A stretch of DNA of 64,000 nucleotides from Tessaracoccus palaemonis (GTDB taxonomy: Bacteria > Actinomycetota > Actinomycetes > Propionibacteriales > Propionibacteriaceae): NCBI RefSeq assembly GCF_019316905.1, contig NZ_CP079216.1, positions 992,001-1,056,000 on the forward strand. The letters are read 5' to 3'. The notes beneath the pieces were generated by a model. That model did not search any database, was not told the DNA's origin, and saw only the letters and a program-made list of their open reading frames with translations. Positions 1 to 64,000 of the stretch are shown one piece after another; within the stretch, counting starts at the first letter, position 1, and every line of letters starts with the position of its first letter. A program made the translations under genes and the position numbers.

Positions 1-489
1 GGCGCCCGCTTCGCCAACCGCGTCGCCGAATACGACCCGCTCCTCATCGAAGAGCCCGTCTTCGCAGACGACATCCCAGGCCTAGCCCGATTCAAGCGCA
101 GCACCGACATTCCCCTCGGCACCGGCGAACACGAGTACACCCGCTTCGGCGTCCGAGACCTCCTTCTCGCCGACGCGGTAGACATCGTCCAGGCCGACGG
201 CACCCGGGCCGGAGGGTTCACCGAAATGCTCAAGATCGCGGCCCTCACCCAGGCATGGAACGTCGGCTTTGCGCCTCACGCCATGGAGAACATCCACCTC
301 CACCTCGTGGCCGCCGCCCCCAATGGACTGTTCCTCGAACGGCTCCTCCTCTTCGAAGAGGTCACCTCCCGCGTCTTCGCGGACGCCCCCGTCCCCATCG
401 ACGGCCAGATGCACATCCCGGACCTGCCGGGCCTCGGCCTCAACCTCGATCTCGACTACGTCCTGGCCAACGACGAGGGCACAGCCTGA
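1..489 (+). CDS. Enolase-superfamily dehydratase/epimerase, C-terminal part (5' truncated by window edge)
   Basis: Frame 1 is open from the first base to the TGA at 487-489, giving 162 residues of the C-terminal barrel of a mandelate racemase/muconate-lactonizing-type enzyme. Visible family marks are an EEP motif near residue 18 (metal-binding Glu), a GTGE segment, a D-x-x-Q-A-D-x-x-R-A-G-G strand typical of the last metal/acid-base region, and a late APHAM motif carrying the catalytic His. Such enzymes abstract a proton alpha to a carboxylate, often dehydrating sugar acids. The neighbouring isomerase and kinase favour sugar-acid dehydratase over muconate chemistry, but the substrate cannot be read from the sequence. 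The N-terminal capping domain lies outside the window. Confidence 0.85.
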   Translation, partial: GARFANRVAEYDPLLIEEPVFADDIPGLARFKRSTDIPLGTGEHEYTRFGVRDLLLADAVDIVQADGTRAGGFTEMLKIAALTQAWNVGFAPHAMENIHLHLVAAAPNGLFLERLLLFEEVTSRVFADAPVPIDGQMHIPDLPGLGLNLDLDYVLANDEGTA

Positions 490-593
490 GCCCACCACCC
501 CGGATGGGGGGATGCCCCCGCCCGCCCTTCGACCCGTCCAGTTCCCACCGGACTCCCGCCGCGGCCTGTGCCGCCTGAGAAGAAGCCTCCACC
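490..593. other. Short spacer between sugar catabolism genes
   Basis: This 104-nt spacer holds a G-run/C-run segment around 505-530 that could fold into an imperfect hairpin. I see no gene and no convincing promoter; the two flanking genes are probably co-transcribed. Confidence 0.4.
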
Positions 594-2225
594 ATGAGCT
601 ACACCACCCCCACACCCACCCAACGCCCCGCTCTCGCACCAGCCACGGCCTACCTCATCGCATCAGGGGACCTTCGCGAGTCGGCCAACACGGCCGGCTG
701 GGACACCCAGGCCCATCTCGAAGAGGCCGTCACCGGCGTGCTCAACCAGCTCGGCTGGCAGGTCATCCGCGCCAATCCTGTCGATCCAGCGACTGGCCAT
801 GGCTTCATCTCCAGCCAACGCATGGGTCTCGAGGTGTTCAAGAGCATCCCCACTCACGCCCCCCTCATCGTCGCCGAAGCAGTCTGGCAGTACTCACACC
901 ACGTACTCGCCGGACTCCGGACCCACGAGGGCCCCATCCTGACCGTCGCCAACTTCGCGGGCGACTGGCCCGGCCTGGTGGGACTGCTGAACCTGAACGG
1001 CAGCCTCACCAAGATGGCCAAGCCCTACTCGACCATCTGGTCGGTCGACTTCCACGACGACTGGTTCCGCGCCGGCCTCAAGGAATGGGTCGAGACTGGA
1101 ACGATCACTCACGACGCCTCCCACGTGCGTCCCTTGCCCGAACTCCCGCCGAGCCAGGAGCTCGACCTGGGGAGTCGGATCGGCGAACAACTCCTGGCGG
1201 ACAAGGCGATCATCGGGGTGTTCGACGAGGGCTGCATGGGGATGTACAACGCCATCTTCGACGACGAGTTGCTGAACGCGAGCGGGATCTACAAGGAGCG
1301 ACTCTCTCAGTCAGCCCTCTACGCCGAGATGCTCCGCGTCAACGACGCCGAGGCCGACGGGGTCCATGAGTGGCTGGTCGAAAGGGGCATGACCTTCCGG
1401 TACGGCGAGAACCCAGACACCGAGCTCACCCGCGAGCAGGTTCAATGGCAGCTCAAGATGTACATCGCCGCCCTGAGGATCGCCGACGACTTCGGTCTCG
1501 ACGCCGTGGGCATCCAGTACCAGCAAGGGCTCAAGGACGTCGTCCCCGCATCTGATCTGGCCGAAGGGATCCTCAACTCCACGGACCGGCCACCGGTTCT
1601 CTCGCGTGACGGGCATCGTGAACTGTACGCCGGACAGGCACTGCCACACTTCAACGAAGTCGATGAAGGCGTTGCCGTCGACGCCCTGATCACCCACCGG
1701 GTGTGGACCGCGATGGGCCTGGTGCCCGACAACACCTTGCACGACGTGCGCTGGGGCGAGGACTTCGACGACCGGTTCGTGTGGGTGTACGAGATCTCGG
1801 GGTCCGTGCCCGTATCTCACCTGGGTGGGTGGGACCAGGCCGAAGGCTGGCGACAGGACCCGGTGTTCTTCCCGGCCGGTGGATCGACCATCAACGGGGT
1901 CTCCAAGCCAGGCGACGTCGTCCTCTCTCGCGTCTACATCGCCGACGGCGTCCTCCAGGTCGACATCTTCCGCGGAACCGTCATCGAACTGCCCGCCGAA
2001 GAGACCCAGCGCCGCAAGAACGCGACGAACCCCGAATGGCCGATCGCGCACGTGGTTCTCCACGACGTGACCCGGGACCAGTTCATGGCCCGCCACAAGG
2101 CCAACCACGTGCAGATGGTCTATGCCCCCGACGCCACCACCGCCGACAAGGCTCTCCTGGCCAAGGCCGCTACCTTCGAGCGGATCGGCATCAAGGTCAA
2201 CCTCATCGGCGCCGTCAGCGTCTAG
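594..2225 (+). CDS. L-fucose/L-arabinose isomerase-superfamily protein
   Basis: A 543-residue cytosolic protein with the architecture of fucose-isomerase-like enzymes, which interconvert aldoses and ketoses with a divalent metal. The middle carries a DEGCMGMYNAIFD segment and, later, GIQYQQGLKD, positions where FucI-type enzymes have metal ligands and active-site acids. A His-rich stretch near the C-terminus (HVVLHDV, MARHKANHV) would supply the remaining ligand. Length is close to FucI (about 590). ATG 594 is the first start after the upstream stop, behind a weak GAGAAG. It lies between an enolase-superfamily gene and a double VOC protein and sugar kinase on the same strand, so it probably supplies the ketose for the kinase. 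The exact sugar is unknown; the match to true FucI is only at family level. Confidence 0.72.
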   Translation: MSYTTPTPTQRPALAPATAYLIASGDLRESANTAGWDTQAHLEEAVTGVLNQLGWQVIRANPVDPATGHGFISSQRMGLEVFKSIPTHAPLIVAEAVWQYSHHVLAGLRTHEGPILTVANFAGDWPGLVGLLNLNGSLTKMAKPYSTIWSVDFHDDWFRAGLKEWVETGTITHDASHVRPLPELPPSQELDLGSRIGEQLLADKAIIGVFDEGCMGMYNAIFDDELLNASGIYKERLSQSALYAEMLRVNDAEADGVHEWLVERGMTFRYGENPDTELTREQVQWQLKMYIAALRIADDFGLDAVGIQYQQGLKDVVPASDLAEGILNSTDRPPVLSRDGHRELYAGQALPHFNEVDEGVAVDALITHRVWTAMGLVPDNTLHDVRWGEDFDDRFVWVYEISGSVPVSHLGGWDQAEGWRQDPVFFPAGGSTINGVSKPGDVVLSRVYIADGVLQVDIFRGTVIELPAEETQRRKNATNPEWPIAHVVLHDVTRDQFMARHKANHVQMVYAPDATTADKALLAKAATFERIGIKVNLIGAVSV

Positions 2226-2255
2226 TTCATCAAGTCCTGGAAGATAGGAAACAGC

Positions 2256-3140
2256 ATGGAACCCCTGCCCTTGGCACATATCGGTCTGCTGGTCAGAGAC
2301 GTGGACGAGGCTCGCCGTCGCTGGTCCTCCGCCATCGGGCTGCCATTCAGCCCGGTCACCCGGTACCGGCCGCACAACTGGAGCGACATCGACAATCCCA
2401 CCCCACACCTCAGCGATGCGCGCCTGACATTCTGTCTGGGGGACCACCCCAGCATCGAGATCATTGAGTTCACCGGCACCGGAACGCACTCGCCCGCCAA
2501 GGGCGAGGGAGGCCACCACATCTCCTTCCCTCCGATCAGTGACAACGATGCACGTCGCACCGAACTGGCCGAACTCGGAATCCAGCCGGACGGGGTAATC
2601 GAGCACGACGGGCGCCTGATCTTCATGTTCTCCGACGCCCGAGCGCTCAACAACGTCTTCACGGAGTGGGTCGAGGAACACCCCGACCATGCTGACGTGA
2701 AGGATGACCTCAGCCCCGTCGACCGGCTGCCCGACGGCTCCAAGACGCTGTTCGAGCCCTCGACGATCCAGGCCGTCAACGGGGTCCGGCCGACGCTGCC
2801 CCTGACCGACATCGGCGTCGCGGTCAAGGACCTCAGCGCCGCGGTGCGCGAATGGGAAGCCGTCACCAGCTACCAGTTCGACGTCGACAAGTCCGGCGAA
2901 TCTGCCATCGGCACCGCACCGGGAGCCCCCACCCGATTCCATCTCGTCGTCAACGGAGACCCTCGCAGGCCAGAGGGGCTCTACGAGGCCGTGATCGAGG
3001 TCGGTGACCTTGTTGCCGAACGCAACCGACTCGAGCGGGAGAGCGTTCCTTACCGCGAAAACCCGGGGCTTCCGAGGCCCACGATCACCATCGACCGCGA
3101 CTATCTCAACCAGTTCACCCTGCACCTGCGCCAGGCCTAG
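2256..3140 (+). CDS. Tandem VOC (glyoxalase/bleomycin-resistance fold) protein
   Basis: The 294-residue product contains two vicinal-oxygen-chelate modules, roughly residues 5-140 (starting [15 protein letters not shown]) and 160-294 (starting [17 protein letters not shown]). Conserved metal-ligand positions appear as His8, an early-strand EIIEF and a GGHHISF strand in module 1; module 2 looks poorer in ligands (FHLVV, AVIEV). VOC proteins are metal-dependent isomerases, epimerases, lyases or dioxygenases. Being only 30 nt from the isomerase gene and 47 nt before the kinase start, it is part of the sugar operon. A sugar-acid or keto-sugar isomerase/lyase role is possible, but this is inference from position. 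Confidence 0.75.
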
Positions 3141-3187
3141 GCACACGCGCTCATGGACCTGCTCAGATGCAACAACGGAGGTACGTC

Positions 3188-4786
3188 GTGGAAGACCTGA
3201 GCGTTGCCCGGGACGCGATCACGTCCGGCAACACCGCTCTCGGGATCGAGTTCGGATCGACCCGTATCAAGGCCGTGCTCATCGGCCCCGATCAGCAGCC
3301 GCTTGCCACCGGCGGACACGAGTGGCGCTCCAAGCTGGAGAACGGCCACTGGACCTATGACCTGGACGCGGTCTGGTCGGGTGTGCAGGCCGCCTACGCC
3401 GAGCTGGCCGCGGCCGTCCGTGAGGACCACGGGGTCGAGCTGACGACGGTGGGAGCGATGGGCTTCTCCGCCATGATGCACGGGTACCTGGCCTTCGACG
3501 CCGCCGGCGAGCTGCTGGTCCCGCTCCGTACCTGGCAGAACACCAGCACCGGCAAGGCGGCCGGGGAGCTGACGCAGCTGTTCCAGCACAACATCCCGCA
3601 GCGGTGGAGCATCGCGCACCTCTACCAGGCCGTCCTGAACGGCGAGGCGCACGTCGGGCAGGTCGCTCACTTCACCACGCTCGCCGGCTATGTCCACTGG
3701 AAGCTCACCGGTGAGAGGGTGCTGGGCGTCGGCGACGCGTCGGGCATGTTCCCGATCGACGTGGCCACCGGCCAGTTCGACACGGGCATGATCGCGCAGT
3801 TCGACGAGTTGGTCGCCGGCCGCGGCTACGGCTGGAAGCTCGCCGATCTGCTCCCCACCGTGCTGCCCGCCGGCACCCAGGCCGGTGCGCTGACCGCCGA
3901 CGGCGCGTTGCTGCTCGACCCGACCGGCGCCCTGCAGCCGGGTATCCCGTTCGCGCCCGCCGAGGGCGACGCCGGCACGGGCATGGTCGCCACGAACTCC
4001 GTCGCCCGCCGCACCGCCAACGTGTCGGCCGGCACGTCGATCTTCGCGATGGTCGTCCTCGAGGGCCCGCTGAAGGCGCTGCACGAGGAGATCGATCTGG
4101 TCACCACCCCGGCCGGCGATCTGGTCGGCATGGCGCACTGCAACAACGGCACGATCGATCTGAGCGCGTGGGTGTCGCTGTTCGGGGAGGTCGCGGCGGC
4201 GCTGGGGGCCACGGTCGACACGAACACGCTGTTCGAGTCGCTGTACCGTTCCGCGCTGACCGGCGACGCCGACGGCGGCGGGATGCTGGCCTACAACTTC
4301 CTGGCCGGCGAGCACGGCGTCGGCCTGGAGGCCGGGCGGCCGTTGTTCGTGCGCAGCCCGGAGAGCACGTTCACGCTGGCGAACTTCATGCGCACGCACC
4401 TGTTCGCGTCGCTCGGCGCGCTGCGCGTCGGGATGGATGTCCTCCTGAAGGACGAGGGCGTGCAGCTGGATTCGATGTTCGCGCACGGTGGCCTGTTCAA
4501 GACGAAGGGTGTCGCGCAGGGTTTCCTGGCCGCGGCGATGGACACGCCGGTGTCCGTCGGCGACCTGGCCGGGGAGGGCGGCGCGTGGGGTATGGCGCTG
4601 CTCGCGTCCTTCCTCCGTGCGGGCGGCGGTGACCTGACCGGCTGGCTGGCCGACGAGGTGTTCGCCGGGGCCGAGGTCGAGACGATGGAGCCGGTGCCGG
4701 CCGATGTCGCGGGCTTCGACACGTTCATGGAGCGGTTCCGCGCGGGGCTCGCGATCGAGCGCGCCGCCGTCGATGGTCTGAACTGA
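3188..4786 (+). CDS. FGGY-family carbohydrate kinase
   Basis: Predicted ATP-dependent sugar kinase, 532 residues from a GTG start. I chose GTG 3188 over the in-frame ATG 3167 because GGAGG at 3177-3181 sits 6 nt upstream of the GTG and falls inside the longer version. The N-terminal phosphate-1 motif [13 protein letters not shown], a substrate-loop [18 protein letters not shown] and the later GTSIFAMV adenosine/phosphate region mark the FGGY fold (two actin-like domains). Length fits xylulokinase/ribulokinase relatives. It follows the fucose-isomerase-like gene, so it probably phosphorylates the ketose product. Sugar specificity cannot be assigned; xylulokinase-like is the nearest guess. A hairpin at 4894-4914 may end the operon. 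Confidence 0.82.
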
Positions 4787-4893
4787 ACTCCCGGGCCCCG
4801 GAACCAACCTCAAGACACGCTCACGAAGCCCCAGGCGGGTACCTCCTCGGAGCTGGCATGTTCCCCTCAGCTCTGGGAGTCACACCCTCCACG

Positions 4894-4914
4894 AGACCTG
4901 CAGCGGACAGGTCT
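4894..4914 (+). terminator. Hairpin after the sugar operon
   Basis: Inverted repeat AGACCTG / CAGGTCT with a 7-nt loop, between the kinase stop and the rph promoter. There is no U-tract, which is common for actinobacterial terminators. It is the only notable structure in the 183-nt spacer 4787-4969. Confidence 0.4.
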
Positions 4915-4956
4915 GGTCAGCGACATGGCACGCGCCGTCGACGCGCGCCGTTGGGG

Positions 4957-4962
4957 TACGTT
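4957..4962 (+). promoter_or_regulatory. -10 box of leaderless rph promoter
   Basis: TACGTT ends 7 nt before ATG 4970, a spacing at which transcription would start at or next to the start codon. No Shine-Dalgarno is present, supporting a leaderless mRNA. Confidence 0.5.
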
Positions 4963-4969
4963 TGACCCC

Positions 4970-5691
<722 letters not shown>

Positions 5692-5695
<4 letters not shown>

Positions 5696-6303
5696 GGCGC
5701 CCCGACCGGATCGTGCTCGCCACGAACAACCCCAAGAAGCTCGGCGAGCTGCGCCGCATCATCGAGGCCGAGGATCTCGGCGTCGAGGTGCTGGGCCTCG
5801 GCGACCTGCCGTCGTACCCGGAGCCGGAGGAGACCGAGCGCACCTTCGAGGGCAACGCGTTCCTCAAGGCCGGCGCCGCCGCGCGCGAGACCGGCCTGGT
5901 CGCCGTCGCCGACGACTCCGGCCTCGAGGTCGACGAGCTCAACTCCATGCCCGGCGTCCGCTCCGCCCGCTGGGCCGGGCCGGCCTGCGACGACGAGGAC
6001 AACAACGCGCTCCTGCTCGCCCAGCTCGACGGTGTCCCCGCCGAGCGCCGCACCGGCCGCTTCGTGTGCGCGCTGGCGCTCGTCACCCCCGACGGGGAGC
6101 GGCGCGTCTGGCATGGGCTGATGCCCGGTCGCGTCGCCGAGGCGCCCGCCGGCGAGAACGGCTTCGGGTACGACCCGCTGTTCATCCCCGCGGGCATGGA
6201 GGTCTCCTCCGCCGAGCTCACCCCGGCGGAGAAGGACTCCATCTCGCACCGCGGCATCGCCGTGCGCGCCTTCGTCGACTGGCTCGGGGAGCTCGACGCA
6301 TGA
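5692..6303 (+). CDS. rdgB: XTP/dITP diphosphatase (HAM1/RdgB)
   Basis: A 203-residue house-cleaning pyrophosphatase that removes non-canonical purine triphosphates (XTP, dITP) from nucleotide pools. Signature segments: [15 protein letters not shown] (nucleotide/phosphate loop), [22 protein letters not shown] with the catalytic Asp, [10 protein letters not shown], and the [12 protein letters not shown] and SHRGIA motifs near the C-terminus. GTG 5692 overlaps the rph stop and its own TGA overlaps the thyA ATG by 4 nt, so the three genes are translationally coupled. Confidence 0.96.
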
Positions 6304-7109
6304 AGCAGTACCTCGACCTCCTGACCCACATCATGGCGACGGGCGTCGACCGCGGCGACCGCACGGGTACCGGCACGCGCTCGGTGTTCGGCTACCAGAT
6401 GCGCTTCGACCTGCGCGAGGGCTTCCCGCTGCTCACCACCAAGAAGGTGCACACCCGGTCTGTGTTCGGCGAGCTGCTCTGGTTCCTGCGCGGCGACACC
6501 AACATCGCCTGGCTGCACGAGAACCGCATCTCGATCTGGGACGAGTGGGCCGACGCCAACGGAGACCTCGGGCCCGTCTACGGCTACCAGTGGCGGAGCT
6601 GGCCGACCCCGGACGGACGGCACGTGGACCAGATCGCGCGCGTCATCGAGTCGCTGCGCAGCAACCCCGAGTCCAGGCGGCACATCGTGAGCGCCTGGAA
6701 CGTGGCCGACGTCGACGACATGGCCCTTCCCCCGTGTCACACCATGTTCCAGTTCTACGTGACGCCGGAGGCCGACGGCCCGGGCACGCTCAGCTGCCAG
6801 CTCTACCAGCGCTCGGCGGACGTGTTCCTCGGCGTGCCGTTCAACATCGCCTCCTACGCGCTGCTGACGCACCTGGTCGCTCAGGTGGTCGGGCTGAAGG
6901 CCGGCGACTTCGTGCACACGCTGGGCGACGCGCACATCTACTCGAACCACTTCGACCAGGTCGCCGAGCAGCTGACCCGCACCCCGCGCCCGCTGCCGAC
7001 GCTGCACCTGAACCCCGAGGTGACGGCGATCGACGAGTTCCAGTTGGCCGACATCGAGGTCCGTGGCTACGACCCGTACCCCGTCATCAAGGCCCCCATC
7101 GCCGTCTGA
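6300..7109 (+). CDS. thyA: Thymidylate synthase
   Basis: The 269-residue product converts dUMP to dTMP using methylenetetrahydrofolate. [39 protein letters not shown] and the active-site [12 protein letters not shown] with Cys146 are all present. Later [27 protein letters not shown] and DAHIYSNH complete the family pattern. ATG 6300 overlaps the rdgB stop. The dihydrofolate reductase gene follows after 14 nt; together they run the folate cycle for dTMP synthesis. Confidence 0.98.
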
Positions 7110-7123
7110 CAAGGAGAACCGCA

Positions 7124-7600
7124 ATGCGCATCGTCGCCATTGCCGCCGTCGCCGACAACGGAGTCATCGGCTCGGGGGAGGACATGCTCTGGCACATCCC
7201 CGAGGACTTCCGCCGGTTCAAGGCCGTCACCACCGGCAACACGCTGGTCTTCGGTCGCCGCACGCACGAGCAGATCGGCCACACCCTGCCGGGGCGCCGG
7301 ATCATCGTCGTCACGCGCGACACCGAATGGACCGACGATGGGGTCGAGGTCGCCCACTCCATCACCGAGGCCCTCGACCTGGCCGCGCAGACGCCGGAGA
7401 AGGTCTGCTACATCGGCGGCGGCTCCCAGATCTACGAGGCCGCCTGGCCCTACCTGACCGAGCTCGACATCACGGTCGTGCACCAGAGCCCCGAGGGCGC
7501 GGCGCTGTTCCCGAAGGTCACCGCGAAAGAGTGGACCGAGGTCAGCAGGGAGCCGAGGAGCGGCTTCGATTTCGTCTCGTACCTGCCGACCCCGGCCTGA
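7124..7600 (+). CDS. dfrA: Dihydrofolate reductase
   Basis: A 158-residue NADPH-dependent enzyme that regenerates tetrahydrofolate used by the adjacent thymidylate synthase. The pattern IAAVADNGVIGSGEDMLWHIPEDFRRFK contains the Met20-loop and acidic catalytic region; later come TLVFGRRTHEQIG, PGRRIIVVTR and CYIGGGSQIYEAA (NADPH-binding Gly-rich turn). AAGGAG sits 7 nt upstream of ATG 7124. Standard chromosomal length, with no sign of a trimethoprim-resistance-type variant. Confidence 0.96.
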   Translation: MRIVAIAAVADNGVIGSGEDMLWHIPEDFRRFKAVTTGNTLVFGRRTHEQIGHTLPGRRIIVVTRDTEWTDDGVEVAHSITEALDLAAQTPEKVCYIGGGSQIYEAAWPYLTELDITVVHQSPEGAALFPKVTAKEWTEVSREPRSGFDFVSYLPTPA

Positions 7601-7601
7601 C

Positions 7602-8684
7602 ATGCGCGTCGTCTTCGCGCCGGACAGCTTCAAGGGCAGCATCCCCGCACAGGAGGCGGCCGAGGCCCTGGCTGAGGGGTGGGCGGCGGTCCGCCCCGGC
7701 GACGACCTGGTGCTGCGGCCCATGGCCGACGGTGGCGAGGGTACCCGGGCCGCCTTCCTGGCCGCGATCGAGGGCACGCAGCAGCGCACGACCGAGGTCG
7801 TCGGACCTGACGGGGCGCGCCACCTCGCGCCGTGGCTGATGCTGCCGGACGACACGGCCTTCATCGAGCTGGCCGCGGCGTCGGGCATCGAGTTGCTGGG
7901 GGAGCGCCGGCTCCCGTTCGACGCGCACACGCTCGGCTTCGGGCAGCTGATTGCCGAGGCGCTCTCCCGGGGAGCCACCCGCGTCCTGCTCGGCATCGGG
8001 TCCAGTGCGTCCACCGATGCGGGCACCGGCATGCTGCGCGCGCTGGGCGCCCGCTTCCTGGACTCCGACGGGCGCGACGTCGCCCTCGGGCTGCGTGGGC
8101 TGCAGGACCTAGCCTCCGTCGACCTGGCCGGGCTGACCCCGCTGCCGCAGCGCGGCGTCCTCGTGCTGAGCGATGTCGACAACCCGCTGCTCGGCCGGCG
8201 TGGCGCCGCCCACGTCTTCGGGCCGCAGAAGGGCCTCGACCCCGACGGGGTGCAGATCGCCGACCTGCTGCTGGCCCGCGTCGCCGCCCTGCTCGGGGTC
8301 GACCCCGACCGGCCGGGAGCAGGGGCCGCGGGGGGCACGGGCTACGCGCTGCAGTTCTGGGGCGCCGACGTGGGCGCCGGCGCGACGGAGGTCGCCCGGA
8401 TGGTCGGCCTGCCGGACGCCCTCGACGGTGCGGACCTGGTCGTCACGGGCGAGGGGAAGTTCGACGCCTCCAGCGCGCACGGCAAGGTGCCCGCCAACGT
8501 CGCGGACCTCGCCGCCCGGGCCGGCGTCCCGGTCGCGCTGGTCGCAGGGGTCGTCGCCGAGGAGGCCGACACCGCGTCCTTCGCGACGGTGCTGTCCCTG
8601 ACCACGCTCGCCGGGTCTCCCGCCGCGGCCATGGCGGACGCCGCCCGCTGGCTGCGCGAGTCGGGGGAGCAGCTCGCCCGCTAG
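7602..8684 (+). CDS. Glycerate kinase (GlxK/GarK family)
   Basis: The 360-residue product belongs to glycerate kinase family 1, phosphorylating D-glycerate to 2- or 3-phosphoglycerate. Diagnostic regions: FAPDSFKGSIPAQEAAEAL at the N-terminus, RPMADGGEGT, the Ala-rich EL(A)AASGIELL helix, LLGIGSSASTDAGTGML, LSDVDNPLLG and VTGEGKFDASSAHGKVP. ATG 7602 directly follows the dfrA stop, though function is unrelated to folate. Its stop overlaps the end of the convergent TetR gene by 4 nt. Confidence 0.93.
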   Translation: MRVVFAPDSFKGSIPAQEAAEALAEGWAAVRPGDDLVLRPMADGGEGTRAAFLAAIEGTQQRTTEVVGPDGARHLAPWLMLPDDTAFIELAAASGIELLGERRLPFDAHTLGFGQLIAEALSRGATRVLLGIGSSASTDAGTGMLRALGARFLDSDGRDVALGLRGLQDLASVDLAGLTPLPQRGVLVLSDVDNPLLGRRGAAHVFGPQKGLDPDGVQIADLLLARVAALLGVDPDRPGAGAAGGTGYALQFWGADVGAGATEVARMVGLPDALDGADLVVTGEGKFDASSAHGKVPANVADLAARAGVPVALVAGVVAEEADTASFATVLSLTTLAGSPAAAMADAARWLRESGEQLAR

Positions 8685-9274
8685 CGGCGGATCAGGTCCA
8701 TCAGGGCCGCCAGGTGCGCGGCCATGTCGACGGTCGGGTCCGCGAGCCACGCGAGCTGGATGCCCTCCACCTGCGACGTGATCAGCCTGGCCACGACGTC
8801 GAGGTCCAGCCCGTCGCGCAGCCTCCCCGCCTCGAGCTCCGCCTCGAGGGCGGCCCGCACGGAGGCGAAGAACCTCTCCTCGCGGTCGGTGACGAAGGCG
8901 TGCGCGGCGTGGTCGGGGTCGAGGGCCTCGGCCTGCAGTGTCGCATCGAGCAGGATGACGCCGCGCTCGGCGGCGTTGCTCCGCATGATCTCCGGGACCG
9001 AAGCGAGCAGGCCCCTCTCCCGGATGAGCTCCTCGCGCCCCGGTCCCTCGCGCTCCTCGCGGCGGGCCAGCACGGCCTCGAGCAGCGCCTCCCGCGAGCC
9101 GAAGTGGTGCAGCAGAGCGGTGTGGCTCGTGCCGATCTCCTCGGCGATCTGCCGGATGGACAGCCGCTGGTAGCCCTTCTGAGCGAAGACGTCGAAGGCG
9201 GCATCGACGAGGGCCGCCCTGGTCTTCTCGCCGTTGGCGTAGGGGGCGCGGCGTCGGGTCGTGGCAGCTGGCAT
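8681..9274 (-). CDS. TetR-family transcriptional regulator
   Basis: A 197-residue regulator with an N-terminal HTH (about residues 18-60: TRAALVDAAFDVFAQKGYQRLSIRQIAEEIGTSHTALLHHFGSR region) and a helical ligand-binding C-terminal domain. AGGAGG lies 5 nt before ATG 9274. It is divergent from the MFS-glycosidase operon, and the spacer holds a large inverted repeat (9314-9371), so local repression of that operon, relieved by a glycoside or aglycone, is likely. Ligand unknown. Confidence 0.9.
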   Translation of the reverse strand: MPAATTRRRAPYANGEKTRAALVDAAFDVFAQKGYQRLSIRQIAEEIGTSHTALLHHFGSREALLEAVLARREEREGPGREELIRERGLLASVPEIMRSNAAERGVILLDATLQAEALDPDHAAHAFVTDREERFFASVRAALEAELEAGRLRDGLDLDVVARLITSQVEGIQLAWLADPTVDMAAHLAALMDLIRR

Positions 9275-9313
9275 CGATTCCTCCTGCTTCGACCCTAGCG
9301 CACCGCCAGACAG

Positions 9314-9371
9314 AAACTTTCCAGGTTGGTAAAACTTTCTCGCTAAACCTATTCCAATCTGGTCAAAGTTT
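9314..9371. promoter_or_regulatory. Inverted-repeat operator for the TetR/MFS divergon
   Basis: AAACTTTCCAGGTTGG (9314-9329) is repeated in inverted form as CCAATCTGGTCAAAGTTT (9354-9371), with a 1-2 nt indel. Each arm contains its own CCAnnnTGG core. The AT-rich block sits between the divergent starts, just before a possible -10 TAGAGT at 9375-9380 for the MFS gene. Binding by the adjacent TetR protein is inferred. Confidence 0.6.
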
Positions 9372-9458
9372 GTCTAGAGTCCTGTTCACCGGAGGCGATG
9401 AAGCGTCGGGACCACCACCTCGGAGCATCAGCTCCCCTCAACGCAGAGGAACGACACC

Positions 9459-10793
9459 ATGAGTGAAGCCGCAGGAGCCGTGCAGGCGAACGAGGCCCTG
9501 TTCGTCGAGGCCGTGCCCACGCACGACCAGGCGCCCACCACACCGGAGCCGGCCGCGGGATATCTGCCGCCGGAGTACCCGCAGAACTACCGCCGGACCA
9601 TCGCGCTCGTGCTCATCGCGGCCGCGGGCATGTACATCATGATGCTGACGCTCAGCACGGCCCTGTCGCTGCGCATCGCGTCCGTGGCGCCGGAGGGGAA
9701 GGAGGCGGCGCTCAGCCTCGCCGTCTCGTTCGGCGCGCTGCTCCAGCTCGTCGGCGTCCCGCTGGGCGGCGCCCTGTCCGACCGCACCGTCGGACGCTTC
9801 GGGCGACGGCGGCCCTGGATCGTCGGCATGCTCGCCATCGCGCTGGTGGCCATGGCCGTCATCGGCACCACCACGGTCGTCCCGCTCATCGTCGGCGCCT
9901 ATGTGATCGGCATCACCTGCGCCCAGGTCGGCTTCAGCTCCTACTCCGTCATCACGGTGGAGGGCGTGCCGGACAACATGCGCGGCAAGGTCATGGGCAT
10001 GATGGGCATGTTCGGCGCGCTCGCCATGTCGGCCGGCTCCTACCTCGCAGCGGCCCTCGTCGGGATGCCGTTCTTCCTCATGACGGCCCCGGTTCTGCTC
10101 GCCATCGTCTGCAGCCTCCCGCTGCTGATCGGCTACCGCGACCCCGCAAAGAGCCGTGAGGACGTGCCCCCGCTGAAGCTCGCGTCGCTGTTCTCCGGGC
10201 TGATCGTCAACCCCCGCAAGCACCCCGACTTCGGCTGGGTCTGGCTGTCGCGCTTCCTCGCCGGCGTCGCGATGACGGGCCTGTTCACGTACTTCATCTA
10301 CTTCATGATGGACGGGCTCGGCCTCGAGATCGCCCAGGCCGGCGCCAACGCCGGGCTGCTGAGCCTGCTGTCGGCTCCCGTCAGCGTCGTCTTCTTCACC
10401 GCCTCCGGCTGGCTTTCCGACAAGCTCGGCCGGCGCAAGCCGTTCGTCGTCGCAGCGGCGCTCTTCATGGCCGCCGCACTGGTCATCGCCGGCACCGCCA
10501 CCACGTTCGCGCAGTTCATCGTCGCGTGGCTGCTGTTCGCCGTCGGCCAGGCCATGTACCTGACCGTCGACCTCGTGCTGTGCGCCGCCGTGCTGCCCGA
10601 CGCCAGGGACGCCGGCAAGGACATGGGCGTCTTCCAGCTCGCCCTGTCGATCCCGGCCATCATCGTCCCGCTCGTCGCCCCCGCGGTGCTGGCGATCGGC
10701 GGCGGCCACAACTACCTCCTGCTGTGGGGGCTCTGCGCGGCGCTGTGCGCGCTGGGCGCCCTCGCGGTGCTGAAGGTCAAGGGAGTGCGCTGA
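9459..10793 (+). CDS. MFS transporter, probable glycoside/sugar carrier
   Basis: A 444-residue integral membrane protein with about 12 hydrophobic segments in two halves. The loop 2-3 motif GGALSDRTVGRFGRRRPW and the repeated half-motif GWLSDKLGRRKPF identify the major facilitator superfamily. A hydrophilic N-terminal tail of about 45 residues precedes TM1. It is first in a tightly coupled operon with GH1 and GH78 glycosidases and a flavoprotein, so the likely cargo is a glucoside or rhamnoglucoside imported intact and hydrolysed inside. Its TGA overlaps an ATG of the next frame. Confidence 0.88.
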   Translation: MSEAAGAVQANEALFVEAVPTHDQAPTTPEPAAGYLPPEYPQNYRRTIALVLIAAAGMYIMMLTLSTALSLRIASVAPEGKEAALSLAVSFGALLQLVGVPLGGALSDRTVGRFGRRRPWIVGMLAIALVAMAVIGTTTVVPLIVGAYVIGITCAQVGFSSYSVITVEGVPDNMRGKVMGMMGMFGALAMSAGSYLAAALVGMPFFLMTAPVLLAIVCSLPLLIGYRDPAKSREDVPPLKLASLFSGLIVNPRKHPDFGWVWLSRFLAGVAMTGLFTYFIYFMMDGLGLEIAQAGANAGLLSLLSAPVSVVFFTASGWLSDKLGRRKPFVVAAALFMAAALVIAGTATTFAQFIVAWLLFAVGQAMYLTVDLVLCAAVLPDARDAGKDMGVFQLALSIPAIIVPLVAPAVLAIGGGHNYLLLWGLCAALCALGALAVLKVKGVR

Positions 10794-10825
10794 TGCTCCT
10801 GAATCACACGGACAAGGACCAGAAC

Positions 10826-12094
10826 ATGACGACATCGTTTCCCGAGGGCTTCTTCTGGGGCGTCGCGAGCGCGGCGCACCAGGTGGAGGGCAACAACACC
10901 AACTCCGACCTGTGGCTGCTCGAGCACGTGCCCGGCACGATCTTCGCCGAACCCTCCGGCGACGCGCTCGACCACTACCACCGCTACGCCGAGGACATCG
11001 CGCTGATCGCCTCGCTCGGCTTCGACACCTACCGCTTCTCGCTCGAGTGGGCCCGCATCGAGCCCGCCCCCGGCGAGTACTCCGTGGCGGAGCTCGACCA
11101 CTACCGGAGGATGCTCGAGCAGTGTCACGCGCACGGGCTGAGGCCCGTCGTGACCTTCCACCACTTCTCCAGCCCCCGCTGGCTGCTGGCCGCCGGTGGC
11201 TGGGAGGACCCGGAGACCCCGGCCCGGTTCGCCCGCTACTGCGCCGTCGCGATGGAGCACCTGGGGGATCTCATCGACATGGCCTGCACCCTCAACGAGC
11301 CGAACCTGCCCTATCTGCTGGCCGAGCTCGGCATCACCGGCGAGCCGCCCGAGGCGAGGGCGGAAATCCCGGTGTGGGCCAACGCGGCGGCGGAGCTCGG
11401 GATCGATCCCGCGCGGATCGCGCCGTTCCAGTTCAACGCCACCCCGACGGGATTCGCCATCAAGGTCGCCGCGCACCGGGCAGCCACCGAGGCCATCAAG
11501 TCCGTCCGGCCCGACCTGCCTGTCGGCTGGACGCTCGCCAACACCGACGTGCAGGCCGCGCCGGGCGGGGAGGCATACGCCGAGCGGGTGCGCGCGGCGG
11601 TCAACGTCCGCTTCCTGGAGATCTCCCGGGACGACGACTTCGTCGGCATCCAGAACTATGGCCGGCACGTCTTCGGCGCCGACGGTCTCCTGGGCGCCGA
11701 GCCCGGCATGCCGGTGAACTCGCAGGGCGAGGAGATCTACCCGGCGGGCCTGGCCGCGGCCGTCCGCGAGGCATGGGACGTGGCGGCGGTCCCTGTCGTC
11801 GTCACCGAGAACGGGCTGGCCACCGACGACGATGCGCAGCGGGTCGGATTTCTCGAGGGGGCACTCGAGGGGCTCGCCGAGGCCATCCGCGACGGCGTCG
11901 ACGTCCGCGGCTACATCGCCTGGACCGCGTTCGACAACTACGAATGGATCTTCGGCTACGCGCCGAAGTTCGGGCTCATCGCCGTCGACCGCACGACGCA
12001 GCGACGCACCCCCAAGCCGTCGGCCCACTGGCTGGGCGAGGTGGCCCGGAGCAACGGGGCCGGGATCGGCGCGCTGATCGGCGCGACGAGATGA
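10826..12094 (+). CDS. Glycoside hydrolase family 1 beta-glucosidase-like enzyme
   Basis: A 422-residue (beta/alpha)8 retaining glycosidase. TTSFPEGFFWGVASAAHQVEGNN is the GH1 N-terminal signature; Glu158 in TLNEPN is the acid/base and Glu328 in VVTENG the nucleophile, so both catalytic residues are intact. No signal peptide: a cytosolic enzyme. I chose ATG 10826 (AAGGA 7 nt upstream, start matches GH1 proteins); ATG 10793, overlapping the MFS stop and preceded by GGGAG, is an alternative adding 11 residues. Its stop overlaps the GH78 ATG by 4 nt. Probable role: removing beta-linked glucose from an imported glycoside. Confidence 0.92.
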   Translation: MTTSFPEGFFWGVASAAHQVEGNNTNSDLWLLEHVPGTIFAEPSGDALDHYHRYAEDIALIASLGFDTYRFSLEWARIEPAPGEYSVAELDHYRRMLEQCHAHGLRPVVTFHHFSSPRWLLAAGGWEDPETPARFARYCAVAMEHLGDLIDMACTLNEPNLPYLLAELGITGEPPEARAEIPVWANAAAELGIDPARIAPFQFNATPTGFAIKVAAHRAATEAIKSVRPDLPVGWTLANTDVQAAPGGEAYAERVRAAVNVRFLEISRDDDFVGIQNYGRHVFGADGLLGAEPGMPVNSQGEEIYPAGLAAAVREAWDVAAVPVVVTENGLATDDDAQRVGFLEGALEGLAEAIRDGVDVRGYIAWTAFDNYEWIFGYAPKFGLIAVDRTTQRRTPKPSAHWLGEVARSNGAGIGALIGATR

Positions 12095-14409
12095 CTCCGG
12101 ACGAGGGGGCGCGGTCGGCGCTGGCCGACGCGGCCTTCATCACCGCAGACGCCCAGCGGGGCGAGGTGCTCCGGTTCGCCACCGTCGTGACCCTCGACCG
12201 GCCGGCCGCCGAGGTCGTCTCCGCCGTGATCCACGCCACCGCGCACGGCGTCTACGAGCTGACGGTCGACGGGCGGCCCGTCACGCGGGACGTCCTGAAC
12301 CCGGGCTGGACGGCCTACGAGTGGCGGCTCCAGGTGCAGCGGTTCGACGTGACGGCGCTGCTCGCCGACGGCGACGCGCACGTCCTGGAGGCGAGGGTGG
12401 GCAACGGCTGGTATCGCGGCGACTACGGCTTCGAGGGGCTCTCCGCGAACTACGGCGAGGAGATCGGCCTGCTCGCGGCCCTCGAGATCACGTATGCCAA
12501 CGGGACGCGGCAGCGCCTGACCACTGGACCCGGCTGGGCGGCCGACACCTGTGAGATCACCGCGAACTCGTTCTACAACGGGCAGAGCGTCGACGCGCGC
12601 ATCGGCGGCGGCCGGGCGCTCCCAGTCCGCATCTCGGACCTGGACCGCTGCACGCTGGTTGCGCAGGCTGCCCCGGCCATCCGCCGGCACGAGGTGCTGT
12701 CCCCGAGGCGCATCTGGACGTCACCGTCGGGTCGGACGCTCGTCGACTTCGGCCAGAACCTGGTGGGCTGGATCCGGCTGCGGGTACGCGGCGAGGAGGG
12801 GGCCGTCGTCACGGTCTCGCACGCCGAGGTGCTCGAACGTGGCGAGCTCGGCACGCGGCCACTGCGCGGGGCCGCGGCCACCGACCGCTACACCCTGTCG
12901 GGCGGTGACGACGTCTTCGAGCCGACCTTCACCTTCCACGGCTTCCGCTACGCGCAGGTCGACGGCCTGCCCGTCGGGTTCGACCCGGGCGACCTCGAGG
13001 CCGTCGTGATCCACTCGGGCATGACGCCGACGATGTCCTTCGAGTGCTCCGATCCGCTGGTCAACCGGCTCGTCAGCAACGTCGTCTGGGGGCAGAAGGG
13101 CAACTTCCTCTCGGTGCCGACCGACTGCCCGCAGCGCGACGAGAGGCTGGGTTGGACCGGCGACATCGCGGTGTTCGCCGAGACGGCGGCCGCACAGTTC
13201 GACGTCGCGGACTTCCTGCATTCCTGGCTGCTCGACCTGGCAGCGGAGACGGTCCACCACGACCCGCCCGCCGTGCCCGTCGTCGTGCCGGACGTGCTGA
13301 AGTACGGCCACTACGCCGCCGACGCCATGTTCCGCGACGTCCACTCCCAGGCGGTCTGGGGGGACGCCGCGGTGTGGGTGCCGAAGGCGCTGTGGGAGGC
13401 CTACGGGGACTGGGGCAGGCTCGGCGACCACTATCCCGGCATGGTCGCCTACCTCGAGTCGATCGAGCCGCTGCTGTCGCCGTCGGGCCTGTGGGACACG
13501 GGCATGCAGCTCGCGGACTGGCTCGACCCGGACGCGCCGCCGGACCAGCCGTGGGCCGCCAAGGCGGACCCCGGCGTGGTCGCCACGGCGGCCTTCCACC
13601 GCTCGGCGGCGTTCGTCGCCGAGGCCGCGGACATCCTGGGCCGCGAGGCCGACGCGGCGCGGTGGACGGCGCTGGCCGGCCGGCTCCGCCGCGCCTTCAA
13701 CGATGCCTACGTCGGCGGCGGCCGCATCGCCTCCGACTGCGCCACCGTCTACGCCATCGCCATCTGCTTCGGCCTGCTGGACGACGCGGACTGCGTCTGG
13801 GCAGCCGACCGCCTCGCCGAGCTGGTGAGGGAGCGCGGGCACGTCGTCACCACGGGGTTCGCGGGGACGCCCTACGTGACGTGGGCGCTGTCCGAGCACG
13901 GCCACGTCGACGACGCCTACCGGCTGCTGCTGCAGACGGGCTGCCCCTCCTGGCTGTATCCGGTCAAGATGGGCGCGACCACGATCTGGGAGCGCTGGGA
14001 CTCGATGCTGCCCGACGGCTCCATCAACCCCGGCGACATGACGAGCTTCAACCACTACGCGCTGGGCGCCGTCGCCGGCTGGCTGTACGGCGCCGTCGCA
14101 GGGATCAGGCCCGCGCGGCCGGGCTTCGCCGAGGTCCTGATCCAGCCGCGCCCCGGCCCGGGCCTCGACCGGGTGCGGGCCACCCGCCGCACGCCCGCCG
14201 GCCCCGTCACCGTCGCGTGGTCGACGGCGGGGGAGACGTTCGACCTCGACGTCGCCCTGCCCGACGGGGTGCCCGCCACCCTGGCGCTGCCCGACGGGAG
14301 CCGCCGCCGGGTCATCGGGGGAAGCCACCGGCTGAGCTGCGCCCTCGAGGGGCCGTCGGGCCCCTACGATGCGGCGTCATGGACTTCCATGCAGACGCTG
14401 TCGTCGTAG
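12091..14409 (+). CDS. Alpha-L-rhamnosidase, GH78
   Basis: The 772-residue product has an N-terminal beta-sandwich region (NPGWTAYEWRLQV, GNGWYRGDYGF), a second sandwich region (VDFGQNLVGWIRLRV) and an (alpha/alpha)6 catalytic barrel. The family motif DCPQRDERLGWTGD (acid residues) and the later TTIWERWDSM (general-base Glu region) are present, followed by the C-terminal domain starting around GIRPARPGF. No signal peptide. It cleaves terminal alpha-L-rhamnose, typically from plant glycosides; with the coupled GH1 enzyme it would dismantle rhamnosyl-glucosides. Its 3' end overlaps the next gene by 31 nt. Confidence 0.93.
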   Translation: MTPDEGARSALADAAFITADAQRGEVLRFATVVTLDRPAAEVVSAVIHATAHGVYELTVDGRPVTRDVLNPGWTAYEWRLQVQRFDVTALLADGDAHVLEARVGNGWYRGDYGFEGLSANYGEEIGLLAALEITYANGTRQRLTTGPGWAADTCEITANSFYNGQSVDARIGGGRALPVRISDLDRCTLVAQAAPAIRRHEVLSPRRIWTSPSGRTLVDFGQNLVGWIRLRVRGEEGAVVTVSHAEVLERGELGTRPLRGAAATDRYTLSGGDDVFEPTFTFHGFRYAQVDGLPVGFDPGDLEAVVIHSGMTPTMSFECSDPLVNRLVSNVVWGQKGNFLSVPTDCPQRDERLGWTGDIAVFAETAAAQFDVADFLHSWLLDLAAETVHHDPPAVPVVVPDVLKYGHYAADAMFRDVHSQAVWGDAAVWVPKALWEAYGDWGRLGDHYPGMVAYLESIEPLLSPSGLWDTGMQLADWLDPDAPPDQPWAAKADPGVVATAAFHRSAAFVAEAADILGREADAARWTALAGRLRRAFNDAYVGGGRIASDCATVYAIAICFGLLDDADCVWAADRLAELVRERGHVVTTGFAGTPYVTWALSEHGHVDDAYRLLLQTGCPSWLYPVKMGATTIWERWDSMLPDGSINPGDMTSFNHYALGAVAGWLYGAVAGIRPARPGFAEVLIQPRPGPGLDRVRATRRTPAGPVTVAWSTAGETFDLDVALPDGVPATLALPDGSRRRVIGGSHRLSCALEGPSGPYDAASWTSMQTLSS
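14365..14370 (+). promoter_or_regulatory. Internal -10 box before the flavin dehydrogenase
   Basis: TACGAT lies 8 nt upstream of ATG 14379, inside the end of the GH78 gene; the spacing suggests a leaderless internal promoter. Confidence 0.35.
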
Positions 14410-16034
14410 GGGCCGGGCTCGCCGGCCTGGTCGCCACCTATGAGCTGACCAGGGCCGGCCGCCGGGTCCTGGTGATCGAGCAGGAGTCGCGCGCCAACCT
14501 CGGTGGCCAGGCCTTCTGGTCGCTGGGTGGGCTGTTCCTCGTCGACAGCCCCGAGCAGCGCAGGATGGGGATCCGGGACTCGCCCGAGCTGGCCTGGCAG
14601 GACTGGCAGGGCACCGCCCGCTTCGGCGACGGCGACGGGTGGGGCCGACGGTGGGCCGAGGCCTACGTCGACTGGGCCGCGGGCGGCAAGCGGGACTACC
14701 TCCACGGGCTCGGCTGGCGCGCGCTGCCCTTCGTCGGCTGGGCCGAGCGCGGCGACGGCTCCGCGACGGGCCACGGCAACTCGGTGCCCCGCTTCCACCT
14801 GACCTGGGGTACCGGGCCGCGCGTCGTCGAGATCTTCGCCGCCCCTGTGCTGGAGGCCGAGCGTGGGGGGCTCGTGAAGTTCGCCTTCCGGCACCGGGTC
14901 GACGCGCTGCTGACCGAGGGGACCGACGTCGTCGGGGTGCGGGGCTCGGTGCTGGCCGACGACCCGGCGCCCAGGGCCGTCGCCTCGTCGCGCGAGGTGG
15001 TCGGCGAGTTCGAGGCCAGGGGAGCCGCGGTGGTCGTCACCTCCGGCGGCATCGGCGGAGACCTCGACGCGATGCGCGAGGCCTGGCCCGTGGACCGGCT
15101 CGGCCCCGCGCCGCGTCACCTCATCTCCGGCGTACCCGCGCACGTCGACGGCCGCTTGATCGGCGTCGCGGAGCGGGCGGGCGCGAGCGTCGTCAACCGC
15201 GACCGGCTCTGGGCCTACACCGAGGGGATCCACGACTGGAACCCCGTCTGGCCGCACCACGGGATCCGGATCCTGCCCGGACCGTCGTCGATGTGGTTCG
15301 ACGCGACCGGCCGGCGGCTGGCGGGGCAGTCCGGGGTGCCCGGGGCCGACACGCTCGGCGCGATGCGGCAGATCCTGGCCACCGGATTCGACCACTCCTG
15401 GTTCGTCCTGACCCAGACGATCATCGAGAAGGAGTTCGCGCTGTCCGGCTCGGAGCAGAACCCCGACATCACCGGCCGGGACCTCGGCCTGCTGGTCCGC
15501 TCCCGGCTCGCCAAGGGCGCGCCCGGGCCCGTCGAGCGGTTCAAGGAGCGCGGCGAGGACTTCGTCGTGGCCGACACGCTGCCGCAACTGGTGGCCGGCA
15601 TGAACGCGATCTCGCGCGCGACGCCGCTCGACCCGGCGGCGCTCGAGGCGCAGATCGTCGCCCGCGACCGCGAGGTGGCTAACCCGTTCAGCAAGGACAT
15701 CGGCGTCATGATGATCCACAACGCGCGTCGCTCCCGCACGGACCGGCTCATCCGCGTGGCGCCGCCGCACCGGATCCTCGACCCGGCGCATGGCCCGCTC
15801 ATCGCGGTGCGGCTCAACATCCTGTCGCGCAAGGCCCTCGGCGGCATCCTCACCGACCTCGACTCGCGCGTCCTGCGCGCCGACGGTGCCGCCGTCGGCG
15901 GGCTGTTCGCGGCGGGGGAGGCGGCCGGCTTCGGCGGCGGCGGTGTGCACGGGCAGGGCGCGCTGGAGGGGACCTTCCTCGGCGGCTGCATCTTCTCGGG
16001 GCGCGCGGCGGGCTGGGCGGCCGCGGCTGGGTAG
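14379..16034 (+). CDS. FAD-dependent dehydrogenase (KstD/fumarate reductase flavoprotein superfamily)
   Basis: The 551-residue product starts with a dinucleotide-binding motif DAVVVGAGLAGLVATYEL and ERE-like VIEQE, then SRANLGGQAFWSLGG, and ends with the second FAD motif GGLFAAGEAAGFGGGGVHGQGALEGTFLGGCIFSGRAAG. These define flavoproteins of the 3-ketosteroid dehydrogenase/fumarate reductase flavoprotein group, often annotated as FAD-binding dehydrogenase. No signal peptide or TAT motif. It overlaps the rhamnosidase by 31 nt, so it may oxidise or reduce the aglycone released by the two glycosidases; substrate unknown. Confidence 0.85.
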   Translation: MDFHADAVVVGAGLAGLVATYELTRAGRRVLVIEQESRANLGGQAFWSLGGLFLVDSPEQRRMGIRDSPELAWQDWQGTARFGDGDGWGRRWAEAYVDWAAGGKRDYLHGLGWRALPFVGWAERGDGSATGHGNSVPRFHLTWGTGPRVVEIFAAPVLEAERGGLVKFAFRHRVDALLTEGTDVVGVRGSVLADDPAPRAVASSREVVGEFEARGAAVVVTSGGIGGDLDAMREAWPVDRLGPAPRHLISGVPAHVDGRLIGVAERAGASVVNRDRLWAYTEGIHDWNPVWPHHGIRILPGPSSMWFDATGRRLAGQSGVPGADTLGAMRQILATGFDHSWFVLTQTIIEKEFALSGSEQNPDITGRDLGLLVRSRLAKGAPGPVERFKERGEDFVVADTLPQLVAGMNAISRATPLDPAALEAQIVARDREVANPFSKDIGVMMIHNARRSRTDRLIRVAPPHRILDPAHGPLIAVRLNILSRKALGGILTDLDSRVLRADGAAVGGLFAAGEAAGFGGGGVHGQGALEGTFLGGCIFSGRAAGWAAAAG

Positions 16035-16037
16035 TGT
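16032..16037 (+). promoter_or_regulatory. -10 box of dinB
   Basis: TAGTGT, 9 nt before ATG 16047; no ribosome binding site, so probably leaderless. No SOS-box palindrome was seen nearby. Confidence 0.4.
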
Positions 16038-16046
16038 GGCCGTGCC

Positions 16047-17378
16047 ATGCCCCGCCGGATCCTGCACCTCGACCTCGACGCGTTCTTCGCCGCCGTCGAG
16101 CAGCGCGACAAGCCCTCGCTGCGCGGGAAGGCCGTCGTCGTCGGCGGAGCCGGACCCCGCGGCGTCGTCGCGACCGCTTCCTACGAGGCCCGGGCGTTCG
16201 GCGTGCGATCGGCGATGTCGGGCTCCGAAGCCAGGCGCCGCGCCCCGCGCGCGGCCTTCCTCGGCGGCCGGTTCGACGCCTACCGCGAGTCGTCGCGCAT
16301 CGTGATGGGACTCCTGCGCGAGGTCTCGCCGCTGGTCGAGCCGCTGAGCCTTGACGAGGCCTTCGTGGACCTCGAGCCGTCCGGGTGGCCGGACGACGAG
16401 CTGGTCGAGCGGGTCGAGTGGCTGCGGGCCGAGCTGACGGAGCGGACGGAGGGGCTGACCGCGTCCGTGGGGGTCGGCAGTGCCAAGTTCCTCGCCAAGC
16501 TGGCCAGCGAGGCCGGCAAGCCCGACGGGATCCGCATCCTCGACCCGGCCGAGGAACTCGACTTCCTGGCCCCGCTGCCGGTGCGCGCCATCCCCGGCGT
16601 CGGGCCCGCCACCGAGCAGCGCTTGATCGCGATCGGCTGCTACACCGTCGCGGACCTGCGGGAGGCGGACCCGGCGGAGCTCATCCGCGAGCTGGGCGCC
16701 TCCGCGGGGGCCGGGCTCTCGGAGCTGGCCTGGGGGCGCGACGCGCGGCGCGTCGAGCCCGTCCGCGACCCGAAGTCCATCTCGACGGAGGACACGTTCG
16801 CCGTCGACCTGACCGACCGGGCCCAGCTGGAGGCGATCCTCGTGCGCGACGCGGCCTCGGTCGTCGCCCGGCTCAACAAGGCCGGCTTCTTCGCCCGGAC
16901 CGTGACCCTGAAGGTCCGCTTCGCCGACTTCAGCACCCGCACGATCGCCCGGAGCCTCGGCGGGGCGACGGACCAGGTCGACGAGATCACGGCCGCGGGG
17001 CTGGCGTCCCTGGGGGAGGTCGACGTCCGGGCCGGGGTGCGTCTGCTGGGGCTGGGCGTCAGCGGCTTCGCGCTCGCGGCCCAGGAGCGGCTGTTCGGCG
17101 ACGAGGAGCCGCCCCCGAGCGCAGTGTCGGAGGCATCCGAGGTCGGCCTGAGCGGGGTGCGCGGCAGCGTGCGCTACTACCCGGGGGCCGACGTGGTGCA
17201 CGACGACATGGGCCGGGGCTGGGTGTGGGGCTCCGGGCTGGGCCGGGTCACGGTCCGCTTCGAGACGAGGCGCACCGGGCCGGGCCCTGTGCGGACCTTC
17301 CCGGAGTCAGATCCGGCGCTGCACCCCGCGGGGATCGACCCGCTTGCCCGAGCCGTCGCCGAGGACGAGGACGAGTAG
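16047..17378 (+). CDS. dinB: DNA polymerase IV (Y family)
   Basis: A 443-residue translesion DNA polymerase. LHLDLDAFFAAVEQRD carries the first metal-binding Asp, ATASYEARAFGVRSAM is the fingers region, PLSLDEAFVDL holds the catalytic acidic pair, and GVGSAKFLAKLASEAGKPDG plus an HhH motif (RAIPGVGPATEQRL) follow. The C-terminal tail beyond the little finger (about residues 350-443) has no classic clamp-binding motif that I can place. TAGTGT at 16032-16037 ends 9 nt before the ATG, giving it its own likely leaderless promoter. It converges with the LacI gene 4 nt away. Confidence 0.95.
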   Translation: MPRRILHLDLDAFFAAVEQRDKPSLRGKAVVVGGAGPRGVVATASYEARAFGVRSAMSGSEARRRAPRAAFLGGRFDAYRESSRIVMGLLREVSPLVEPLSLDEAFVDLEPSGWPDDELVERVEWLRAELTERTEGLTASVGVGSAKFLAKLASEAGKPDGIRILDPAEELDFLAPLPVRAIPGVGPATEQRLIAIGCYTVADLREADPAELIRELGASAGAGLSELAWGRDARRVEPVRDPKSISTEDTFAVDLTDRAQLEAILVRDAASVVARLNKAGFFARTVTLKVRFADFSTRTIARSLGGATDQVDEITAAGLASLGEVDVRAGVRLLGLGVSGFALAAQERLFGDEEPPPSAVSEASEVGLSGVRGSVRYYPGADVVHDDMGRGWVWGSGLGRVTVRFETRRTGPGPVRTFPESDPALHPAGIDPLARAVAEDEDE

Positions 17379-17382
17379 CCGT

Positions 17383-18405
17383 TCAGGCGGAGGCGCGCAC
17401 CACGAGCTTGGCGCGCAGCAGCGTCACCGGGTCGACGGGGCGGCCCTCGATCAGCGCGACCAGGGTGGTCGCCAGCTCCGAGCCCATCGCGATCATCGGC
17501 TGCCGCATGGTGGTCAGCGGTGGCTCGATGGTGCTGCTGAAGAACGAGTCGTCGTACCCGACCACCGCGACGTCGTCGGGCACGTGCAGCCCCGCCTCGC
17601 GCAGCGCCTGCAGCGCGCCCATGGCCATCTGGTCGTTGGCCGCGAACAGCCCGTCAACCGTCGGGTCGAGCTCGAGCAGCCGTCGGGCAGCGGCCAGGCC
17701 GGACTCCGTGGAGAAGTCGCCGACGACCTCGGGTCCGGGCGTCAGGCCCGCCATCAGGAGCGCCTCCTGCCAGCCGAGCCGGCGGTCGACGCCGGGCCGC
17801 ATGTCCTGCGGGCCCGAGATGGCGGCGATGTGGCGGCAGCCGCGCCCGATCAGGTGCGTCACGGCCCTGGACGCCCCGTCGACGTTGTCGACGTCGACCA
17901 CCACCGCGCCGGGGGAGTCGCCCAGTGGGCGGCCGCCGAACACGACGGGCAGCACCTGGCCGAGGTCCTTGTAGGAGTGGTCACCCGTGTGGTGAGAGAT
18001 GACGATGGCCCCGTCGACGTTGCCGCCGAGCAGGTAGCGCCGGGTCTTCGCGGCGTTGTTCTCGGAGCCGATCAGCATCGTCAGCGTGTAGTCCGTGTCG
18101 TTGAGCGTGGTTGCGACGCCCTGGACCACCGACGCGAAGAACGGGTCGGCGAAGATGCGTGCCGCGGTCTCGGGGACGACAAGCGCGATGGCCTGCGTCC
18201 GGTTGCTCGCCAGGGAGCGCGCGGCGCGGTTCGGGACGTAGCCCAACTCGTCGATGGCCCGGTTGACGCTCTCGACTGCTTCGGGCCGCACGGTGGGGTG
18301 GCCGTTGACCACGCGCGACACCGTCGCGCGTGATACCCCGGCGCGTGTCGCCACCTCCTCGAGAGTCGGGATGCCGCGCCTCACCGCCTCTGCCTTGTCA
18401 GCCAT
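17383..18405 (-). CDS. LacI-family sugar repressor (CebR-like)
   Basis: A 340-residue repressor. Residues 13-58 are the LacI HTH and hinge (PTLEEVATRAGVSRATVSRV, ELGYVPNRAARSL), followed by a periplasmic-binding-like effector domain (DGLFAANDQMAMGAL, VAVVGYDDS). It lies directly downstream of the ABC transporter genes on the same strand (18 nt gap) with a TATGCT box 6 nt before its ATG, so it can be expressed separately. GAGAGCGCTCTC palindromes at the binding-protein promoter resemble LacI/CebR operators, so it probably represses the transporter until a beta-glucoside-type sugar binds. Confidence 0.93.
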   Translation of the reverse strand: MADKAEAVRRGIPTLEEVATRAGVSRATVSRVVNGHPTVRPEAVESVNRAIDELGYVPNRAARSLASNRTQAIALVVPETAARIFADPFFASVVQGVATTLNDTDYTLTMLIGSENNAAKTRRYLLGGNVDGAIVISHHTGDHSYKDLGQVLPVVFGGRPLGDSPGAVVVDVDNVDGASRAVTHLIGRGCRHIAAISGPQDMRPGVDRRLGWQEALLMAGLTPGPEVVGDFSTESGLAAARRLLELDPTVDGLFAANDQMAMGALQALREAGLHVPDDVAVVGYDDSFFSSTIEPPLTTMRQPMIAMGSELATTLVALIEGRPVDPVTLLRAKLVVRASA

Positions 18406-18411
18406 GCGAGG

Positions 18412-18417
18412 AGCATA
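18412..18417 (-). promoter_or_regulatory. -10 box of the LacI gene
   Basis: TATGCT on the minus strand, 6 nt before ATG 18405; leaderless arrangement. Confidence 0.4.
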
Positions 18418-18423
18418 GTCATC

Positions 18424-19275
18424 TCACCCCTTGACGGCACCCGCCATGATGCCGGACACGAGATGCTTGCCCGCCACGACGAACAGGAGGAGGAGGGGGA
18501 GCGTGGCCAGCACCGCGCCGTTGAGGACGACGGAGTAGTCCACGTAGCGCGCGGACTGCAGCTGGCTGAGCGCGACCTGGAGCGTCGGGTTCTGCGGCAC
18601 GACCAGCAGCGGCCACAGGTAGTCGGTCCAGGCGGTCATGAATGTGAACAGGGCGAGGATCGCCATCGCGGGCCGGGCCGCGGGGAGCCCGACGTTGACG
18701 AACGTGCGGAGCATGGAGGCGCCGTCGACGCGGGCGGCCTCGATCAGCTCGTCGGGGATGACGTCGACCAGGTACTGCCGCATGAAGAAGACGCCGAACG
18801 CCGTCACGAGCGTCGGGACGATCACAGCTCCCAGCGTGCCCGTCCAGCCGAACTGCTTCATGAGCATGAACAGTGGGATGATGCCGAGCTGCGTCGGCAC
18901 CGCCATCGTCGCGATCACGGCGATCATGAGCCCGTCGCGGCCGCGGAACCGCAGCTTGGCGAACGCGTAGCCGGCGAGCGTCGAGAAGATGACGACCGAG
19001 CATGTGATGACCGACGACACGATGATCGAGTTCGTCAGCGCCTTCCAGAAGTCGACGGTGGCGAAGACCTCCTGCGCGTTGGCCCAGAACTGGCCCCCCG
19101 GCAGCAGCGGCGGCCAGGTGCTGGTGAGCGCCGACTTGTCGCTGGAGCCGATCACGAAGGACCAGTACAACGGGTACGTGCCGCCGATGAAGAAGGCGGA
19201 GATCAGGGCGTAGACGAACCAGCGGGGGCGGGACAGGTCACCGACGCCCCGGTTCGGCTTGCGGGTCGCGCTCAT
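18424..19275 (-). CDS. Carbohydrate ABC transporter permease (MalG type)
   Basis: The 283-residue product has six hydrophobic segments and the inner-membrane permease loop (ELIEAARVDGASMLRTFVNVGLPAARPAM, the EAA motif that docks the ATPase). ATG 19275 overlaps the stop of the upstream permease by 4 nt. No ATPase gene is present in the cluster, so like CebFG systems it probably uses a shared MsiK-type ATPase encoded elsewhere. Confidence 0.93.
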   Translation of the reverse strand: MSATRKPNRGVGDLSRPRWFVYALISAFFIGGTYPLYWSFVIGSSDKSALTSTWPPLLPGGQFWANAQEVFATVDFWKALTNSIIVSSVITCSVVIFSTLAGYAFAKLRFRGRDGLMIAVIATMAVPTQLGIIPLFMLMKQFGWTGTLGAVIVPTLVTAFGVFFMRQYLVDVIPDELIEAARVDGASMLRTFVNVGLPAARPAMAILALFTFMTAWTDYLWPLLVVPQNPTLQVALSQLQSARYVDYSVVLNGAVLATLPLLLLFVVAGKHLVSGIMAGAVKG

Positions 19276-20258
19276 GACAGTGCCTTTCTGGACCGGCGGG
19301 TGCGGCCGGCCCGTGACTCCGCGCTCGCGATGGTGCGCGACAGCATGAAGTTGAGGATGCCGATGGCCACGATGAGGAGGAACAACAGCCAGGCGACGGC
19401 GGCCGCCCGGCCGAACTGCTGTCGGTTGAAGGCGAGGTCCCACAGGTAGAGCACCGTCGTCTGGTACTGCCGCTGCGGGCCGCCCGGCACCGAGCTTGTC
19501 GCGTTGAAGAGCTTCGGCTCGGTGAAGATCTGCAGGCCGCCGATGGTGGCGGTGATGATGACGAAGATGATCGTCGGGCGGATGCTGGGAACCGTGATGG
19601 AGAAGAACCTGCGCACGGCGCCGGCCCCGTCGATCGCCGCGGACTCGTAGATGTCGCGCGGCACGGCCTGCATCGCGGCGAGCAGGATCAGCGCGTTGTA
19701 GCCGGTCCAGCGCCAGTTGACCATGGTGGCGATGGCCAGGTGGCTGGGCAGCGTCTCCGTCTTCCACATCACCGGATCGAGGCCGAAGGACTGCAGGATG
19801 TTGTTCACCAGGCCGTACTTCTCGCCGAAGATGTTGGAGAAGATCAGCGTCACCGCCACGGGGGTGACGACGTAGGGGATCAGGATCGACAGCCGCCAGA
19901 ACGTCTTTGCACGGAGGTTCTGGTCGAGGATCGCCGCGAGCGCCAGGGCCGTGATGATCTGGGGCACCGAGCTCAGCAGGAAGATGCTGAAGGTGTTGAA
20001 GATGGAGTTCCAGAACAGCGGGTCGGAGAGTTCGCGCGTGAAGTTCGCGAGCCCGACCCAGTCGCCGGGACCGGTCAGCAGGTTCCAGTTGTTGAGCGAC
20101 ACCACGAAGGTGTAGACCAACGGGAACAGGCCGATCAGCCCGAACAGGATGAAGAAGGGCGCGACGTACGCGTAGGGGGAGTACTTCACGTCCCAGCGGC
20201 TGAGCCGCTGGCGGAAGGTCAGCCCCGGACGGGTCTGTCTGGCCGTGGTCGAGTGCAT
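19272..20258 (-). CDS. Carbohydrate ABC transporter permease (MalF type)
   Basis: A 328-residue membrane protein with six predicted spans after a cytoplasmic N-terminus (QRLSRWDVKYSPYAYVAPFFILFG). The EAA loop IYESAAIDGAGAVRRFFSITVPSIRP is clear. It pairs with the MalG-type permease encoded by the overlapping next gene and with the lipoprotein binding component upstream (38 nt gap) in one operon. Confidence 0.94.
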   Translation of the reverse strand: MHSTTARQTRPGLTFRQRLSRWDVKYSPYAYVAPFFILFGLIGLFPLVYTFVVSLNNWNLLTGPGDWVGLANFTRELSDPLFWNSIFNTFSIFLLSSVPQIITALALAAILDQNLRAKTFWRLSILIPYVVTPVAVTLIFSNIFGEKYGLVNNILQSFGLDPVMWKTETLPSHLAIATMVNWRWTGYNALILLAAMQAVPRDIYESAAIDGAGAVRRFFSITVPSIRPTIIFVIITATIGGLQIFTEPKLFNATSSVPGGPQRQYQTTVLYLWDLAFNRQQFGRAAAVAWLLFLLIVAIGILNFMLSRTIASAESRAGRTRRSRKALS

Positions 20259-20296
20259 GCGTCGCGCCCTTCTATGGTGTGGTGTGCGTCAGTGCG

Positions 20297-21646
20297 TCAG
20301 CTGGCGACGACAGTGTCGAGCAGCTTCAGGGCGTTGTCCCACGAGGTGGGGCCGTCAGCCTTGCCCGAGTCGATCTCCTGGACGCTGGGGCCGAAGACCT
20401 GCTCCTGGATGACCGAGTCATCGGGGCCCTTGTACTGGGCCTTGACGCCCTCGGCGCGCTTGGCGAGGATCTCGCCGATCGGCGCGTCGTTGAAGAACTC
20501 CGTCAGTTCGGAGGGGCCCGTCACGCCGGGGTCCTTCTGCGCCTCGAGGTTGCTGGGGAACGCACCGGCCGCCTGGAAGGCCGAGACCTGCTGCTGCGCG
20601 TCGGTCAGCCAGGCCGCCAGCTCGGCGGCCTCCTTCGGGTGCTCAGAGGTCGTGGGGACCGTCAGGAACGAGCCGCCCCAGTTGGACGCGCCGCCCGGGA
20701 AGACATCGGCGAAGTCCCAGCCGGAGTCGGCGTCGCCGCCGCCCGCCTCGACCTGGCCCTTGACGACGCCCAGCATCCAGCCGGGGCACACGAACGTCGC
20801 GAACGAGCCGTCGACGAAGGCCTTGCCGCCGCCCCAGTCCCACTGGGTCTGGGCGCTGGACAGGCCGTCGGCCGCAGCGTCGGCCAGCATCAGCCAGCGG
20901 GACTTGAGCTCTTCATTGTCCTTGACGTTGAGCGTCCCGTCAGCCTTGTAGTAGCCCTCGTCGAGCTGGTTGACCATGGAGTTCCACACGAAGCCGGACT
21001 GGTCGTACCACGCCTTGCCGGTCTTCTCGTGGTACTGGCGACCGACCTCGAAGAACGTCTCCCAGGATGCGCTGTCGCCGCCGAGCAGCTCGGCGAAGCC
21101 GTCGCGGTCGGAGGCCATGCCGGCCTCCTCGAGCAGCTTCGAGTTGTAGCAGACGCCCTGGGGGCCGATGTCGGTGCCGTAGCCGATGATGCGGCCGTTG
21201 CTGTCGGTGGCCTGGGCGATCTTCCAGTCGACCCAGTTGCCCTTGATGTCGTCGGCGCCGTAGTCGCGCAGGTCGGTGAACGAGTCGGAGACCTGCATGA
21301 CCTTGCTCAGCCAGCCCTCCTCGACCGCCTGCACATCGGGGAGCCCGGAACCGGCGGCCTGCTTGGTCTGCCAGTCGGTCAGCGCGTTGCCGCCGGTGTC
21401 GATGTTGTTGGCCTTGATGGTGATGTTCGGGTGGTCGGCCTCGTACTTCGCGTAGAGGTCGTCGAGCCCCATGGTGCCGAACGTCGTGACGGTCAGCTCG
21501 ATGGGCTCGGTGGACTCGGCGGATGCCGACCCGGTGGCGGCACTCGTGCTGCCGTCGGTGGTCGTGCCGGAGCACGCCGTCGCCAGCAGTGTGATTGAGA
21601 CGGCGCTGGCGAGACCTGCCAGGAGCCGTGAGCGGTGGTTGGACAC
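20297..21646 (-). CDS. Sugar ABC transporter substrate-binding lipoprotein
   Basis: A 449-residue extracellular solute-binding protein of family 1. The start is GTG 21646, with AAGGGAG 5 nt upstream; an ATG further upstream would place the signal peptide about 39 residues inside. The N-terminus is a lipoprotein signal: RSRLL, a hydrophobic core, then the lipobox LATAC with Cys25 as lipid anchor, followed by a Thr/Ser/Glu-rich linker. The mature part has the usual IELTVTTFGTMGLDDLYAKYE start. It leads the operon with two permeases and a LacI regulator. Likely ligand a cello-oligosaccharide or other glucoside, inferred from the CebR-like operators. Confidence 0.93.
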   Translation of the reverse strand: MSNHRSRLLAGLASAVSITLLATACSGTTTDGSTSAATGSASAESTEPIELTVTTFGTMGLDDLYAKYEADHPNITIKANNIDTGGNALTDWQTKQAAGSGLPDVQAVEEGWLSKVMQVSDSFTDLRDYGADDIKGNWVDWKIAQATDSNGRIIGYGTDIGPQGVCYNSKLLEEAGMASDRDGFAELLGGDSASWETFFEVGRQYHEKTGKAWYDQSGFVWNSMVNQLDEGYYKADGTLNVKDNEELKSRWLMLADAAADGLSSAQTQWDWGGGKAFVDGSFATFVCPGWMLGVVKGQVEAGGGDADSGWDFADVFPGGASNWGGSFLTVPTTSEHPKEAAELAAWLTDAQQQVSAFQAAGAFPSNLEAQKDPGVTGPSELTEFFNDAPIGEILAKRAEGVKAQYKGPDDSVIQEQVFGPSVQEIDSGKADGPTSWDNALKLLDTVVAS

Positions 21647-21673
21647 GTTCACTCCCTTGTGTTGGCCGACTTT

Positions 21674-21685
21674 GAGAGCGCTCTC
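21674..21685. promoter_or_regulatory. LacI-type operator O2
   Basis: Perfect 12-bp palindrome GAGAGCGCTCTC in the 5' leader of the binding-protein mRNA, between promoter and start codon. Identical to the copy at 21764-21775, 90 bp away. Its form resembles the CebR consensus TGGGAGCGCTCCCA. Confidence 0.75.
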
Positions 21686-21733
21686 TCTGTCGGCGGTTCC
21701 GGAGGCTTCGTTGCGATTCCCCGGGTTGTGATG

Positions 21734-21763
21734 AACGTAGAGTCGATCGGCGACCCATGTCAA
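21734..21763 (-). promoter_or_regulatory. Promoter of the sugar ABC operon
   Basis: On the minus strand, TTGACA (21763-21758), an 18-nt spacer and TACGTT (21739-21734). The -35 box directly abuts operator O1 and operator O2 lies about 45 nt downstream of the expected start point, a layout suited to repression. Confidence 0.65.
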
Positions 21764-21775
21764 GAGAGCGCTCTC
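21764..21775. promoter_or_regulatory. LacI-type operator O1
   Basis: Second exact copy of GAGAGCGCTCTC, abutting the -35 box of the ABC operon promoter. Confidence 0.75.
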
Positions 21776-21821
21776 ACGCGTTATGAAATCGAGACAATCA
21801 GGGTTGTGTGGGCACGGCGAA

Positions 21822-21846
21822 GGCCCGGGGCGTGAAGCTCCGGGCC
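21822..21846 (-). terminator. Hairpin after the nitroreductase gene
   Basis: GGCCCGGGGC pairs with GCTCCGGGCC (one G-T wobble, 5-nt loop), 18 nt beyond the nitroreductase stop on the minus strand. No U-tract. It would shield the ABC operon promoter from read-through. Confidence 0.6.
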
Positions 21847-21863
21847 CTCGGGGTCGTGGGGTA

Positions 21864-22445
21864 TCAGATGTCGAGGATGAGCGTGAGGTCGTCCAGGTCG
21901 CGACGCGTGCGGGGCTCGAGGTCGCGCTCGCGGACGGCCTCGTCGATGTCGGCGGCCGGGTCGTAGCGCCCGACGGCGATGACGGTGACGGGGGTCAACG
22001 CGGCGTCGATGCGGAAGACGGAGCGCAGCTGGTCGACGTCGAACCCGCCCATCTGGTGGGTGACGAGCCCGCGGTCGGCGGCCTCGATGGTCAGGTGTGC
22101 GACCGCCTGGCCAAGGTCGTACTCGGCCCAGCGGACCGGGCGGCCGTCGCGCTCGGTCTCCGCCAGCGCCACGACGAGGGCCGAGGCGCGCGGCGCCCAC
22201 ACCTGGTTGAACCCGGCGAGGCTCTCGGCGATCTTGGCGAACGTGTCGGTGCCGCGGCGGGCGACGATGAAGCGCGTCGGCTGCAGGTTCATGGCGGACG
22301 GCGCCCAGCGGGCCGCCTCGCCCAGCGCGGTGAGGTCCTCGGCGCTCAGGACGTGGGCGCCGTCGAGCGAGCGAGGGCTCCACCGGTGGGCGAGGGGGCT
22401 GCTGACGGGAACGCTGGTCTCGTTGCGGATGTCCGTGGCGGTCAT
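21864..22445 (-). CDS. Nitroreductase-family protein
   Basis: A 193-residue FMN-dependent oxidoreductase of the nitroreductase fold. RWSPRSLDG near residue 21 is the typical N-terminal FMN-binding Arg-Ser-x-R region, AARWAPSAMNLQPTRFIV is the second FMN segment, and DLGQAVAHLTIEAADRGLVTHQMGGFD is the central helix and FMN contact. AAGGAG precedes ATG 22445. Physiological substrate unknown; such enzymes reduce quinones, nitro compounds or unsaturated substrates with NAD(P)H. Confidence 0.9.
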   Translation of the reverse strand: MTATDIRNETSVPVSSPLAHRWSPRSLDGAHVLSAEDLTALGEAARWAPSAMNLQPTRFIVARRGTDTFAKIAESLAGFNQVWAPRASALVVALAETERDGRPVRWAEYDLGQAVAHLTIEAADRGLVTHQMGGFDVDQLRSVFRIDAALTPVTVIAVGRYDPAADIDEAVRERDLEPRTRRDLDDLTLILDI

Positions 22446-22502
22446 GGTGCTCCTTCGGAAGGTCTCGCCTCCACGGTACTCCGTCGTCAGTTGAATGTTA
22501 AA

Positions 22503-22904
22503 TCAGCTGGGCGTGCCGGCGTCCACGCTCCACGAGACGCCGAACTTGTCGGTCAGGTCGCCGTAGTGGTCGCCCCACATCTGGGGCGCGAAGGGGGTGG
22601 TGACGTCCGCGCCGTCGCTCAGCGCTGTGAACCAGGCCCGCGCCGTCTCGAGGTCGTCGCCCCAGACGCAGATCTGGATGTTGCCGGAGGGGAGCTCCTC
22701 GCCGCTGCGCGGGTCGTCCGAGACCATCAGGGTGAAGGTGTCGGTGGTGAGCTGGCCGTGCATCACCAGGTCTGCGACCGCCGGGTCGGGGTTGTACTCG
22801 GACTGCATCGTGATCGCGAGTTCGCCGCCGAAGACCGACTGGTAGAACATGATGGCCGGCTTCGCCTTGCCTCGGAGGATGATGTAGGGGCTGACTGTCA
22901 GCAT
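22503..22904 (-). CDS. PhnB-like VOC family protein
   Basis: A 133-residue single-domain vicinal-oxygen-chelate protein: TVSPYIILRGKAKPAIMFYQSVFGGEL is the characteristic start, MHGQLTTDTFTLMVSDD the middle, and PFAPQMWGDHYGDLTDKFGVSWSVD the conserved C-terminus of the PhnB/DUF3335-like group. Molecular function in this group is generally unassigned. A monocistronic gene between nitroreductase and the divergent 2H phosphoesterase. Confidence 0.88.
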   Translation of the reverse strand: MLTVSPYIILRGKAKPAIMFYQSVFGGELAITMQSEYNPDPAVADLVMHGQLTTDTFTLMVSDDPRSGEELPSGNIQICVWGDDLETARAWFTALSDGADVTTPFAPQMWGDHYGDLTDKFGVSWSVDAGTPS

Positions 22905-22962
22905 GGTCGTCCTTTCGTCGTGGACCCGACCCTATTGACCAGGGGTGTCATCGGGCTGAGGT

Positions 22963-22968
22963 TAGGGT
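22963..22968 (+). promoter_or_regulatory. -10 box of the thpR-like gene
   Basis: TAGGGT, 7 nt before ATG 22976, giving a leaderless arrangement. Confidence 0.45.
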
Positions 22969-22975
22969 GGACGGC

Positions 22976-23548
22976 ATGGGAGCACGTATGTTCACGGCCC
23001 TGCTGCCGCCCGACGAGGTCGTCGGCGATCTCGACGGCCTGCTGGAGCCGCGCCGCGACTCCGACGAGCGGCTGCGCTGGACCCGGCCCGTCGGCTGGCA
23101 CGTGACCACCTCGTTCATGGGCGACGTCGACCTGTGGCGCGTCGAGAGCCTCGTCGAGCATCTGGCGGTCGCCGCGTCCCACGCGGCTCCCTTCGACGTC
23201 GGTCTCAGCGGGGGAGTCGCGTTCCCCTCACCCGACCGGGCGAAGGTGCTCGCGCTCGCCGTCGGGCCGGGGCACGACCAGCTGGCCGCGCTGTCGGCCG
23301 GGTGCCGACGCGCGGGGTCCAGGGCGGGCATCGAGGTCGACGGGGCCCGCTTCGTCGGCCATCTGACCCTGGCCCGCACCAGTCACGGATTCAACGCGAC
23401 ACGGTGGCTGGAGGTGCTCGGCTCGTTCCCGCGATGGGCGTGGCGGGCCGACGAGCTGTGCCTCATCGAATCGCTGCAGCGGGGTCGCGAGTACGCGGTA
23501 GTCGAGCGGTTCGCGCTCGGCGCCCCCGCGCGCGGTGCCCTAGACTAG
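22976..23548 (+). CDS. thpR: RNA 2',3'-cyclic phosphodiesterase / 2'-5' RNA ligase family
   Basis: A 190-residue two-histidine phosphoesterase. The paired HxT motifs are HVTTSF (about residue 39) and HLTLAR (about residue 124), separated as usual for ThpR, which opens 2',3'-cyclic phosphates on RNA. ATG 22976 is chosen because a TAGGGT box ends 7 nt before it; GTG 22967 and ATG 22988 are possible alternatives. The gene ends just before tRNA-Leu. A second 2H protein is encoded at 40308-40907. Confidence 0.85.
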   Translation: MGARMFTALLPPDEVVGDLDGLLEPRRDSDERLRWTRPVGWHVTTSFMGDVDLWRVESLVEHLAVAASHAAPFDVGLSGGVAFPSPDRAKVLALAVGPGHDQLAALSAGCRRAGSRAGIEVDGARFVGHLTLARTSHGFNATRWLEVLGSFPRWAWRADELCLIESLQRGREYAVVERFALGAPARGALD

Positions 23549-23559
23549 GCGCGCTTCGA

Positions 23560-23641
23560 GCCGACGTGGCGAAATTGGTATACGCGCAGGATTTAGGTTC
23601 CTGTGCCTTCGGGCGTGAGGGTTCAAGTCCCTTCGTCGGCA
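23560..23641 (+). tRNA. tRNA-Leu (anticodon UAG)
   Basis: Acceptor GCCGACG pairs exactly with CGTCGGC; the anticodon arm CAGGA-TTTAGGT-TCCTG gives UAG; a variable arm with a GCCTTCGGGC-like stem and T-arm GAGGG-TTCAAGT-CCCTT follow. CCA is not encoded. The inserted region 23642-26605 begins right after its 3' end. Confidence 0.95.
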
Positions 23642-23753
23642 CTCGTTGAAACCGCGTTGACAAGGTGTGAAGCCGCCACTGAGTGGCTGCCTCCTTGTGC
23701 GTGATCCTCTCGTGCGACACGTCTGCTGCCTGGGCGGACGGTCTCGACTGCGG
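23642..23753. other. Junction between tRNA-Leu and the IS remnant
   Basis: No gene is seen. I looked for a repeat of the tRNA-Leu 3' end further right in the insertion and did not find one by eye. Confidence 0.4.
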
Positions 23754-24700
23754 TTAGCGGTGGATCGCAGCCCTAGTCGGGCCGCTGGTGTGTCTGCTTG
23801 CAGTCAAGACATCATCTACAAGCGCCTCGAGTATGCGGCGCAGGTCGTAACGGTATTCGACGTCTGCCAGGCGGTCGTGACGGTCGCACGCGCCCAGTCG
23901 GGGTGCCCCCTTCACTGGCTCTTCGGACATCCGGTGGGGGTCTGGGGTGAGCCCACCGGCGGCGAGGAGCATGCGGAGCCGGTAGTTGTGCCGGTTGCGG
24001 AATCCTCTCGTGAGGCGTCGGTGGAGCTCGATGATCCCGTTCACGGCCTCGGTGCCGCCGTTGTTCGCGGGCCCGGTGATGAAGTAAGCCAGAAATGCTG
24101 AGCGTCAGCGGCGCAGGGTGCGGATGAGGCGGGCGATCTCGGGGATCGGGCAGGTGTGGAACGTGTCGACGACCTTCTCCGCGATTCGCCGCCCCTCGGC
24201 GAGGTCCTTCTGGTGGAGGCGGAGCGCGGCTGCTGGGCGCACTGCCATGCGATGAACACCTCGTCGTGCGCGGGATCGGCCTCGATCCCCGCAGTCAGCC
24301 GGATCCGCTGCTTGTCGGTGAGGTTCTCCCATCCGGCGCGGAGGATGGTCTGGATCCCGTAAAGCGGTCGCGGGTCCGGCCGCGATGTCCGAGGGTGTCC
24401 TGCTGGACGCGGCGGCGGACCTCGTCGATGGCGGCGGTGCCGAGTTTCACGACGTGGAGCGCGTCCAGCACCGCGGTGGCATCCCCGAGTTTGTCGTCGA
24501 TCGCGGTCTTGTACCCGGCGAACGGATCCAACGCGGCGCCGCACGTTCTTGCGGAAGCTGTCGCCGCGTTCATCGAGCCAGGTCGCGTAGGCCTTCCCGG
24601 ATCGGCCAGGCACCAGATCCAGCAGCCTGGCCCGCGTCTTCCCGGTGCTATCGCGACTTAGGTCGACCATCCCGGTCAGCTCCTTCGGGCCCCGCTTGCG
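23754..24700 (-). pseudogene. Decayed ISL3-family transposase
   Basis: Minus-strand remnant of a DDE transposase of the ISL3 family, split over at least four reading-frame changes. In order: MVDLSRDSTGKTRARLL (about 24670-24620), DPFAGYKTAIDD followed by DALHVVKLG (about 24537-24445, catalytic Asp region), WENLTDKQRIRLT and FIAWQCAQ (about 24330-24240), DLAEGRRIAEKVVDTFH (about 24215-24150), then GPANNGGTEAVNG and RGFRNRHNYRLRMLLAAGG (about 24085-23970). The N-terminal zinc-binding part is missing beyond 24700, where the DUF262 gene begins. No terminal inverted repeats were recognised. Inactive. Confidence 0.82.
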
Positions 24701-24741
24701 GGGGTCGACTTGATGCTAGATGTGCGCGGGGTGTTGTCTGG

Positions 24742-24747
24742 CATAAT
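24742..24747 (+). promoter_or_regulatory. -10 box of the DUF262 gene
   Basis: CATAAT in an AT-rich stretch just beyond the IS remnant, 35 nt before the TTG start; no clear -35 box. Confidence 0.4.
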
Positions 24748-24781
24748 ACTTTGTAAGTCTACCGCGGCTAGGAGCAGAACT

Positions 24782-26605
24782 TTGTCGTCAGTTACCTCAG
24801 ATGCTATCCCGATCAAATCGACCACGCGAACAATCCGGGAGTGCTTTGTCTCTTGTCTGTATGTCGTTCCAAACTTCCAACGTCCCTACAGTTGGGATAT
24901 TGACGAGTTGGATGACTACTGGGCCGACGTGGTTCTGGCGCGGGGAGACTTCTTCTTTGGGTCTACCGTGACGTGGGAGAGTGAGTCCCGGGAGTTGTTC
25001 AATAACACTTATTCGATCATCGATGGTCAGCAACGCTTGACAACAAGTGCGATCATGCTGTCGGTCATTCGAGATGCATTTCTTGCTGCTGTTGAAAGTG
25101 AAGATGGTATTGGTTCGGGAGACTTGCGTTCTCAGGCGAGAGCGCAGGCTGAGCGAACGCAAAAGTATCTCATGATTGAGGATGACCGCGGGGTCCAACA
25201 CCCAGTCCTCACCCGTCATGAACCGAATTTTCAGGAGGTGGTTCTGAACCCCAGTGCGATCCCTTCGCACAAGAGATGGAATGGTAGTGCGCGACAGATT
25301 GGTGTTGCGCGTGAGTACTTTGAGCGCCGGGTGCAGGAGGCGGTCGATAGTAACTCGTTAGCTGAGGTCATCAAGACGCTTCAGGGACTTCGGGATAATG
25401 TACTAAAGGCGCGACTTATTCAAGTGGAACTGACCTCTGAGGAAGACGGGTTCCTTATCTTTGAGACGCTCAATACGCGAGGGGCTGATCTTCGGCTGGC
25501 TGACCTTGTTAAGAACCTGCTTGTGCGAGGTAGTGCCACGAAAGTGGAGGACAGGGAGACCGTCTCAAGACGGTGGGAGCAACTGACTGATCGAGTGCAG
25601 GGTGAAGATGGGTCGACTGTGAATGTCGATCAGTTCATGTGGCAGTCGTGGAACTCGCGCCGCCCAGCGGTAACTGAGGCTGAACTCTACAAGAAGATCC
25701 ATGAGTTCGTCGATGGATCAGCGCAGCGGCACCTTGAGTACCTCGGAGAGTTGGAGTTTGACTCGATTGTCTACCAGTACCTCGATGATGTTGGCCTCGT
25801 CATTGACAAACAGGCGCTGGATCCAAAGAGCGCCTTGCGCATTCCCGAAGTTGTTGAAGCAATTCGTGCGTTGGCCCTCTTTAATGTCTCCGTGGCCAAC
25901 TCGGCCATCCTTGCAGTGGTCCGGAAGTATGAGAAGAGTGGCTTGATGCGAAAGCAGGACGTTATTGCAGCGTGCCGCGCTATCGAGAGCTTTCACTTTC
26001 AGTTTACGGCGCTGACGAACAGTGGGTCCACTGGGGGTACTCGGGGACGCTACAACAGATTCGCAGTCGAGCTTGAGGAGGCCTCGTCTCGCCAAGCGGT
26101 GCAGGGTGCCATCAAGTCGTTCCAGGAGAAGCTTGAGGGAAGTCTCCCGTCGCCTGAGGAAGCCCGAGCGTCGTTTGAGCAGTTGTTCTACGCGCCTAAG
26201 GTTCGACTGAACAACGCTCAGAAGCGCCGCTCGCGTAAGCAATTTCTCTCCTATGTCCTGCTGCGTCTCGCCCAGCATCATAAGACGTTGCCATTGGGGC
26301 AAGACTTGAGTGTGTGGACCATTGAGCATATCCGCCCTCAGAAGCTCGCTTCTGCTGAAGTAGAAAGTCCGGAGTACTCAATCGGAAATCTAGCATTGTT
26401 GACTGATGCTGCGAACAATGATCTGGGTGATGGTGATCTCGCCGCAAAGCGAGCTGGCCTAAATCGGTTCGTTCTTTGGAAGGATGATCAGCTATCGAAA
26501 TGGATTGACGACAATGAAAAGAGTGAGGTCCAGGTGAGGGATATCGCACTTAGGGCGAAGTTGCTAGCGGTGCTTGCTGTCGATGCTGTTTGGTCGATCA
26601 GATAG
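24782..26605 (+). CDS. DUF262/DUF1524 protein, GmrSD-like candidate defence nuclease
   Basis: A 607-residue protein from TTG 24782, chosen because AGGAG (24770-24774) lies 7 nt upstream and a -10 box sits at 24742; an ATG at 24710 would reach into the IS junction. The N-terminal DUF262 domain has VVPNFQRPYSWDIDEL (residues 28-43) and the DGQQR motif (81-85), a ParB/Srx-like nucleotide-binding site. FETLNTRGADLRLADLVKN follows, and the C-terminus has a DUF1524 HNH-like nuclease motif EHIRPQ (His516) with GNLALL downstream. This resembles single-chain GmrSD type IV modification-dependent restriction enzymes. G+C is near 50% in the stretch I counted, far below flanking genes, showing recent transfer. 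No partner gene is present. Confidence 0.85.
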   Translation: MSSVTSDAIPIKSTTRTIRECFVSCLYVVPNFQRPYSWDIDELDDYWADVVLARGDFFFGSTVTWESESRELFNNTYSIIDGQQRLTTSAIMLSVIRDAFLAAVESEDGIGSGDLRSQARAQAERTQKYLMIEDDRGVQHPVLTRHEPNFQEVVLNPSAIPSHKRWNGSARQIGVAREYFERRVQEAVDSNSLAEVIKTLQGLRDNVLKARLIQVELTSEEDGFLIFETLNTRGADLRLADLVKNLLVRGSATKVEDRETVSRRWEQLTDRVQGEDGSTVNVDQFMWQSWNSRRPAVTEAELYKKIHEFVDGSAQRHLEYLGELEFDSIVYQYLDDVGLVIDKQALDPKSALRIPEVVEAIRALALFNVSVANSAILAVVRKYEKSGLMRKQDVIAACRAIESFHFQFTALTNSGSTGGTRGRYNRFAVELEEASSRQAVQGAIKSFQEKLEGSLPSPEEARASFEQLFYAPKVRLNNAQKRRSRKQFLSYVLLRLAQHHKTLPLGQDLSVWTIEHIRPQKLASAEVESPEYSIGNLALLTDAANNDLGDGDLAAKRAGLNRFVLWKDDQLSKWIDDNEKSEVQVRDIALRAKLLAVLAVDAVWSIR

Positions 26606-26702
26606 CCGGTGCCCTTGCCAAGCCGTTGTCTTCATGAAGCGCGGCGCTAACGCTGGCAGGTCTCGTCTGAGCTGCGTGCCCCGCTCAGGCGCAGAAGGCC
26701 AA

Positions 26703-27266
26703 CTAATCCTGATGGGCCGACAGTCGCACGTGCATGCGTGCGCCCTCGTCGTTGAAGATGCTGATCACCTGCGCCGGCCTGTTCCCGGCCGCCGACGCCG
26801 CGTGCGGGATGCGCGTGTCGTACTCCGCCGCCTCGCCGCGGGTGAGGATGAGGTCCTGGTCGCCGAGGCGCAGGCGGAGCCGTCCCGACAGCACGTAGAT
26901 CCACTCGGAGCCCTCGTGCGTGCGGAGTTCCGGCAGTTCCCCGTCGGGTGGGAAGGTGATCTTGTAGGTGTGGACGGCCGACGACTCCGGGGACAACGGC
27001 ACGATGAGCACGCCGTCGCGGCGGATAACGGGTCGTCGGACGCGGGGGTCGGGGGTGTCCTGGGCGATGAGGTCGTCGACCTTGATGCCGAGCTGTCGGG
27101 TGATGGGGATCAGCAACTCGAGGCTGGCCTGGCGTTTCCCTGATTCGAGCCTCGAGAGCGTGCTCGCCGAGACCCCCGACCTGTCCGCCAGGTCGTCCAG
27201 GGTCCAGCCCCGCGACTTCCGCACGGAGCGTAGCCGTGTGCCGACGTGTGCGAGTTCCTCCAGCAT
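26703..27266 (-). CDS. XRE-type HTH regulator with cupin domain
   Basis: The 187-residue product has an N-terminal Cro/C1 HTH (about residues 6-62: RLRSVRKSRGWTLDDLADRSGVSASTLSRLESGKR region) and a C-terminal cupin barrel (about 110-180) with THEGSEWIYVLSGRLRLRLGDQDL and IPHAA. ATG 27266 is supported by AAGGAG 7 nt upstream; a longer frame from 27305 would overlap a palindrome. Family members sense small metabolites through the cupin and often control an adjacent amino-acid or transporter gene. Divergent from a 49-residue ORF. Confidence 0.9.
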   Translation of the reverse strand: MLEELAHVGTRLRSVRKSRGWTLDDLADRSGVSASTLSRLESGKRQASLELLIPITRQLGIKVDDLIAQDTPDPRVRRPVIRRDGVLIVPLSPESSAVHTYKITFPPDGELPELRTHEGSEWIYVLSGRLRLRLGDQDLILTRGEAAEYDTRIPHAASAAGNRPAQVISIFNDEGARMHVRLSAHQD

Positions 27267-27290
27267 CGTGGATCTCCTTCCGTCGCCGTC

Positions 27291-27337
27291 TTGCCGGTTC
27301 GGCAAGTTTCTTTGCGATTCTACTCCGCTCGGCGGAG
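27291..27337. promoter_or_regulatory. Two palindromes in the XRE-cupin divergent spacer
   Basis: TTGCCG-GTT-CGGCAA (27291-27305) and CTCCGC-TCG-GCGGAG (27323-27337) lie in the 80-nt spacer between the regulator and the divergent small ORF. The first is a plausible binding site for the regulator, hence autoregulation; this is inference. Confidence 0.45.
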
Positions 27338-27346
27338 CATGGAGAC

Positions 27347-27496
27347 ATGAGTGCAGTGAACACGGAGAAGACGACGGAAGCCCCAGCCCCCGCGGATGAG
27401 GAGTGGTTCACCGCGGAGGCCGAGGCTGCGAACTGCAGGCGCCTGTTCGGTGACCGCGCGTACGGTCTCGACGGCGGCTTCGTGGTGGGTCGCTGA
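27347..27496 (+). CDS. Small hypothetical protein (49 aa)
   Basis: Starts MSAVNTEKTTEAPAP and ends DRAYGLDGGFVVGR. GGAG elements lie just upstream of ATG 27347. It is acidic, without membrane segment, and I do not recognise a family. The divergent position relative to the XRE-cupin regulator and shared palindromes suggest it may be the regulated gene. The end touches the convergent yigZ-like gene. Confidence 0.45.
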   Translation: MSAVNTEKTTEAPAPADEEWFTAEAEAANCRRLFGDRAYGLDGGFVVGR

Positions 27497-27497
27497 C

Positions 27498-28151
27498 TCA
27501 GCCGACCCAGCGGGAGCCGGTCTCCTCGGCGGTCAGGGCCCCCGCGGACAGCGTGGCCAGCGCGACGCGCAGCTCGTCGACGGATCCGGCGGGCACGGCC
27601 ACACTGATGTGCGCGCGGTCCGTCCAGTCGACCGAGTCGACGGTGACGGGAGCCCCGGAGGGCAGCGTCAGGCCGCGCAGCTGGTCCTCGACCTGACCCG
27701 CGGAGGCGAAGTCTGCGTCGATCCGCAGCAGCGTGGACAGGTGGACCGTTCGGGTGCCCGCCGCCTCGACGGCCTGCGCGACGGCGTCCGTGTACGCCCG
27801 CACCAGGCCGCCCGCGCCAAGCTTGATGCCGCCGAAGTAGCGCGTGACGACCGCGACGACGTCCGTCAGCCCGACCCGGTTCAGGGCCGTCAGCATCGGC
27901 ACACCGGCGGTGCCGGCGGGCTCGCCGTCGTCCGAACTGTGGGCCGTGCGCCCGTCCGGGCCCAGCACGAAGGCGGAGCAGTGGTGGCGGGCGTCGAAGT
28001 AGGTGGACCGCCGCCCTTCGATGACGGCGCGCGCGTCCTCCTCGGAGATGACGCGCCGCATATGCGTCAGGAACCGGGACCGCCTGATCTCCAGCTCGAC
28101 GTCCACCCCGCCTCCCGGGGCGGCATCGATGGTGAGGTAGGAGTCAGACAC
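27498..28151 (-). CDS. YigZ/IMPACT-family protein
   Basis: A 217-residue protein of the IMPACT family: EIRRSRFLTHMRRV, the signature DARHHCSAFVLG, SSDDGEPAGTAGVPML, and VTRYFGGIKLGAGGLVRAY are all present in the N-terminal UPF0029 domain, with a ferredoxin-like C-terminal domain (DUF1949-type). Its role in bacteria is not settled; links to translation regulation and a peptidase-like fold have been proposed for relatives. Its start overlaps the bcp stop by 8 nt, so the two are coupled. Confidence 0.9.
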   Translation of the reverse strand: MSDSYLTIDAAPGGGVDVELEIRRSRFLTHMRRVISEEDARAVIEGRRSTYFDARHHCSAFVLGPDGRTAHSSDDGEPAGTAGVPMLTALNRVGLTDVVAVVTRYFGGIKLGAGGLVRAYTDAVAQAVEAAGTRTVHLSTLLRIDADFASAGQVEDQLRGLTLPSGAPVTVDSVDWTDRAHISVAVPAGSVDELRVALATLSAGALTAEETGSRWVG

Positions 28152-28623
28152 CGAGCTCGCGGCGGAGCTTGGCCACGTGGCCGGTGGCCTTCACGTTGTA
28201 CTGCGCCACCTTGACGACGCCCTTGCCGTCGGCGTCGACCTCGATCACGAACGTCGAGCGCAGCACGCCGACGATCTCCTTGCCGTACAGCTTGCGGGGG
28301 CCCCAGGCGCCGTAGGCGTTCAGTACGGTCGTCTCGGGGTCGGCCAGCAGCGTGAAGCCGAGGTTGGAGCGTTCGGCGAACTTCGCCAGCTTGTCCACGG
28401 GGTCGGGGGAGCACCCGAGCACGCGGTAGCCGGCATCCGTGAAGGAGCCGAGGCTCTCGGAGAAGTCGACGGCCTGCGTCGTGCAGCCAGGCGTCATCGC
28501 GGCCGGGTAGAAGTAGAGGATGACCGTCTCGCCGGCGAAATCGGAGAGGGAGACGTCGTTGCCGTCCTGGTCGGGCAGCGTGAACTCGGGGGCCGGGGTG
28601 CCGGCCGTCAGTCGTGCGGTCAT
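28144..28623 (-). CDS. bcp: Peroxiredoxin, Bcp/PrxQ type
   Basis: A 159-residue thiol peroxidase reducing H2O2 and organic peroxides. PAPEFTLPDQDGNDVSLSDF and the active-site YFYPAAMTPGCTTQAVDF with the peroxidatic Cys are clear. The usual resolving Cys five residues on (CxxxxC) is Val here, so it works as a 1-Cys or atypical enzyme with another thiol (GCSPD is a candidate). TACACT at 28631-28636 (minus strand) lies 7 nt before ATG 28623. Confidence 0.93.
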   Translation of the reverse strand: MTARLTAGTPAPEFTLPDQDGNDVSLSDFAGETVILYFYPAAMTPGCTTQAVDFSESLGSFTDAGYRVLGCSPDPVDKLAKFAERSNLGFTLLADPETTVLNAYGAWGPRKLYGKEIVGVLRSTFVIEVDADGKGVVKVAQYNVKATGHVAKLRRELGV

Positions 28624-28630
28624 GGCGGCA

Positions 28631-28636
28631 AGTGTA
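28631..28636 (-). promoter_or_regulatory. -10 box of bcp
   Basis: TACACT on the minus strand, 7 nt before the ATG; leaderless arrangement. Confidence 0.45.
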
Positions 28637-28691
28637 TCGACTCGCGGCGGGGTCGTCGGCACGTTTGGTGGCGCTGCGGCTGGCCCGTGAC

Positions 28692-28719
28692 TATAGGCTG
28701 GGGGCAGACCCTCAAGGAG
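28692..28719 (+). promoter_or_regulatory. -10 box and RBS of the DUF3618 gene
   Basis: TATAGG (28692-28697) followed by AAGGAG (28714-28719), 7 nt before ATG 28727. One of the leadered transcripts in the window. Confidence 0.5.
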
Positions 28720-28726
28720 TACGCAC

Positions 28727-29053
28727 ATGGCCAATCCGAACGTGCAGCAGCTGCGCGCCGACCTCGCCGCCAATCGGGCCCGCCTCGTCGGCGCGACCAA
28801 CGAGGTGGCGGAGGCCATCAAGCCGCAGAACATCGCCAGGGAATCAGTGGCCCAGGTCAAGCAGTTCGCCAAGGCCGAGTTCGACACGGCCACCTCCTCG
28901 CTGCGCGACGAGCGGGGGCAGTGGAACTACGAGAAGCTGCTGGTCGTGGGGGGCGCCGTGGTCGGCGCTGTCGTGTTCTTCGCGACGCTCAACTCCGTCG
29001 CGAAGCGCCGCGCCGTCTCCGTTGCGGCCCGCAGGGCGGCGATCGAGAGGTGA
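28727..29053 (+). CDS. DUF3618 membrane-associated protein
   Basis: A 108-residue actinobacterial protein. The N-terminus has the DUF3618 pattern (QQLRADLAANRARLVGATNEVAEAIKP), a long amphipathic helix, then one hydrophobic segment around residues 72-88 (VVGGAVVGAVVFFATL) and a basic C-terminal tail (AKRRAVSVAARRAAIER). Probably a single-pass inner-membrane protein with a cytosolic coiled N-terminus. Function unknown; its stop overlaps the GTG of the GroES-like gene by 4 nt. Confidence 0.8.
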   Translation: MANPNVQQLRADLAANRARLVGATNEVAEAIKPQNIARESVAQVKQFAKAEFDTATSSLRDERGQWNYEKLLVVGGAVVGAVVFFATLNSVAKRRAVSVAARRAAIER

Positions 29054-29373
29054 TCGACGCACCCCTGGCCATCCGCATGCTGAATGACCGGGTGTTGGTC
29101 GACCCCGACACGGGGGCCGCGGAGCGACGCTCCGGAGGCGGCATCCTCATCCCCGCCACGGTGCAGATGGGTCGCAAGCTCACCTGGGCCAAGGTCGTCG
29201 CCGTCGGACCCAACGTCCGGTCCGTCGAGGTCGACGACCGCGTCCTGTTCGACCCGGAGGAGCGCGCGGAGGTCGAGCTCCAGTCCCGCACCTACGTCCT
29301 GCTCCGCGAGCGGGACATGCACGCCGTCGCCTCCGAGGGTGCCGTCGACGGCGGGACCGGGCTGTACCTCTAG
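29050..29373 (+). CDS. GroES/Cpn10-like protein
   Basis: A 107-residue protein with the Cpn10 beta-barrel pattern: IRMLNDRVLVDPD, a mobile-loop-like AERRSGGGILIPATVQMGRK, AKVVAVGPNVRSVEVDDRVLF and YVLLRERDMHAVA. Longer than the typical start would allow if ATG 29077 were used, so GTG 29050, coupled to the DUF3618 stop, is preferred. No groEL lies nearby, so it is probably an accessory paralogue, not the main GroES. Confidence 0.82.
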   Translation: MIDAPLAIRMLNDRVLVDPDTGAAERRSGGGILIPATVQMGRKLTWAKVVAVGPNVRSVEVDDRVLFDPEERAEVELQSRTYVLLRERDMHAVASEGAVDGGTGLYL

Positions 29374-29377
29374 CCGC

Positions 29378-30136
29378 TCAGATGCCGATGCCGTCGAGGA
29401 AGTCGCCGACGGCCTCGGCGATGGCGGCCTCCGCGTCGGCGCGCGACACCGTCGGGACGCCGTCGCCGGACTGGGGCCCGTAGCGGCCGAAGAAGCTGTG
29501 CACCGATCCCGTCACCTCGACGAAGCTGGCCGACGACGGCAGGGAGTCAGCCGCCCCGAGCACGGTGTCGAGGTCGGCGACCTCGTCGTGCTCCCCGTAG
29601 AGCGAGAGGACTGGCAGCGTCGTCGAGCTGAGGTCGTCGTCGGGCGGATAGGCGGCCAGCAGCACCAGCCCCGCGAGTGCCTCGGGGTTCTCCGCCGCGT
29701 ACGAGGCGGCCATGGCTCCGCCGAGCGAGTGCCCACCGATCACGACGGGCAGGTCGCCCGCCAGCTCGTCGGAGACCTGCGTCGCGCGGTCCTTGCCGAG
29801 CACCGCGAGGTCGAACGGCATCTCCGGGATGAGCGTCCGCACGCCGCGCGAGGCCAGCGCGTGGCCGAGCCACTCGTAGGCCTGCGGGCGTACCAGCCCG
29901 CCGGGGTAGAGGATCAGCGCGACACGCGCCTCCACGTCGGCGGGCTCGATCACCAGCACCTTCCCGCAGGCGTCGACCATCGACACCGACACCTCCGCCT
30001 CGTCGGCGGCGACCACCACGGCGTCCTGCCCGACCATCAGCGGCTCGCGGTTGAGGATGGGCCACGCCCAGCCGATGCCGAACCCGATCAACGCGCCGAC
30101 GATCAGCAGGGACACCACTTTCAGGAAGCGCTTCAT
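29378..30136 (-). CDS. Membrane-anchored alpha/beta hydrolase
   Basis: The 252-residue product starts MKRFLKVVSLLIVGALIGFGIGWAW, an uncleaved signal anchor placing the domain outside the membrane. The hydrolase part has the nucleophile elbow GGHSLGG (Ser), an acidic residue in LYGEHDEVAD and a terminal VHSFFG His, a complete Ser-Asp-His set resembling dienelactone/chlorophyllase-like alpha/beta hydrolases. ATG 30136 is the start that opens the hydrophobic anchor. Substrate unknown. Confidence 0.85.
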   Translation of the reverse strand: MKRFLKVVSLLIVGALIGFGIGWAWPILNREPLMVGQDAVVVAADEAEVSVSMVDACGKVLVIEPADVEARVALILYPGGLVRPQAYEWLGHALASRGVRTLIPEMPFDLAVLGKDRATQVSDELAGDLPVVIGGHSLGGAMAASYAAENPEALAGLVLLAAYPPDDDLSSTTLPVLSLYGEHDEVADLDTVLGAADSLPSSASFVEVTGSVHSFFGRYGPQSGDGVPTVSRADAEAAIAEAVGDFLDGIGI

Positions 30137-30204
30137 GGGCGGAAGTATGCCGCGTCTCCGGCCCCGACCGCCCCACACCGGGTTCCGGAAAGTAGGGTCC
30201 AGGG

Positions 30205-30396
30205 ATGGATCGTTGTCCGGGATGTGGGTCGTGGTTGCACCAGGGCGAGGCGTGCTTCGAGTGTGAGGTGGTCGCCGCGCAGCGCTGCGTGTGCCCCAAC
30301 GCCGACGACGACTGCTGGGGCCGCTGCGAGAACGCCGCCGGATGCGTGTCGATCTTCATGGGTGCCACGACGTCGACCCACTCGGCAGCCGTGTGA
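30205..30396 (+). CDS. Small cysteine-rich protein, possible zinc ribbon (63 aa)
   Basis: Starts MDRCPGCGSWLHQGEACFECE and contains CPGCG, CFEC, CVCPN, CWGRC and one further Cys, enough for two zinc sites. The frame sits between divergent/convergent well-supported genes with no overlap. No family recognised beyond the zinc-ribbon look; no strong ribosome binding site. Could be a real small metal protein. Confidence 0.45.
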   Translation: MDRCPGCGSWLHQGEACFECEVVAAQRCVCPNADDDCWGRCENAAGCVSIFMGATTSTHSAAV

Positions 30397-30405
30397 CCTG
30401 CCCGG

Positions 30406-30478
30406 CGCCCCAGACAGGACTCGAACCTGTAACCGACGGATTAGAAGGCCGTTGCGCTATCCATTGCGCCACTGGGGC
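30406..30478 (-). tRNA. tRNA-Arg (anticodon UCU)
   Basis: Read on the minus strand: acceptor GCCCCAG pairs with CTGGGGC, D-arm GCGCAATGGATAGCGC, anticodon loop CTTCTAA giving UCU, T-arm with GGTTCGAGTCC. 73 nt, CCA not encoded. It faces away from orn. Confidence 0.94.
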
Positions 30479-30526
30479 TGGCGCGGCTCAGTCTAGCCTC
30501 AGTCGCGCGGCTGCCCCGCGCGGACG

Positions 30527-30532
30527 TATCTT
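30527..30532 (+). promoter_or_regulatory. -10 box of orn
   Basis: TATCTT, 6 nt before ATG 30539; leaderless arrangement. Confidence 0.45.
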
Positions 30533-30538
30533 GTAGCC

Positions 30539-31177
30539 ATGAGTGAAAAGCTGGTGTGGATCGACTGCGAGATGACCGGGCTGGATCTGGTCAACGACGC
30601 GTTGATCGAGGTCGCGGTGCTCGTGACCGACGGTGAACTGAACCTGCTCGGCGACGGCGTCGATGTTCTGATCAGGCCGACCGACGAGGCCCTCGAGCAG
30701 ATGGGCGACTTCGTCCGCACCATGCACACCAAGTCCGGCCTCCTCGAGGACCTCAAGGACGGCGTCACCATGGAGGAGGCCACCGCCCAGGTGATGGCCT
30801 ACATCAAGACCTTCGTGCCCGCCCCGAAGCGGGCCCCGCTGGCCGGCAACACCATCGGCACCGACCGCACCTTCCTCGCCCGCGACATGCCCGAGCTGGA
30901 GGAGTGGATGCACTACCGCAACGTCGACGTGTCCTCCATCAAGGAGCTCGCCCGCCGCTGGTATCCGAAGGTCACGCACCTCGCCCCGGCCAAGACCGGC
31001 AACCACCGCGCGCTGGCCGACATCCAGGAGTCGATCGAGGAGCTGCGCTACTACCGCGAGGCGCTGTTCGTGCCGGAGCCCGGCCCCACGGGCGACGAGC
31101 TGCGCGCCATCGCCGCGAAGCACCGCGGGGCACTGACCGGGAACACGGGCGAGGCGGAGGTCGCGAAGGAGGCCTGA
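30539..31177 (+). CDS. orn: Oligoribonuclease
   Basis: A 212-residue DEDD-family 3'-5' exoribonuclease that degrades 2-5 nt RNA fragments and, in many bacteria, pGpG. VWIDCEMTGLD supplies the first Asp-Glu pair, PLAGNTIGTDRTFLARDMP the central Asp region, and GNHRALADIQESI the His-Asp of the DEDDh set. The tail after residue 185 is Ala/Gly/Glu-rich. Just downstream lies tRNA-His. Confidence 0.96.
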   Translation: MSEKLVWIDCEMTGLDLVNDALIEVAVLVTDGELNLLGDGVDVLIRPTDEALEQMGDFVRTMHTKSGLLEDLKDGVTMEEATAQVMAYIKTFVPAPKRAPLAGNTIGTDRTFLARDMPELEEWMHYRNVDVSSIKELARRWYPKVTHLAPAKTGNHRALADIQESIEELRYYREALFVPEPGPTGDELRAIAAKHRGALTGNTGEAEVAKEA

Positions 31178-31250
31178 CCGCCCCTCGATTTCCCAGCCCC
31201 CGCCAGGGTGCGCTATTGTTTCCCAGTCGCCTGACGCTGTCGGGCAGCAT

Positions 31251-31324
31251 GGTGGGTATAGCTCAGGTGGTAGAGCACCTGGTTGTGGTCCAGGATGTCG
31301 CGGGTTCAAATCCCGTTACTCACC
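31251..31324 (+). tRNA. tRNA-His (anticodon GUG)
   Basis: GTGGGTA (31252-31258) pairs with TACTCAC (31317-31323, one wobble), with G-1 at 31251 opposite C73 at 31324 as expected for tRNA-His. Anticodon arm CCTGG-TTGTGGT-CCAGG gives GUG. The defence-type island starts at its 3' end, and the stop codon of the recombinase remnant lies within the acceptor stem. Confidence 0.95.
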
Positions 31325-31565
31325 CTGATGTGGCGAGGTTCAAACCCTTGACCGGAGGAACCGCTCCGGTTCTGGTCTGAACCTCGTCACTTTTCTGTGT
31401 CTCGGCAGCCCAGTTCAGGGCATTCGCCTGAACCTCAGGATCGCACAGCGCGTCGTAGGGCCGCTGGTAGGTGACGCGAGGGTCGCCGTCGTCATCGACA
31501 TAGATCGCGGTGAAGAACGCCTGGTTGCAGAGCCGGCGGTTCGCATCGTCGCAGCGTCGGTAAGG
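31320..31565 (-). pseudogene. Serine-recombinase C-terminal remnant
   Basis: The frame reads DDANRRLCNQAFFTAIYVDDDGDPRVTYQRPYDALCDPEVQANALNWAAE and runs to a TGA at 31322-31320, inside the tRNA-His acceptor stem. This closely resembles the C-terminus of large serine recombinases/integrases. Upstream of about 31565 the frame loses any family character and soon meets the Argonaute 3' end, so the catalytic domain is gone. It marks the left edge of the island. Confidence 0.65.
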
Positions 31566-31782
31566 TCGAGCGTCACAGCCTGTTCCACTCCAAGCTCGGA
31601 CGTCAGCGCGAGGATCTGACTGCTCCTCGTCGGCTTCGTCGGATACGGAACTCAGGCCCGAAGTGAGTATCTGACTAACGGTGGGCAATCTGATCGTGGC
31701 AGCTCGTCGGGACTGAAGAGTAGGCCGCTGGCGACGCTCAGGCGGCAGCTGCTCGGCATCTCGCCGGTCAGTTCGGGCTGCC
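31566..31782. other. Spacer between recombinase remnant and Argonaute
   Basis: About 217 nt with no recognisable gene. An open frame exists on the minus strand, continuous with the recombinase remnant, but its sequence (Arg/Thr/Ala-rich) shows no family pattern. Confidence 0.4.
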
Positions 31783-33231
31783 TCACATGTAGTAGGCGTA
31801 ACTGCCCTGCGGGGTGCTATTACCGCCGAGGTGACGCAGAATGTCGCCGACGCGGTTCGCGGTGCGTAGAGTGATTGGGTCGGCACCATCAAGGTTGGTG
31901 GCGTTCCAGTTCATCTTCGTCAGGGCGAGGATCTCAGAGGCCAGGGTCTCCGGGCTCGACTCGGTGGAGTGGAGCCGAATCCCGATCGGCTTGGGGATGT
32001 AGGGGCCATTGTAGACCTTGTAAAACGGCGTGGAGCCCTTGGTGTAGAGGACATGCCGTTTGTCGTCGAGGGAGAGCAGGCTGCCCCGGAGCGGCGGCTG
32101 CTCGCCGCGCCGGAAGAGTCGAGCGCTGTCCGAGCGAGTGATCCACACCAGTTCGAGGGCCGGGATATCGTGCTCGTCGGCGGCGCCATAGAATCCGGCC
32201 GCCTCCTGCGGGGTGAACGAGGACGTCTTGTGCAGGACCAACCGTGCGGGATTCTGGCTGTGTTCGATCCGGTAGCGCTTCAATGCCTCACTGAGTAGTT
32301 CATGGGCATCTTCCTCGGACAGGTGCGGCTGTTTGTCCTCGTGCGAGACCTGAGCGGGTGCCCCGCGGACGATCACGCCATCGCCGAGTTGGTTGAAGAT
32401 CTGGGCCACGCTGGTCTCCAATCGGTTCTGGTCACTGCCGCGGTAGAAGGAGACGCCGACGTAGCAACTTGCCTTGCTGCCCGAGGATCGGGGCAGACGC
32501 CACGGCACGCCTCCGGCCTTGTAGTAGAGCGCCGTGTGCAGATTCCACGCCCTGGTGGCCTCGTCCTGCTTGGCTCGAACCTGGGATTGCTTCGGTTCTC
32601 TGAAGCCGGGATCCCAAGTTGAACGGCGAATGATCTGGGTGGGCTGTCGGAAGCGGAGCGCAGCAGCCTTAAGCAGCGAGTGGAAGTCACCCTGCCCGAC
32701 CGGCAGCGGACCCGATGGTTCGCCATTTGCGCCGTCAGCGGTGGGGCGACGTGACGGAAGGGATCCGGTGTCAATGAGATTGTCCGGGCGACAGACCAGG
32801 ACCACGTCGCAGGTGCGTTCCTCATCAAGGACTACGAGTTCGCGTACGTAGAGGTCCACAGCTTTCCTGGTCGCGGTCAGTGGGTTGGTACCGTCGAGCG
32901 CGTCCAGATCGCGCTTACGGATCGCACGCTCAAATCGCGGGTTGGTCTCGATGACCGAGTGAAAGGTGCGTTCGGCGCTGAAGCCGGGAAAGGGCAGGTA
33001 GAGGGCGCCGAGCGGGCTCTGCTTCGCGGCGATCTCGCTGCGGCACTTGTCGAGCCATCGCCTGGTCCCATCGATGGACTCTTGGGTGCCGACGATGCCG
33101 ATCCTGATCACCGCGACGGGCGAATCGAGCAGGTCGGCGGGTCCGAAGAAGTCGATGCCGTGACGCGGGTCGGTGTGCCGGCCGCCGTAGGCGAACTCCA
33201 GGACCGGCTCGTCGAGAACGGTTACCTTCAT
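31783..33231 (-). CDS. Short prokaryotic Argonaute (MID-PIWI, catalytically inactive)
   Basis: A 482-residue protein with the size and order of a short pAgo: MID-like region about 120-245, PIWI domain about 250-482 (CYVGVSFYRG 256-265, ARLVLHKTSSFTPQEAAGF 329-347, LVWI, KPIGIRLHS, SEILALTKMNWN, terminal SYAYYM). No N or PAZ domain. The PIWI tetrad is lost: the first-Asp position reads VGVSF, and the site of the usual RDG reads HKTSS. It is therefore a guide-binding sensor, not a slicer. Its ATG overlaps the stop of the DUF4365-APAZ gene by 4 nt, so the two products form the short-pAgo/APAZ heterodimer. Confidence 0.88.
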   Translation of the reverse strand: MKVTVLDEPVLEFAYGGRHTDPRHGIDFFGPADLLDSPVAVIRIGIVGTQESIDGTRRWLDKCRSEIAAKQSPLGALYLPFPGFSAERTFHSVIETNPRFERAIRKRDLDALDGTNPLTATRKAVDLYVRELVVLDEERTCDVVLVCRPDNLIDTGSLPSRRPTADGANGEPSGPLPVGQGDFHSLLKAAALRFRQPTQIIRRSTWDPGFREPKQSQVRAKQDEATRAWNLHTALYYKAGGVPWRLPRSSGSKASCYVGVSFYRGSDQNRLETSVAQIFNQLGDGVIVRGAPAQVSHEDKQPHLSEEDAHELLSEALKRYRIEHSQNPARLVLHKTSSFTPQEAAGFYGAADEHDIPALELVWITRSDSARLFRRGEQPPLRGSLLSLDDKRHVLYTKGSTPFYKVYNGPYIPKPIGIRLHSTESSPETLASEILALTKMNWNATNLDGADPITLRTANRVGDILRHLGGNSTPQGSYAYYM

Positions 33232-34571
33232 CCCTCGTCCTCTCCGAAGTCGAACGGCAACTGGTCAGCATCGTTCTCGCCACCGGTCGGGGTCTTCCAG
33301 GCCTTGTCGTTGATGCCGCGGTCGACGGCAAAGGTGACCAGATCATCGAAGGTCAGGAGTCGGTCCTGGGTGGCGCCAAGCAGGTTCTCCTCGTCCTCTG
33401 CCCGGTCGCCGCGAAGAAGTCCAGCCCAGAGTTCGGTCTCTCCCAGGACGGCGCGGTGGCGGTCGATGCGCTTCATCTTCGCCAACCGCTCGTCGGCGAA
33501 GGGCGACTCCTTGTAGCCGTCGCTGGTGAAGAAGTAGTCGGGGTTGAGTTCGCAGAACCATGCGCCACCGATCTCAATGAACTGCCACCGCAGCCCCGCG
33601 TGCCGGTAGTAGCCCTTCAGGGTCGGGGTGTCCTTGCGCTGGGAGTAGCCCTTGAACGCCAGCCGCTTGCGGCCGCTGGCACTGCGTACCTGCCGTTCAG
33701 AGAGGTCTTCCGTGGCCTTGTAGTAGAGCAGTTTGCGATCCCCGCTCCAGCGGGTCACGTCTCGCAGGTCGTGCTGCAGGCCTGCGTTCAGCAGCCGCAC
33801 AAACAGGTGCTGGGCATCGGGTCCGCCGTCGATGAGTTCACCCACCGGCGTCTGGTTGGCAGCAGTATCGGCGACTCGTGCCAGTGCGGTCCCGGCGATC
33901 GGCGCCCAGGTGTAGATTCGCCCGTGGCTGAGGAAGAAGTCAGAACGAACCTCATGCTTGGTCCTGCGCTGCTCTGCGTAGACGTCGCGGACCCTGAGTC
34001 CGGTGGGAACCTGGGCGGTGTAGTAGACGGGAGGGAACTCAACGGGCAGCAAGTTGCTGACCAGAGTCTCCTTCTTTTCTACAGGCCCAGGGGTGTGCGC
34101 CTTTGCGTGCGGGTCGGCTATGGCGAACAGGGCCTCAACCGCACTGGCGTCGAACTTCTGGGTCGCCTTGTCGATGTCGATCCGCCGCGACGCGCGGCGG
34201 GCCGGTTCGGCGAACCAGGATTGCACGTGAGCCCACCAAGCCTCCTCCGTGTCCGGGTGAGAGCACACGACGATGACCGGACTACTCGCCTTGAGCCAAT
34301 AGTCGAGGTCGCGTGGGTCGCAAGTGAAGTGGAACTTCTCTTGCGTCTCGCCGGCGAACCGGGCGTAAGCCTTGGACTGGACGAAGATGTGCTGGTCGGT
34401 CATCTCGCCGGTGGACGGGTCGCGGAGTTCGATCGTGCCGTCGATGCCGGGGTCGATGTGACGCTCGTGCCAGACCTGCTTCATCTGACCGGCACGTAGA
34501 GCAATCAGTCCGATGCCAGTCGCGCCGTTGAGCGTGCTGTCGTCGATCATCTTGCCTTTAGTCTGAGTCAC
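33228..34571 (-). CDS. DUF4365-APAZ effector nuclease of a SPARDA-type system
   Basis: A 447-residue protein from GTG 34571, chosen because AGGAGG sits 5 nt upstream; an ATG at 34646 has no such signal. Residues about 12-160 look like DUF4365, a PD-(D/E)XK nuclease: NGATGIGLIALRAG, then ID-PGIDGTIEL (Asp44, Glu48) and IFVQSKAYARF (Gln65-x-Lys67). The rest (about 180-447) matches the expected position of an APAZ domain that binds the Argonaute; this part is assigned mainly by gene partnership. In characterised SPARDA systems guide-directed target DNA recognition unleashes DNA/RNA cleavage and abortive infection. Translationally coupled to the pAgo. Confidence 0.83.
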   Translation of the reverse strand: MTQTKGKMIDDSTLNGATGIGLIALRAGQMKQVWHERHIDPGIDGTIELRDPSTGEMTDQHIFVQSKAYARFAGETQEKFHFTCDPRDLDYWLKASSPVIVVCSHPDTEEAWWAHVQSWFAEPARRASRRIDIDKATQKFDASAVEALFAIADPHAKAHTPGPVEKKETLVSNLLPVEFPPVYYTAQVPTGLRVRDVYAEQRRTKHEVRSDFFLSHGRIYTWAPIAGTALARVADTAANQTPVGELIDGGPDAQHLFVRLLNAGLQHDLRDVTRWSGDRKLLYYKATEDLSERQVRSASGRKRLAFKGYSQRKDTPTLKGYYRHAGLRWQFIEIGGAWFCELNPDYFFTSDGYKESPFADERLAKMKRIDRHRAVLGETELWAGLLRGDRAEDEENLLGATQDRLLTFDDLVTFAVDRGINDKAWKTPTGGENDADQLPFDFGEDEG

Positions 34572-34604
34572 TTGCCCCTCCTGCCAGCACCCCAACCTTG
34601 GAGC

Positions 34605-34653
34605 ACTATCTTGCCCGTTACCACCGACAGTCCGGCGAGATGACACGTCATCT
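34605..34653 (-). promoter_or_regulatory. Possible promoter and operator of the Argonaute operon
   Basis: GATAGT (minus strand, 34610-34605) could be a -10 box 34 nt before the GTG. Upstream lies a palindrome with arms AGATGAC / GTCATCT around 2 nt (34638-34653). No regulator gene is obvious nearby. Confidence 0.3.
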
Positions 34654-35075
34654 GCGGCAGGGCACGTTGGTCGTTCGGCCTCCTCCTAAGCATCCAACTC
34701 GTTCAGCGGCACACCGGGTTGATCGCACCCGGCCCGCGCTCGGGCTCCTCTGACGAGAAACACGCGCTTGGCGGGAGCGCCCTGGATATACTGGCGATCC
34801 AGCTAGTCGCACGAAGGCGCGTGCCTTGCTGATCCTGAGCGGCAGGATCGCGACGTTGCCGGGTCACCCGGCGCAGGCTCCTCATCGCTCGATCAGCACA
34901 GGGGCAACTCCGGCCTGAGGCCCTCCCATTCCGAACCGTCACCGAGGAAATGTCCGGTCGCATCTGTGCCACCCGTGGCCGAAATCCGGTCGGCGTCCCA
35001 AGTGATTGCAGCGCCTCAATCGACACTGGGCCCGGACTTCTTTTCACTGTCTCCTTGTCAAGCCGAGATTCAGTG

Positions 35076-35133
35076 TGGTGCGTGATGGTGATCGCACGAC
35101 CATCTCTAGATGCGCCTGGTGCGTGATGGTGAT
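35076..35133. repeat. 17-bp direct repeat, two copies
   Basis: TGGTGCGTGATGGTGAT occurs at 35076-35092 and 35117-35133, 41 bp apart. Only two copies seen, so not a CRISPR array; may be a small duplication. Confidence 0.7.
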
Positions 35134-35144
35134 TCATGGCCACC

Positions 35145-35171
35145 ACTGCTTCGAAGCAGTTGCGTAGCAAC
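35145..35171. repeat. Adjacent palindromes
   Basis: A 16-bp perfect palindrome ACTGCTTCGAAGCAGT (35145-35160) overlaps GTTGC-GTA-GCAAC (35159-35171). Could be regulator sites or RNA hairpins of the divergent spacer. Confidence 0.55.
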
Positions 35172-35477
35172 GGTCCGACCGGAAGACGACAGCCTCCCCT
35201 TGCCCTCACGACGTTCCCACAGGCCATCACCGCCAAGCCCGTCTCGGCGACCCACTGCGGGCGGAACCACCCGCAACGGTCGCGGCTGTGTCGTCTCGTT
35301 CCCCGTGCACCCTTCCGATCATGCCGATCTGCGGATGTCCGCATATCCGAGCATCCACTCGATCACGCGGCGAGCGGACGCTCTGACTACTCCAGCGCAG
35401 GCTAGGTCGGGGACCGCGGCAGTGCCGACGACCTGGCGGGACCGAAGACGTGTCGACCTCTGCGCCAAGATTGGGGC

Positions 35478-37325
35478 ATGAGCATCGAGTGCGCCACCGT
35501 TCTGGACCCTGACGCGCTGGCGCATGCCGCGTGGGCCAAGGCGATCACGAGCGCGGCCGCTGCGGGCGGCGATTATCACGACTACTGGACCGTGCTCGAC
35601 GGCGCGGCCAAGCAGGTCCGCGAATCGACCCCGGAGCTGGAGCGCACCTTCGCTCTCTTCGGCGGGATCGCATCACTGATGTTGCAGGCCGACAAGCCCG
35701 CGGAGCCGTATAGCCCGGCAATCGTGACCAGCACAGGCAGAACGATGGCGGAGGAGGATCTGGGGCAGGAAGAGTTGGCATTCCTAGCGTCGATCATCAA
35801 TGGGGTCGAGCCGGCCAAGCTACGGGCGCGGATCGGGGACATCCTGTGGCGAAGGAGCGCGCGTGAGAACAGATACCGGTTCGGAGCGATCGCGCTCGAC
35901 GCATACATGCTGGTCGACCTGACTCCCGACTCGTGGGCAAGCGACGGCGAAGGCTGTTGGGCGCGGGCGATCGAGCTTGCCTACCGAACCAACGCCAAAG
36001 AGAAGCTGACCCAGATCTGCCAGACCCTCTTGACACTCTTCGACCAGGCAACTGTCGACGACGGCTACTACACCATGGCGCTGGCCACGCTCCTGTTCCG
36101 GTCTCGGGTGCCAGAGACAGACGCTCCGAAGATAGCGGATCGCATGCTTGCCTTGAGCAGCGAAATGGAGGCAAGCGGCGACCTGTGGCGGGCCAGAGAC
36201 TTCGTACTTGAAGCGGAACGCTGGTATCGCAGGCTGGGCATGGGCGAGACGGTCGTCGACATACATGTTCGCGAAGCGGACCTGTGGCAGCGCGAAGCCG
36301 CCACAATCTTGGCCACCGACAAGGCAAGGGCTGCTGTGGCTGCGTCGCATCTGGAGAGCGCGCTGAAGGCGTTGCTGAAGGTGCCGCGAGCACAACGGCG
36401 AGACCGCGGCCTCGACACGAGGATCGAACAAGTCAGATGGAAGGTTCGAGATGCCCACGCCGCCGCCGTGGAACAGATGACGACCTTCGACTCCGGGGCC
36501 ATTGACCTGACCAAGGCGGCTCGGCAGGCTCGGGGCCGAGTCAAGGATCTCGACGTGCTCACCGCACTAATGAAGTTCGTCACTCTTGCCCCGTACGCCT
36601 CGGAAGCAGACGCCAGGCAAGAGGCGACGTCGGCGGTGAACGAGCCACGCCTGATCAACCTCGTCAGCCGCACCGTCTACACGTCGGACGCGCGGGTCGC
36701 GGCGCGCAGCACCCCGACCCTAGGGGAGGACAACCAAGACGAACGGATCTGGCACGTGATGGTCTCGGATTTCAGCAACCGGGCGATCGCGCTGACGAAC
36801 GGGGCGATCCTGCCCGCTCTGTCTCAGCTCCAGGTAGAGCATCGTCTCTCGCTCCGAGACTTCAGGAACATCGCCCAGTCCTCCGCCGTCGTGCCTGCAG
36901 ACCGCGAGGGCTTGTTCGCCAGTGCGCTGTTCCACGGCTTCAACCGGGACTTCACCTCGGCTCTCTACATCTTGGCGCCACAAATGGAAAACCTGGTACG
37001 GCAGGTAATGAAGTCCGTGCGTGTGTCTACGACCACCTTTGACGCCGACAACATCGAGACGGAGAACAGCCTAAATGCACTCCTGGAGCGCCCCGAAGCG
37101 GCGGAAATCTTCGGTGCGGATGTCGTGTTTGAGTTGCGGGCGCTCTATTGCGAGCAGGTCGGGCCGAACCTCCGCAACGAGGTCGCTCACGGTCTTCTGG
37201 ACGACGATGGTTCGGCCTCCCTGTACGCGGTGTACGCCTGGCGGCAAGCACTTCGGCTCATCTACATGCCCTTCTGGAAGCGGTACCACGTAGAAGCGGA
37301 GCCCACAAATGACTCAGATCAGTAG
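35478..37325 (+). CDS. DUF4209-like protein with C-terminal HEPN-type RNxxxH motif
   Basis: A 615-residue, mostly helical protein without signal peptide or membrane spans. The long N-terminal half is TPR/solenoid-like (ELAYRTNAKEKLTQICQTLL, FVLEAERWYRRLGMGETV). The C-terminal part (about 440-600) has ALFHGFNRDFTSALYILAPQMENLVR and EQVGPNLRNEVAHGLLDD, the pattern of DUF4209 domains; R566-N-x3-H571 fits the RNxxxH active site of HEPN ribonucleases. Divergent from the Argonaute operon and followed by another RNxxxH protein, it may be a defence RNase or toxin-like effector. ATG 35478 has only a weak GGGG upstream. Function unproven. Confidence 0.7.
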   Translation: MSIECATVLDPDALAHAAWAKAITSAAAAGGDYHDYWTVLDGAAKQVRESTPELERTFALFGGIASLMLQADKPAEPYSPAIVTSTGRTMAEEDLGQEELAFLASIINGVEPAKLRARIGDILWRRSARENRYRFGAIALDAYMLVDLTPDSWASDGEGCWARAIELAYRTNAKEKLTQICQTLLTLFDQATVDDGYYTMALATLLFRSRVPETDAPKIADRMLALSSEMEASGDLWRARDFVLEAERWYRRLGMGETVVDIHVREADLWQREAATILATDKARAAVAASHLESALKALLKVPRAQRRDRGLDTRIEQVRWKVRDAHAAAVEQMTTFDSGAIDLTKAARQARGRVKDLDVLTALMKFVTLAPYASEADARQEATSAVNEPRLINLVSRTVYTSDARVAARSTPTLGEDNQDERIWHVMVSDFSNRAIALTNGAILPALSQLQVEHRLSLRDFRNIAQSSAVVPADREGLFASALFHGFNRDFTSALYILAPQMENLVRQVMKSVRVSTTTFDADNIETENSLNALLERPEAAEIFGADVVFELRALYCEQVGPNLRNEVAHGLLDDDGSASLYAVYAWRQALRLIYMPFWKRYHVEAEPTNDSDQ

Positions 37326-37360
37326 ACCCGGCGGCCACGCTCGGGACGGAAGAGGCAAGA

Positions 37361-37695
37361 ATGGGCGACCTCAACACCCTTGACCCCGGGCGCGAGTTCG
37401 GCGCCAACGTTCTGGAGAGCGTCTTTGCCACATGGATCGAGCCTGAGTTTGCCCGACGCGGTCAACCGTCTGACCGGTGTTCCGTCGGAACAGCGTGCGA
37501 GGACCCTGGATCGATTGGTACATCGAGGGCCCCGATGAGTCGAGGAGGGGGGACGCCAAGGTTGGCGCTGTGTCCACGCGGGCGCCCGACACCACGGACC
37601 ATCAGGCCGAAACACCATTGGTCGCCGATTGTGCGGAACGTCAGCGACCGTTAGCTAACGGGCCGCCGTCGGTCCCCACTAGGGAGCAAATGTGA
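37361..37695 (+). pseudogene. Frameshifted hypothetical gene
   Basis: Within the 366-nt gap between the DUF4209 and 409-aa genes, one frame begins MGDLNTLDPGREFGANVLESVFATWIEPEFARRG after a GAAGAGGCAAGA leader, then turns into low-complexity sequence. From about 37477 another frame reads GPWIDWYIEGPDESRRG before it, too, degenerates. The two pieces look like parts of one protein interrupted by an indel. I do not recognise the family. It is either a decayed third gene of this block or chance. Confidence 0.4.
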
Positions 37696-38921
37696 AGGCC
37701 CGTCGAGACATGCCTGGCATACTTGATTTGAATCGATGTAGGCCACGGAGACACGAAGTAGAGAGCGGCCAGATGGAGTCACCATCGCTGGGTGAGCGCG
37801 GCTCACGTCACCTGATCAAGTCTGACCTCAGGTTCGCGATGGCCGTTCTGAACGGAGTCATCACCCGCCAGGATCGGGACGACACGGCCTGGCTCGCGCT
37901 ATCGCATCTCCAGCACTTGTCTCTCGTCGCCTACGAGGTGCACAAGTTCTCGGAACGAACCGCCAGTCTCGCGGCGGCTACGAAACCATGGACCCACGAG
38001 CGGGCCCTCGCCGCATCCAGGCATAGCACCAAGCTCTTCAACGACAAGAAGAAGACTCAACTCGAACTCCTCACCGAGTTCACCAACAACTCGGCCCGAG
38101 ACCGGGCCTGGTACCTAGAGAACAACCGAGCCCCCTGGCTCTTCCGCGCGTTCTCTGCGTTAGGCGTGTTGGTCGACGACACCTCGGTCCTACTCTACGA
38201 CAACCAGATTCTGTGTACATCACAATCGATTGGCTTCCACGCCCGCCTAAGTCCGGGAGCCAAGCAGGCCGAGACGGTCGACCGCACCCGCGAACTTGCC
38301 GCGTACCTCAACGGCCTCTGCGACGCCGACGAGGAAGGTTGGAGCGACGACAACTACTTCCGATGCTGGCGCTCGGACCTCGCCACTCCCAAGGATGCCC
38401 GGTACGGAGACCTATACTCCGCAATGTTCCCGGCCGTGCCCCTGGCGGAAGCAATGTCCCTTGCGATTCTCCACTGCGACCTTTTCGGCTTGGAATTGAT
38501 GCGCGAACTTGTGCCCGGGTCTGACCCGCTTGCCCCATCCACGTTCAAGTTCAGGTTCGCCGGGGTGTGGCAGATTGTGGAGACCCTGAGGGCAGTTATG
38601 GCACTAGACACTGATTTTAATCTCTCGGATCGAATTGGCAATGACATCGAAACGCTCCTATCCAGTGAACAGATAGCGCCGATGAGAACCAAGGGCGCGC
38701 GTGATCTGCGCAATGTTCTCGTTCACTATGGACTCGGTTCGATCGATCCAGGTAGCCTGAACTGGCACGACCCAATTCTTGGGCTTCCAGAGTTGCTTCT
38801 AGACGGAGCGAACTGGCTCACGGCTGACCAGATGCTTGATAGCCAGATCGCCGCTCTCCTCAAAACGTTCAGGTCTTGGACTGGCCCATTCAGTAATACG
38901 TTGAAAGAACCGCATGAGTAG
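37692..38921 (+). CDS. Unrecognised helical protein with RNxxxH motif
   Basis: A 409-residue protein from GTG 37692, supported by AGGGAG 5 nt upstream; the first 28 residues are unlike the rest, so a later start is possible. Mainly helical and soluble, with no family I can name. Visible segments: WLALSHLQHLSLVAYEVHKFSER, ENNRAPWLFRAFSALGVL, MFPAVPLAEAMSLAILHCDL and, near the C-terminus, GARDLRNVLVHYGLG, where R340-N-x3-H345 fits the HEPN ribonuclease motif. The preceding DUF4209 protein carries the same motif. Position in the island suggests a defence role; that is inference. G+C at codon third positions is lower in its 3' half than in core genes. Confidence 0.7.
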   Translation: MKARRDMPGILDLNRCRPRRHEVESGQMESPSLGERGSRHLIKSDLRFAMAVLNGVITRQDRDDTAWLALSHLQHLSLVAYEVHKFSERTASLAAATKPWTHERALAASRHSTKLFNDKKKTQLELLTEFTNNSARDRAWYLENNRAPWLFRAFSALGVLVDDTSVLLYDNQILCTSQSIGFHARLSPGAKQAETVDRTRELAAYLNGLCDADEEGWSDDNYFRCWRSDLATPKDARYGDLYSAMFPAVPLAEAMSLAILHCDLFGLELMRELVPGSDPLAPSTFKFRFAGVWQIVETLRAVMALDTDFNLSDRIGNDIETLLSSEQIAPMRTKGARDLRNVLVHYGLGSIDPGSLNWHDPILGLPELLLDGANWLTADQMLDSQIAALLKTFRSWTGPFSNTLKEPHE

Positions 38922-38993
38922 CGTTACCCGCTGGGCGTGCTGGAGGTGTTGGAGGGCAACGCCGACCGAGACATGTCGACCGACGAACCAACT
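38922..38993. other. Short spacer at convergent ends
   Basis: Convergent gap between the RNxxxH protein and the HTH ORF. No hairpin terminator evident. Confidence 0.35.
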
Positions 38994-39461
38994 TCAACTC
39001 ATAGCTTGCGCCTCGACCAGTGCGCGCCGCACGGCCTTGCGATCCACTCCCATGCTCTGCGCGATCGCCCGCATCGAGACACCACCGAGGTGGAGCAGCA
39101 CCGCCTCTGCCGCTTCCTCGACGCCCAGCCCTGGGCGACGACGCCCAACGCGGCGCCGAGTCAGATGAGCCGACACCGTGGCGCGATGGACGCCGTACTT
39201 TTCGGCAAGCTCGTTGACCGTTGCTCCGCTGCGATATTCGTCAACGAGGCGATCGACCTCCGAGGCGGTGAGGAAGGTTTGAAGATTCTCAATCCTCCGA
39301 ACCACAGTGCCGCGAGAATCCTCGATCGGAGCGGTTTCCGGGCGCTGGGTCACACGGTAGACGCCCCGCTTCCACCGTGTGACCAGGGTCTTTAGGCGCG
39401 GGGCAAGGTTGACGAACGTACTACGCAGGGACCCCGAAGAGATCGGCCCCTGACAAGGCAT
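38994..39461 (-). CDS. Resolvase-like HTH protein, possibly a mobile-element remnant
   Basis: A 155-residue ORF: basic N-terminal part (LAPRLKTLVTRWKRGVYRVTQRPE), then FLTASEVDRLVDEYRSGATVNELAEKYGVHRATVSAHL, a Hin/resolvase-type HTH, and a second HTH-like stretch GVSMRAIAQSMGVDRKAVRRAL. Such small HTH ORFs accompany recombinases in actinobacterial integrative elements. The only in-frame ATG (39461-39459) falls in the loop of the hairpin 39445-39480, so the true start may have been lost. With the recombinase remnant at 31320 it brackets the island, both on the minus strand. Confidence 0.55.
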   Translation of the reverse strand: MPCQGPISSGSLRSTFVNLAPRLKTLVTRWKRGVYRVTQRPETAPIEDSRGTVVRRIENLQTFLTASEVDRLVDEYRSGATVNELAEKYGVHRATVSAHLTRRRVGRRRPGLGVEEAAEAVLLHLGGVSMRAIAQSMGVDRKAVRRALVEAQAMS

Positions 39462-39480
39462 TGAGCCAGTGTCAGGGGCC
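39445..39480 (+). terminator. Strong hairpin at the right island edge
   Basis: GGCCCCTGACA and TGTCAGGGGCC form an 11-bp perfect stem around a 14-nt loop, followed by GTTT on the plus strand. It resembles an intrinsic terminator, and the junction between island and core genes lies here. Confidence 0.6.
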
Positions 39481-39574
39481 GTTTCGCATTCCGTGGCTGC
39501 AGGGCGTTGCTGCGGCGCCTCCTACGGACCGCCGTCGTGCCAGAATCGGCGCAGCCGATCACCGGGAGGATCCC

Positions 39575-40027
39575 ATGGCCGAGAAGACGGGCGCCGAGTT
39601 CAGCGCCGACGAGAAGGCCGCGATGAAGTCGCGCGCCGCGGAACTGCGCGCGGAGAAGGCGGCGCAGAAGGCCGCCGACAAGGCCGCCGCGCTCGAGCAG
39701 GTCTGCCTGGAGGCCATCGCTGCCATGCCCGACGACGACCGCGCCATCGCCGAGCGGCTCCACGCCCTCGTCAAGGAGAACGCCCCCCAGTTGGGCTCCA
39801 AGACCTGGTACGGGTTCCCCGCCTACACCGACGACGCCGGTCAGGTGGTGCTGTTCTTCCAGCCCCGCGTGAAGTTCGGCGCCCGGTACTCGACGCTCGG
39901 ATTCAACGACTCGGCCGCGCTCGACGACGGCGCCATGTGGCCGACGTCCTTCGCCATAGACCGGCTGGAGCAGGCGGACGAGGCGACGGTCGCCGAGCTG
40001 ATCCGACGCGCCGTCGGCACCGCCTGA
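39575..40027 (+). CDS. DUF1801 (YdhG-like) protein
   Basis: A 150-residue protein. The first 50 residues are a charged Ala/Glu/Lys-rich helix (possible coiled coil); the DUF1801 domain follows with ERLHALVKENAPQLGSKTWYGFPAYTDDAGQVVLFFQP and FGARYSTLGFND. GGGAGGA precedes ATG 39575. Relatives were linked to iron chaperone (frataxin-like) function in Bacillus; here the role is unassigned. Confidence 0.85.
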   Translation: MAEKTGAEFSADEKAAMKSRAAELRAEKAAQKAADKAAALEQVCLEAIAAMPDDDRAIAERLHALVKENAPQLGSKTWYGFPAYTDDAGQVVLFFQPRVKFGARYSTLGFNDSAALDDGAMWPTSFAIDRLEQADEATVAELIRRAVGTA

Positions 40028-40103
40028 GAAGGCCCGGATCGGGCTCCGCAGACCCCCGATTGGACATCCCGCCACGAGGCGGTCTAGAGTTACATCTCGC
40101 CGC

Positions 40104-40176
<73 letters not shown>

Positions 40177-40183
40177 CGAAACG

Positions 40184-40215
40184 AAGAGCCCCGGTTCATA
40201 TGAACCGGGGCTCTT
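40184..40215 (+). terminator. 32-bp perfect palindrome after tRNA-Lys
   Basis: The whole segment 40184-40215 is self-complementary, with arms AAGAGCCCCGG...CCGGGGCTCTT around TTCATATGAA, followed by TCGTGTT. On the plus strand it ends in CTCTTT, a good intrinsic terminator for the tRNA. Confidence 0.85.
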
Positions 40216-40307
40216 TCGTGTTCACAAAGATGCCTGGGGCGGGGCTGCTGTCCGCATATCGCACGGGGTCCGACATACGCATTCCTGTGCTCGACGGGTG
40301 GCGTTGG

Positions 40308-40907
40308 TCAGCTCTTCAGCGACCAGTTGGCCAGCTCCATCCAGTCGAACGACCCCAGTTCGGGGCGGACGGTGACGGAGACCAGGAACACCCGGTCGAT
40401 CCGCAGGGTCCCGACGGCGGGCGCGTCGGCCAGGCGCCCGGCGACCAGTGCGTCGTCGACGTCGCCGTTGGCGTAGGCCAGCGTCACGTGCGGGCCGTGC
40501 GGCGCAGGCGGCAGCTCCTCGTCGTCACCCAGCACGCTGACGGCGCGCCGGACCCCGGACACCAGCCGCTCCCATTCGGGGACCGAGGGGGCCTCGCACG
40601 TCACAGTGTTCCCGGAGGCAGCGGGCGCGCCCAGCTCGATGTCGAACGGGCCGACGCCGACGAGCTCCTGGTCGATCGCCTCGGCCAGGTCCTGCAGCGG
40701 CATCGACCCGATGCCGTCGAACTGTCCGTAGCGCGTGACGGTCAGGTGCAGCCAGGGCAGCGGCATCCGGGGGAGCCCGTCGATGCCGTCGAGGCGCTCG
40801 GAGAGGGCGGCCAGGGTGTCGCGGGTGTCGTCGTCGGGCAGCGCGTACACGTGCAGCGCGCCCTCCTTGCGGGGCCAGGGAGTCATGGCGTCGAAGAAGC
40901 TTCGCAT
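40308..40907 (-). CDS. 2H phosphoesterase (2'-5' RNA ligase superfamily)
   Basis: A 199-residue protein with two HxT/S motifs: HLTVTRYGQF (about residue 54) and HVTLAYANGD (about residue 143). These make the catalytic pair of 2H phosphoesterases acting on 2',3'-cyclic or 2'-5' bonds. It is only distantly like the thpR-type protein at 22976-23548. A TAGGCT box (minus strand, 40919-40914) lies 6 nt before ATG 40907, back-to-back with the prsW promoter. Substrate unknown. Confidence 0.83.
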   Translation of the reverse strand: MRSFFDAMTPWPRKEGALHVYALPDDDTRDTLAALSERLDGIDGLPRMPLPWLHLTVTRYGQFDGIGSMPLQDLAEAIDQELVGVGPFDIELGAPAASGNTVTCEAPSVPEWERLVSGVRRAVSVLGDDEELPPAPHGPHVTLAYANGDVDDALVAGRLADAPAVGTLRIDRVFLVSVTVRPELGSFDWMELANWSLKS

Positions 40908-40913
40908 GCTGGA

Positions 40914-40951
40914 AGCCTATCCGGGGGACGGTGGTGGGGGCCCGCTAGTCT
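40914..40951. promoter_or_regulatory. Divergent leaderless promoters (2H / PrsW)
   Basis: Minus-strand TAGGCT (40919-40914), 6 nt before ATG 40907, and plus-strand TAGTCT (40946-40951), 10 nt before ATG 40962, share a 54-nt spacer. Confidence 0.5.
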
Positions 40952-40961
40952 TGGCCGCATC

Positions 40962-42353
40962 ATGACTACAGCTGATGCCTCCCGGGACCGGTGGCTGAAC
41001 GGGCTTCCCGCGGAGCCCGTGCAGCGCCGGTGGTACTCGCGGCTGCTGCGCAGCCCGCTGTTCTGGCTCGCTGTGGTGCTGATCCCCTTCTACGCCTACT
41101 GCCTCGTCGACCAGTACTGGCTGCTCAGCCCGTCCGAGACGTTCGAGGACGGTTCGATGACGCTGGGCATCAGCAACGAGGCGTTCCGCCGGGCCGCGTT
41201 CTACGCGATGTGGACGGCGATGGCCTACTCGGCCCTGTTCATCTGGCTCGACCGGTTCCGCACGTCGAACCCGCTGGTGTGGCTGCTGACGTTCGGCTGG
41301 GGCGCCTGCGCGGCCACGTGGTTCTCGATCTATGTGAACTCGTGGGCCGGCGAGATGATGGCGACGACTGAGGCCAACTCGGACTCGGGTTCGCGCGCCG
41401 CGGTGTTCTCCGCGCCGTTCGTCGAGGAGTTCGCCAAGGCGACCATCCTGATCCTGCTCGTGGTCCTGTGGCGCAACAAGGTGGTCTCGCGCCTGTCGAT
41501 GGTCGCGCTCGCCGGGCTCTCGGCCGTCGGGTTCGCCTTCACCGAGAACATCATCTACTACTCGCGCGTGTGGATGCAGGCCACGCACGACATCACCATC
41601 GCCGACCCCGAGGCGACGATGGTGCAGCTGGTCATGCTGCGCGGGGTCTACACGTCCTTCGGGCACCCGCTGTTCACGATCATGACCGCCTCCGGGCTGG
41701 TCATCGGGCTCGGCGCCCGGAGCAAGATCGTCCGCGTGCTCGCCCCGCTCGGCGGATTCATGCTCGCCTGCGCGGGCCACATGCTCTTCAACGGCCTGTC
41801 GTCGACGAACTCGACCTCGGCGCTGATGTTCCCGTACTACCTTGCGCTGGCGCTGGTGGCGGTCATCGTCATCTCGCTGATCGTCAGCGTGGTGGGCAAC
41901 GGCCAGGTCCTCAAGGCCCGGCTGGGCGACTACCAGCGCGCCGGCTGGCTCACGCCGCGCCAGGTCGAGGTCTACGGCGGCCCGCTGCGCCGCATCAAGC
42001 TGATCTGGTTCTCCATCTTCCGCGGCCCCCGCGTGTGGTGGCAGACCACCAGGCTGCTGCGCAGGGCCACCGAGCTGGCCTACCTGCGCAACTCCATGGC
42101 CCGCGGCACGGTCGCCGGCCCGGGCGACGACCGCGCGCATGAGCTGATCACCGAGATCAACCAGCTGGCCGTCGGGGGGAAGGCGCTGAGCGACTACCGC
42201 GGACTCAAGGTCCTCCCGCCCCGACGCCGCCGCCGCGCTGTGCCGCCCCCGACGGGCGGGCACCTCCCGCAGGGACAGCTGACCGATGCCTACCCGCCCC
42301 CCGTCGCACCCGGCCCGGCCGGCGTCGGCGGCAACTGGCCGGCACCTCGATGA
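40962..42353 (+). CDS. PrsW-family intramembrane metalloprotease
   Basis: A 463-residue membrane protein with about eight hydrophobic segments followed by a cytosolic C-terminal tail rich in Pro and Arg. PrsW signature residues are present: FVEEFAKATILIL (tandem Glu), GFAFTENIIYYSR, SFGHPLFTIMT and LACAGHMLFNGLSS, the conserved Glu/His set proposed to bind zinc. In Bacillus PrsW cleaves an anti-sigma factor; no anti-sigma gene is adjacent here. The start is set by a -10 box 10 nt upstream. Its stop overlaps the next GTPase ATG by 4 nt. Confidence 0.88.
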   Translation: MTTADASRDRWLNGLPAEPVQRRWYSRLLRSPLFWLAVVLIPFYAYCLVDQYWLLSPSETFEDGSMTLGISNEAFRRAAFYAMWTAMAYSALFIWLDRFRTSNPLVWLLTFGWGACAATWFSIYVNSWAGEMMATTEANSDSGSRAAVFSAPFVEEFAKATILILLVVLWRNKVVSRLSMVALAGLSAVGFAFTENIIYYSRVWMQATHDITIADPEATMVQLVMLRGVYTSFGHPLFTIMTASGLVIGLGARSKIVRVLAPLGGFMLACAGHMLFNGLSSTNSTSALMFPYYLALALVAVIVISLIVSVVGNGQVLKARLGDYQRAGWLTPRQVEVYGGPLRRIKLIWFSIFRGPRVWWQTTRLLRRATELAYLRNSMARGTVAGPGDDRAHELITEINQLAVGGKALSDYRGLKVLPPRRRRRAVPPPTGGHLPQGQLTDAYPPPVAPGPAGVGGNWPAPR

Positions 42354-44074
42354 GCGGCGCCGAGCAGCTGACCGCTGCCTTCCGCCGCCTCGACGCGACG
42401 CTGCCGCTCGCGCAGTTCCCGCTGCCGATCGAGGGGGCCGAGGCGCTGCGTTCGCTCGCGGGCTCGATGGCCCACCAGGTCCGCGACTACCTCCTGCCCC
42501 GCGCAGCGCGCCTTGACGCCCCGCTGCTGGCCGTCGTCGGCGGCTCGACCGGCGCCGGCAAGTCGACGCTCGTCAACTCGATCCTGCGCTCCCAGGTGAC
42601 CAGGCCCGGCGTGCTGCGCCCGACCACGAAGTCGCCGGTGCTGGTGTGCCACCCGAGCGACGAGGCGTGGTTCCGCACCGAACACGTCCTGCCCGACCTC
42701 GTCCGCACCGACACGCAGCTGCACGACTCCCGCGCGCTGCACATCGTCGCCACCGAGGCGCTCCCGCCCGGCCTGGCGCTGCTCGATGCCCCCGACATCG
42801 ACTCGATCGACGACGCCAACCGCAGCCTCGCGCGGCAGCTGCTCTTCGCCGCCGACCTGTGGCTGTTCGTCACCTCCGCCGCGCGCTACGCCGACGCGGT
42901 GCCGTGGGAGTACCTCGCCACCGCGGCCGAGCGCAACACCGTCGTCGCCGTCATCGTGAACCGCTGCCCACCCGGCGCGCTATCCGACATCGGCGGCCAC
43001 CTCGCGCAGCTGCTCTCCGAGCGGGGCCTGCCGCAGGCGAAGCTGTTCGCCGTCGCCGAGCGGGCGCTGCCGTCCGACGGCATGGTGCCCCCGGGCGACG
43101 TCTCCGGCATCCGCCAGTGGCTGGGCCAGCTGACCTCCGAGTCGGGCGCCCGCGCCCAGGTCGCGGTCCAGAGCCTCGCGGGCTCCGTCCGATCCCTCGA
43201 CGCGCAGCTCACCGAGCTGACCGCCGGAGTGCAGCGCCAGCGTGACGCGCTGGCCGAGCTGCGCCGCGAGACCGTGGCTCCCTACCAGCGCGCCGCCGCG
43301 GCTGTCGCGGAGGCGGCGGGAGACGGCTCGCTCCTGCGCGGCGAGATCCTCAGCCGCTGGCAGGACCTCGTCGGCACCGGCGAGTTCATGCGCTCGGTCG
43401 AGGAGCGCATCAGCGCGATCCGTGACCGCATCTCCGGCTGGTTCAAGGGCGAGCCGAAGGTCGAGGCCATGGAGGTCGCGATCGCAGACTCCCTGACCGC
43501 CGTCCTGCTGGAGGCGGGGGAGCGGGCCGCTGAGGAGACCGCCGCCTCGTGGTCCCTGACCCGCTGGGGCCGCGACATCCTGTCGGCCGCCCCGCACCTG
43601 CAGCGCGCCTCCGAGCAGTTCCCCGAGGCCGCGGCCGCAGCGATCCGCGCCTGGCAGACCGACGTGCTGAGCCTTGTCGAGCAGCAGGGCCGCGGCAAGC
43701 GCATGAAGGCCCGGTTCCTGGCCATCGGCACCAACGTCGTCGGCGCCGCCCTGATCATCGTCGTGTTCGCGTCCACCGGCGGGCTGACCACCGCAGAGAT
43801 CGGCATCGCGGGAGGCACCTCTCTGCTTGCCCAGCGGCTGCTCGAGGCCGTTTTCGGGGAGGACGCCGTCCGGCGCCTCGCCGAGCACGCCCGACGCCAA
43901 CTCCACGACCGCGTCGACGACGCGCTCGCCGACGAGGCCGCGCGCTACATCCAGATCCTGGAGACGCTGTCGGTGGCCGGCGACGCGACAGAGAAACTCC
44001 AGGCCGCAGCGGCCGACCTGCGCGACGCAGCCCGCGCCGCCTTCGACGACCTGACAGCCCCGGAGCTCACCTGA
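42350..44074 (+). CDS. Dynamin-like/YfjP-type GTPase, first of a pair
   Basis: A 574-residue P-loop GTPase: G1 VVGGSTGAGKST (63-73), G2 around RPTTKSPVLV, G3 LDAPDIDS and G4-like VNRCPPG. After the GTPase domain comes a helical region, then a hydrophobic hairpin near residues 462-490 (NVVGAALIIVVFASTG, GIAGGTSLLAQ), then a helical tail. This is the arrangement of bacterial dynamin-like membrane-remodelling proteins and of actinobacterial paired GTPases. It overlaps both prsW and the next GTPase (stop/start overlap), so the three are made together. Function unknown. Confidence 0.8.
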   Translation: MSGAEQLTAAFRRLDATLPLAQFPLPIEGAEALRSLAGSMAHQVRDYLLPRAARLDAPLLAVVGGSTGAGKSTLVNSILRSQVTRPGVLRPTTKSPVLVCHPSDEAWFRTEHVLPDLVRTDTQLHDSRALHIVATEALPPGLALLDAPDIDSIDDANRSLARQLLFAADLWLFVTSAARYADAVPWEYLATAAERNTVVAVIVNRCPPGALSDIGGHLAQLLSERGLPQAKLFAVAERALPSDGMVPPGDVSGIRQWLGQLTSESGARAQVAVQSLAGSVRSLDAQLTELTAGVQRQRDALAELRRETVAPYQRAAAAVAEAAGDGSLLRGEILSRWQDLVGTGEFMRSVEERISAIRDRISGWFKGEPKVEAMEVAIADSLTAVLLEAGERAAEETAASWSLTRWGRDILSAAPHLQRASEQFPEAAAAAIRAWQTDVLSLVEQQGRGKRMKARFLAIGTNVVGAALIIVVFASTGGLTTAEIGIAGGTSLLAQRLLEAVFGEDAVRRLAEHARRQLHDRVDDALADEAARYIQILETLSVAGDATEKLQAAAADLRDAARAAFDDLTAPELT

Positions 44075-45675
44075 TGACCCTGACCGACCAGCTCGCGTAC
44101 CTCAACCAGGCCGTCGAGCACGTCTCCGGGCGCGTCCCGGCCGAGACCGAGGCCCACGCCCGCCACGTGCTTGCGCACGCCGGCAGGCGGCTGGCGGCCG
44201 GCCCGCAGACCGTCGTCGCGCTCGGCGGAGCCACCGGCTCGGGCAAGTCCAGCCTCTTCAACGCCATCAGCGGCACCCGGCTCGCCGAGCAGGGCGCCCG
44301 CCGTCCGACGACCTCGAAGACGCTGGCCGTCAGCTTCTCCGCGACCAACCCGCCGCTGCTGGACCTGCTGGGCGTCGAGCGCCGCCACGAGGCGGAGCCC
44401 CCGACGCCGGCCTTCGCCGACGTCGTGCTGCTCGACCTCCCCGACCACGACTCGACCAGCCGGGTGCATCGCGACGAGGTCGACCGGATGGTCGGCCTGG
44501 TCGACCAGTTCGTCTGGGTCCTCGACCCGCAGAAATACGCCGACGCGGCCATCCACAAGCGCTACCTGCAGCCGCTCGCCGGGCACCGCGAGGTCATCAC
44601 CGTCGTCCTCAACCACGCCGACCTCCTCAACCCGGAGGCCCGGGCGCAGTGCCTCGCCGACGTCCGCCGCCTGCTCGACTCCGACGGCCTGACCGGCGTG
44701 CCGCTCATCGCCACCAGCGCCCTGACGGGCATGGGGCTCGAGGAGCTCCGGGCCCGGCTCGGCCTGCTGGCCCAGTCCAAGAAGGCGGCGGCGCAGCGGC
44801 TGGCCGCCGACGTCGACGAGGTGGCCCGCGAGCTCGACCACGCGCTGGGCCGGATCGACGTGCCCGCACCCGGGCGCGAGGTGCTCGACCGCGTCACCGT
44901 CGAGCTGTCGGCCGCGGCGGGCGTGCCGGTCGTCGTCGACGCCGTGCGTGACTCCGTGCGCCACCGGGGGCGGCTCGCCACCGGCTGGCCGCTGGTCAAG
45001 TGGATCGGCCGCCTGAAGCCCGACCCGCTGCGCCGCCTGCGGCTCGGGGAGGCGCAGCCGCGGCCCGAGCTGGAGTCGGCCCCGGTGGTCGAGCGCAGCT
45101 CCCTGCCGACCCGGTCCCCGGCCTCGACCGCCCACCAGTCCGCAGCCCTGCGCACCATCGTCGGCGCCGTCGGCGACCCGCTGCCCGGACCCTGGCGCCA
45201 GGGCGTCGTCGACGCGCTGCGTGCCGCGGAGCCCCGCCTCCCGGATGAGCTCGACCGCGCCGTGGTGACCACCGACCTGCGCGTGGCCAGGAACCCCGCC
45301 TGGTGGCAGGTCATCCGCGCGCTGCAGTGGGTGCTGATCGCTGTGGTGGTCGTCGGGCTGGGCTGGCTCACCCTGAACGCCGCGCTCGGCTACCTCGGGC
45401 TCCCGCCGTTCGCCAGCTATCCGCTCGGGCCCGCGGGCGGCCTGCAGGTCCCGGTTCCCACGGTGCTGCTGCTCGGCGGCGTCGTCGGCGGCATCCTGAC
45501 CTCGGGCCTGTCCCAGCTGGCGATCAACGCGGCGGCGGGCTCCTCGGCACGCCGAGCGCAGAAGGCGCTGAGGTCGTCGGTCGAGGCCGTCGCCGAGCGG
45601 AGCCTCGTCGGCCCGGCGATGGCCCAGGTGCAGGATTACGCGGCCGCGCGCGCCGCCATCGACAGGCTCCTCTGA
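44074..45675 (+). CDS. Dynamin-like/YfjP-type GTPase, second of a pair
   Basis: A 533-residue partner: G1 ALGGATGSGKSS (49-60), G2 RPTTSKTLAVSF, G3 VLLDLPDHDST, G4-like LNHADLL and G5-like IATSALTGMGL. Two membrane segments near residues 415-460 (WVLIAVVVVGLGWLTLNAALGYLG and a Gly-rich VPTVLLLGGVVGGILTSGL) would anchor it. ATG 44074 shares one base with the upstream stop. Side-by-side unequal GTPases suggest a heteromeric membrane-bound machine, as in paired bacterial dynamins. Confidence 0.82.
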   Translation: MTLTDQLAYLNQAVEHVSGRVPAETEAHARHVLAHAGRRLAAGPQTVVALGGATGSGKSSLFNAISGTRLAEQGARRPTTSKTLAVSFSATNPPLLDLLGVERRHEAEPPTPAFADVVLLDLPDHDSTSRVHRDEVDRMVGLVDQFVWVLDPQKYADAAIHKRYLQPLAGHREVITVVLNHADLLNPEARAQCLADVRRLLDSDGLTGVPLIATSALTGMGLEELRARLGLLAQSKKAAAQRLAADVDEVARELDHALGRIDVPAPGREVLDRVTVELSAAAGVPVVVDAVRDSVRHRGRLATGWPLVKWIGRLKPDPLRRLRLGEAQPRPELESAPVVERSSLPTRSPASTAHQSAALRTIVGAVGDPLPGPWRQGVVDALRAAEPRLPDELDRAVVTTDLRVARNPAWWQVIRALQWVLIAVVVVGLGWLTLNAALGYLGLPPFASYPLGPAGGLQVPVPTVLLLGGVVGGILTSGLSQLAINAAAGSSARRAQKALRSSVEAVAERSLVGPAMAQVQDYAAARAAIDRLL

Positions 45676-45742
45676 GGAGCGGATGCGACCCGGTCGGGGC
45701 AAGCTGGCATACTTGCCTGCGGTCAACGCGAAGGGAGCCCTG

Positions 45743-47422
<1,680 letters not shown>

Positions 47423-47429
47423 CCGGACG

Positions 47430-47461
47430 GGCGCGTCACCGCTCCCAGAGCGTGACGCGCC
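47430..47461. terminator. Bidirectional hairpin between convergent genes
   Basis: GGCGCGTCAC (47430-47439) pairs with GTGACGCGCC (47452-47461); the inner CGCTC/GAGCG extends the stem with one bulge. It sits after ettA and overlaps the last codons of the opposing membrane-protein gene. Confidence 0.65.
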
Positions 47462-48968
47462 ACCGGCCGTGGAAGGAGCCGGCGTCCGTGCGGGTGAGCC
47501 CCGCAGCCATCAGCTGGTCGCGGAGATGTGCATACGTCGCGCGCGGCTTCGACCGTGCGAAGTGGATCCAGATGGCGGAGGTGGCGTCGGCCAGTTCGGC
47601 CCTGCGCTCCTTCTGGGGTCTTACGTCGCGCCAGACGTTCGGGCTGTCCGGGGCCGGGGTCGTCAGGATGTTGGACGCGAAGAGTTCGGGGTCGGCCTGC
47701 GCGAAGTAGTAGCTCGCGCCCGTGCCGTCGATCAGCACGACCGCCTCGGGGTGCTCCGCACGGAGGTCGTCGACGAAGGCCAGCAGATCGACGATGGGGT
47801 TGTCGTGCCCCTCGACATCGCGGATCGCGATGTGCGTCGGCGCACCGAGGTACGCGACCGCGACGACGAGCGTCGCCGCGACGAGCGTCTGCACCGCTGG
47901 GCGGAGGGCACGGGGCAGCACCCTGGCCACCAGCAGCCCGAGCTGCGTCGCGCCCACCGCGGCGAGGGCGGCCGCCGGGAGGATCAGGGGCATCCAGTAG
48001 CGCACCCGGATGAACTGGGCGTGCACGATGCCGGCCACGACGCCGCCGACCAGCGGCACGAGTAGCCAGATCCATGCTGTGCCGAGGAACCGGCGCATCG
48101 CCGGCGTGAACAGCGAGATGAGCGAGGCGGCGATCAGGGCAAGCAGCAGCCAGGTGGTCGCGTCGGCCTCTCTCGCTCCGGAGGCGACGCGCTGCGCGGC
48201 GTCGACGATCAGTTCGGCGGTGGGGCTCTGGGCCTGCACGGGCCCGGTGCCGTGCGACGCGATGTGGATCACCGGCAGCACGGCGACGGCGGCCGCCGCG
48301 GCCAGCGGGGCCAGCAGCCGCACGCGCGCCACGAACCAGCCGTGCCGCGACGGCAGGGCGACACACCACAGGGCGGCGATGCCCATGGCGCCCCACTGCA
48401 GCAGCCCGAAGAGGGAGGCGGCGGGGATGGCGAGCAGGGACATGCACAGCACGACGGCGTGGACGGGGGAGGGCCTCCGCTCGTCGGCGGGGGAGTTCCA
48501 CCTGTCGAACGACCACCAGGCGATGGCCGTGACGGCGAGCAGGAGCGCAGCCGGGCGGGCCTCCTGCGCGTAGCGGGACAGGCCCGGCAGCGCCACCAGG
48601 ATCCCGGCGGCCACCACGCCGGCGACCCGGCCGTGGTGGCGCGACACGAGGAGGTGGACGAACAGGACCGCGACGGCGGCGAGCACGGCCGACAGCGACC
48701 GGATCGCACCGATCGTGACCTCCCCGGGCAGGAGGTCAACCCACAGCTTCGCGACCAGGTAGTAGGGCAGGAGCGGCGCGTCAGTCCCGTCCCACAGGAG
48801 CAGCAGTTGGTCCCAGGATCGGGTCCGCAGCGTCTCGTACGTGACGCCCTCGTCGGTCCACGCGAAGGGTTGGCCGATGCGCCAGAGGAAGACGCGCAGC
48901 GCTGCACCGAAGCACAGGGCGCCGGTGAGCAGGCCGGCGAGTCGTCGACCGCGCGTGTCGTCACTCAC
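47436..48968 (-). CDS. Membrane glycosyltransferase-like protein (GT-C/GT39 type)
   Basis: A 510-residue integral membrane protein from GTG 48968, with about nine to eleven hydrophobic segments in the first 390 residues and a soluble C-terminal domain. QPFAWTDEGVTYETLR early in the sequence gives an acidic loop after TM1, as in polyprenyl-phosphate-dependent GT-C mannosyltransferases; YAQEARPAALLLA resembles the family loop 4. The C-terminal VVLIDGTGASYYFAQAD domain lies extracellularly. Likely transfers a lipid-linked sugar to cell-envelope targets; acceptor unknown. Confidence 0.68.
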   Translation of the reverse strand: MSDDTRGRRLAGLLTGALCFGAALRVFLWRIGQPFAWTDEGVTYETLRTRSWDQLLLLWDGTDAPLLPYYLVAKLWVDLLPGEVTIGAIRSLSAVLAAVAVLFVHLLVSRHHGRVAGVVAAGILVALPGLSRYAQEARPAALLLAVTAIAWWSFDRWNSPADERRPSPVHAVVLCMSLLAIPAASLFGLLQWGAMGIAALWCVALPSRHGWFVARVRLLAPLAAAAAVAVLPVIHIASHGTGPVQAQSPTAELIVDAAQRVASGAREADATTWLLLALIAASLISLFTPAMRRFLGTAWIWLLVPLVGGVVAGIVHAQFIRVRYWMPLILPAAALAAVGATQLGLLVARVLPRALRPAVQTLVAATLVVAVAYLGAPTHIAIRDVEGHDNPIVDLLAFVDDLRAEHPEAVVLIDGTGASYYFAQADPELFASNILTTPAPDSPNVWRDVRPQKERRAELADATSAIWIHFARSKPRATYAHLRDQLMAAGLTRTDAGSFHGRWRVTLWER

Positions 48969-49030
48969 ACCTGCCACACTAGCCTTGATGACCGGGGCGC
49001 GCCCGGGACGGCGTGATCGTCGGACCCCGC

Positions 49031-49036
49031 TAGGCT
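49031..49036 (+). promoter_or_regulatory. -10 box of the small membrane protein gene
   Basis: TAGGCT, 8 nt before ATG 49045; leaderless arrangement. Confidence 0.4.
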
Positions 49037-49044
49037 GCCGGATC

Positions 49045-49560
49045 ATGTCTTCCCCGGTTCCCGTGCCCCGATATCCCCTCGGCGAGGTCGCCTACCAGTT
49101 GCTCTGGGCAGGCATCGTGCTACTCCCGCTGGTGGCGGGAGGTCTGAGGGCGCTGACCATCCCCGGCGACGTCGTGTTCGCGTTGTACGCGCTGGTGGGG
49201 ATCCCCGCGACGATCGCGATGCAGGCCATGGCCGCCATGCTGGCCTCCACGTATCGCCGCCGCCAGTGGCGGCACTGGCTCGGCCCCGTCGGCGCCTGGA
49301 CCTCGTTCGCCTATTACGGGCTCTGGATCCTGCTGGTCCTCACGATCCCCGACGGGGACCCCGGCGACCCGATCCAGTCCGTCTTCTCCCGGGTCTTCGG
49401 GGTGCCGGCTGCCGAGGCCGCGGTGCCGGTCCTCCTGATCGCCATCGGCCTTGCCTACCTGACCCTGCTCGTCGCGATCCGGGTCGAGGGGGAGCGTGCC
49501 ATCGCCCGCTGGGGCGAGGCCGGGGACGTGTCAGTGGGTCGCGAGCAGCTCGGACAGTGA
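49045..49560 (+). CDS. Small integral membrane protein, unknown function
   Basis: A 171-residue protein with four predicted transmembrane helices (about 18-40, 45-67, 85-103, 128-150) and a cytosolic Arg-rich loop STYRRRQWRHW. No recognised family. It is divergent from the glycosyltransferase-like gene with a short spacer, and its 3' end overlaps the convergent dehydrogenase gene by about 30 nt. Confidence 0.65.
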   Translation: MSSPVPVPRYPLGEVAYQLLWAGIVLLPLVAGGLRALTIPGDVVFALYALVGIPATIAMQAMAAMLASTYRRRQWRHWLGPVGAWTSFAYYGLWILLVLTIPDGDPGDPIQSVFSRVFGVPAAEAAVPVLLIAIGLAYLTLLVAIRVEGERAIARWGEAGDVSVGREQLGQ

Positions 49561-52314
49561 CATGGAGGCACGGCCTGCCAGGGAGGTCAGCTGCGTCTGG
49601 CAGGAGAACCCGTCGGCCAGCACGATGGCGTCGGGGTTGGCCTCGATGGCCGGGCCGAGGTCGTGCTCGAACACCTTCACGCTGACCTCATGGTGGCCCC
49701 GCTCGACGCCGAAGTTCCCGGCCAGGCCGCAGCAGCCACCCACCACGATGAGCTTCGCCCCGGTTGCCTGCAGGAGCTGACGGTCGACGTTCCACCCGAT
49801 CACGGAGGCGTGGTGGCAGTGCGGCTGGGCGACGATCGTGTGCCCGCTCAGGTCAGGGGCGACGAAGTCCTCGTTGGTCGCCAGGAACTCCGCGAGCGTG
49901 AGTACCTTGCCGTTCAGCGCGGCCACGTTGGCATCGTCGGGCAGCAGCTCGGGAGCGTCGCTGCGCCACACGGCGGTGCAGCTCGGCTCGACGCCGACGA
50001 TCGGCACGTCCTGCGCGACGTAGGGGGCCAGCACCCGGGCTGCGTTGGCGAGCTGGCGGCGGGCACCGTCGAGCTGGCCGGTCGAGATCCAGGTCAGGCC
50101 GCAGCAGGCCGTCTCGTTCAGCACCTCGGGCTCGTAGCCGAGGCCGACCAGCACCTTCACCATGGCGGCGAACGACGTCGACTCGAAGCAGTCCGAGAAG
50201 GAGTCGACCCAGATCAGCACCCGGCCCTTCGAGCCGACGGGGATCTCGCCCAGCTGCGATCTGGCGGTCCGCGACGCGAAGCGTGGGATCTGGCGCCGCC
50301 CGTCGACGCCGGCGCCGAACTTGAGGGCCGCGCCGAGCACGGGGGCCTTGCCGACGGCGTTGATGAGGGGCCCGATGCCGGGGATCGCCGTGATGAGGCG
50401 GCCCCAGCGGGGCAGCCAGCCGAGCGCGTAGTGGTTGCGTGGGCGCAGCCGGCCCTTCAGCCGCTCGTGCGTGACGCGGGCCTTGTAGGCGGCCATGTCG
50501 ATGCCGGTGGGGCAGTCGCGGGCGCAGCCCTTGCAGCTGAGGCACAGGTCCAGCGCGGCGGCGACCTCGGGCGAGCGCCAGCCCTGCGAGATCAGCGACC
50601 CGTTGACCATCTCCTGCAGCGCGCGCGCCCGGCCGCGGGTCGAGTCCTTCTCGTCGCGGGTGGCCTGGAAGCTGGGGCACATCACGCCGCCGCCGGCGGT
50701 GGAGTTGGCCAGGCACTTGCCGACGCCCGAGCACTGGTGGACGGCCTCCACGAACTCGGCGTCGGTCGACGACAGCGGGGAGCGGCTGACCGCCACCATG
50801 CGCAGGTCCGCCTCGACGGGGGCAGGGTCGACGAGCACGCCGGGGTTGAGCAGGCCCTCGGGGTCGAAGATCCGCTTGACCCGGCCGAACAGCTCGATGG
50901 CCTCGGGCGTGTACATATGGGGCAGCAGGGCCGAGCGGGCGCGGCCGTCGCCGTGTTCGCCCGACATGGAACCGCCGAACCGGGCCACCAACGCGGCGGC
51001 CTCCTCGACGAAATCCTTGTAGCCCTGCGCCCCGCCGTCCGCGGTCAGGGGGAAGTCGATGCGGCAGTGGACGCACCCGTCGCCGAAGTGCCCGTAGGGG
51101 AGACCCTGCAGGCCGTGGCGCGCCAGGAGCGCATCGAACTCGCGCAGGTAGGTGCCCAGATGCTGCGGCGGCACGGCCGCGTCCTCCCACCCGCCGTAGG
51201 CCGGGCGCTCCAGCGAGACGCCGGCCAGGCCGGCTCCGTCGGCGCGGATCTTCCACAGCTCCGCGGCGCGGGCGGGGTCGTCGACGACCCAGCCCTCCGT
51301 GGCGTGCGCGTAGGCCAGCAGGCGCTCGGCCCGGTCGCGGACCTCGGCCGCATCCTCGCCGACGAGCTCGAGGAACATCCATCCGTCTCCGGCGGGCAGC
51401 ACGCCGACGCTGTCTGGGCCGTTCTTGGCGATCACGACGTCGACGATGCGCCGGTCGAGGCCCTCACAGGCGGTGGGGGAGAACTGCAGGAGGCGGGAGA
51501 TGTCGTCGCCCGCGTCGGGCATCGTCGGGTAGCCGAGAGCCACCATGACGCGCTCGGGAGCGTCGGCGACCAGCTGCACGGTGGCCCGGACGATCACCCC
51601 CAGCGTCCCCTCGGTGCCCGCGAAGAACCGCGGCGTGTCGAAACGGTTCTCGGGCAGCAGGTGCTCCAGGGAGTAGCCGGAGACCTGGCGGCTGAACGTG
51701 CCGAACTCGGTGCGGATGATGCCGAGGTTGGCGGCCACGAGGTTCCGCAGCTCGGGCAGGTCGTCGGTGCCCAGCGTGACCAGTTCCCCGGTGCCGGTGA
51801 TGATGTCCAGGCTCACCACGTTGTCGGCCATCCGGCCGTAGCCAAGGGCGCGGGGGCCGCACGCGTTGTTGCCGATCATGCCGCCGACGGTGCAGCGCGT
51901 CGACGTCGACGGGTCGGGGCCGAGCCTGAGTCCGAAACTCCGCGCCGCGACCTGCAGCTGTTCCTGCACGACGCCTGGGTCGATGACGGCGGTGCGGCTG
52001 GTCTCGTCGATCGAGTGGATCGTGGTCAGGTGCCGGGCCACGTCGATCACCAGGCCGGGGCCGACGGCGTTGCCGGCGCAGGAGGTCCCGGCGCCGCGCG
52101 CCGTGATGGGCATCCCGACCTCGAGGGCCGCGCGGACGACCGCGACCAGCTCTTCGGTGGTCCGCGGGCGTGCCACGGCCTGCGGTGCGACGCGGTAGAG
52201 GGACGCGTCGCTCGAGTAGAGCGCCCGGGTCAGCGTGGAGGTGTCGATGATCTCCGCAAGGTCGCCGAGCCGGTCGAGCAGCAGTTCGTGGGGTGCCGTT
52301 GCCGAGAGAGTCAC
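49531..52314 (-). CDS. FAD-linked oxidase fused to Fe-S/CCG oxidoreductase (D-lactate/glycolate dehydrogenase type)
   Basis: A 927-residue fusion. Residues 1-460 are a PCMH FAD-binding oxidase (RPRTTEELVAVV, GAGTSCAGNAVGPGLVID, CTVGGMIGNNACGPRALGYG). SGEHGDGRARS and KRIFDPEGLLNPG follow, then an Fe-S ferredoxin-like part (LCLSCKGCARDCPTGID) and the C-terminal CCG domains (NETACCGLTW and VVGGCCGLAGNFG). The type oxidises D-lactate, glycolate or 2-hydroxyglutarate and passes electrons to quinones. GTG 52314 overlaps the MarR stop by 4 nt, so the regulator gene is upstream and co-transcribed. No lactate permease is adjacent. Confidence 0.9.
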   Translation of the reverse strand: MTLSATAPHELLLDRLGDLAEIIDTSTLTRALYSSDASLYRVAPQAVARPRTTEELVAVVRAALEVGMPITARGAGTSCAGNAVGPGLVIDVARHLTTIHSIDETSRTAVIDPGVVQEQLQVAARSFGLRLGPDPSTSTRCTVGGMIGNNACGPRALGYGRMADNVVSLDIITGTGELVTLGTDDLPELRNLVAANLGIIRTEFGTFSRQVSGYSLEHLLPENRFDTPRFFAGTEGTLGVIVRATVQLVADAPERVMVALGYPTMPDAGDDISRLLQFSPTACEGLDRRIVDVVIAKNGPDSVGVLPAGDGWMFLELVGEDAAEVRDRAERLLAYAHATEGWVVDDPARAAELWKIRADGAGLAGVSLERPAYGGWEDAAVPPQHLGTYLREFDALLARHGLQGLPYGHFGDGCVHCRIDFPLTADGGAQGYKDFVEEAAALVARFGGSMSGEHGDGRARSALLPHMYTPEAIELFGRVKRIFDPEGLLNPGVLVDPAPVEADLRMVAVSRSPLSSTDAEFVEAVHQCSGVGKCLANSTAGGGVMCPSFQATRDEKDSTRGRARALQEMVNGSLISQGWRSPEVAAALDLCLSCKGCARDCPTGIDMAAYKARVTHERLKGRLRPRNHYALGWLPRWGRLITAIPGIGPLINAVGKAPVLGAALKFGAGVDGRRQIPRFASRTARSQLGEIPVGSKGRVLIWVDSFSDCFESTSFAAMVKVLVGLGYEPEVLNETACCGLTWISTGQLDGARRQLANAARVLAPYVAQDVPIVGVEPSCTAVWRSDAPELLPDDANVAALNGKVLTLAEFLATNEDFVAPDLSGHTIVAQPHCHHASVIGWNVDRQLLQATGAKLIVVGGCCGLAGNFGVERGHHEVSVKVFEHDLGPAIEANPDAIVLADGFSCQTQLTSLAGRASMSLSELLATH

Positions 52315-52796
52315 GGCCCTAGTCTGCCACCGTGGCCCTGCTGGTCGGTCACCGCGAGGGTGGCTTGGACGGCTCGGCCGAGGGCGGCGTAGTCGTCCGG
52401 GTCGATGGCGTCGACGAAGACGCGTCGGACGGAGTCGACGTGTGCAGGGGCCGCACGCTTGAGGAGGGCGAAGCCCTCGTCCGTGAGGTGGGCCTGCACG
52501 CCGCGGCCGTCGACCTCGCAGGTGGTGCGGGCGATCCAGCCGGCCTGTTCCATCCGCTTGACGGTGTGGGTGAGGCGCGATCTCGAGTGGCCGACGGAGG
52601 CGGCGAGCTCGCCCATCCGCACGGTGTGGTTGGGCGACTCGCTGAGACGGACGAGGAGCTCGTACTCGGCCAGGCTGAGGCCGAACGTGTCGAGCGCGTC
52701 CTCGAGGTATTCGGCGATGTGGGTCTGGGCGAGGAGGTAGTTGCGCCAGACGCGCTGCTGATCCTCGGTCAGCCACCCTGCTGCTGGTTCGGACAT
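52311..52796 (-). CDS. MarR-family transcriptional regulator
   Basis: A 161-residue winged-helix regulator: WRNYLLAQTHIAEYLEDALDTFGLSLAEYELLVRLSESP dimer helices, then MGELAASVGHSRSRLTHTVKRMEQAGWIAR (recognition helix) and a wing with DGRGVQAHLTDEGFALL. A leaderless TAGACT promoter overlaps the palindrome region 52804-52835, allowing autoregulation and control of the divergent acyl-CoA synthetase. Cotranscribed with the dehydrogenase. Confidence 0.92.
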   Translation of the reverse strand: MSEPAAGWLTEDQQRVWRNYLLAQTHIAEYLEDALDTFGLSLAEYELLVRLSESPNHTVRMGELAASVGHSRSRLTHTVKRMEQAGWIARTTCEVDGRGVQAHLTDEGFALLKRAAPAHVDSVRRVFVDAIDPDDYAALGRAVQATLAVTDQQGHGGRLGP

Positions 52797-52803
52797 GCGG
52801 GGC

Positions 52804-52835
52804 AGTCTACCACATGGTTGAGATTTCAAGTAGAC
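52804..52835. promoter_or_regulatory. MarR promoter/operator region
   Basis: TAGACT (minus strand, 52809-52804) ends 7 nt before the MarR ATG. TTGA-GATT-TCAA (52818-52829) has the form of MarR-type half sites, and GTCTAC (52805-52810) recurs inverted as GTAGAC (52830-52835). Confidence 0.5.
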
Positions 52836-52928
52836 CGGGAAGGGTATCTCCTGTGTTTTGTCCCGATGCATGGCGACCTGACGCGATAGCCTGTCCCGCA
52901 AACCACCGCCCAAGGAGAAGAGTCGAAG

Positions 52929-54758
52929 GTGTCGATTCGAGAAGAACTGCTGGCCAAGGCCGCCGACAACGTCGGACACATGTTCCGCCGCCGCGTGGAG
53001 ACCACCCCTGACCACGACGCCTTCCTCGATCCCGACCGCGCGCCGGAGGGGCCGAACACCTGGCAGCCGTACACGTGGCGCCAGTCGCAGGTCATCGTCG
53101 ACCGCCTCGCCGCCGGCCTGCTCTCCCGCGGCCTGAGGTACGAGCAGCGCGTCGCCATCGCGTCCTCGACGCGGCTGGAGTGGATCTTCGTGGATCTGGC
53201 CATCGCCTGCGCGGCGGGGGCGACCACCACGATCTACCCCAACACCGCCCGCGAGGAGTTCGACTACATCCTCACCGACTCCGGCTCCGTCGTGCTCTTC
53301 GCGGAGGACAAGGGGCAGCTGGAGAAGGCGCTCGGACACGATGTGCTGGACAGCCAGCTGCACACCATCGTGCTCATCGACGCCGACGGTGTCGAGCTGA
53401 ACGACCGCGTCATCTCCTATCGCCAGCTGCTCGACGCCGGCGAGGCCCATCTCGCCGAGCACCCCACGGCCGTCGACGACGCGATCGCCTCCACCTCCCG
53501 CGACACGCTGTCCACCCTCATCTACACGTCCGGCACCACCGGCACGCCCAAGGGGGTGCGGCTCAACCACATCTCCTGGGTCTACGAGGGCATCGCCACC
53601 AAGCACCTCGACGTCATCGAGCACACCGACCTGCAGTACCTCTGGCTCCCGCTGAGCCACGTCTTCGGCAAGGCCCTGATCGCCTGTCAGCTCGAGTACG
53701 GCTTCACCTCGGCCGTCGACGGCCGCATCGACCGCATCGTCGACGGCCTCGGCGAGGTCCGCCCGACCTTCATGTGCGGCGCCCCGCGGATCTTCGAGAA
53801 GGTCCGCGGCGCCGTGATGACCGGCTCCAAGGGCGTCAAGGCCCGCATCGCGCGCTGGGCGTTTGCCGTCGGCCGCGACGCCGTCCCCTACCTCTCCAAG
53901 GGCCAGGAACTGCCCGGCCGGCTCGCGCTCCAGCACCGGCTCGCCGACAGGCTGGTCTACTCGAAGCTCAAGGAGAAGCTCGGCGGCCGGATCAAGTTCA
54001 TGATCTCCGGCTCCGCGAAGCTGTCCCCGCAGATCCAGGCATGGTTCTTCGGCGCCGGCATCGTGATCGTCGAGGGATACGGCTCCACCGAGACCTCCGC
54101 CATCGCGTGCTTCGATCTGCCCAACCCCACGCTCGGCACGGTCGGCCCGCCGCTGCCCGGCATCGAGTTCAAGATCGCCGACGACGGCGAGGTGCTGATC
54201 AACGGGCCCATCATCACGCCCGGCTACCACAACCTCCCGGAGCGGACGGCCGAGGTGCTGCACGACGGCTGGTACGCCACCGGCGACATCGGTCACCTCA
54301 CCGACGAGGGCAAGCTCGTCATCACCGAGCGCAAGAAGGACCTCTTCAAGACGTCCGGAGGCAAGTACGTCGCGCCGCAGAAGGTCGAGGCGGCCATCAC
54401 CGCCAACATCCCGTACATCTCGCAGGCGATCGCGGTGGGCGACGGACGGAAGTACTGTTCCGCGCTCGTCGTACTTGACCCGCAGCTGCTCGCGAAGTGG
54501 GCCCAGAAGCGTGGCCTGGAGGGGCTGAGCTACGCCGACCTGACGCAGCGCTCCGAGATCCATGCTTCGGTGGAGAAGCAGATGGAGAAGGCCAACGCGA
54601 AGCTCGAGCGCTGGGAGACCGTGAAGAAGTTCACGATCCTCGACCACGAGCTGACGGTCGAGAATGAGGGTGTGACGGCCAACATGAAGATCCGCCGCTC
54701 CATCGTGACGGGCAAGTACCAGGACCTCGTCGACGCAATGTACCCGCAGGAGGACTGA
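52929..54758 (+). CDS. Long-chain acyl-CoA synthetase (AMP-forming)
   Basis: The 609-residue product is an ANL-family enzyme activating fatty acids to acyl-CoA via acyl-AMP. Motifs: TLIYTSGTTGTPKGV (P-loop), YLWLPLSHVFGKAL, ISGSAKLSPQIQAWFFGAG, EGYGSTETSA (A5), GWYATGDIGHLTDEGKLVITERKKDLFKTSGGKYVAPQ (A7/A8) with the final catalytic-Lys region GVTANMKIRRSIV partly preserved. GTG 52929 after AAGGAG. Divergent from the MarR regulator; the downstream tandem-hotdog thioesterase would reverse the reaction. Confidence 0.93.
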   Translation: MSIREELLAKAADNVGHMFRRRVETTPDHDAFLDPDRAPEGPNTWQPYTWRQSQVIVDRLAAGLLSRGLRYEQRVAIASSTRLEWIFVDLAIACAAGATTTIYPNTAREEFDYILTDSGSVVLFAEDKGQLEKALGHDVLDSQLHTIVLIDADGVELNDRVISYRQLLDAGEAHLAEHPTAVDDAIASTSRDTLSTLIYTSGTTGTPKGVRLNHISWVYEGIATKHLDVIEHTDLQYLWLPLSHVFGKALIACQLEYGFTSAVDGRIDRIVDGLGEVRPTFMCGAPRIFEKVRGAVMTGSKGVKARIARWAFAVGRDAVPYLSKGQELPGRLALQHRLADRLVYSKLKEKLGGRIKFMISGSAKLSPQIQAWFFGAGIVIVEGYGSTETSAIACFDLPNPTLGTVGPPLPGIEFKIADDGEVLINGPIITPGYHNLPERTAEVLHDGWYATGDIGHLTDEGKLVITERKKDLFKTSGGKYVAPQKVEAAITANIPYISQAIAVGDGRKYCSALVVLDPQLLAKWAQKRGLEGLSYADLTQRSEIHASVEKQMEKANAKLERWETVKKFTILDHELTVENEGVTANMKIRRSIVTGKYQDLVDAMYPQED

Positions 54759-54782
54759 CCTGCGGCCCCGGCGCGACGGGGC

Positions 54783-54788
54783 TAGGGT
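54783..54788 (+). promoter_or_regulatory. -10 box of the thioesterase gene
   Basis: TAGGGT, 6 nt before GTG 54795; leaderless arrangement despite the short gap to the acyl-CoA synthetase. Confidence 0.45.
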
Positions 54789-54794
54789 CGGCTC

Positions 54795-55691
54795 GTGACG
54801 TTCACCGCTGAGATCCCGCTGCGCTGGTCCGACCTGGACGCGCAGGGCCATGTCAACAACGCCCTGGTCGTCGACTACCTCCAGGAGGCGCGCGTCGCCT
54901 TCCTCCGGAGCGGGGTCGCGTCGCCGCTGCTCGACAGCGGCGTGGTCGTCGTCGGCCACCGGGTCGAGTACCGCAGCCCCATCGCCTACGCCGACGTGCC
55001 CGTGCGGGTCGAGCTCGGCGTGAGCGCGCTCGGAGGGGCGCGCATCGAACTCGCCTACCGGGTGCTGCAGGACGGGAGGCCGTGCGTCAACGCCCGCACC
55101 GTCCTGACCCCGTTCAACTTCGACGAGCAGCGACCCCAGCGGCTCAGTCCCGAGCATCGCGCGTTCTTCGACGCGCATCGCATCGAGGCGGAGGCGCTGC
55201 GGCCGCTGGCGTTCCCGTCGCTGGGAGGGGCGGGCACCCCGGTGCCGCTCGCGGTCCGCTGGACCGACCTCGACTCCTACGGGCACGTCAACAACGCGAA
55301 GGTGTTCGACTTCCTGCAGCAGGCCCGCGTCACGGCGACGACCGCGTGGGTGCCGGCCATGGCGCGTGCCGGGGCGCCCGGGTCCGAGCGGATGTGGCTC
55401 GTGGCCCGCCAGGACGTGAACTACCTCGTCCAGCTGCCCCACCGCATGGAGCCGTTCGAGGTCCGCGTCTCCCCTGTCGCTGTCGGCACCACCTCCCTGA
55501 CGGTCGAGGCGGAGGTGACGGACCCGGCCGACGGCACCGTCTTCGCGCGCGGAGTCACGGTGCTGGTCTCCGCTGACGCCCATGGTCGTCCGACGCCGCT
55601 CGGGCCGGAACTGACGTCGGGTCTCGAACGCCACACATTGGGGCACGAAAGGGCCTCCGGCAACGGCGGGGATGCTCCCCTGAGGTCGTAA
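54795..55691 (+). CDS. Tandem-hotdog acyl-CoA thioesterase
   Basis: A 298-residue protein of two 4HBT hotdog domains, about residues 1-130 and 150-270. Each has the same marker, WSDLDAQGHVNNALVVDYLQEAR and WTDLDSYGHVNNAKVFDFLQQAR, with the catalytic Asp/His region conserved in both copies. Such proteins hydrolyse acyl-CoA (FatB/4-hydroxybenzoyl-CoA thioesterase type). It follows the acyl-CoA synthetase by 36 nt. The duplication with both copies apparently active is somewhat unusual; the long C-terminal tail is Gly/Arg-rich. Confidence 0.88.
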   Translation: MTFTAEIPLRWSDLDAQGHVNNALVVDYLQEARVAFLRSGVASPLLDSGVVVVGHRVEYRSPIAYADVPVRVELGVSALGGARIELAYRVLQDGRPCVNARTVLTPFNFDEQRPQRLSPEHRAFFDAHRIEAEALRPLAFPSLGGAGTPVPLAVRWTDLDSYGHVNNAKVFDFLQQARVTATTAWVPAMARAGAPGSERMWLVARQDVNYLVQLPHRMEPFEVRVSPVAVGTTSLTVEAEVTDPADGTVFARGVTVLVSADAHGRPTPLGPELTSGLERHTLGHERASGNGGDAPLRS

Positions 55692-55746
55692 CATCCTTGC
55701 CACCCGGCGGGCGCTGGTGCCCCCGGGGGCAAAGGAGAAGACGATC

Positions 55747-58338
55747 ATGTCGCAGCCGCTGACCACGGCGACAGTCGAGCTCATGGCGCCCCTGACAGGG
55801 GTCCTCGTTCCGCTCGACCAGGTGCCCGACCCGGTGTTCGCGAAGAAGATGGTGGGTGACGGTTTCTCGATAGACCCCCTCCACGGCCTCCTCGTGGCGC
55901 CGGTCGCCGGCGAGGTCGTCGATCTGCAACCCTCGCACCACGCCATCACGATCCGCACGGCCGAGGGCCTCGAGATCCTGATGCACATCGGGCTGGACAC
56001 GGTCGCGCTCGGTGGTGAGGGGTTCACGCCCAGAGTCACCGAGGGGGCCTCGGTCGCCCCAGGCGACCCGCTGATCGAATTCGACCTGGACGGCGTCGGC
56101 CGCGCTGCCAAGAGCCTGCTAACGCAGGTCGTGATCACGAACATGGAGATCGTCGAGTCCATCGCACCCAGCGCAGGGATGGTGGACGCGGGCAGCTCGG
56201 TGGCCGCCTACGTCCAGCTGAAGGCACAGGACGAGGCCGACGGTCAGCCGAAGCAGGGCGCGACGGTCACGTCGCAGGCGCTCATCATCCCGAATCCGAC
56301 CGGACTGCATGCGCGGCCCACCGCGACGTTGGTGAACCTGGCCAAGCAGTACTCGTCCGACGTGCGGATCCGGCGCGGCGACGACACGGCCAACGCGAAG
56401 TCGATCGTCGCGATCATGGGCATGGCCGTCGCGCGCGGCGACAAGGTCACCGTCACGGCGCACGGGTCCGACGCGGCGGAGGCCGTCGACGCCATCGTGG
56501 CCGCGATCAGGGAAGGGCTGGGTGAGGCCGTCCCTGCCTCGGGCACGGACGACACGGTGGCGATGCCTGCCGTCCCGGCGGAGTCCGCCCCCGCTCCCGC
56601 GCCGCTCCGGGCGGCGCCCGAACCGCGGTCCGGCGACCCGGACCTGCTGCTCGGCGTGGCCGCGTCGCCCGGACTGGGGGTGGGCACAGTCGTGCAGGTG
56701 CGCCACGACGACATCGCGGTCTCCGAGACCGGGGAGGACCACCACAAGGAGCGCCGCAAGCTCAACAGCGCCATCGACCGCGCGGCCCTCGACCTGTCGG
56801 CCCTGGAGTTGAAGCTCGAACGGGACGGGTCTGCCGACAAGGCGGCGATCTTCGCCGCCCACGGCGAGATCCTGCAGGACCCCGAGCTCCTCGACATCGC
56901 GGTGAGCGCCATCGACAAGGGCAAGAGCGCGCCCTTCGCCTGGCGGGCCGCGTACAACTCCTTCGCCGACCAGCTCGCAGGCCTCGACAACGAGGTGCTC
57001 GCCGGGCGCGCCGCCGACGTGCGTGACGTCGGCCAGCGGGTGCTCGAGGAGCTGACCGGACAGCGGTCCGAGAAGGCGGAGCTGCCCGAGGCCGCGATCC
57101 TGGTAGCGGAGGAACTGACCCCGTCGGACACCGCGCAGCTGGACCGCAGCCGGGTCGTCGGCTTCGCGACGACCGGCGGCGGGGCGTCGTCGCACGTGGC
57201 GATCATCGCCCGCTCCTTCGGGATCCCCGCCGTGGCCGGCATCGAGCCGGGGGCGCTCGACATCGTCGACGGGAGCCGGGTGGTGCTCGACGGCACGGCC
57301 GGCACCCTGCGGCAGAACCTCAGCGACACCGAGATCGACGAGATCCTGGCCCGCCAGCGTCGGATGGCCGAGCGCAGGGAGCGCGAGCTGGCCGCCAAGG
57401 ATCAGCCGGCCGTCACGACCGACGGCCACGCCGTGCAGGTGGTCGCCAACATCGGCGGCGCCGACGACGCGGCCCAGTCCGTCACGATGGGCGGCGAGGG
57501 CGTCGGGCTGCTGCGCTCCGAGTTCGTGTTCCTCGGCCGGACGACGGCACCGACCGAGGCGGAGCAGGCGGATGTCTACGCCGCCTGCGCGAAGGCGCTG
57601 CGGCCCGGCGACCCGCTGGTCATCCGCACGCTCGACGTCGGCGGAGACAAGCCGCTGGCCTACGTGCCGATCCCGGTGGAGGAGAACCCGTTCCTCGGCA
57701 TCCGCGGGGTGCGCGTGGGCCTGGAGCAGCCGGAGCTGCTGCGCACGCAGTTGCGCGCCATCCTGGCCGCCGCCGGGGCGGGGGCGGAGCTGCACATCAT
57801 GTTCCCGATGATCGCGACCATCGCCGACTGGCGCGCCGCCAAGGCCATCTACGACGAGGTCGCCGAGGACCACCCGACCTCGGCCCACGTCAGCGTCGGC
57901 ATCATGATGGAGGTCCCGTCCGTGGCGGTGATGGCGGAGCAGTTCGCCGCCGAGGAGGGCTGTGACTTCTTCTCGGTCGGCACCAACGACCTGACCAGCT
58001 ACACGCTCGCCATGGACCGCGGCCACCCCAAGCTGGCCTCGCAGGTCGACCCCTGCAACCCGGCCGTCCTCAAGCTGATCGGCGACGCGGCCGAGGCGCT
58101 GCACCGCCATGGCAAGTGGCTCGGCATCTGCGGGGGCGTGGCCTCCGACGTGCAGGCCGTGCCGATCCTCCTGGGGCTGGGGGTGGATGAGCTGAGCTGC
58201 TCGATCCCCGCCATCCCCGCCGTCAAGGCAGCCGTCAGGGCCGTCTCCATCGCCCACTGCAGGGAGATCGCCGCGCGCGCGGTCACCTGCGCCACCCCTG
58301 AAGATGTCCGGGCACTTGTCCCGGCCACGGAGGACTGA
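55747..58338 (+). CDS. PTS multi-domain phosphotransferase: EIIA(Glc)-HPr-enzyme I
   Basis: An 863-residue fusion carrying the whole soluble phosphoryl chain. EIIA-Glc (about 1-160): FSIDPLHGLLVAPVAGEVVDL and EILMHIGLDTV with phospho-His80. HPr (about 172-260): IPNPTGLHARPTATLV with His188 and NAKSIVAIMGMAV. Ala/Pro linker (about 265-295). Enzyme I (about 300-863): TGGGASSHVAIIARS with His483, GVGLLRSEFVFLG, KPLAYVPIP, and the C-terminal PEP-binding GTNDLTSYTLAMDR and GICGGVASD Cys. AAGGAGAAG precedes ATG 55747. The EIIBC permease follows 8 nt later. Fusion order IIA-HPr-EI recalls FPr-type proteins. Confidence 0.95.
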   Translation: MSQPLTTATVELMAPLTGVLVPLDQVPDPVFAKKMVGDGFSIDPLHGLLVAPVAGEVVDLQPSHHAITIRTAEGLEILMHIGLDTVALGGEGFTPRVTEGASVAPGDPLIEFDLDGVGRAAKSLLTQVVITNMEIVESIAPSAGMVDAGSSVAAYVQLKAQDEADGQPKQGATVTSQALIIPNPTGLHARPTATLVNLAKQYSSDVRIRRGDDTANAKSIVAIMGMAVARGDKVTVTAHGSDAAEAVDAIVAAIREGLGEAVPASGTDDTVAMPAVPAESAPAPAPLRAAPEPRSGDPDLLLGVAASPGLGVGTVVQVRHDDIAVSETGEDHHKERRKLNSAIDRAALDLSALELKLERDGSADKAAIFAAHGEILQDPELLDIAVSAIDKGKSAPFAWRAAYNSFADQLAGLDNEVLAGRAADVRDVGQRVLEELTGQRSEKAELPEAAILVAEELTPSDTAQLDRSRVVGFATTGGGASSHVAIIARSFGIPAVAGIEPGALDIVDGSRVVLDGTAGTLRQNLSDTEIDEILARQRRMAERRERELAAKDQPAVTTDGHAVQVVANIGGADDAAQSVTMGGEGVGLLRSEFVFLGRTTAPTEAEQADVYAACAKALRPGDPLVIRTLDVGGDKPLAYVPIPVEENPFLGIRGVRVGLEQPELLRTQLRAILAAAGAGAELHIMFPMIATIADWRAAKAIYDEVAEDHPTSAHVSVGIMMEVPSVAVMAEQFAAEEGCDFFSVGTNDLTSYTLAMDRGHPKLASQVDPCNPAVLKLIGDAAEALHRHGKWLGICGGVASDVQAVPILLGLGVDELSCSIPAIPAVKAAVRAVSIAHCREIAARAVTCATPEDVRALVPATED

Positions 58339-58346
58339 GGTCAGTC

Positions 58347-60128
58347 ATGAGCACCGCACAAGACATCCTGAAGGCCGTAGGTGGGCCCGACAACATCGTG
58401 AGCCTCACGCACTGCGCGACGCGGCTGCGCTTCCAACTTGTCGACGCCTCCGCCATCAATCAGACCGAGGTCGAGTCGATCAAGGGCGTGATGGGCGCCG
58501 TCCCCCAGGCGGGGGAGCGGTACCAGATCATCATGGGCGGCGCCGTCCAGAACGCCTACAACGACATCAACGCGCTGCCGGAGATGCAGACACGGCGCGA
58601 ACCCACCGACGCCGAGCTCAAGGCCGCCGCCCGCGCGGGCGGGGTCCGCGGGAGGTTCGCCTGGGTGGACTCGTTCTTCGAGTTCCTCTCCGACTCCTTC
58701 CGCCCCATCCTCGGCGCTCTGCTCGGCGCCTCACTGTTCATCACGTTCATGTCCCTGATGTCGACGCTCGGGGTGATCGGGAACTGGGCCGACCCGCGCG
58801 TGGAGCTGCCCGTGGGCTGGCAGTTCGTCAACCTGCTGTGGCAGTCGGTGTTCATCTTCCTGCCGCTGATGGTCGCCTACAACGCCAGCAAGAAGGTGGG
58901 CGCGGACCCATGGGTGGGCTTCGCGGTCATGGCGCTCGTCATGTTGCCGGGATTCTCGGCGCTCGGCACGTCCGATGCCGCGTACACCGCGACGATCGCT
59001 GGATCGGACGTGACCCTCGTCGACATCTTCGGGGTCCCGCTGACGATCTTCTCCTACAACTCGCAGGTGTTCCCGCCGCTCCTGATGGCGGGCATCCTCG
59101 GTCCGCTGTACAAGCTGCTGAAGAAGATCATCCCCGAGAACCTGCAGCTGATCTTCGTCCCGTTCCTGGCGATGCTGATCATGCTCCCGCTCACCGCCTT
59201 CCTCATCGGCCCGATCGGCGTCTTCCTCGGCGCCTGGGTCGCGGGCGGACTCGGCGCGATCAACGCGTTCAGTCCGCTGATCTTCGCCATCATCATCCCG
59301 CTCGCCTACCCGTTCATGGTGCCGCTCGGCCTGCACTGGCCGTTGAACGCGGTGATGCTGCTGAACATCCAGCAGCTCGGCTACGACTTCATTCAGGGGC
59401 CCATGGGCGTGTGGAACTTCGCCTGCTTCGGTGCGACCGCGGGAGTGCTCTACATCTCGTGGCGTGGCAAGGATGTGCAGATGCGGCAGACCGCCACCGG
59501 AGCACTGGCAGCCGGACTCCTCGGCGGCATCTCCGAGCCGTCCCTCTACGGCATCCACCTGCGGTTCAAGCGCATCTATCCGCGCATGCTGATCGGCTGT
59601 CTGGTCGGCGGCCTGATCATCGGCATCGGCGGGACCCTGACCTCGCAGGTGACCACCAACGCCTTCGTGTTCACCTCGCTGCTGACCATCCCGGCCTTCT
59701 CGAACATCGGGCTCTACGCGATCTCGGTGGTCGCGGCCTTCGTCACATCCATGGTCCTGGTGATCATCTTCGACTACCGCACGCCCGAGCAGAAGGCCGC
59801 CGCACAGCGTTCCTCGGCCGACGACGAGGCCGCGACCGCCGAGCCGCGGGTCATCGTCGTCGGAGATGTGGAGTCCAACCAGTCGAAGCAGTGGGTGGCT
59901 GCGCTCGGTGGGGAGGCGAACATCGTCGCGCTGGAGCCCGTCGCGGAGACGCGCGTGCGGGTCGAGGTCAACGACTCGAGCGCCGTCGACGTCGAGGCTC
60001 TGCGCCGGGCCGGGGTCCAGGGCGTTGTCGAGGCGTCGCCGGGCGTCTGGCACCTCATCGCCGGCCTGGAGGCGGCCCAGTACGCCGAGGGGATGCGGCG
60101 CCGGGTCGCCTCCGTCCAACCCGCCTGA
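58347..60128 (+). CDS. PTS EIIBC permease (beta-glucoside/sucrose class) with a second EIIB-like domain
   Basis: A 593-residue membrane protein. EIIB (about 1-75): ILKAVGGPDNIVSLTHCATRLRFQL with phospho-Cys23. EIIC (about 105-480): ten or so membrane segments, with NNAFVFTSLLTIP-like NAFVFTSL and GISEPSLYGIHLRFKR, the substrate/His region of the Bgl-type family. C-terminal tail (about 510-590) is a further EIIB-like fold (WVAALGGEANIVALEPVAETRVRVEV) in which the phospho-Cys is replaced (CATR to VAETR), so it cannot be phosphorylated there. Probably imports a beta-glucoside or trehalose-like sugar, energised by the preceding fusion. Confidence 0.92.
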   Translation: MSTAQDILKAVGGPDNIVSLTHCATRLRFQLVDASAINQTEVESIKGVMGAVPQAGERYQIIMGGAVQNAYNDINALPEMQTRREPTDAELKAAARAGGVRGRFAWVDSFFEFLSDSFRPILGALLGASLFITFMSLMSTLGVIGNWADPRVELPVGWQFVNLLWQSVFIFLPLMVAYNASKKVGADPWVGFAVMALVMLPGFSALGTSDAAYTATIAGSDVTLVDIFGVPLTIFSYNSQVFPPLLMAGILGPLYKLLKKIIPENLQLIFVPFLAMLIMLPLTAFLIGPIGVFLGAWVAGGLGAINAFSPLIFAIIIPLAYPFMVPLGLHWPLNAVMLLNIQQLGYDFIQGPMGVWNFACFGATAGVLYISWRGKDVQMRQTATGALAAGLLGGISEPSLYGIHLRFKRIYPRMLIGCLVGGLIIGIGGTLTSQVTTNAFVFTSLLTIPAFSNIGLYAISVVAAFVTSMVLVIIFDYRTPEQKAAAQRSSADDEAATAEPRVIVVGDVESNQSKQWVAALGGEANIVALEPVAETRVRVEVNDSSAVDVEALRRAGVQGVVEASPGVWHLIAGLEAAQYAEGMRRRVASVQPA

Positions 60129-60132
60129 GTGC

Positions 60133-60939
60133 TCAGGACGGCTGGCAGGTGGGGCACCACCAGACGATGCGTTCCTGACCTGCGGCGCTGTCCGCGATGC
60201 TCGACCCGCCCCCGAGCGTCGCGGACACGATCGTGGTGCCGCAGCGCAGGCAGGGGCGGTGGTTGCGGCCGAACACGAAGGTTGTGTGGCCGCGCCGGTG
60301 GTCGCCGGTGAACGTCCTGACGGGGGACTCGAGGTTGCCGCGCATCAGCTTCGCTGACAGGTCGATCATCGCCTCGGCGGGCGCGTCGCGGACCGGGCGC
60401 GCGGGGTGGACCCCGCTCAGGAAGCACACCTCGGCGCGGTACTCGTTGCCGATGCCCGCGAGGTTGCGCTGGTCGAGCAGGGCCTCGCCGATGCTCCGGT
60501 CGGGGTCGGCGAGCACGCGGCGGACGGCCTCGTCGCGCCCCGCGGGCCAGTCGTCGGCGAGCAGGTCCGGGCCGAGCCAGCCGAGCCGCCGGTCGAGCTG
60601 GGCCGACGGCCACAGTTCGACGATCCCCAGGTCGTGCCCGACCAGCTCCACGTCGCCCGTCACCCGCACGACGACGCGTGCGGTGTGGGCGGGCAGCGAC
60701 CAGCGCCGGCCGACGGGGTGGATCCGCCAGGTGCCCTCCATCCTCAGGTGCGTGTGCAGCATCAGCCCTGAGCAGTCCCACAGCAGGTGCTTGCCGCGCG
60801 GGAAGACCCTGTCGATGGTGCGGCCGGTGAGCGACGAGGTGGCCAGCTGGGGGACGCGGAATTGGCTGTAGGTGATCTCGCGGCCCTCGAGCGGTTGGAG
60901 CCGGTGGGCGAGACGCCAGACGGAGTCGCCCTCAGGCAC
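60133..60939 (-). CDS. nei: Fpg/Nei-family DNA glycosylase (endonuclease VIII type)
   Basis: A 268-residue base-excision repair enzyme from GTG 60939: mature Pro2-Glu3 (PEGDSVWRLAHRL) is the catalytic start, confirming the GTG. GKHLLW is the conserved Lys loop. The H2TH region is around IGEALLDQRNLAGIGNEYRAEVCFL, and a C-terminal zinc finger is CLRCGTT...WWCPTCQ. It cleaves oxidised pyrimidines. Its start overlaps the end of the lhr gene by 8 nt, the pair common in actinobacteria. It converges with the PTS gene 4 nt away. Confidence 0.94.
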   Translation of the reverse strand: MPEGDSVWRLAHRLQPLEGREITYSQFRVPQLATSSLTGRTIDRVFPRGKHLLWDCSGLMLHTHLRMEGTWRIHPVGRRWSLPAHTARVVVRVTGDVELVGHDLGIVELWPSAQLDRRLGWLGPDLLADDWPAGRDEAVRRVLADPDRSIGEALLDQRNLAGIGNEYRAEVCFLSGVHPARPVRDAPAEAMIDLSAKLMRGNLESPVRTFTGDHRRGHTTFVFGRNHRPCLRCGTTIVSATLGGGSSIADSAAGQERIVWWCPTCQPS

Positions 60940-63900
60940 GGTCCGCCTCGATCGCGATGCCCTTCGGCGTGATCCGCGCACCGGCCTCCAGCATCGACTG
61001 CTCGAGGCCGCTGGCCCCGATGCGGACGCCGTCGACCTCCTCGATCCGGACCCGGAGCATGCGGCCGGCGCCCACCGCGGAGCGCAGGGCGGCCACGACG
61101 AGCCGGGCGTGATCCTCGCGCTCCGGCCCCTGCGCGAAGATCGTCAGGACGCGGCCGCCGCGCGTCAGATGCGCCAGGCAGAGCCCGTCGGCGATGACCA
61201 CGAGCGCTCCCGCGGCCCGCGCGGGGTGCGCCACGGGATGCTCGGGCCAGTGGAGCACGGAACCGTACGGGTTGGCCGGATCGAGCGCGGCGAGCACCAC
61301 GGGGACCGGGTGCGTCGCGCCCGACGGCCAGGCATCGACGTCCGGCGCGTCCGTGTGCCGACGGAGCTCCTCGATGATGTCGGGGGTGGAGAACTGCGCG
61401 CCCCCGAGGCCCTCGATGAGGTAGCCGCGCAGCACCTTGCCGGCCGCCTCGAGCTGGGCGAGCAGCCGGTAGGCGGCCGCGAAGCCGCCGGGGGTGCCGT
61501 CGGCGGTGACGCCTCCGCGGGTGATGACGCCGAAGCGTTCGAGCCAGGAGGAGGCCAGCGCGAGGGCCCGGTCGGCAGCGGACACCTCGGGGTCGGCCAC
61601 GCGGTGCCAGCGGCCGGTCGCGGCGGGCGGGGTGTCGGCGGTGGGTGCGCCGACGGGTCGCCCGAGCCGCGGGATGCGGGCCCGTCGCCGCGGGGAGGGC
61701 CGGGCGGCCTTGTGCGCGCCGCGGGAGGCGCCCCCGACGCGGGCCCGGACGGGGGCCATCGACGACGGCGCGACCGCGCCCTGCTCGGCGGCGCGCCACA
61801 GCGCGTCGAGCCGGGCCGCGGAGGCCTCGCCGGGCAGCCCGGCGGCGAAGGCCTGCCACGTCCCCTCGCCGGCGGCGACGGCGGATGCGACGGCGGCGGA
61901 CTCCTCATCCGCCTCGTCCAGCGGGGGCAGCAGGTCGAGGTCGTCCACGGGGACCAGGGCGATCAGCGGGTCGTTCGGTCCGGCCGAGCCGCGCACGCGG
62001 ATCGCGACCTCGCCCTCGGCCAGCAGTGCGTCGAGGTGTTCGGGCCGGTAGCCGGCCAGGCGCCCGGGCAGGACGTGCGTCTCCCAGGCGGAGGCTGGCA
62101 GGGCGGCACCGGCCAGCCGTTGCAGCGCGAGCAGCACCTCGTCGGGGCCCGACGGCGGCGGGTCCGCCAGCTGGTGCGAGGCCAGCAGGAAACGGGCGTA
62201 GCCGGAGCCCGAGACGGGCTGCAGCTCGGCGCGGGCGCGGGCCAACGAGCGGCTGCGGATGCGGCGGAGCACCTCCGGGTCGACGTACTCCGCCTCGGGC
62301 GCGCCGGGGGTGAAGCGGCCCGCGACCAGCCGGCGGCCGGCGGCCTCGCGGTCCAGCACCAGCTGCGCGGTGGCCGGTCCCAGCCCGAACTCGGCGGCGA
62401 CCAGGGCCGCGGTGAACGGCCCGTGCACGCGGGCGAAGCGGGCCACCAGCTGCGTCAGCGGGTCGCGGCCACCGGGATCGGGCTGCGCCGCGAACCCGGC
62501 CGGGACGGGGATGCCCAGCGCGTCGCGCAGCAGCCCGAGGTCGGGGGCCGCGACGAGCCGGTCGGCGCCGGCCACGGGCAGGACGGCGACCCGCCTCGCC
62601 AGAGATTCGATGGCTGTCGAAATATCCAGGTCACCGGCCACATGGCGGGGCAGGTCCGCGAGGCGGATCGGGCCGAGCAGGCGCGTGAGGTCGGCCAGCT
62701 CCTCGGGGTTCCGGGCGAGACGGCCGGGTGCCGTGTGCTGCAGCTCGGCCACCACCTCGGCGACCACATCCGCGTCGAGCACCTCGCGAAGGTCGAGCGT
62801 GCCGAGGGCCGCGGCCAGGAGCTGCGGGTCCATCGACAGCAGGGCTGCGCGCTTCTCCGCCAGCGGCACGTCGCCGTCGTAGATGAAGGCGCCGGGGTAC
62901 CGGAACAGGATGCTGGCGGCGAAGGGGCTGGGCGCCTCGGTGACCACCTCGATCAGCCGGACCGACCCGGCGCGGAGCTGGCGCGCGAGCTCGACCAGCC
63001 CCGGCACGTCGTAGACGTCCTGCGTCACCTCGCGGACCGTCTCCAGCACGATCGGGAACCGGGGGTGGTGTCGCGCGACCTCGAGCAGCTGCGCGGCGCG
63101 CTGCCGCTGCTGCCACAGCGGCGCCCGCCGGCCGGGGTTGGGCCGCGGCAGCAGGAGGGCGCGGGCCGCGCACTCCCGGAACCGGCCGGCGAACAGCGCG
63201 GTGCCGCCGACCTGCTCCGTGACGATGCGCTCGACCTCGGCGGGGTCTGGGACCAGGAGAGAGCCGAGCCGCTCGACGACATCGGAGTCCGGCAGCCTCA
63301 GGACGACGCCGTCGTCCGCGGCCAGCGGGGTGACGTCGACGCCGGTCTCGCGGGAGAGCGCATCCGCCATGATCAGCGACCAGGCGCCGAGCAGCCGCCT
63401 GCCGAGCGGCGAGTGTACGACGACGCGCCAGTCGCCGAGCTCATCGCGGAACCTCTCGATCACGACCGTGCGGTCGTCGGGGACCGTGCCGGTGGCGTCC
63501 CGCTGCTCCGCGAGGTAGGAGGCCAGGTTCGCCGACGTGTTGGCGTCGACGAAGTCGCGGTCCAGCCGGCCGGCATCGCGGGTGGCCTCGCGCTGCAGCT
63601 CGCCGATGTGGCGGCCGAGCTCGGCCGGCCTACCGTCGTCCTCGCCCCGCCAGAACGGGAGACGGCCCGTGTTGCCCGGCGCCGGCGTCACCAGCACGCG
63701 GTCGCGGGTGATCTCCTCGATCCGCCAGGAGGACGCGCCCAGCGCGAACACGTCGCCCACCCGAGACTCGTGCACCATCTCCTCGTCCAGCTCGCCGACG
63801 CGCCGGGGGCCCTGCTCCTCGCCGGCCAGGAAGACGCCGAACAGGCCCCGGTCCGGGATGGTGCCCCCGGAGGTGGCGGCCAGCCGCAGCGCCCCGGGGC

Positions 63901-64000
63901 GTGGGTACAGGCGGCCGTCCAGCAGGGTCAGCCGGGCCCGCAGGCTCGCGAAGTCGGCCGACGGGTAGGCGCCGGTGAGCAGTTCGACGACCGCGTCGAG
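60932..64000 (-). CDS. lhr: Lhr-type ATP-dependent helicase, C-terminal part (5' end beyond the window)
   Basis: The frame is open from the right edge to the stop at 60932 (1022 codons), covering the region after the helicase core: the WH/beta-barrel segment VHESRVGDVFALGASSWRIEEITRDRVLVTPAPGNTGRLPFWRGED with GRPAELGRHIGELQRE, and the long Lhr-CTD ending RMLRVRIEEVDGVRIGASGLEQSMLEAGARITPKGIAIEADRA. RecA motifs I-VI lie upstream outside the window. Lhr unwinds RNA:DNA hybrids 3'-5' and is associated with repair; nei follows and overlaps, supporting a joint repair role. Confidence 0.92.
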   Translation of the reverse strand, partial: LDAVVELLTGAYPSADFASLRARLTLLDGRLYPRPGALRLAATSGGTIPDRGLFGVFLAGEEQGPRRVGELDEEMVHESRVGDVFALGASSWRIEEITRDRVLVTPAPGNTGRLPFWRGEDDGRPAELGRHIGELQREATRDAGRLDRDFVDANTSANLASYLAEQRDATGTVPDDRTVVIERFRDELGDWRVVVHSPLGRRLLGAWSLIMADALSRETGVDVTPLAADDGVVLRLPDSDVVERLGSLLVPDPAEVERIVTEQVGGTALFAGRFRECAARALLLPRPNPGRRAPLWQQRQRAAQLLEVARHHPRFPIVLETVREVTQDVYDVPGLVELARQLRAGSVRLIEVVTEAPSPFAASILFRYPGAFIYDGDVPLAEKRAALLSMDPQLLAAALGTLDLREVLDADVVAEVVAELQHTAPGRLARNPEELADLTRLLGPIRLADLPRHVAGDLDISTAIESLARRVAVLPVAGADRLVAAPDLGLLRDALGIPVPAGFAAQPDPGGRDPLTQLVARFARVHGPFTAALVAAEFGLGPATAQLVLDREAAGRRLVAGRFTPGAPEAEYVDPEVLRRIRSRSLARARAELQPVSGSGYARFLLASHQLADPPPSGPDEVLLALQRLAGAALPASAWETHVLPGRLAGYRPEHLDALLAEGEVAIRVRGSAGPNDPLIALVPVDDLDLLPPLDEADEESAAVASAVAAGEGTWQAFAAGLPGEASAARLDALWRAAEQGAVAPSSMAPVRARVGGASRGAHKAARPSPRRRARIPRLGRPVGAPTADTPPAATGRWHRVADPEVSAADRALALASSWLERFGVITRGGVTADGTPGGFAAAYRLLAQLEAAGKVLRGYLIEGLGGAQFSTPDIIEELRRHTDAPDVDAWPSGATHPVPVVLAALDPANPYGSVLHWPEHPVAHPARAAGALVVIADGLCLAHLTRGGRVLTIFAQGPEREDHARLVVAALRSAVGAGRMLRVRIEEVDGVRIGASGLEQSMLEAGARITPKGIAIEADRA

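Follow-up and report, generated by a model that had tools for sequence, protein, structure and literature searches.

An intact GmrSD-family gene of low G+C content in a variable tRNA-Leu/yigZ interval of Tessaracoccus palaemonis

Introduction

Between tRNA-Leu and yigZ on the single 3.2 Mb contig of Tessaracoccus palaemonis lies a gene for a 607-aa protein with DUF262 and DUF1524 domains, much poorer in G+C than its surroundings. It raises the questions whether this is a working defence nuclease, which state of DNA it would respond to and whether it was gained recently, as an earlier note on this DNA had proposed when it read the gene as an intact, recently acquired, stand-alone GmrSD-like (type IV restriction) gene. 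We analysed it in a window of 64,000 nucleotides (bases 992001-1056000 of the contig), to which all positions below refer.

In BrxU, SspE, DndI and TgvB, a DUF262 domain is described as sensing DNA chemistry, with NTP at its DGQQR motif, and as controlling a DUF1524 His-Me nuclease (PMC11411939, PMC10952713, PMC11662687). The same sources describe responses of opposite sign, as GmrSD and BrxU cut modified DNA and nicking by SspE is activated by phosphorothioate (PT) marks. DndI is reported to nick DNA independently of modification and to be released from PT-marked self DNA, with Tyr25 as the PT-sensing residue, and it is harmful in PT-deficient cells (PMC11662687). The motifs given for GmrSD are QR, (I/V)DGQQR and FxxxN in the N-terminal DUF262 domain and (E/D)H(I/L/V)xPQ, NLxLL and N in the C-terminal DUF1524 domain (PMC4619093). 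According to PMC11411939, which cites another work on this point, HEC-06 proteins function on their own.

Results

Gene and neighbourhood

The interval begins behind tRNA-Leu (TAG), placed by ARAGORN at 23560-23642 on the plus strand, and ends at a YigZ/UPF0029 gene on the minus strand (27498-28151), the left and right anchors of a variable region. As the earlier note had described, the tRNA is followed by a multiply frameshifted ISL3-family transposase wreck on the minus strand (approximate limits 23700-24730) and then by the intact DUF262/DUF1524 gene on the plus strand (24782-26605, TTG start, TAG stop). Two of four separately searched fragments of the wreck matched DDE_Tnp_ISL3 (5.5e-10 and 3.7e-7) in different minus-strand frames, and the other two had no match. 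An XRE-family regulator with a cupin domain (26703-27305, minus strand) also lies inside the interval and has a near-normal G+C content of 68.5%; in two relatives (L046 and L047) a reading frame assigned by eye to an oxidoreductase is found near this regulator. A 49-codon ORF (27348-27496) adjoining the regulator is a candidate stub, the last third of which (from 27440) is conserved in the sister genome G021, and it showed no sequence match to the L046 and L047 loci.

The TTG start stands seven bases behind an AGGAG ribosome-binding site (24770-24774, plus strand), again in agreement with the earlier reading. An alternative in-frame TTG upstream of 24782 would lead to a 631-aa product. In the two closest relatives (L002 and L003) the earliest start codon that follows a stop corresponds exactly to 24782, and the third (L004) has an ATG two codons and a GTG six codons upstream of the equivalent position. 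The gene had also been credited with its own AT-rich -10 box: a CATAAT is present at 24742-24747 (plus strand), a possible and weak box for which no -35 was found, but a sigma-70 scan of the plus strand from 24600 to 26800 gave no promoter-like site. Together with the wrecked ISL3 neighbour and the short candidate stub beside the XRE-cupin gene, this missing promoter-like site would suit a gene that is decaying and carried along without function in an interval of junk. An uninterrupted frame of 607 codons and the retention of all catalytic motifs argue against it, and we regard such decay as unlikely.

Family assignment and predicted fold

Pfam placed GmrSD_N (DUF262) at residues 27-247 (24860-25522, plus strand; 1.9e-28) and GmrSD_C (DUF1524, His-Me/HNH) at residues 476-579 (26207-26518, plus strand; 1.1e-9), both over the curated cut-offs, and the PADLOC model HEC-06 was matched over its full length (1.3e-63; protein residues 10-605 on model positions 6-556 of 558), in support of the proposed GmrSD-like family. 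A PADLOC model named 'Orf5' scored almost equally (2.7e-63), so that the HEC-06 call is not unique; weaker matches were obtained with the PADLOC models SspE (8.5e-15) and mREase_IV (2.7e-10), and the NCBIfam search gave no match. The published GmrSD motifs are all present on the plus strand as QR, IIDGQQRLTT (DGQQR NTPase motif at residues 81-85, 25022-25036), FETLN (residues 227-231, 25460-25474), the nuclease motif EHIRPQ (residues 515-520, 26324-26341), and GNLALL with N536 followed by N545 (26384-26416). All rows of a 40-row alignment keep Q33-R34, D81, G82, Q83, Q84, R85, F227, N231, H516 and N536. E515 and N545 are each kept in 39 rows, with a D in place of E515 in one row and a gap at N545 in one. 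With 607 uninterrupted codons, with FxxxN, GNLxLL and the last N kept, with a nuclease domain present and neither DGQQR nor EHxxPQ disrupted, the claim that the gene is still intact stands, and judged from its sequence it is an intact, ordinary member of the GmrSD family. Its stand-alone organisation agrees with the finding that it is the single match in its own genome (E 0.001). Residue 32 is Phe (PNFQR) where DndI and SspE have the PT-sensing Tyr (Tyr25 in DndI), and the P-x-Y-Q-R feature is absent; Phe is the common residue at this position (28/40 rows).

An AlphaFold model built from the 40-row alignment had a mean pLDDT of 86.8 and a pTM of 0.70; an earlier model from only four sequences (mean pLDDT 56.6) was left unused. 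Fold comparison led to DndI (9jfl) as the best match, with Z 24.9 and an rmsd of 8.3 over 532 aligned residues. SspE followed with Z 19.0-21.2 (rmsd 18.5), a C-terminal-domain entry (7dri) reaching Z 22.1, and BrxU (7p9k) with Z 13.8 (419 residues aligned, rmsd 14.8). The full-length entries of BrxU, SspE and DndI were aligned over 412-564 residues, and the first entry of another kind appeared at Z 7.9. The large rmsd values indicate a different placement of the domains, and the match is thus one of architecture, at which level the protein is predicted to have the two-domain fold of BrxU, SspE and DndI. A sequence profile searched against solved structures likewise gave DndI as best match (6.1e-68). 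Behind it ranked two entries for a DUF262 protein of 818 aa and SspE; BrxU was absent among the six sequences matched at E 0.001.

Presence and absence within the genus

In the close sister genome G021, blastn blocks at 21550-23670 (95.7% identity) and 27440-31551 (94.7%) flank the stretch 23671-27439, in place of which G021 has another, much shorter sequence; tRNA-Leu and YigZ are 3,855 bp apart here, as against about 334 bp in G021 between the tRNA and the point where the YigZ match ends. The 38 other genomes of the genus, some of which are incomplete, gave no ortholog, and five of them showed weak partial matches, the best with 30% identity over residues 12-265. The stretch next to tRNA-Leu could be obtained from 35 of the 38 (G047 not included; G014 and G023 as fragments only), and none of the 35 stretches matched the 607-aa gene. 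YigZ lies within the stretch in 24 of the 35 and is absent from it in 11, and among these 24 the interval corresponding to window positions 23643-27497 is as short as about 5 bp and as long as 14.4 kb. These lengths were counted from where the tRNA ends to where the YigZ match ends, and they are accurate only to within a few bases, partial tRNA matches having been extended by hand at several loci. Absence across the genus favours a gain here over a loss in the sister, within what is a comparison of two genomes, and the gene was probably gained recently in this lineage.

Three routes of arrival were considered and rejected. Integration by duplication of the tRNA 3' end would leave a repeat, and the window holds no second copy of the tRNA-Leu 3' end at up to three mismatches and no att-like repeat. 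The ISL3 element as a recent vehicle was discarded, since the wreck is broken up and shares 72-73% identity with seven further sites in this genome. A close phage or plasmid relative as donor did not appear in a viral-contig scan with the single protein, and the plasmid and phage matches described below all have less than 60% identity. As a separate observation, G041 carries a 25-nt copy of the tRNA 3' end (96% identical) about 4.6 kb downstream of its tRNA, likely an attachment-site scar.

Relatives and their settings

A scan of genome contigs led to three relatives. One of them (L002, 75% identity) follows a type I hsdM-hsdS-hsdR set, with which it shares the strand, at a distance of 145 bp. 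L003 has an AAA_15/AAA_21 ATPase and a gene with a NERD domain as neighbours, and L004, from Streptomyces, is surrounded by ordinary genes that include a GntR regulator and an acetyltransferase; no adjacent type I gene was seen in the window, L003 or L004 by ORF lists and a partial Pfam scan. In an evenly drawn sample of 394 genomes from the class, only five besides our own matched at 1e-20, with 25-30% identity; Leucobacter and Streptomyces are among the relatives in the class. A relative was matched in 156 plasmid records and in 11 phage records, always below 60% identity, and none of the phage matches covers 80% of the query. In four plasmid records that were inspected (25-30% identity), for which the gene table is incomplete, no other DUF262 gene was annotated within 4 kb of the relative in any of the four, and an annotated transposase lay within 4 kb in three, as the next gene in two. 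Such varied settings fit a self-sufficient module that moves between them.

G+C content of the gene and of its relatives

The low G+C content that had been noticed by partial counting was borne out: G+C is 53.3% in the gene and 69.2% in the window, whose five gene-length stretches poorest in G+C (step 100) all fall at this locus. GC3 is 0.59 against 0.90-0.97, and a codon-adaptation-like index 0.23 against 0.62-0.82, in nine flanking genes chosen and labelled by eye. This had been taken as a sign of recent acquisition, a reading that, argued in this way, is not supported by comparison with the relatives. In all 39 that were measured, which are mutually related and do not represent 39 independent events, the gene is poorer in G+C than its own flanks, with a median difference of 14.6 points and a range of 0.7-23.6, the smallest values (under 4.5 points) belonging to L152, L174, L150 and L143. 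The sample consists mostly of viral-contig loci, namely 36 of these and L002-L004: of 219 viral relatives found, 80 were fetched and 38 picked by hand, mostly with a match spanning most of the query, and L183 and L191 were removed by a length filter. Others that also span most of the query were left out, for example L151, L154-L156, L163, L167, L176, L185 and L196. The three closest copies have 52-53% G+C in flanks of 60-71%. In each of the six pairs formed by the four closest genes, synonymous sites have reached saturation (pS 0.76-0.83), so that dN/dS could not be computed, and saturation at an unchanged G+C content indicates that the low value has persisted through a full turnover of synonymous sites. 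Therefore, low G+C is normal for GmrSD-family genes and, taken alone, gives no date for the gain. Of the proposed recent acquisition, the part that stands is carried by presence and absence against G021 and by the lack of an ortholog in the genus, and not by the G+C content on its own.

Modification enzymes in the host genome

A search for C5-cytosine methyltransferases (PF00145) gave no match in the own genome, compared to matches in 10 of 14 control genomes, and an enzyme attacking modified cytosine would accordingly not endanger this host. DndC was not matched in the complete genome either, by a loose test that matched 5 of 14 controls and never above the cut-off, which argues, weakly, against a PT partner. 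DUF4007, which we take to be SspB, was not matched in any control genome. A PT-dependent partner of the SspE or DndI kind, with its PT-writing system elsewhere in the genome, would agree with SspE and DndI as the nearest folds and with the PADLOC SspE match (8.5e-15); in view of the missing DndC match, loose as its control is, we consider it very unlikely.

N6_Mtase domains, on the other hand, occur at five places above the cut-off in the genome. They could provide a mark other than PT, such as type I N6-adenine methylation, for an enzyme with the logic of DndI, which would attack foreign DNA lacking the host mark and be released from marked self DNA. The position of L002 directly behind a type I restriction operon and the rank of DndI as best match by both sequence and fold point in the same direction. 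However, the PT-sensing Tyr25 of DndI is replaced by Phe32, as in most rows of the alignment, and the window, L003 and L004 show no adjacent type I gene in the lists and partial scan mentioned above, and such a logic appears unlikely to us.

Other genes noticed in the window

On the minus strand, 31783-34646 encodes a short prokaryotic Argonaute (PADLOC pAgo_I, 4.1e-167) and an upstream DUF4365 protein (1.8e-25). The pair resembles a SPARDA (DNase-associated short Argonaute) operon, has a GC3 of about 0.79-0.80 and lies between tRNA-His and tRNA-Lys. Also between these two tRNAs, a DUF7380/DUF4209 protein and then a 409-aa ORF (58% G+C, no Pfam match at E 0.1) are encoded at 35478-38921 on the plus strand.

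Discussion

Each known system of this architecture shares features with the 607-aa protein and departs from it. HEC-06, a GmrSD-like gene embedded in Hma clusters, gives the full-length match, and single-gene action is described for it (PMC11411939), but around our gene no Hma helicase, methylase and ATPase set was recognised when the neighbouring ORFs were inspected by eye. DndI from Salmonella is alike in length (about 600 aa), in combining DUF262 with DUF1524 and in the fold of the full chain; here, in contrast, its PT-sensing Tyr corresponds to Phe32, no dnd operon surrounds the gene and the genome has no DndC match. The type IV enzymes BrxU and GmrSD have the same two domains and the published motifs, although BrxU is matched more weakly than DndI and the PADLOC mREase_IV model reaches just 2.7e-10. 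SspE has the two-domain fold in common, but is a PT-dependent protein of 771 aa, as opposed to 607 aa and no PT writer found here. TgvB of the TgvAB system of V. cholerae VPI-2 also has both domains, whereas TgvAB needs two proteins (PMC11411939) and a second DUF262 partner is missing from our genome, where one match was obtained at E 0.001.

From the literature on BrxU, GmrSD, SspE, DndI and TgvAB, we infer that the protein would act as an NTPase-gated nuclease. The N-terminal DUF262 domain would bind and hydrolyse NTP at DGQQR and read the chemical state of DNA, a helical linker would pass the signal to the C-terminal DUF1524 domain, and the His-Me finger of the latter (EH-N-N) would nick or cut DNA. 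In the host it would most likely work alone, as a modification-dependent (type IV) enzyme that attacks phage DNA carrying modified bases, and restriction of modified cytosine, as the presumed substrate, is plausible. We prefer type IV action with moderate confidence because the host has neither a C5 methyltransferase match nor, by the loose test above, a DndC match, and an unmarked DndI-like nuclease would be expected to harm the cell. Counting against type IV action, DndI, the closest solved relative, nicks without modification, and BrxU, the solved type IV enzyme, is a weaker fold match than DndI or SspE.

Arrival was probably by horizontal transfer into the variable interval between tRNA-Leu and yigZ; gain is the probable direction of change at this interval, and expression of the gene is presumed. 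A combined explanation, in which the whole clade follows the inverse, DndI-like logic on a type I N6-adenine or other mark and owes its 52-53% G+C to permanent life in the mobile pool instead of a late arrival, seems quite unlikely to us. Taken as a whole, we consider it probable that the gene encodes a stand-alone, HEC-06-like type IV anti-phage nuclease that was horizontally transferred into the tRNA-Leu/yigZ interval.

The locus adds to the GmrSD family an intact single-gene enzyme from a G+C-rich actinobacterium with a close sister genome that is without it. For readers of genomes it also holds a caution, as a low relative G+C content is the rule in DUF262/DUF1524 genes and is no clock of transfer.
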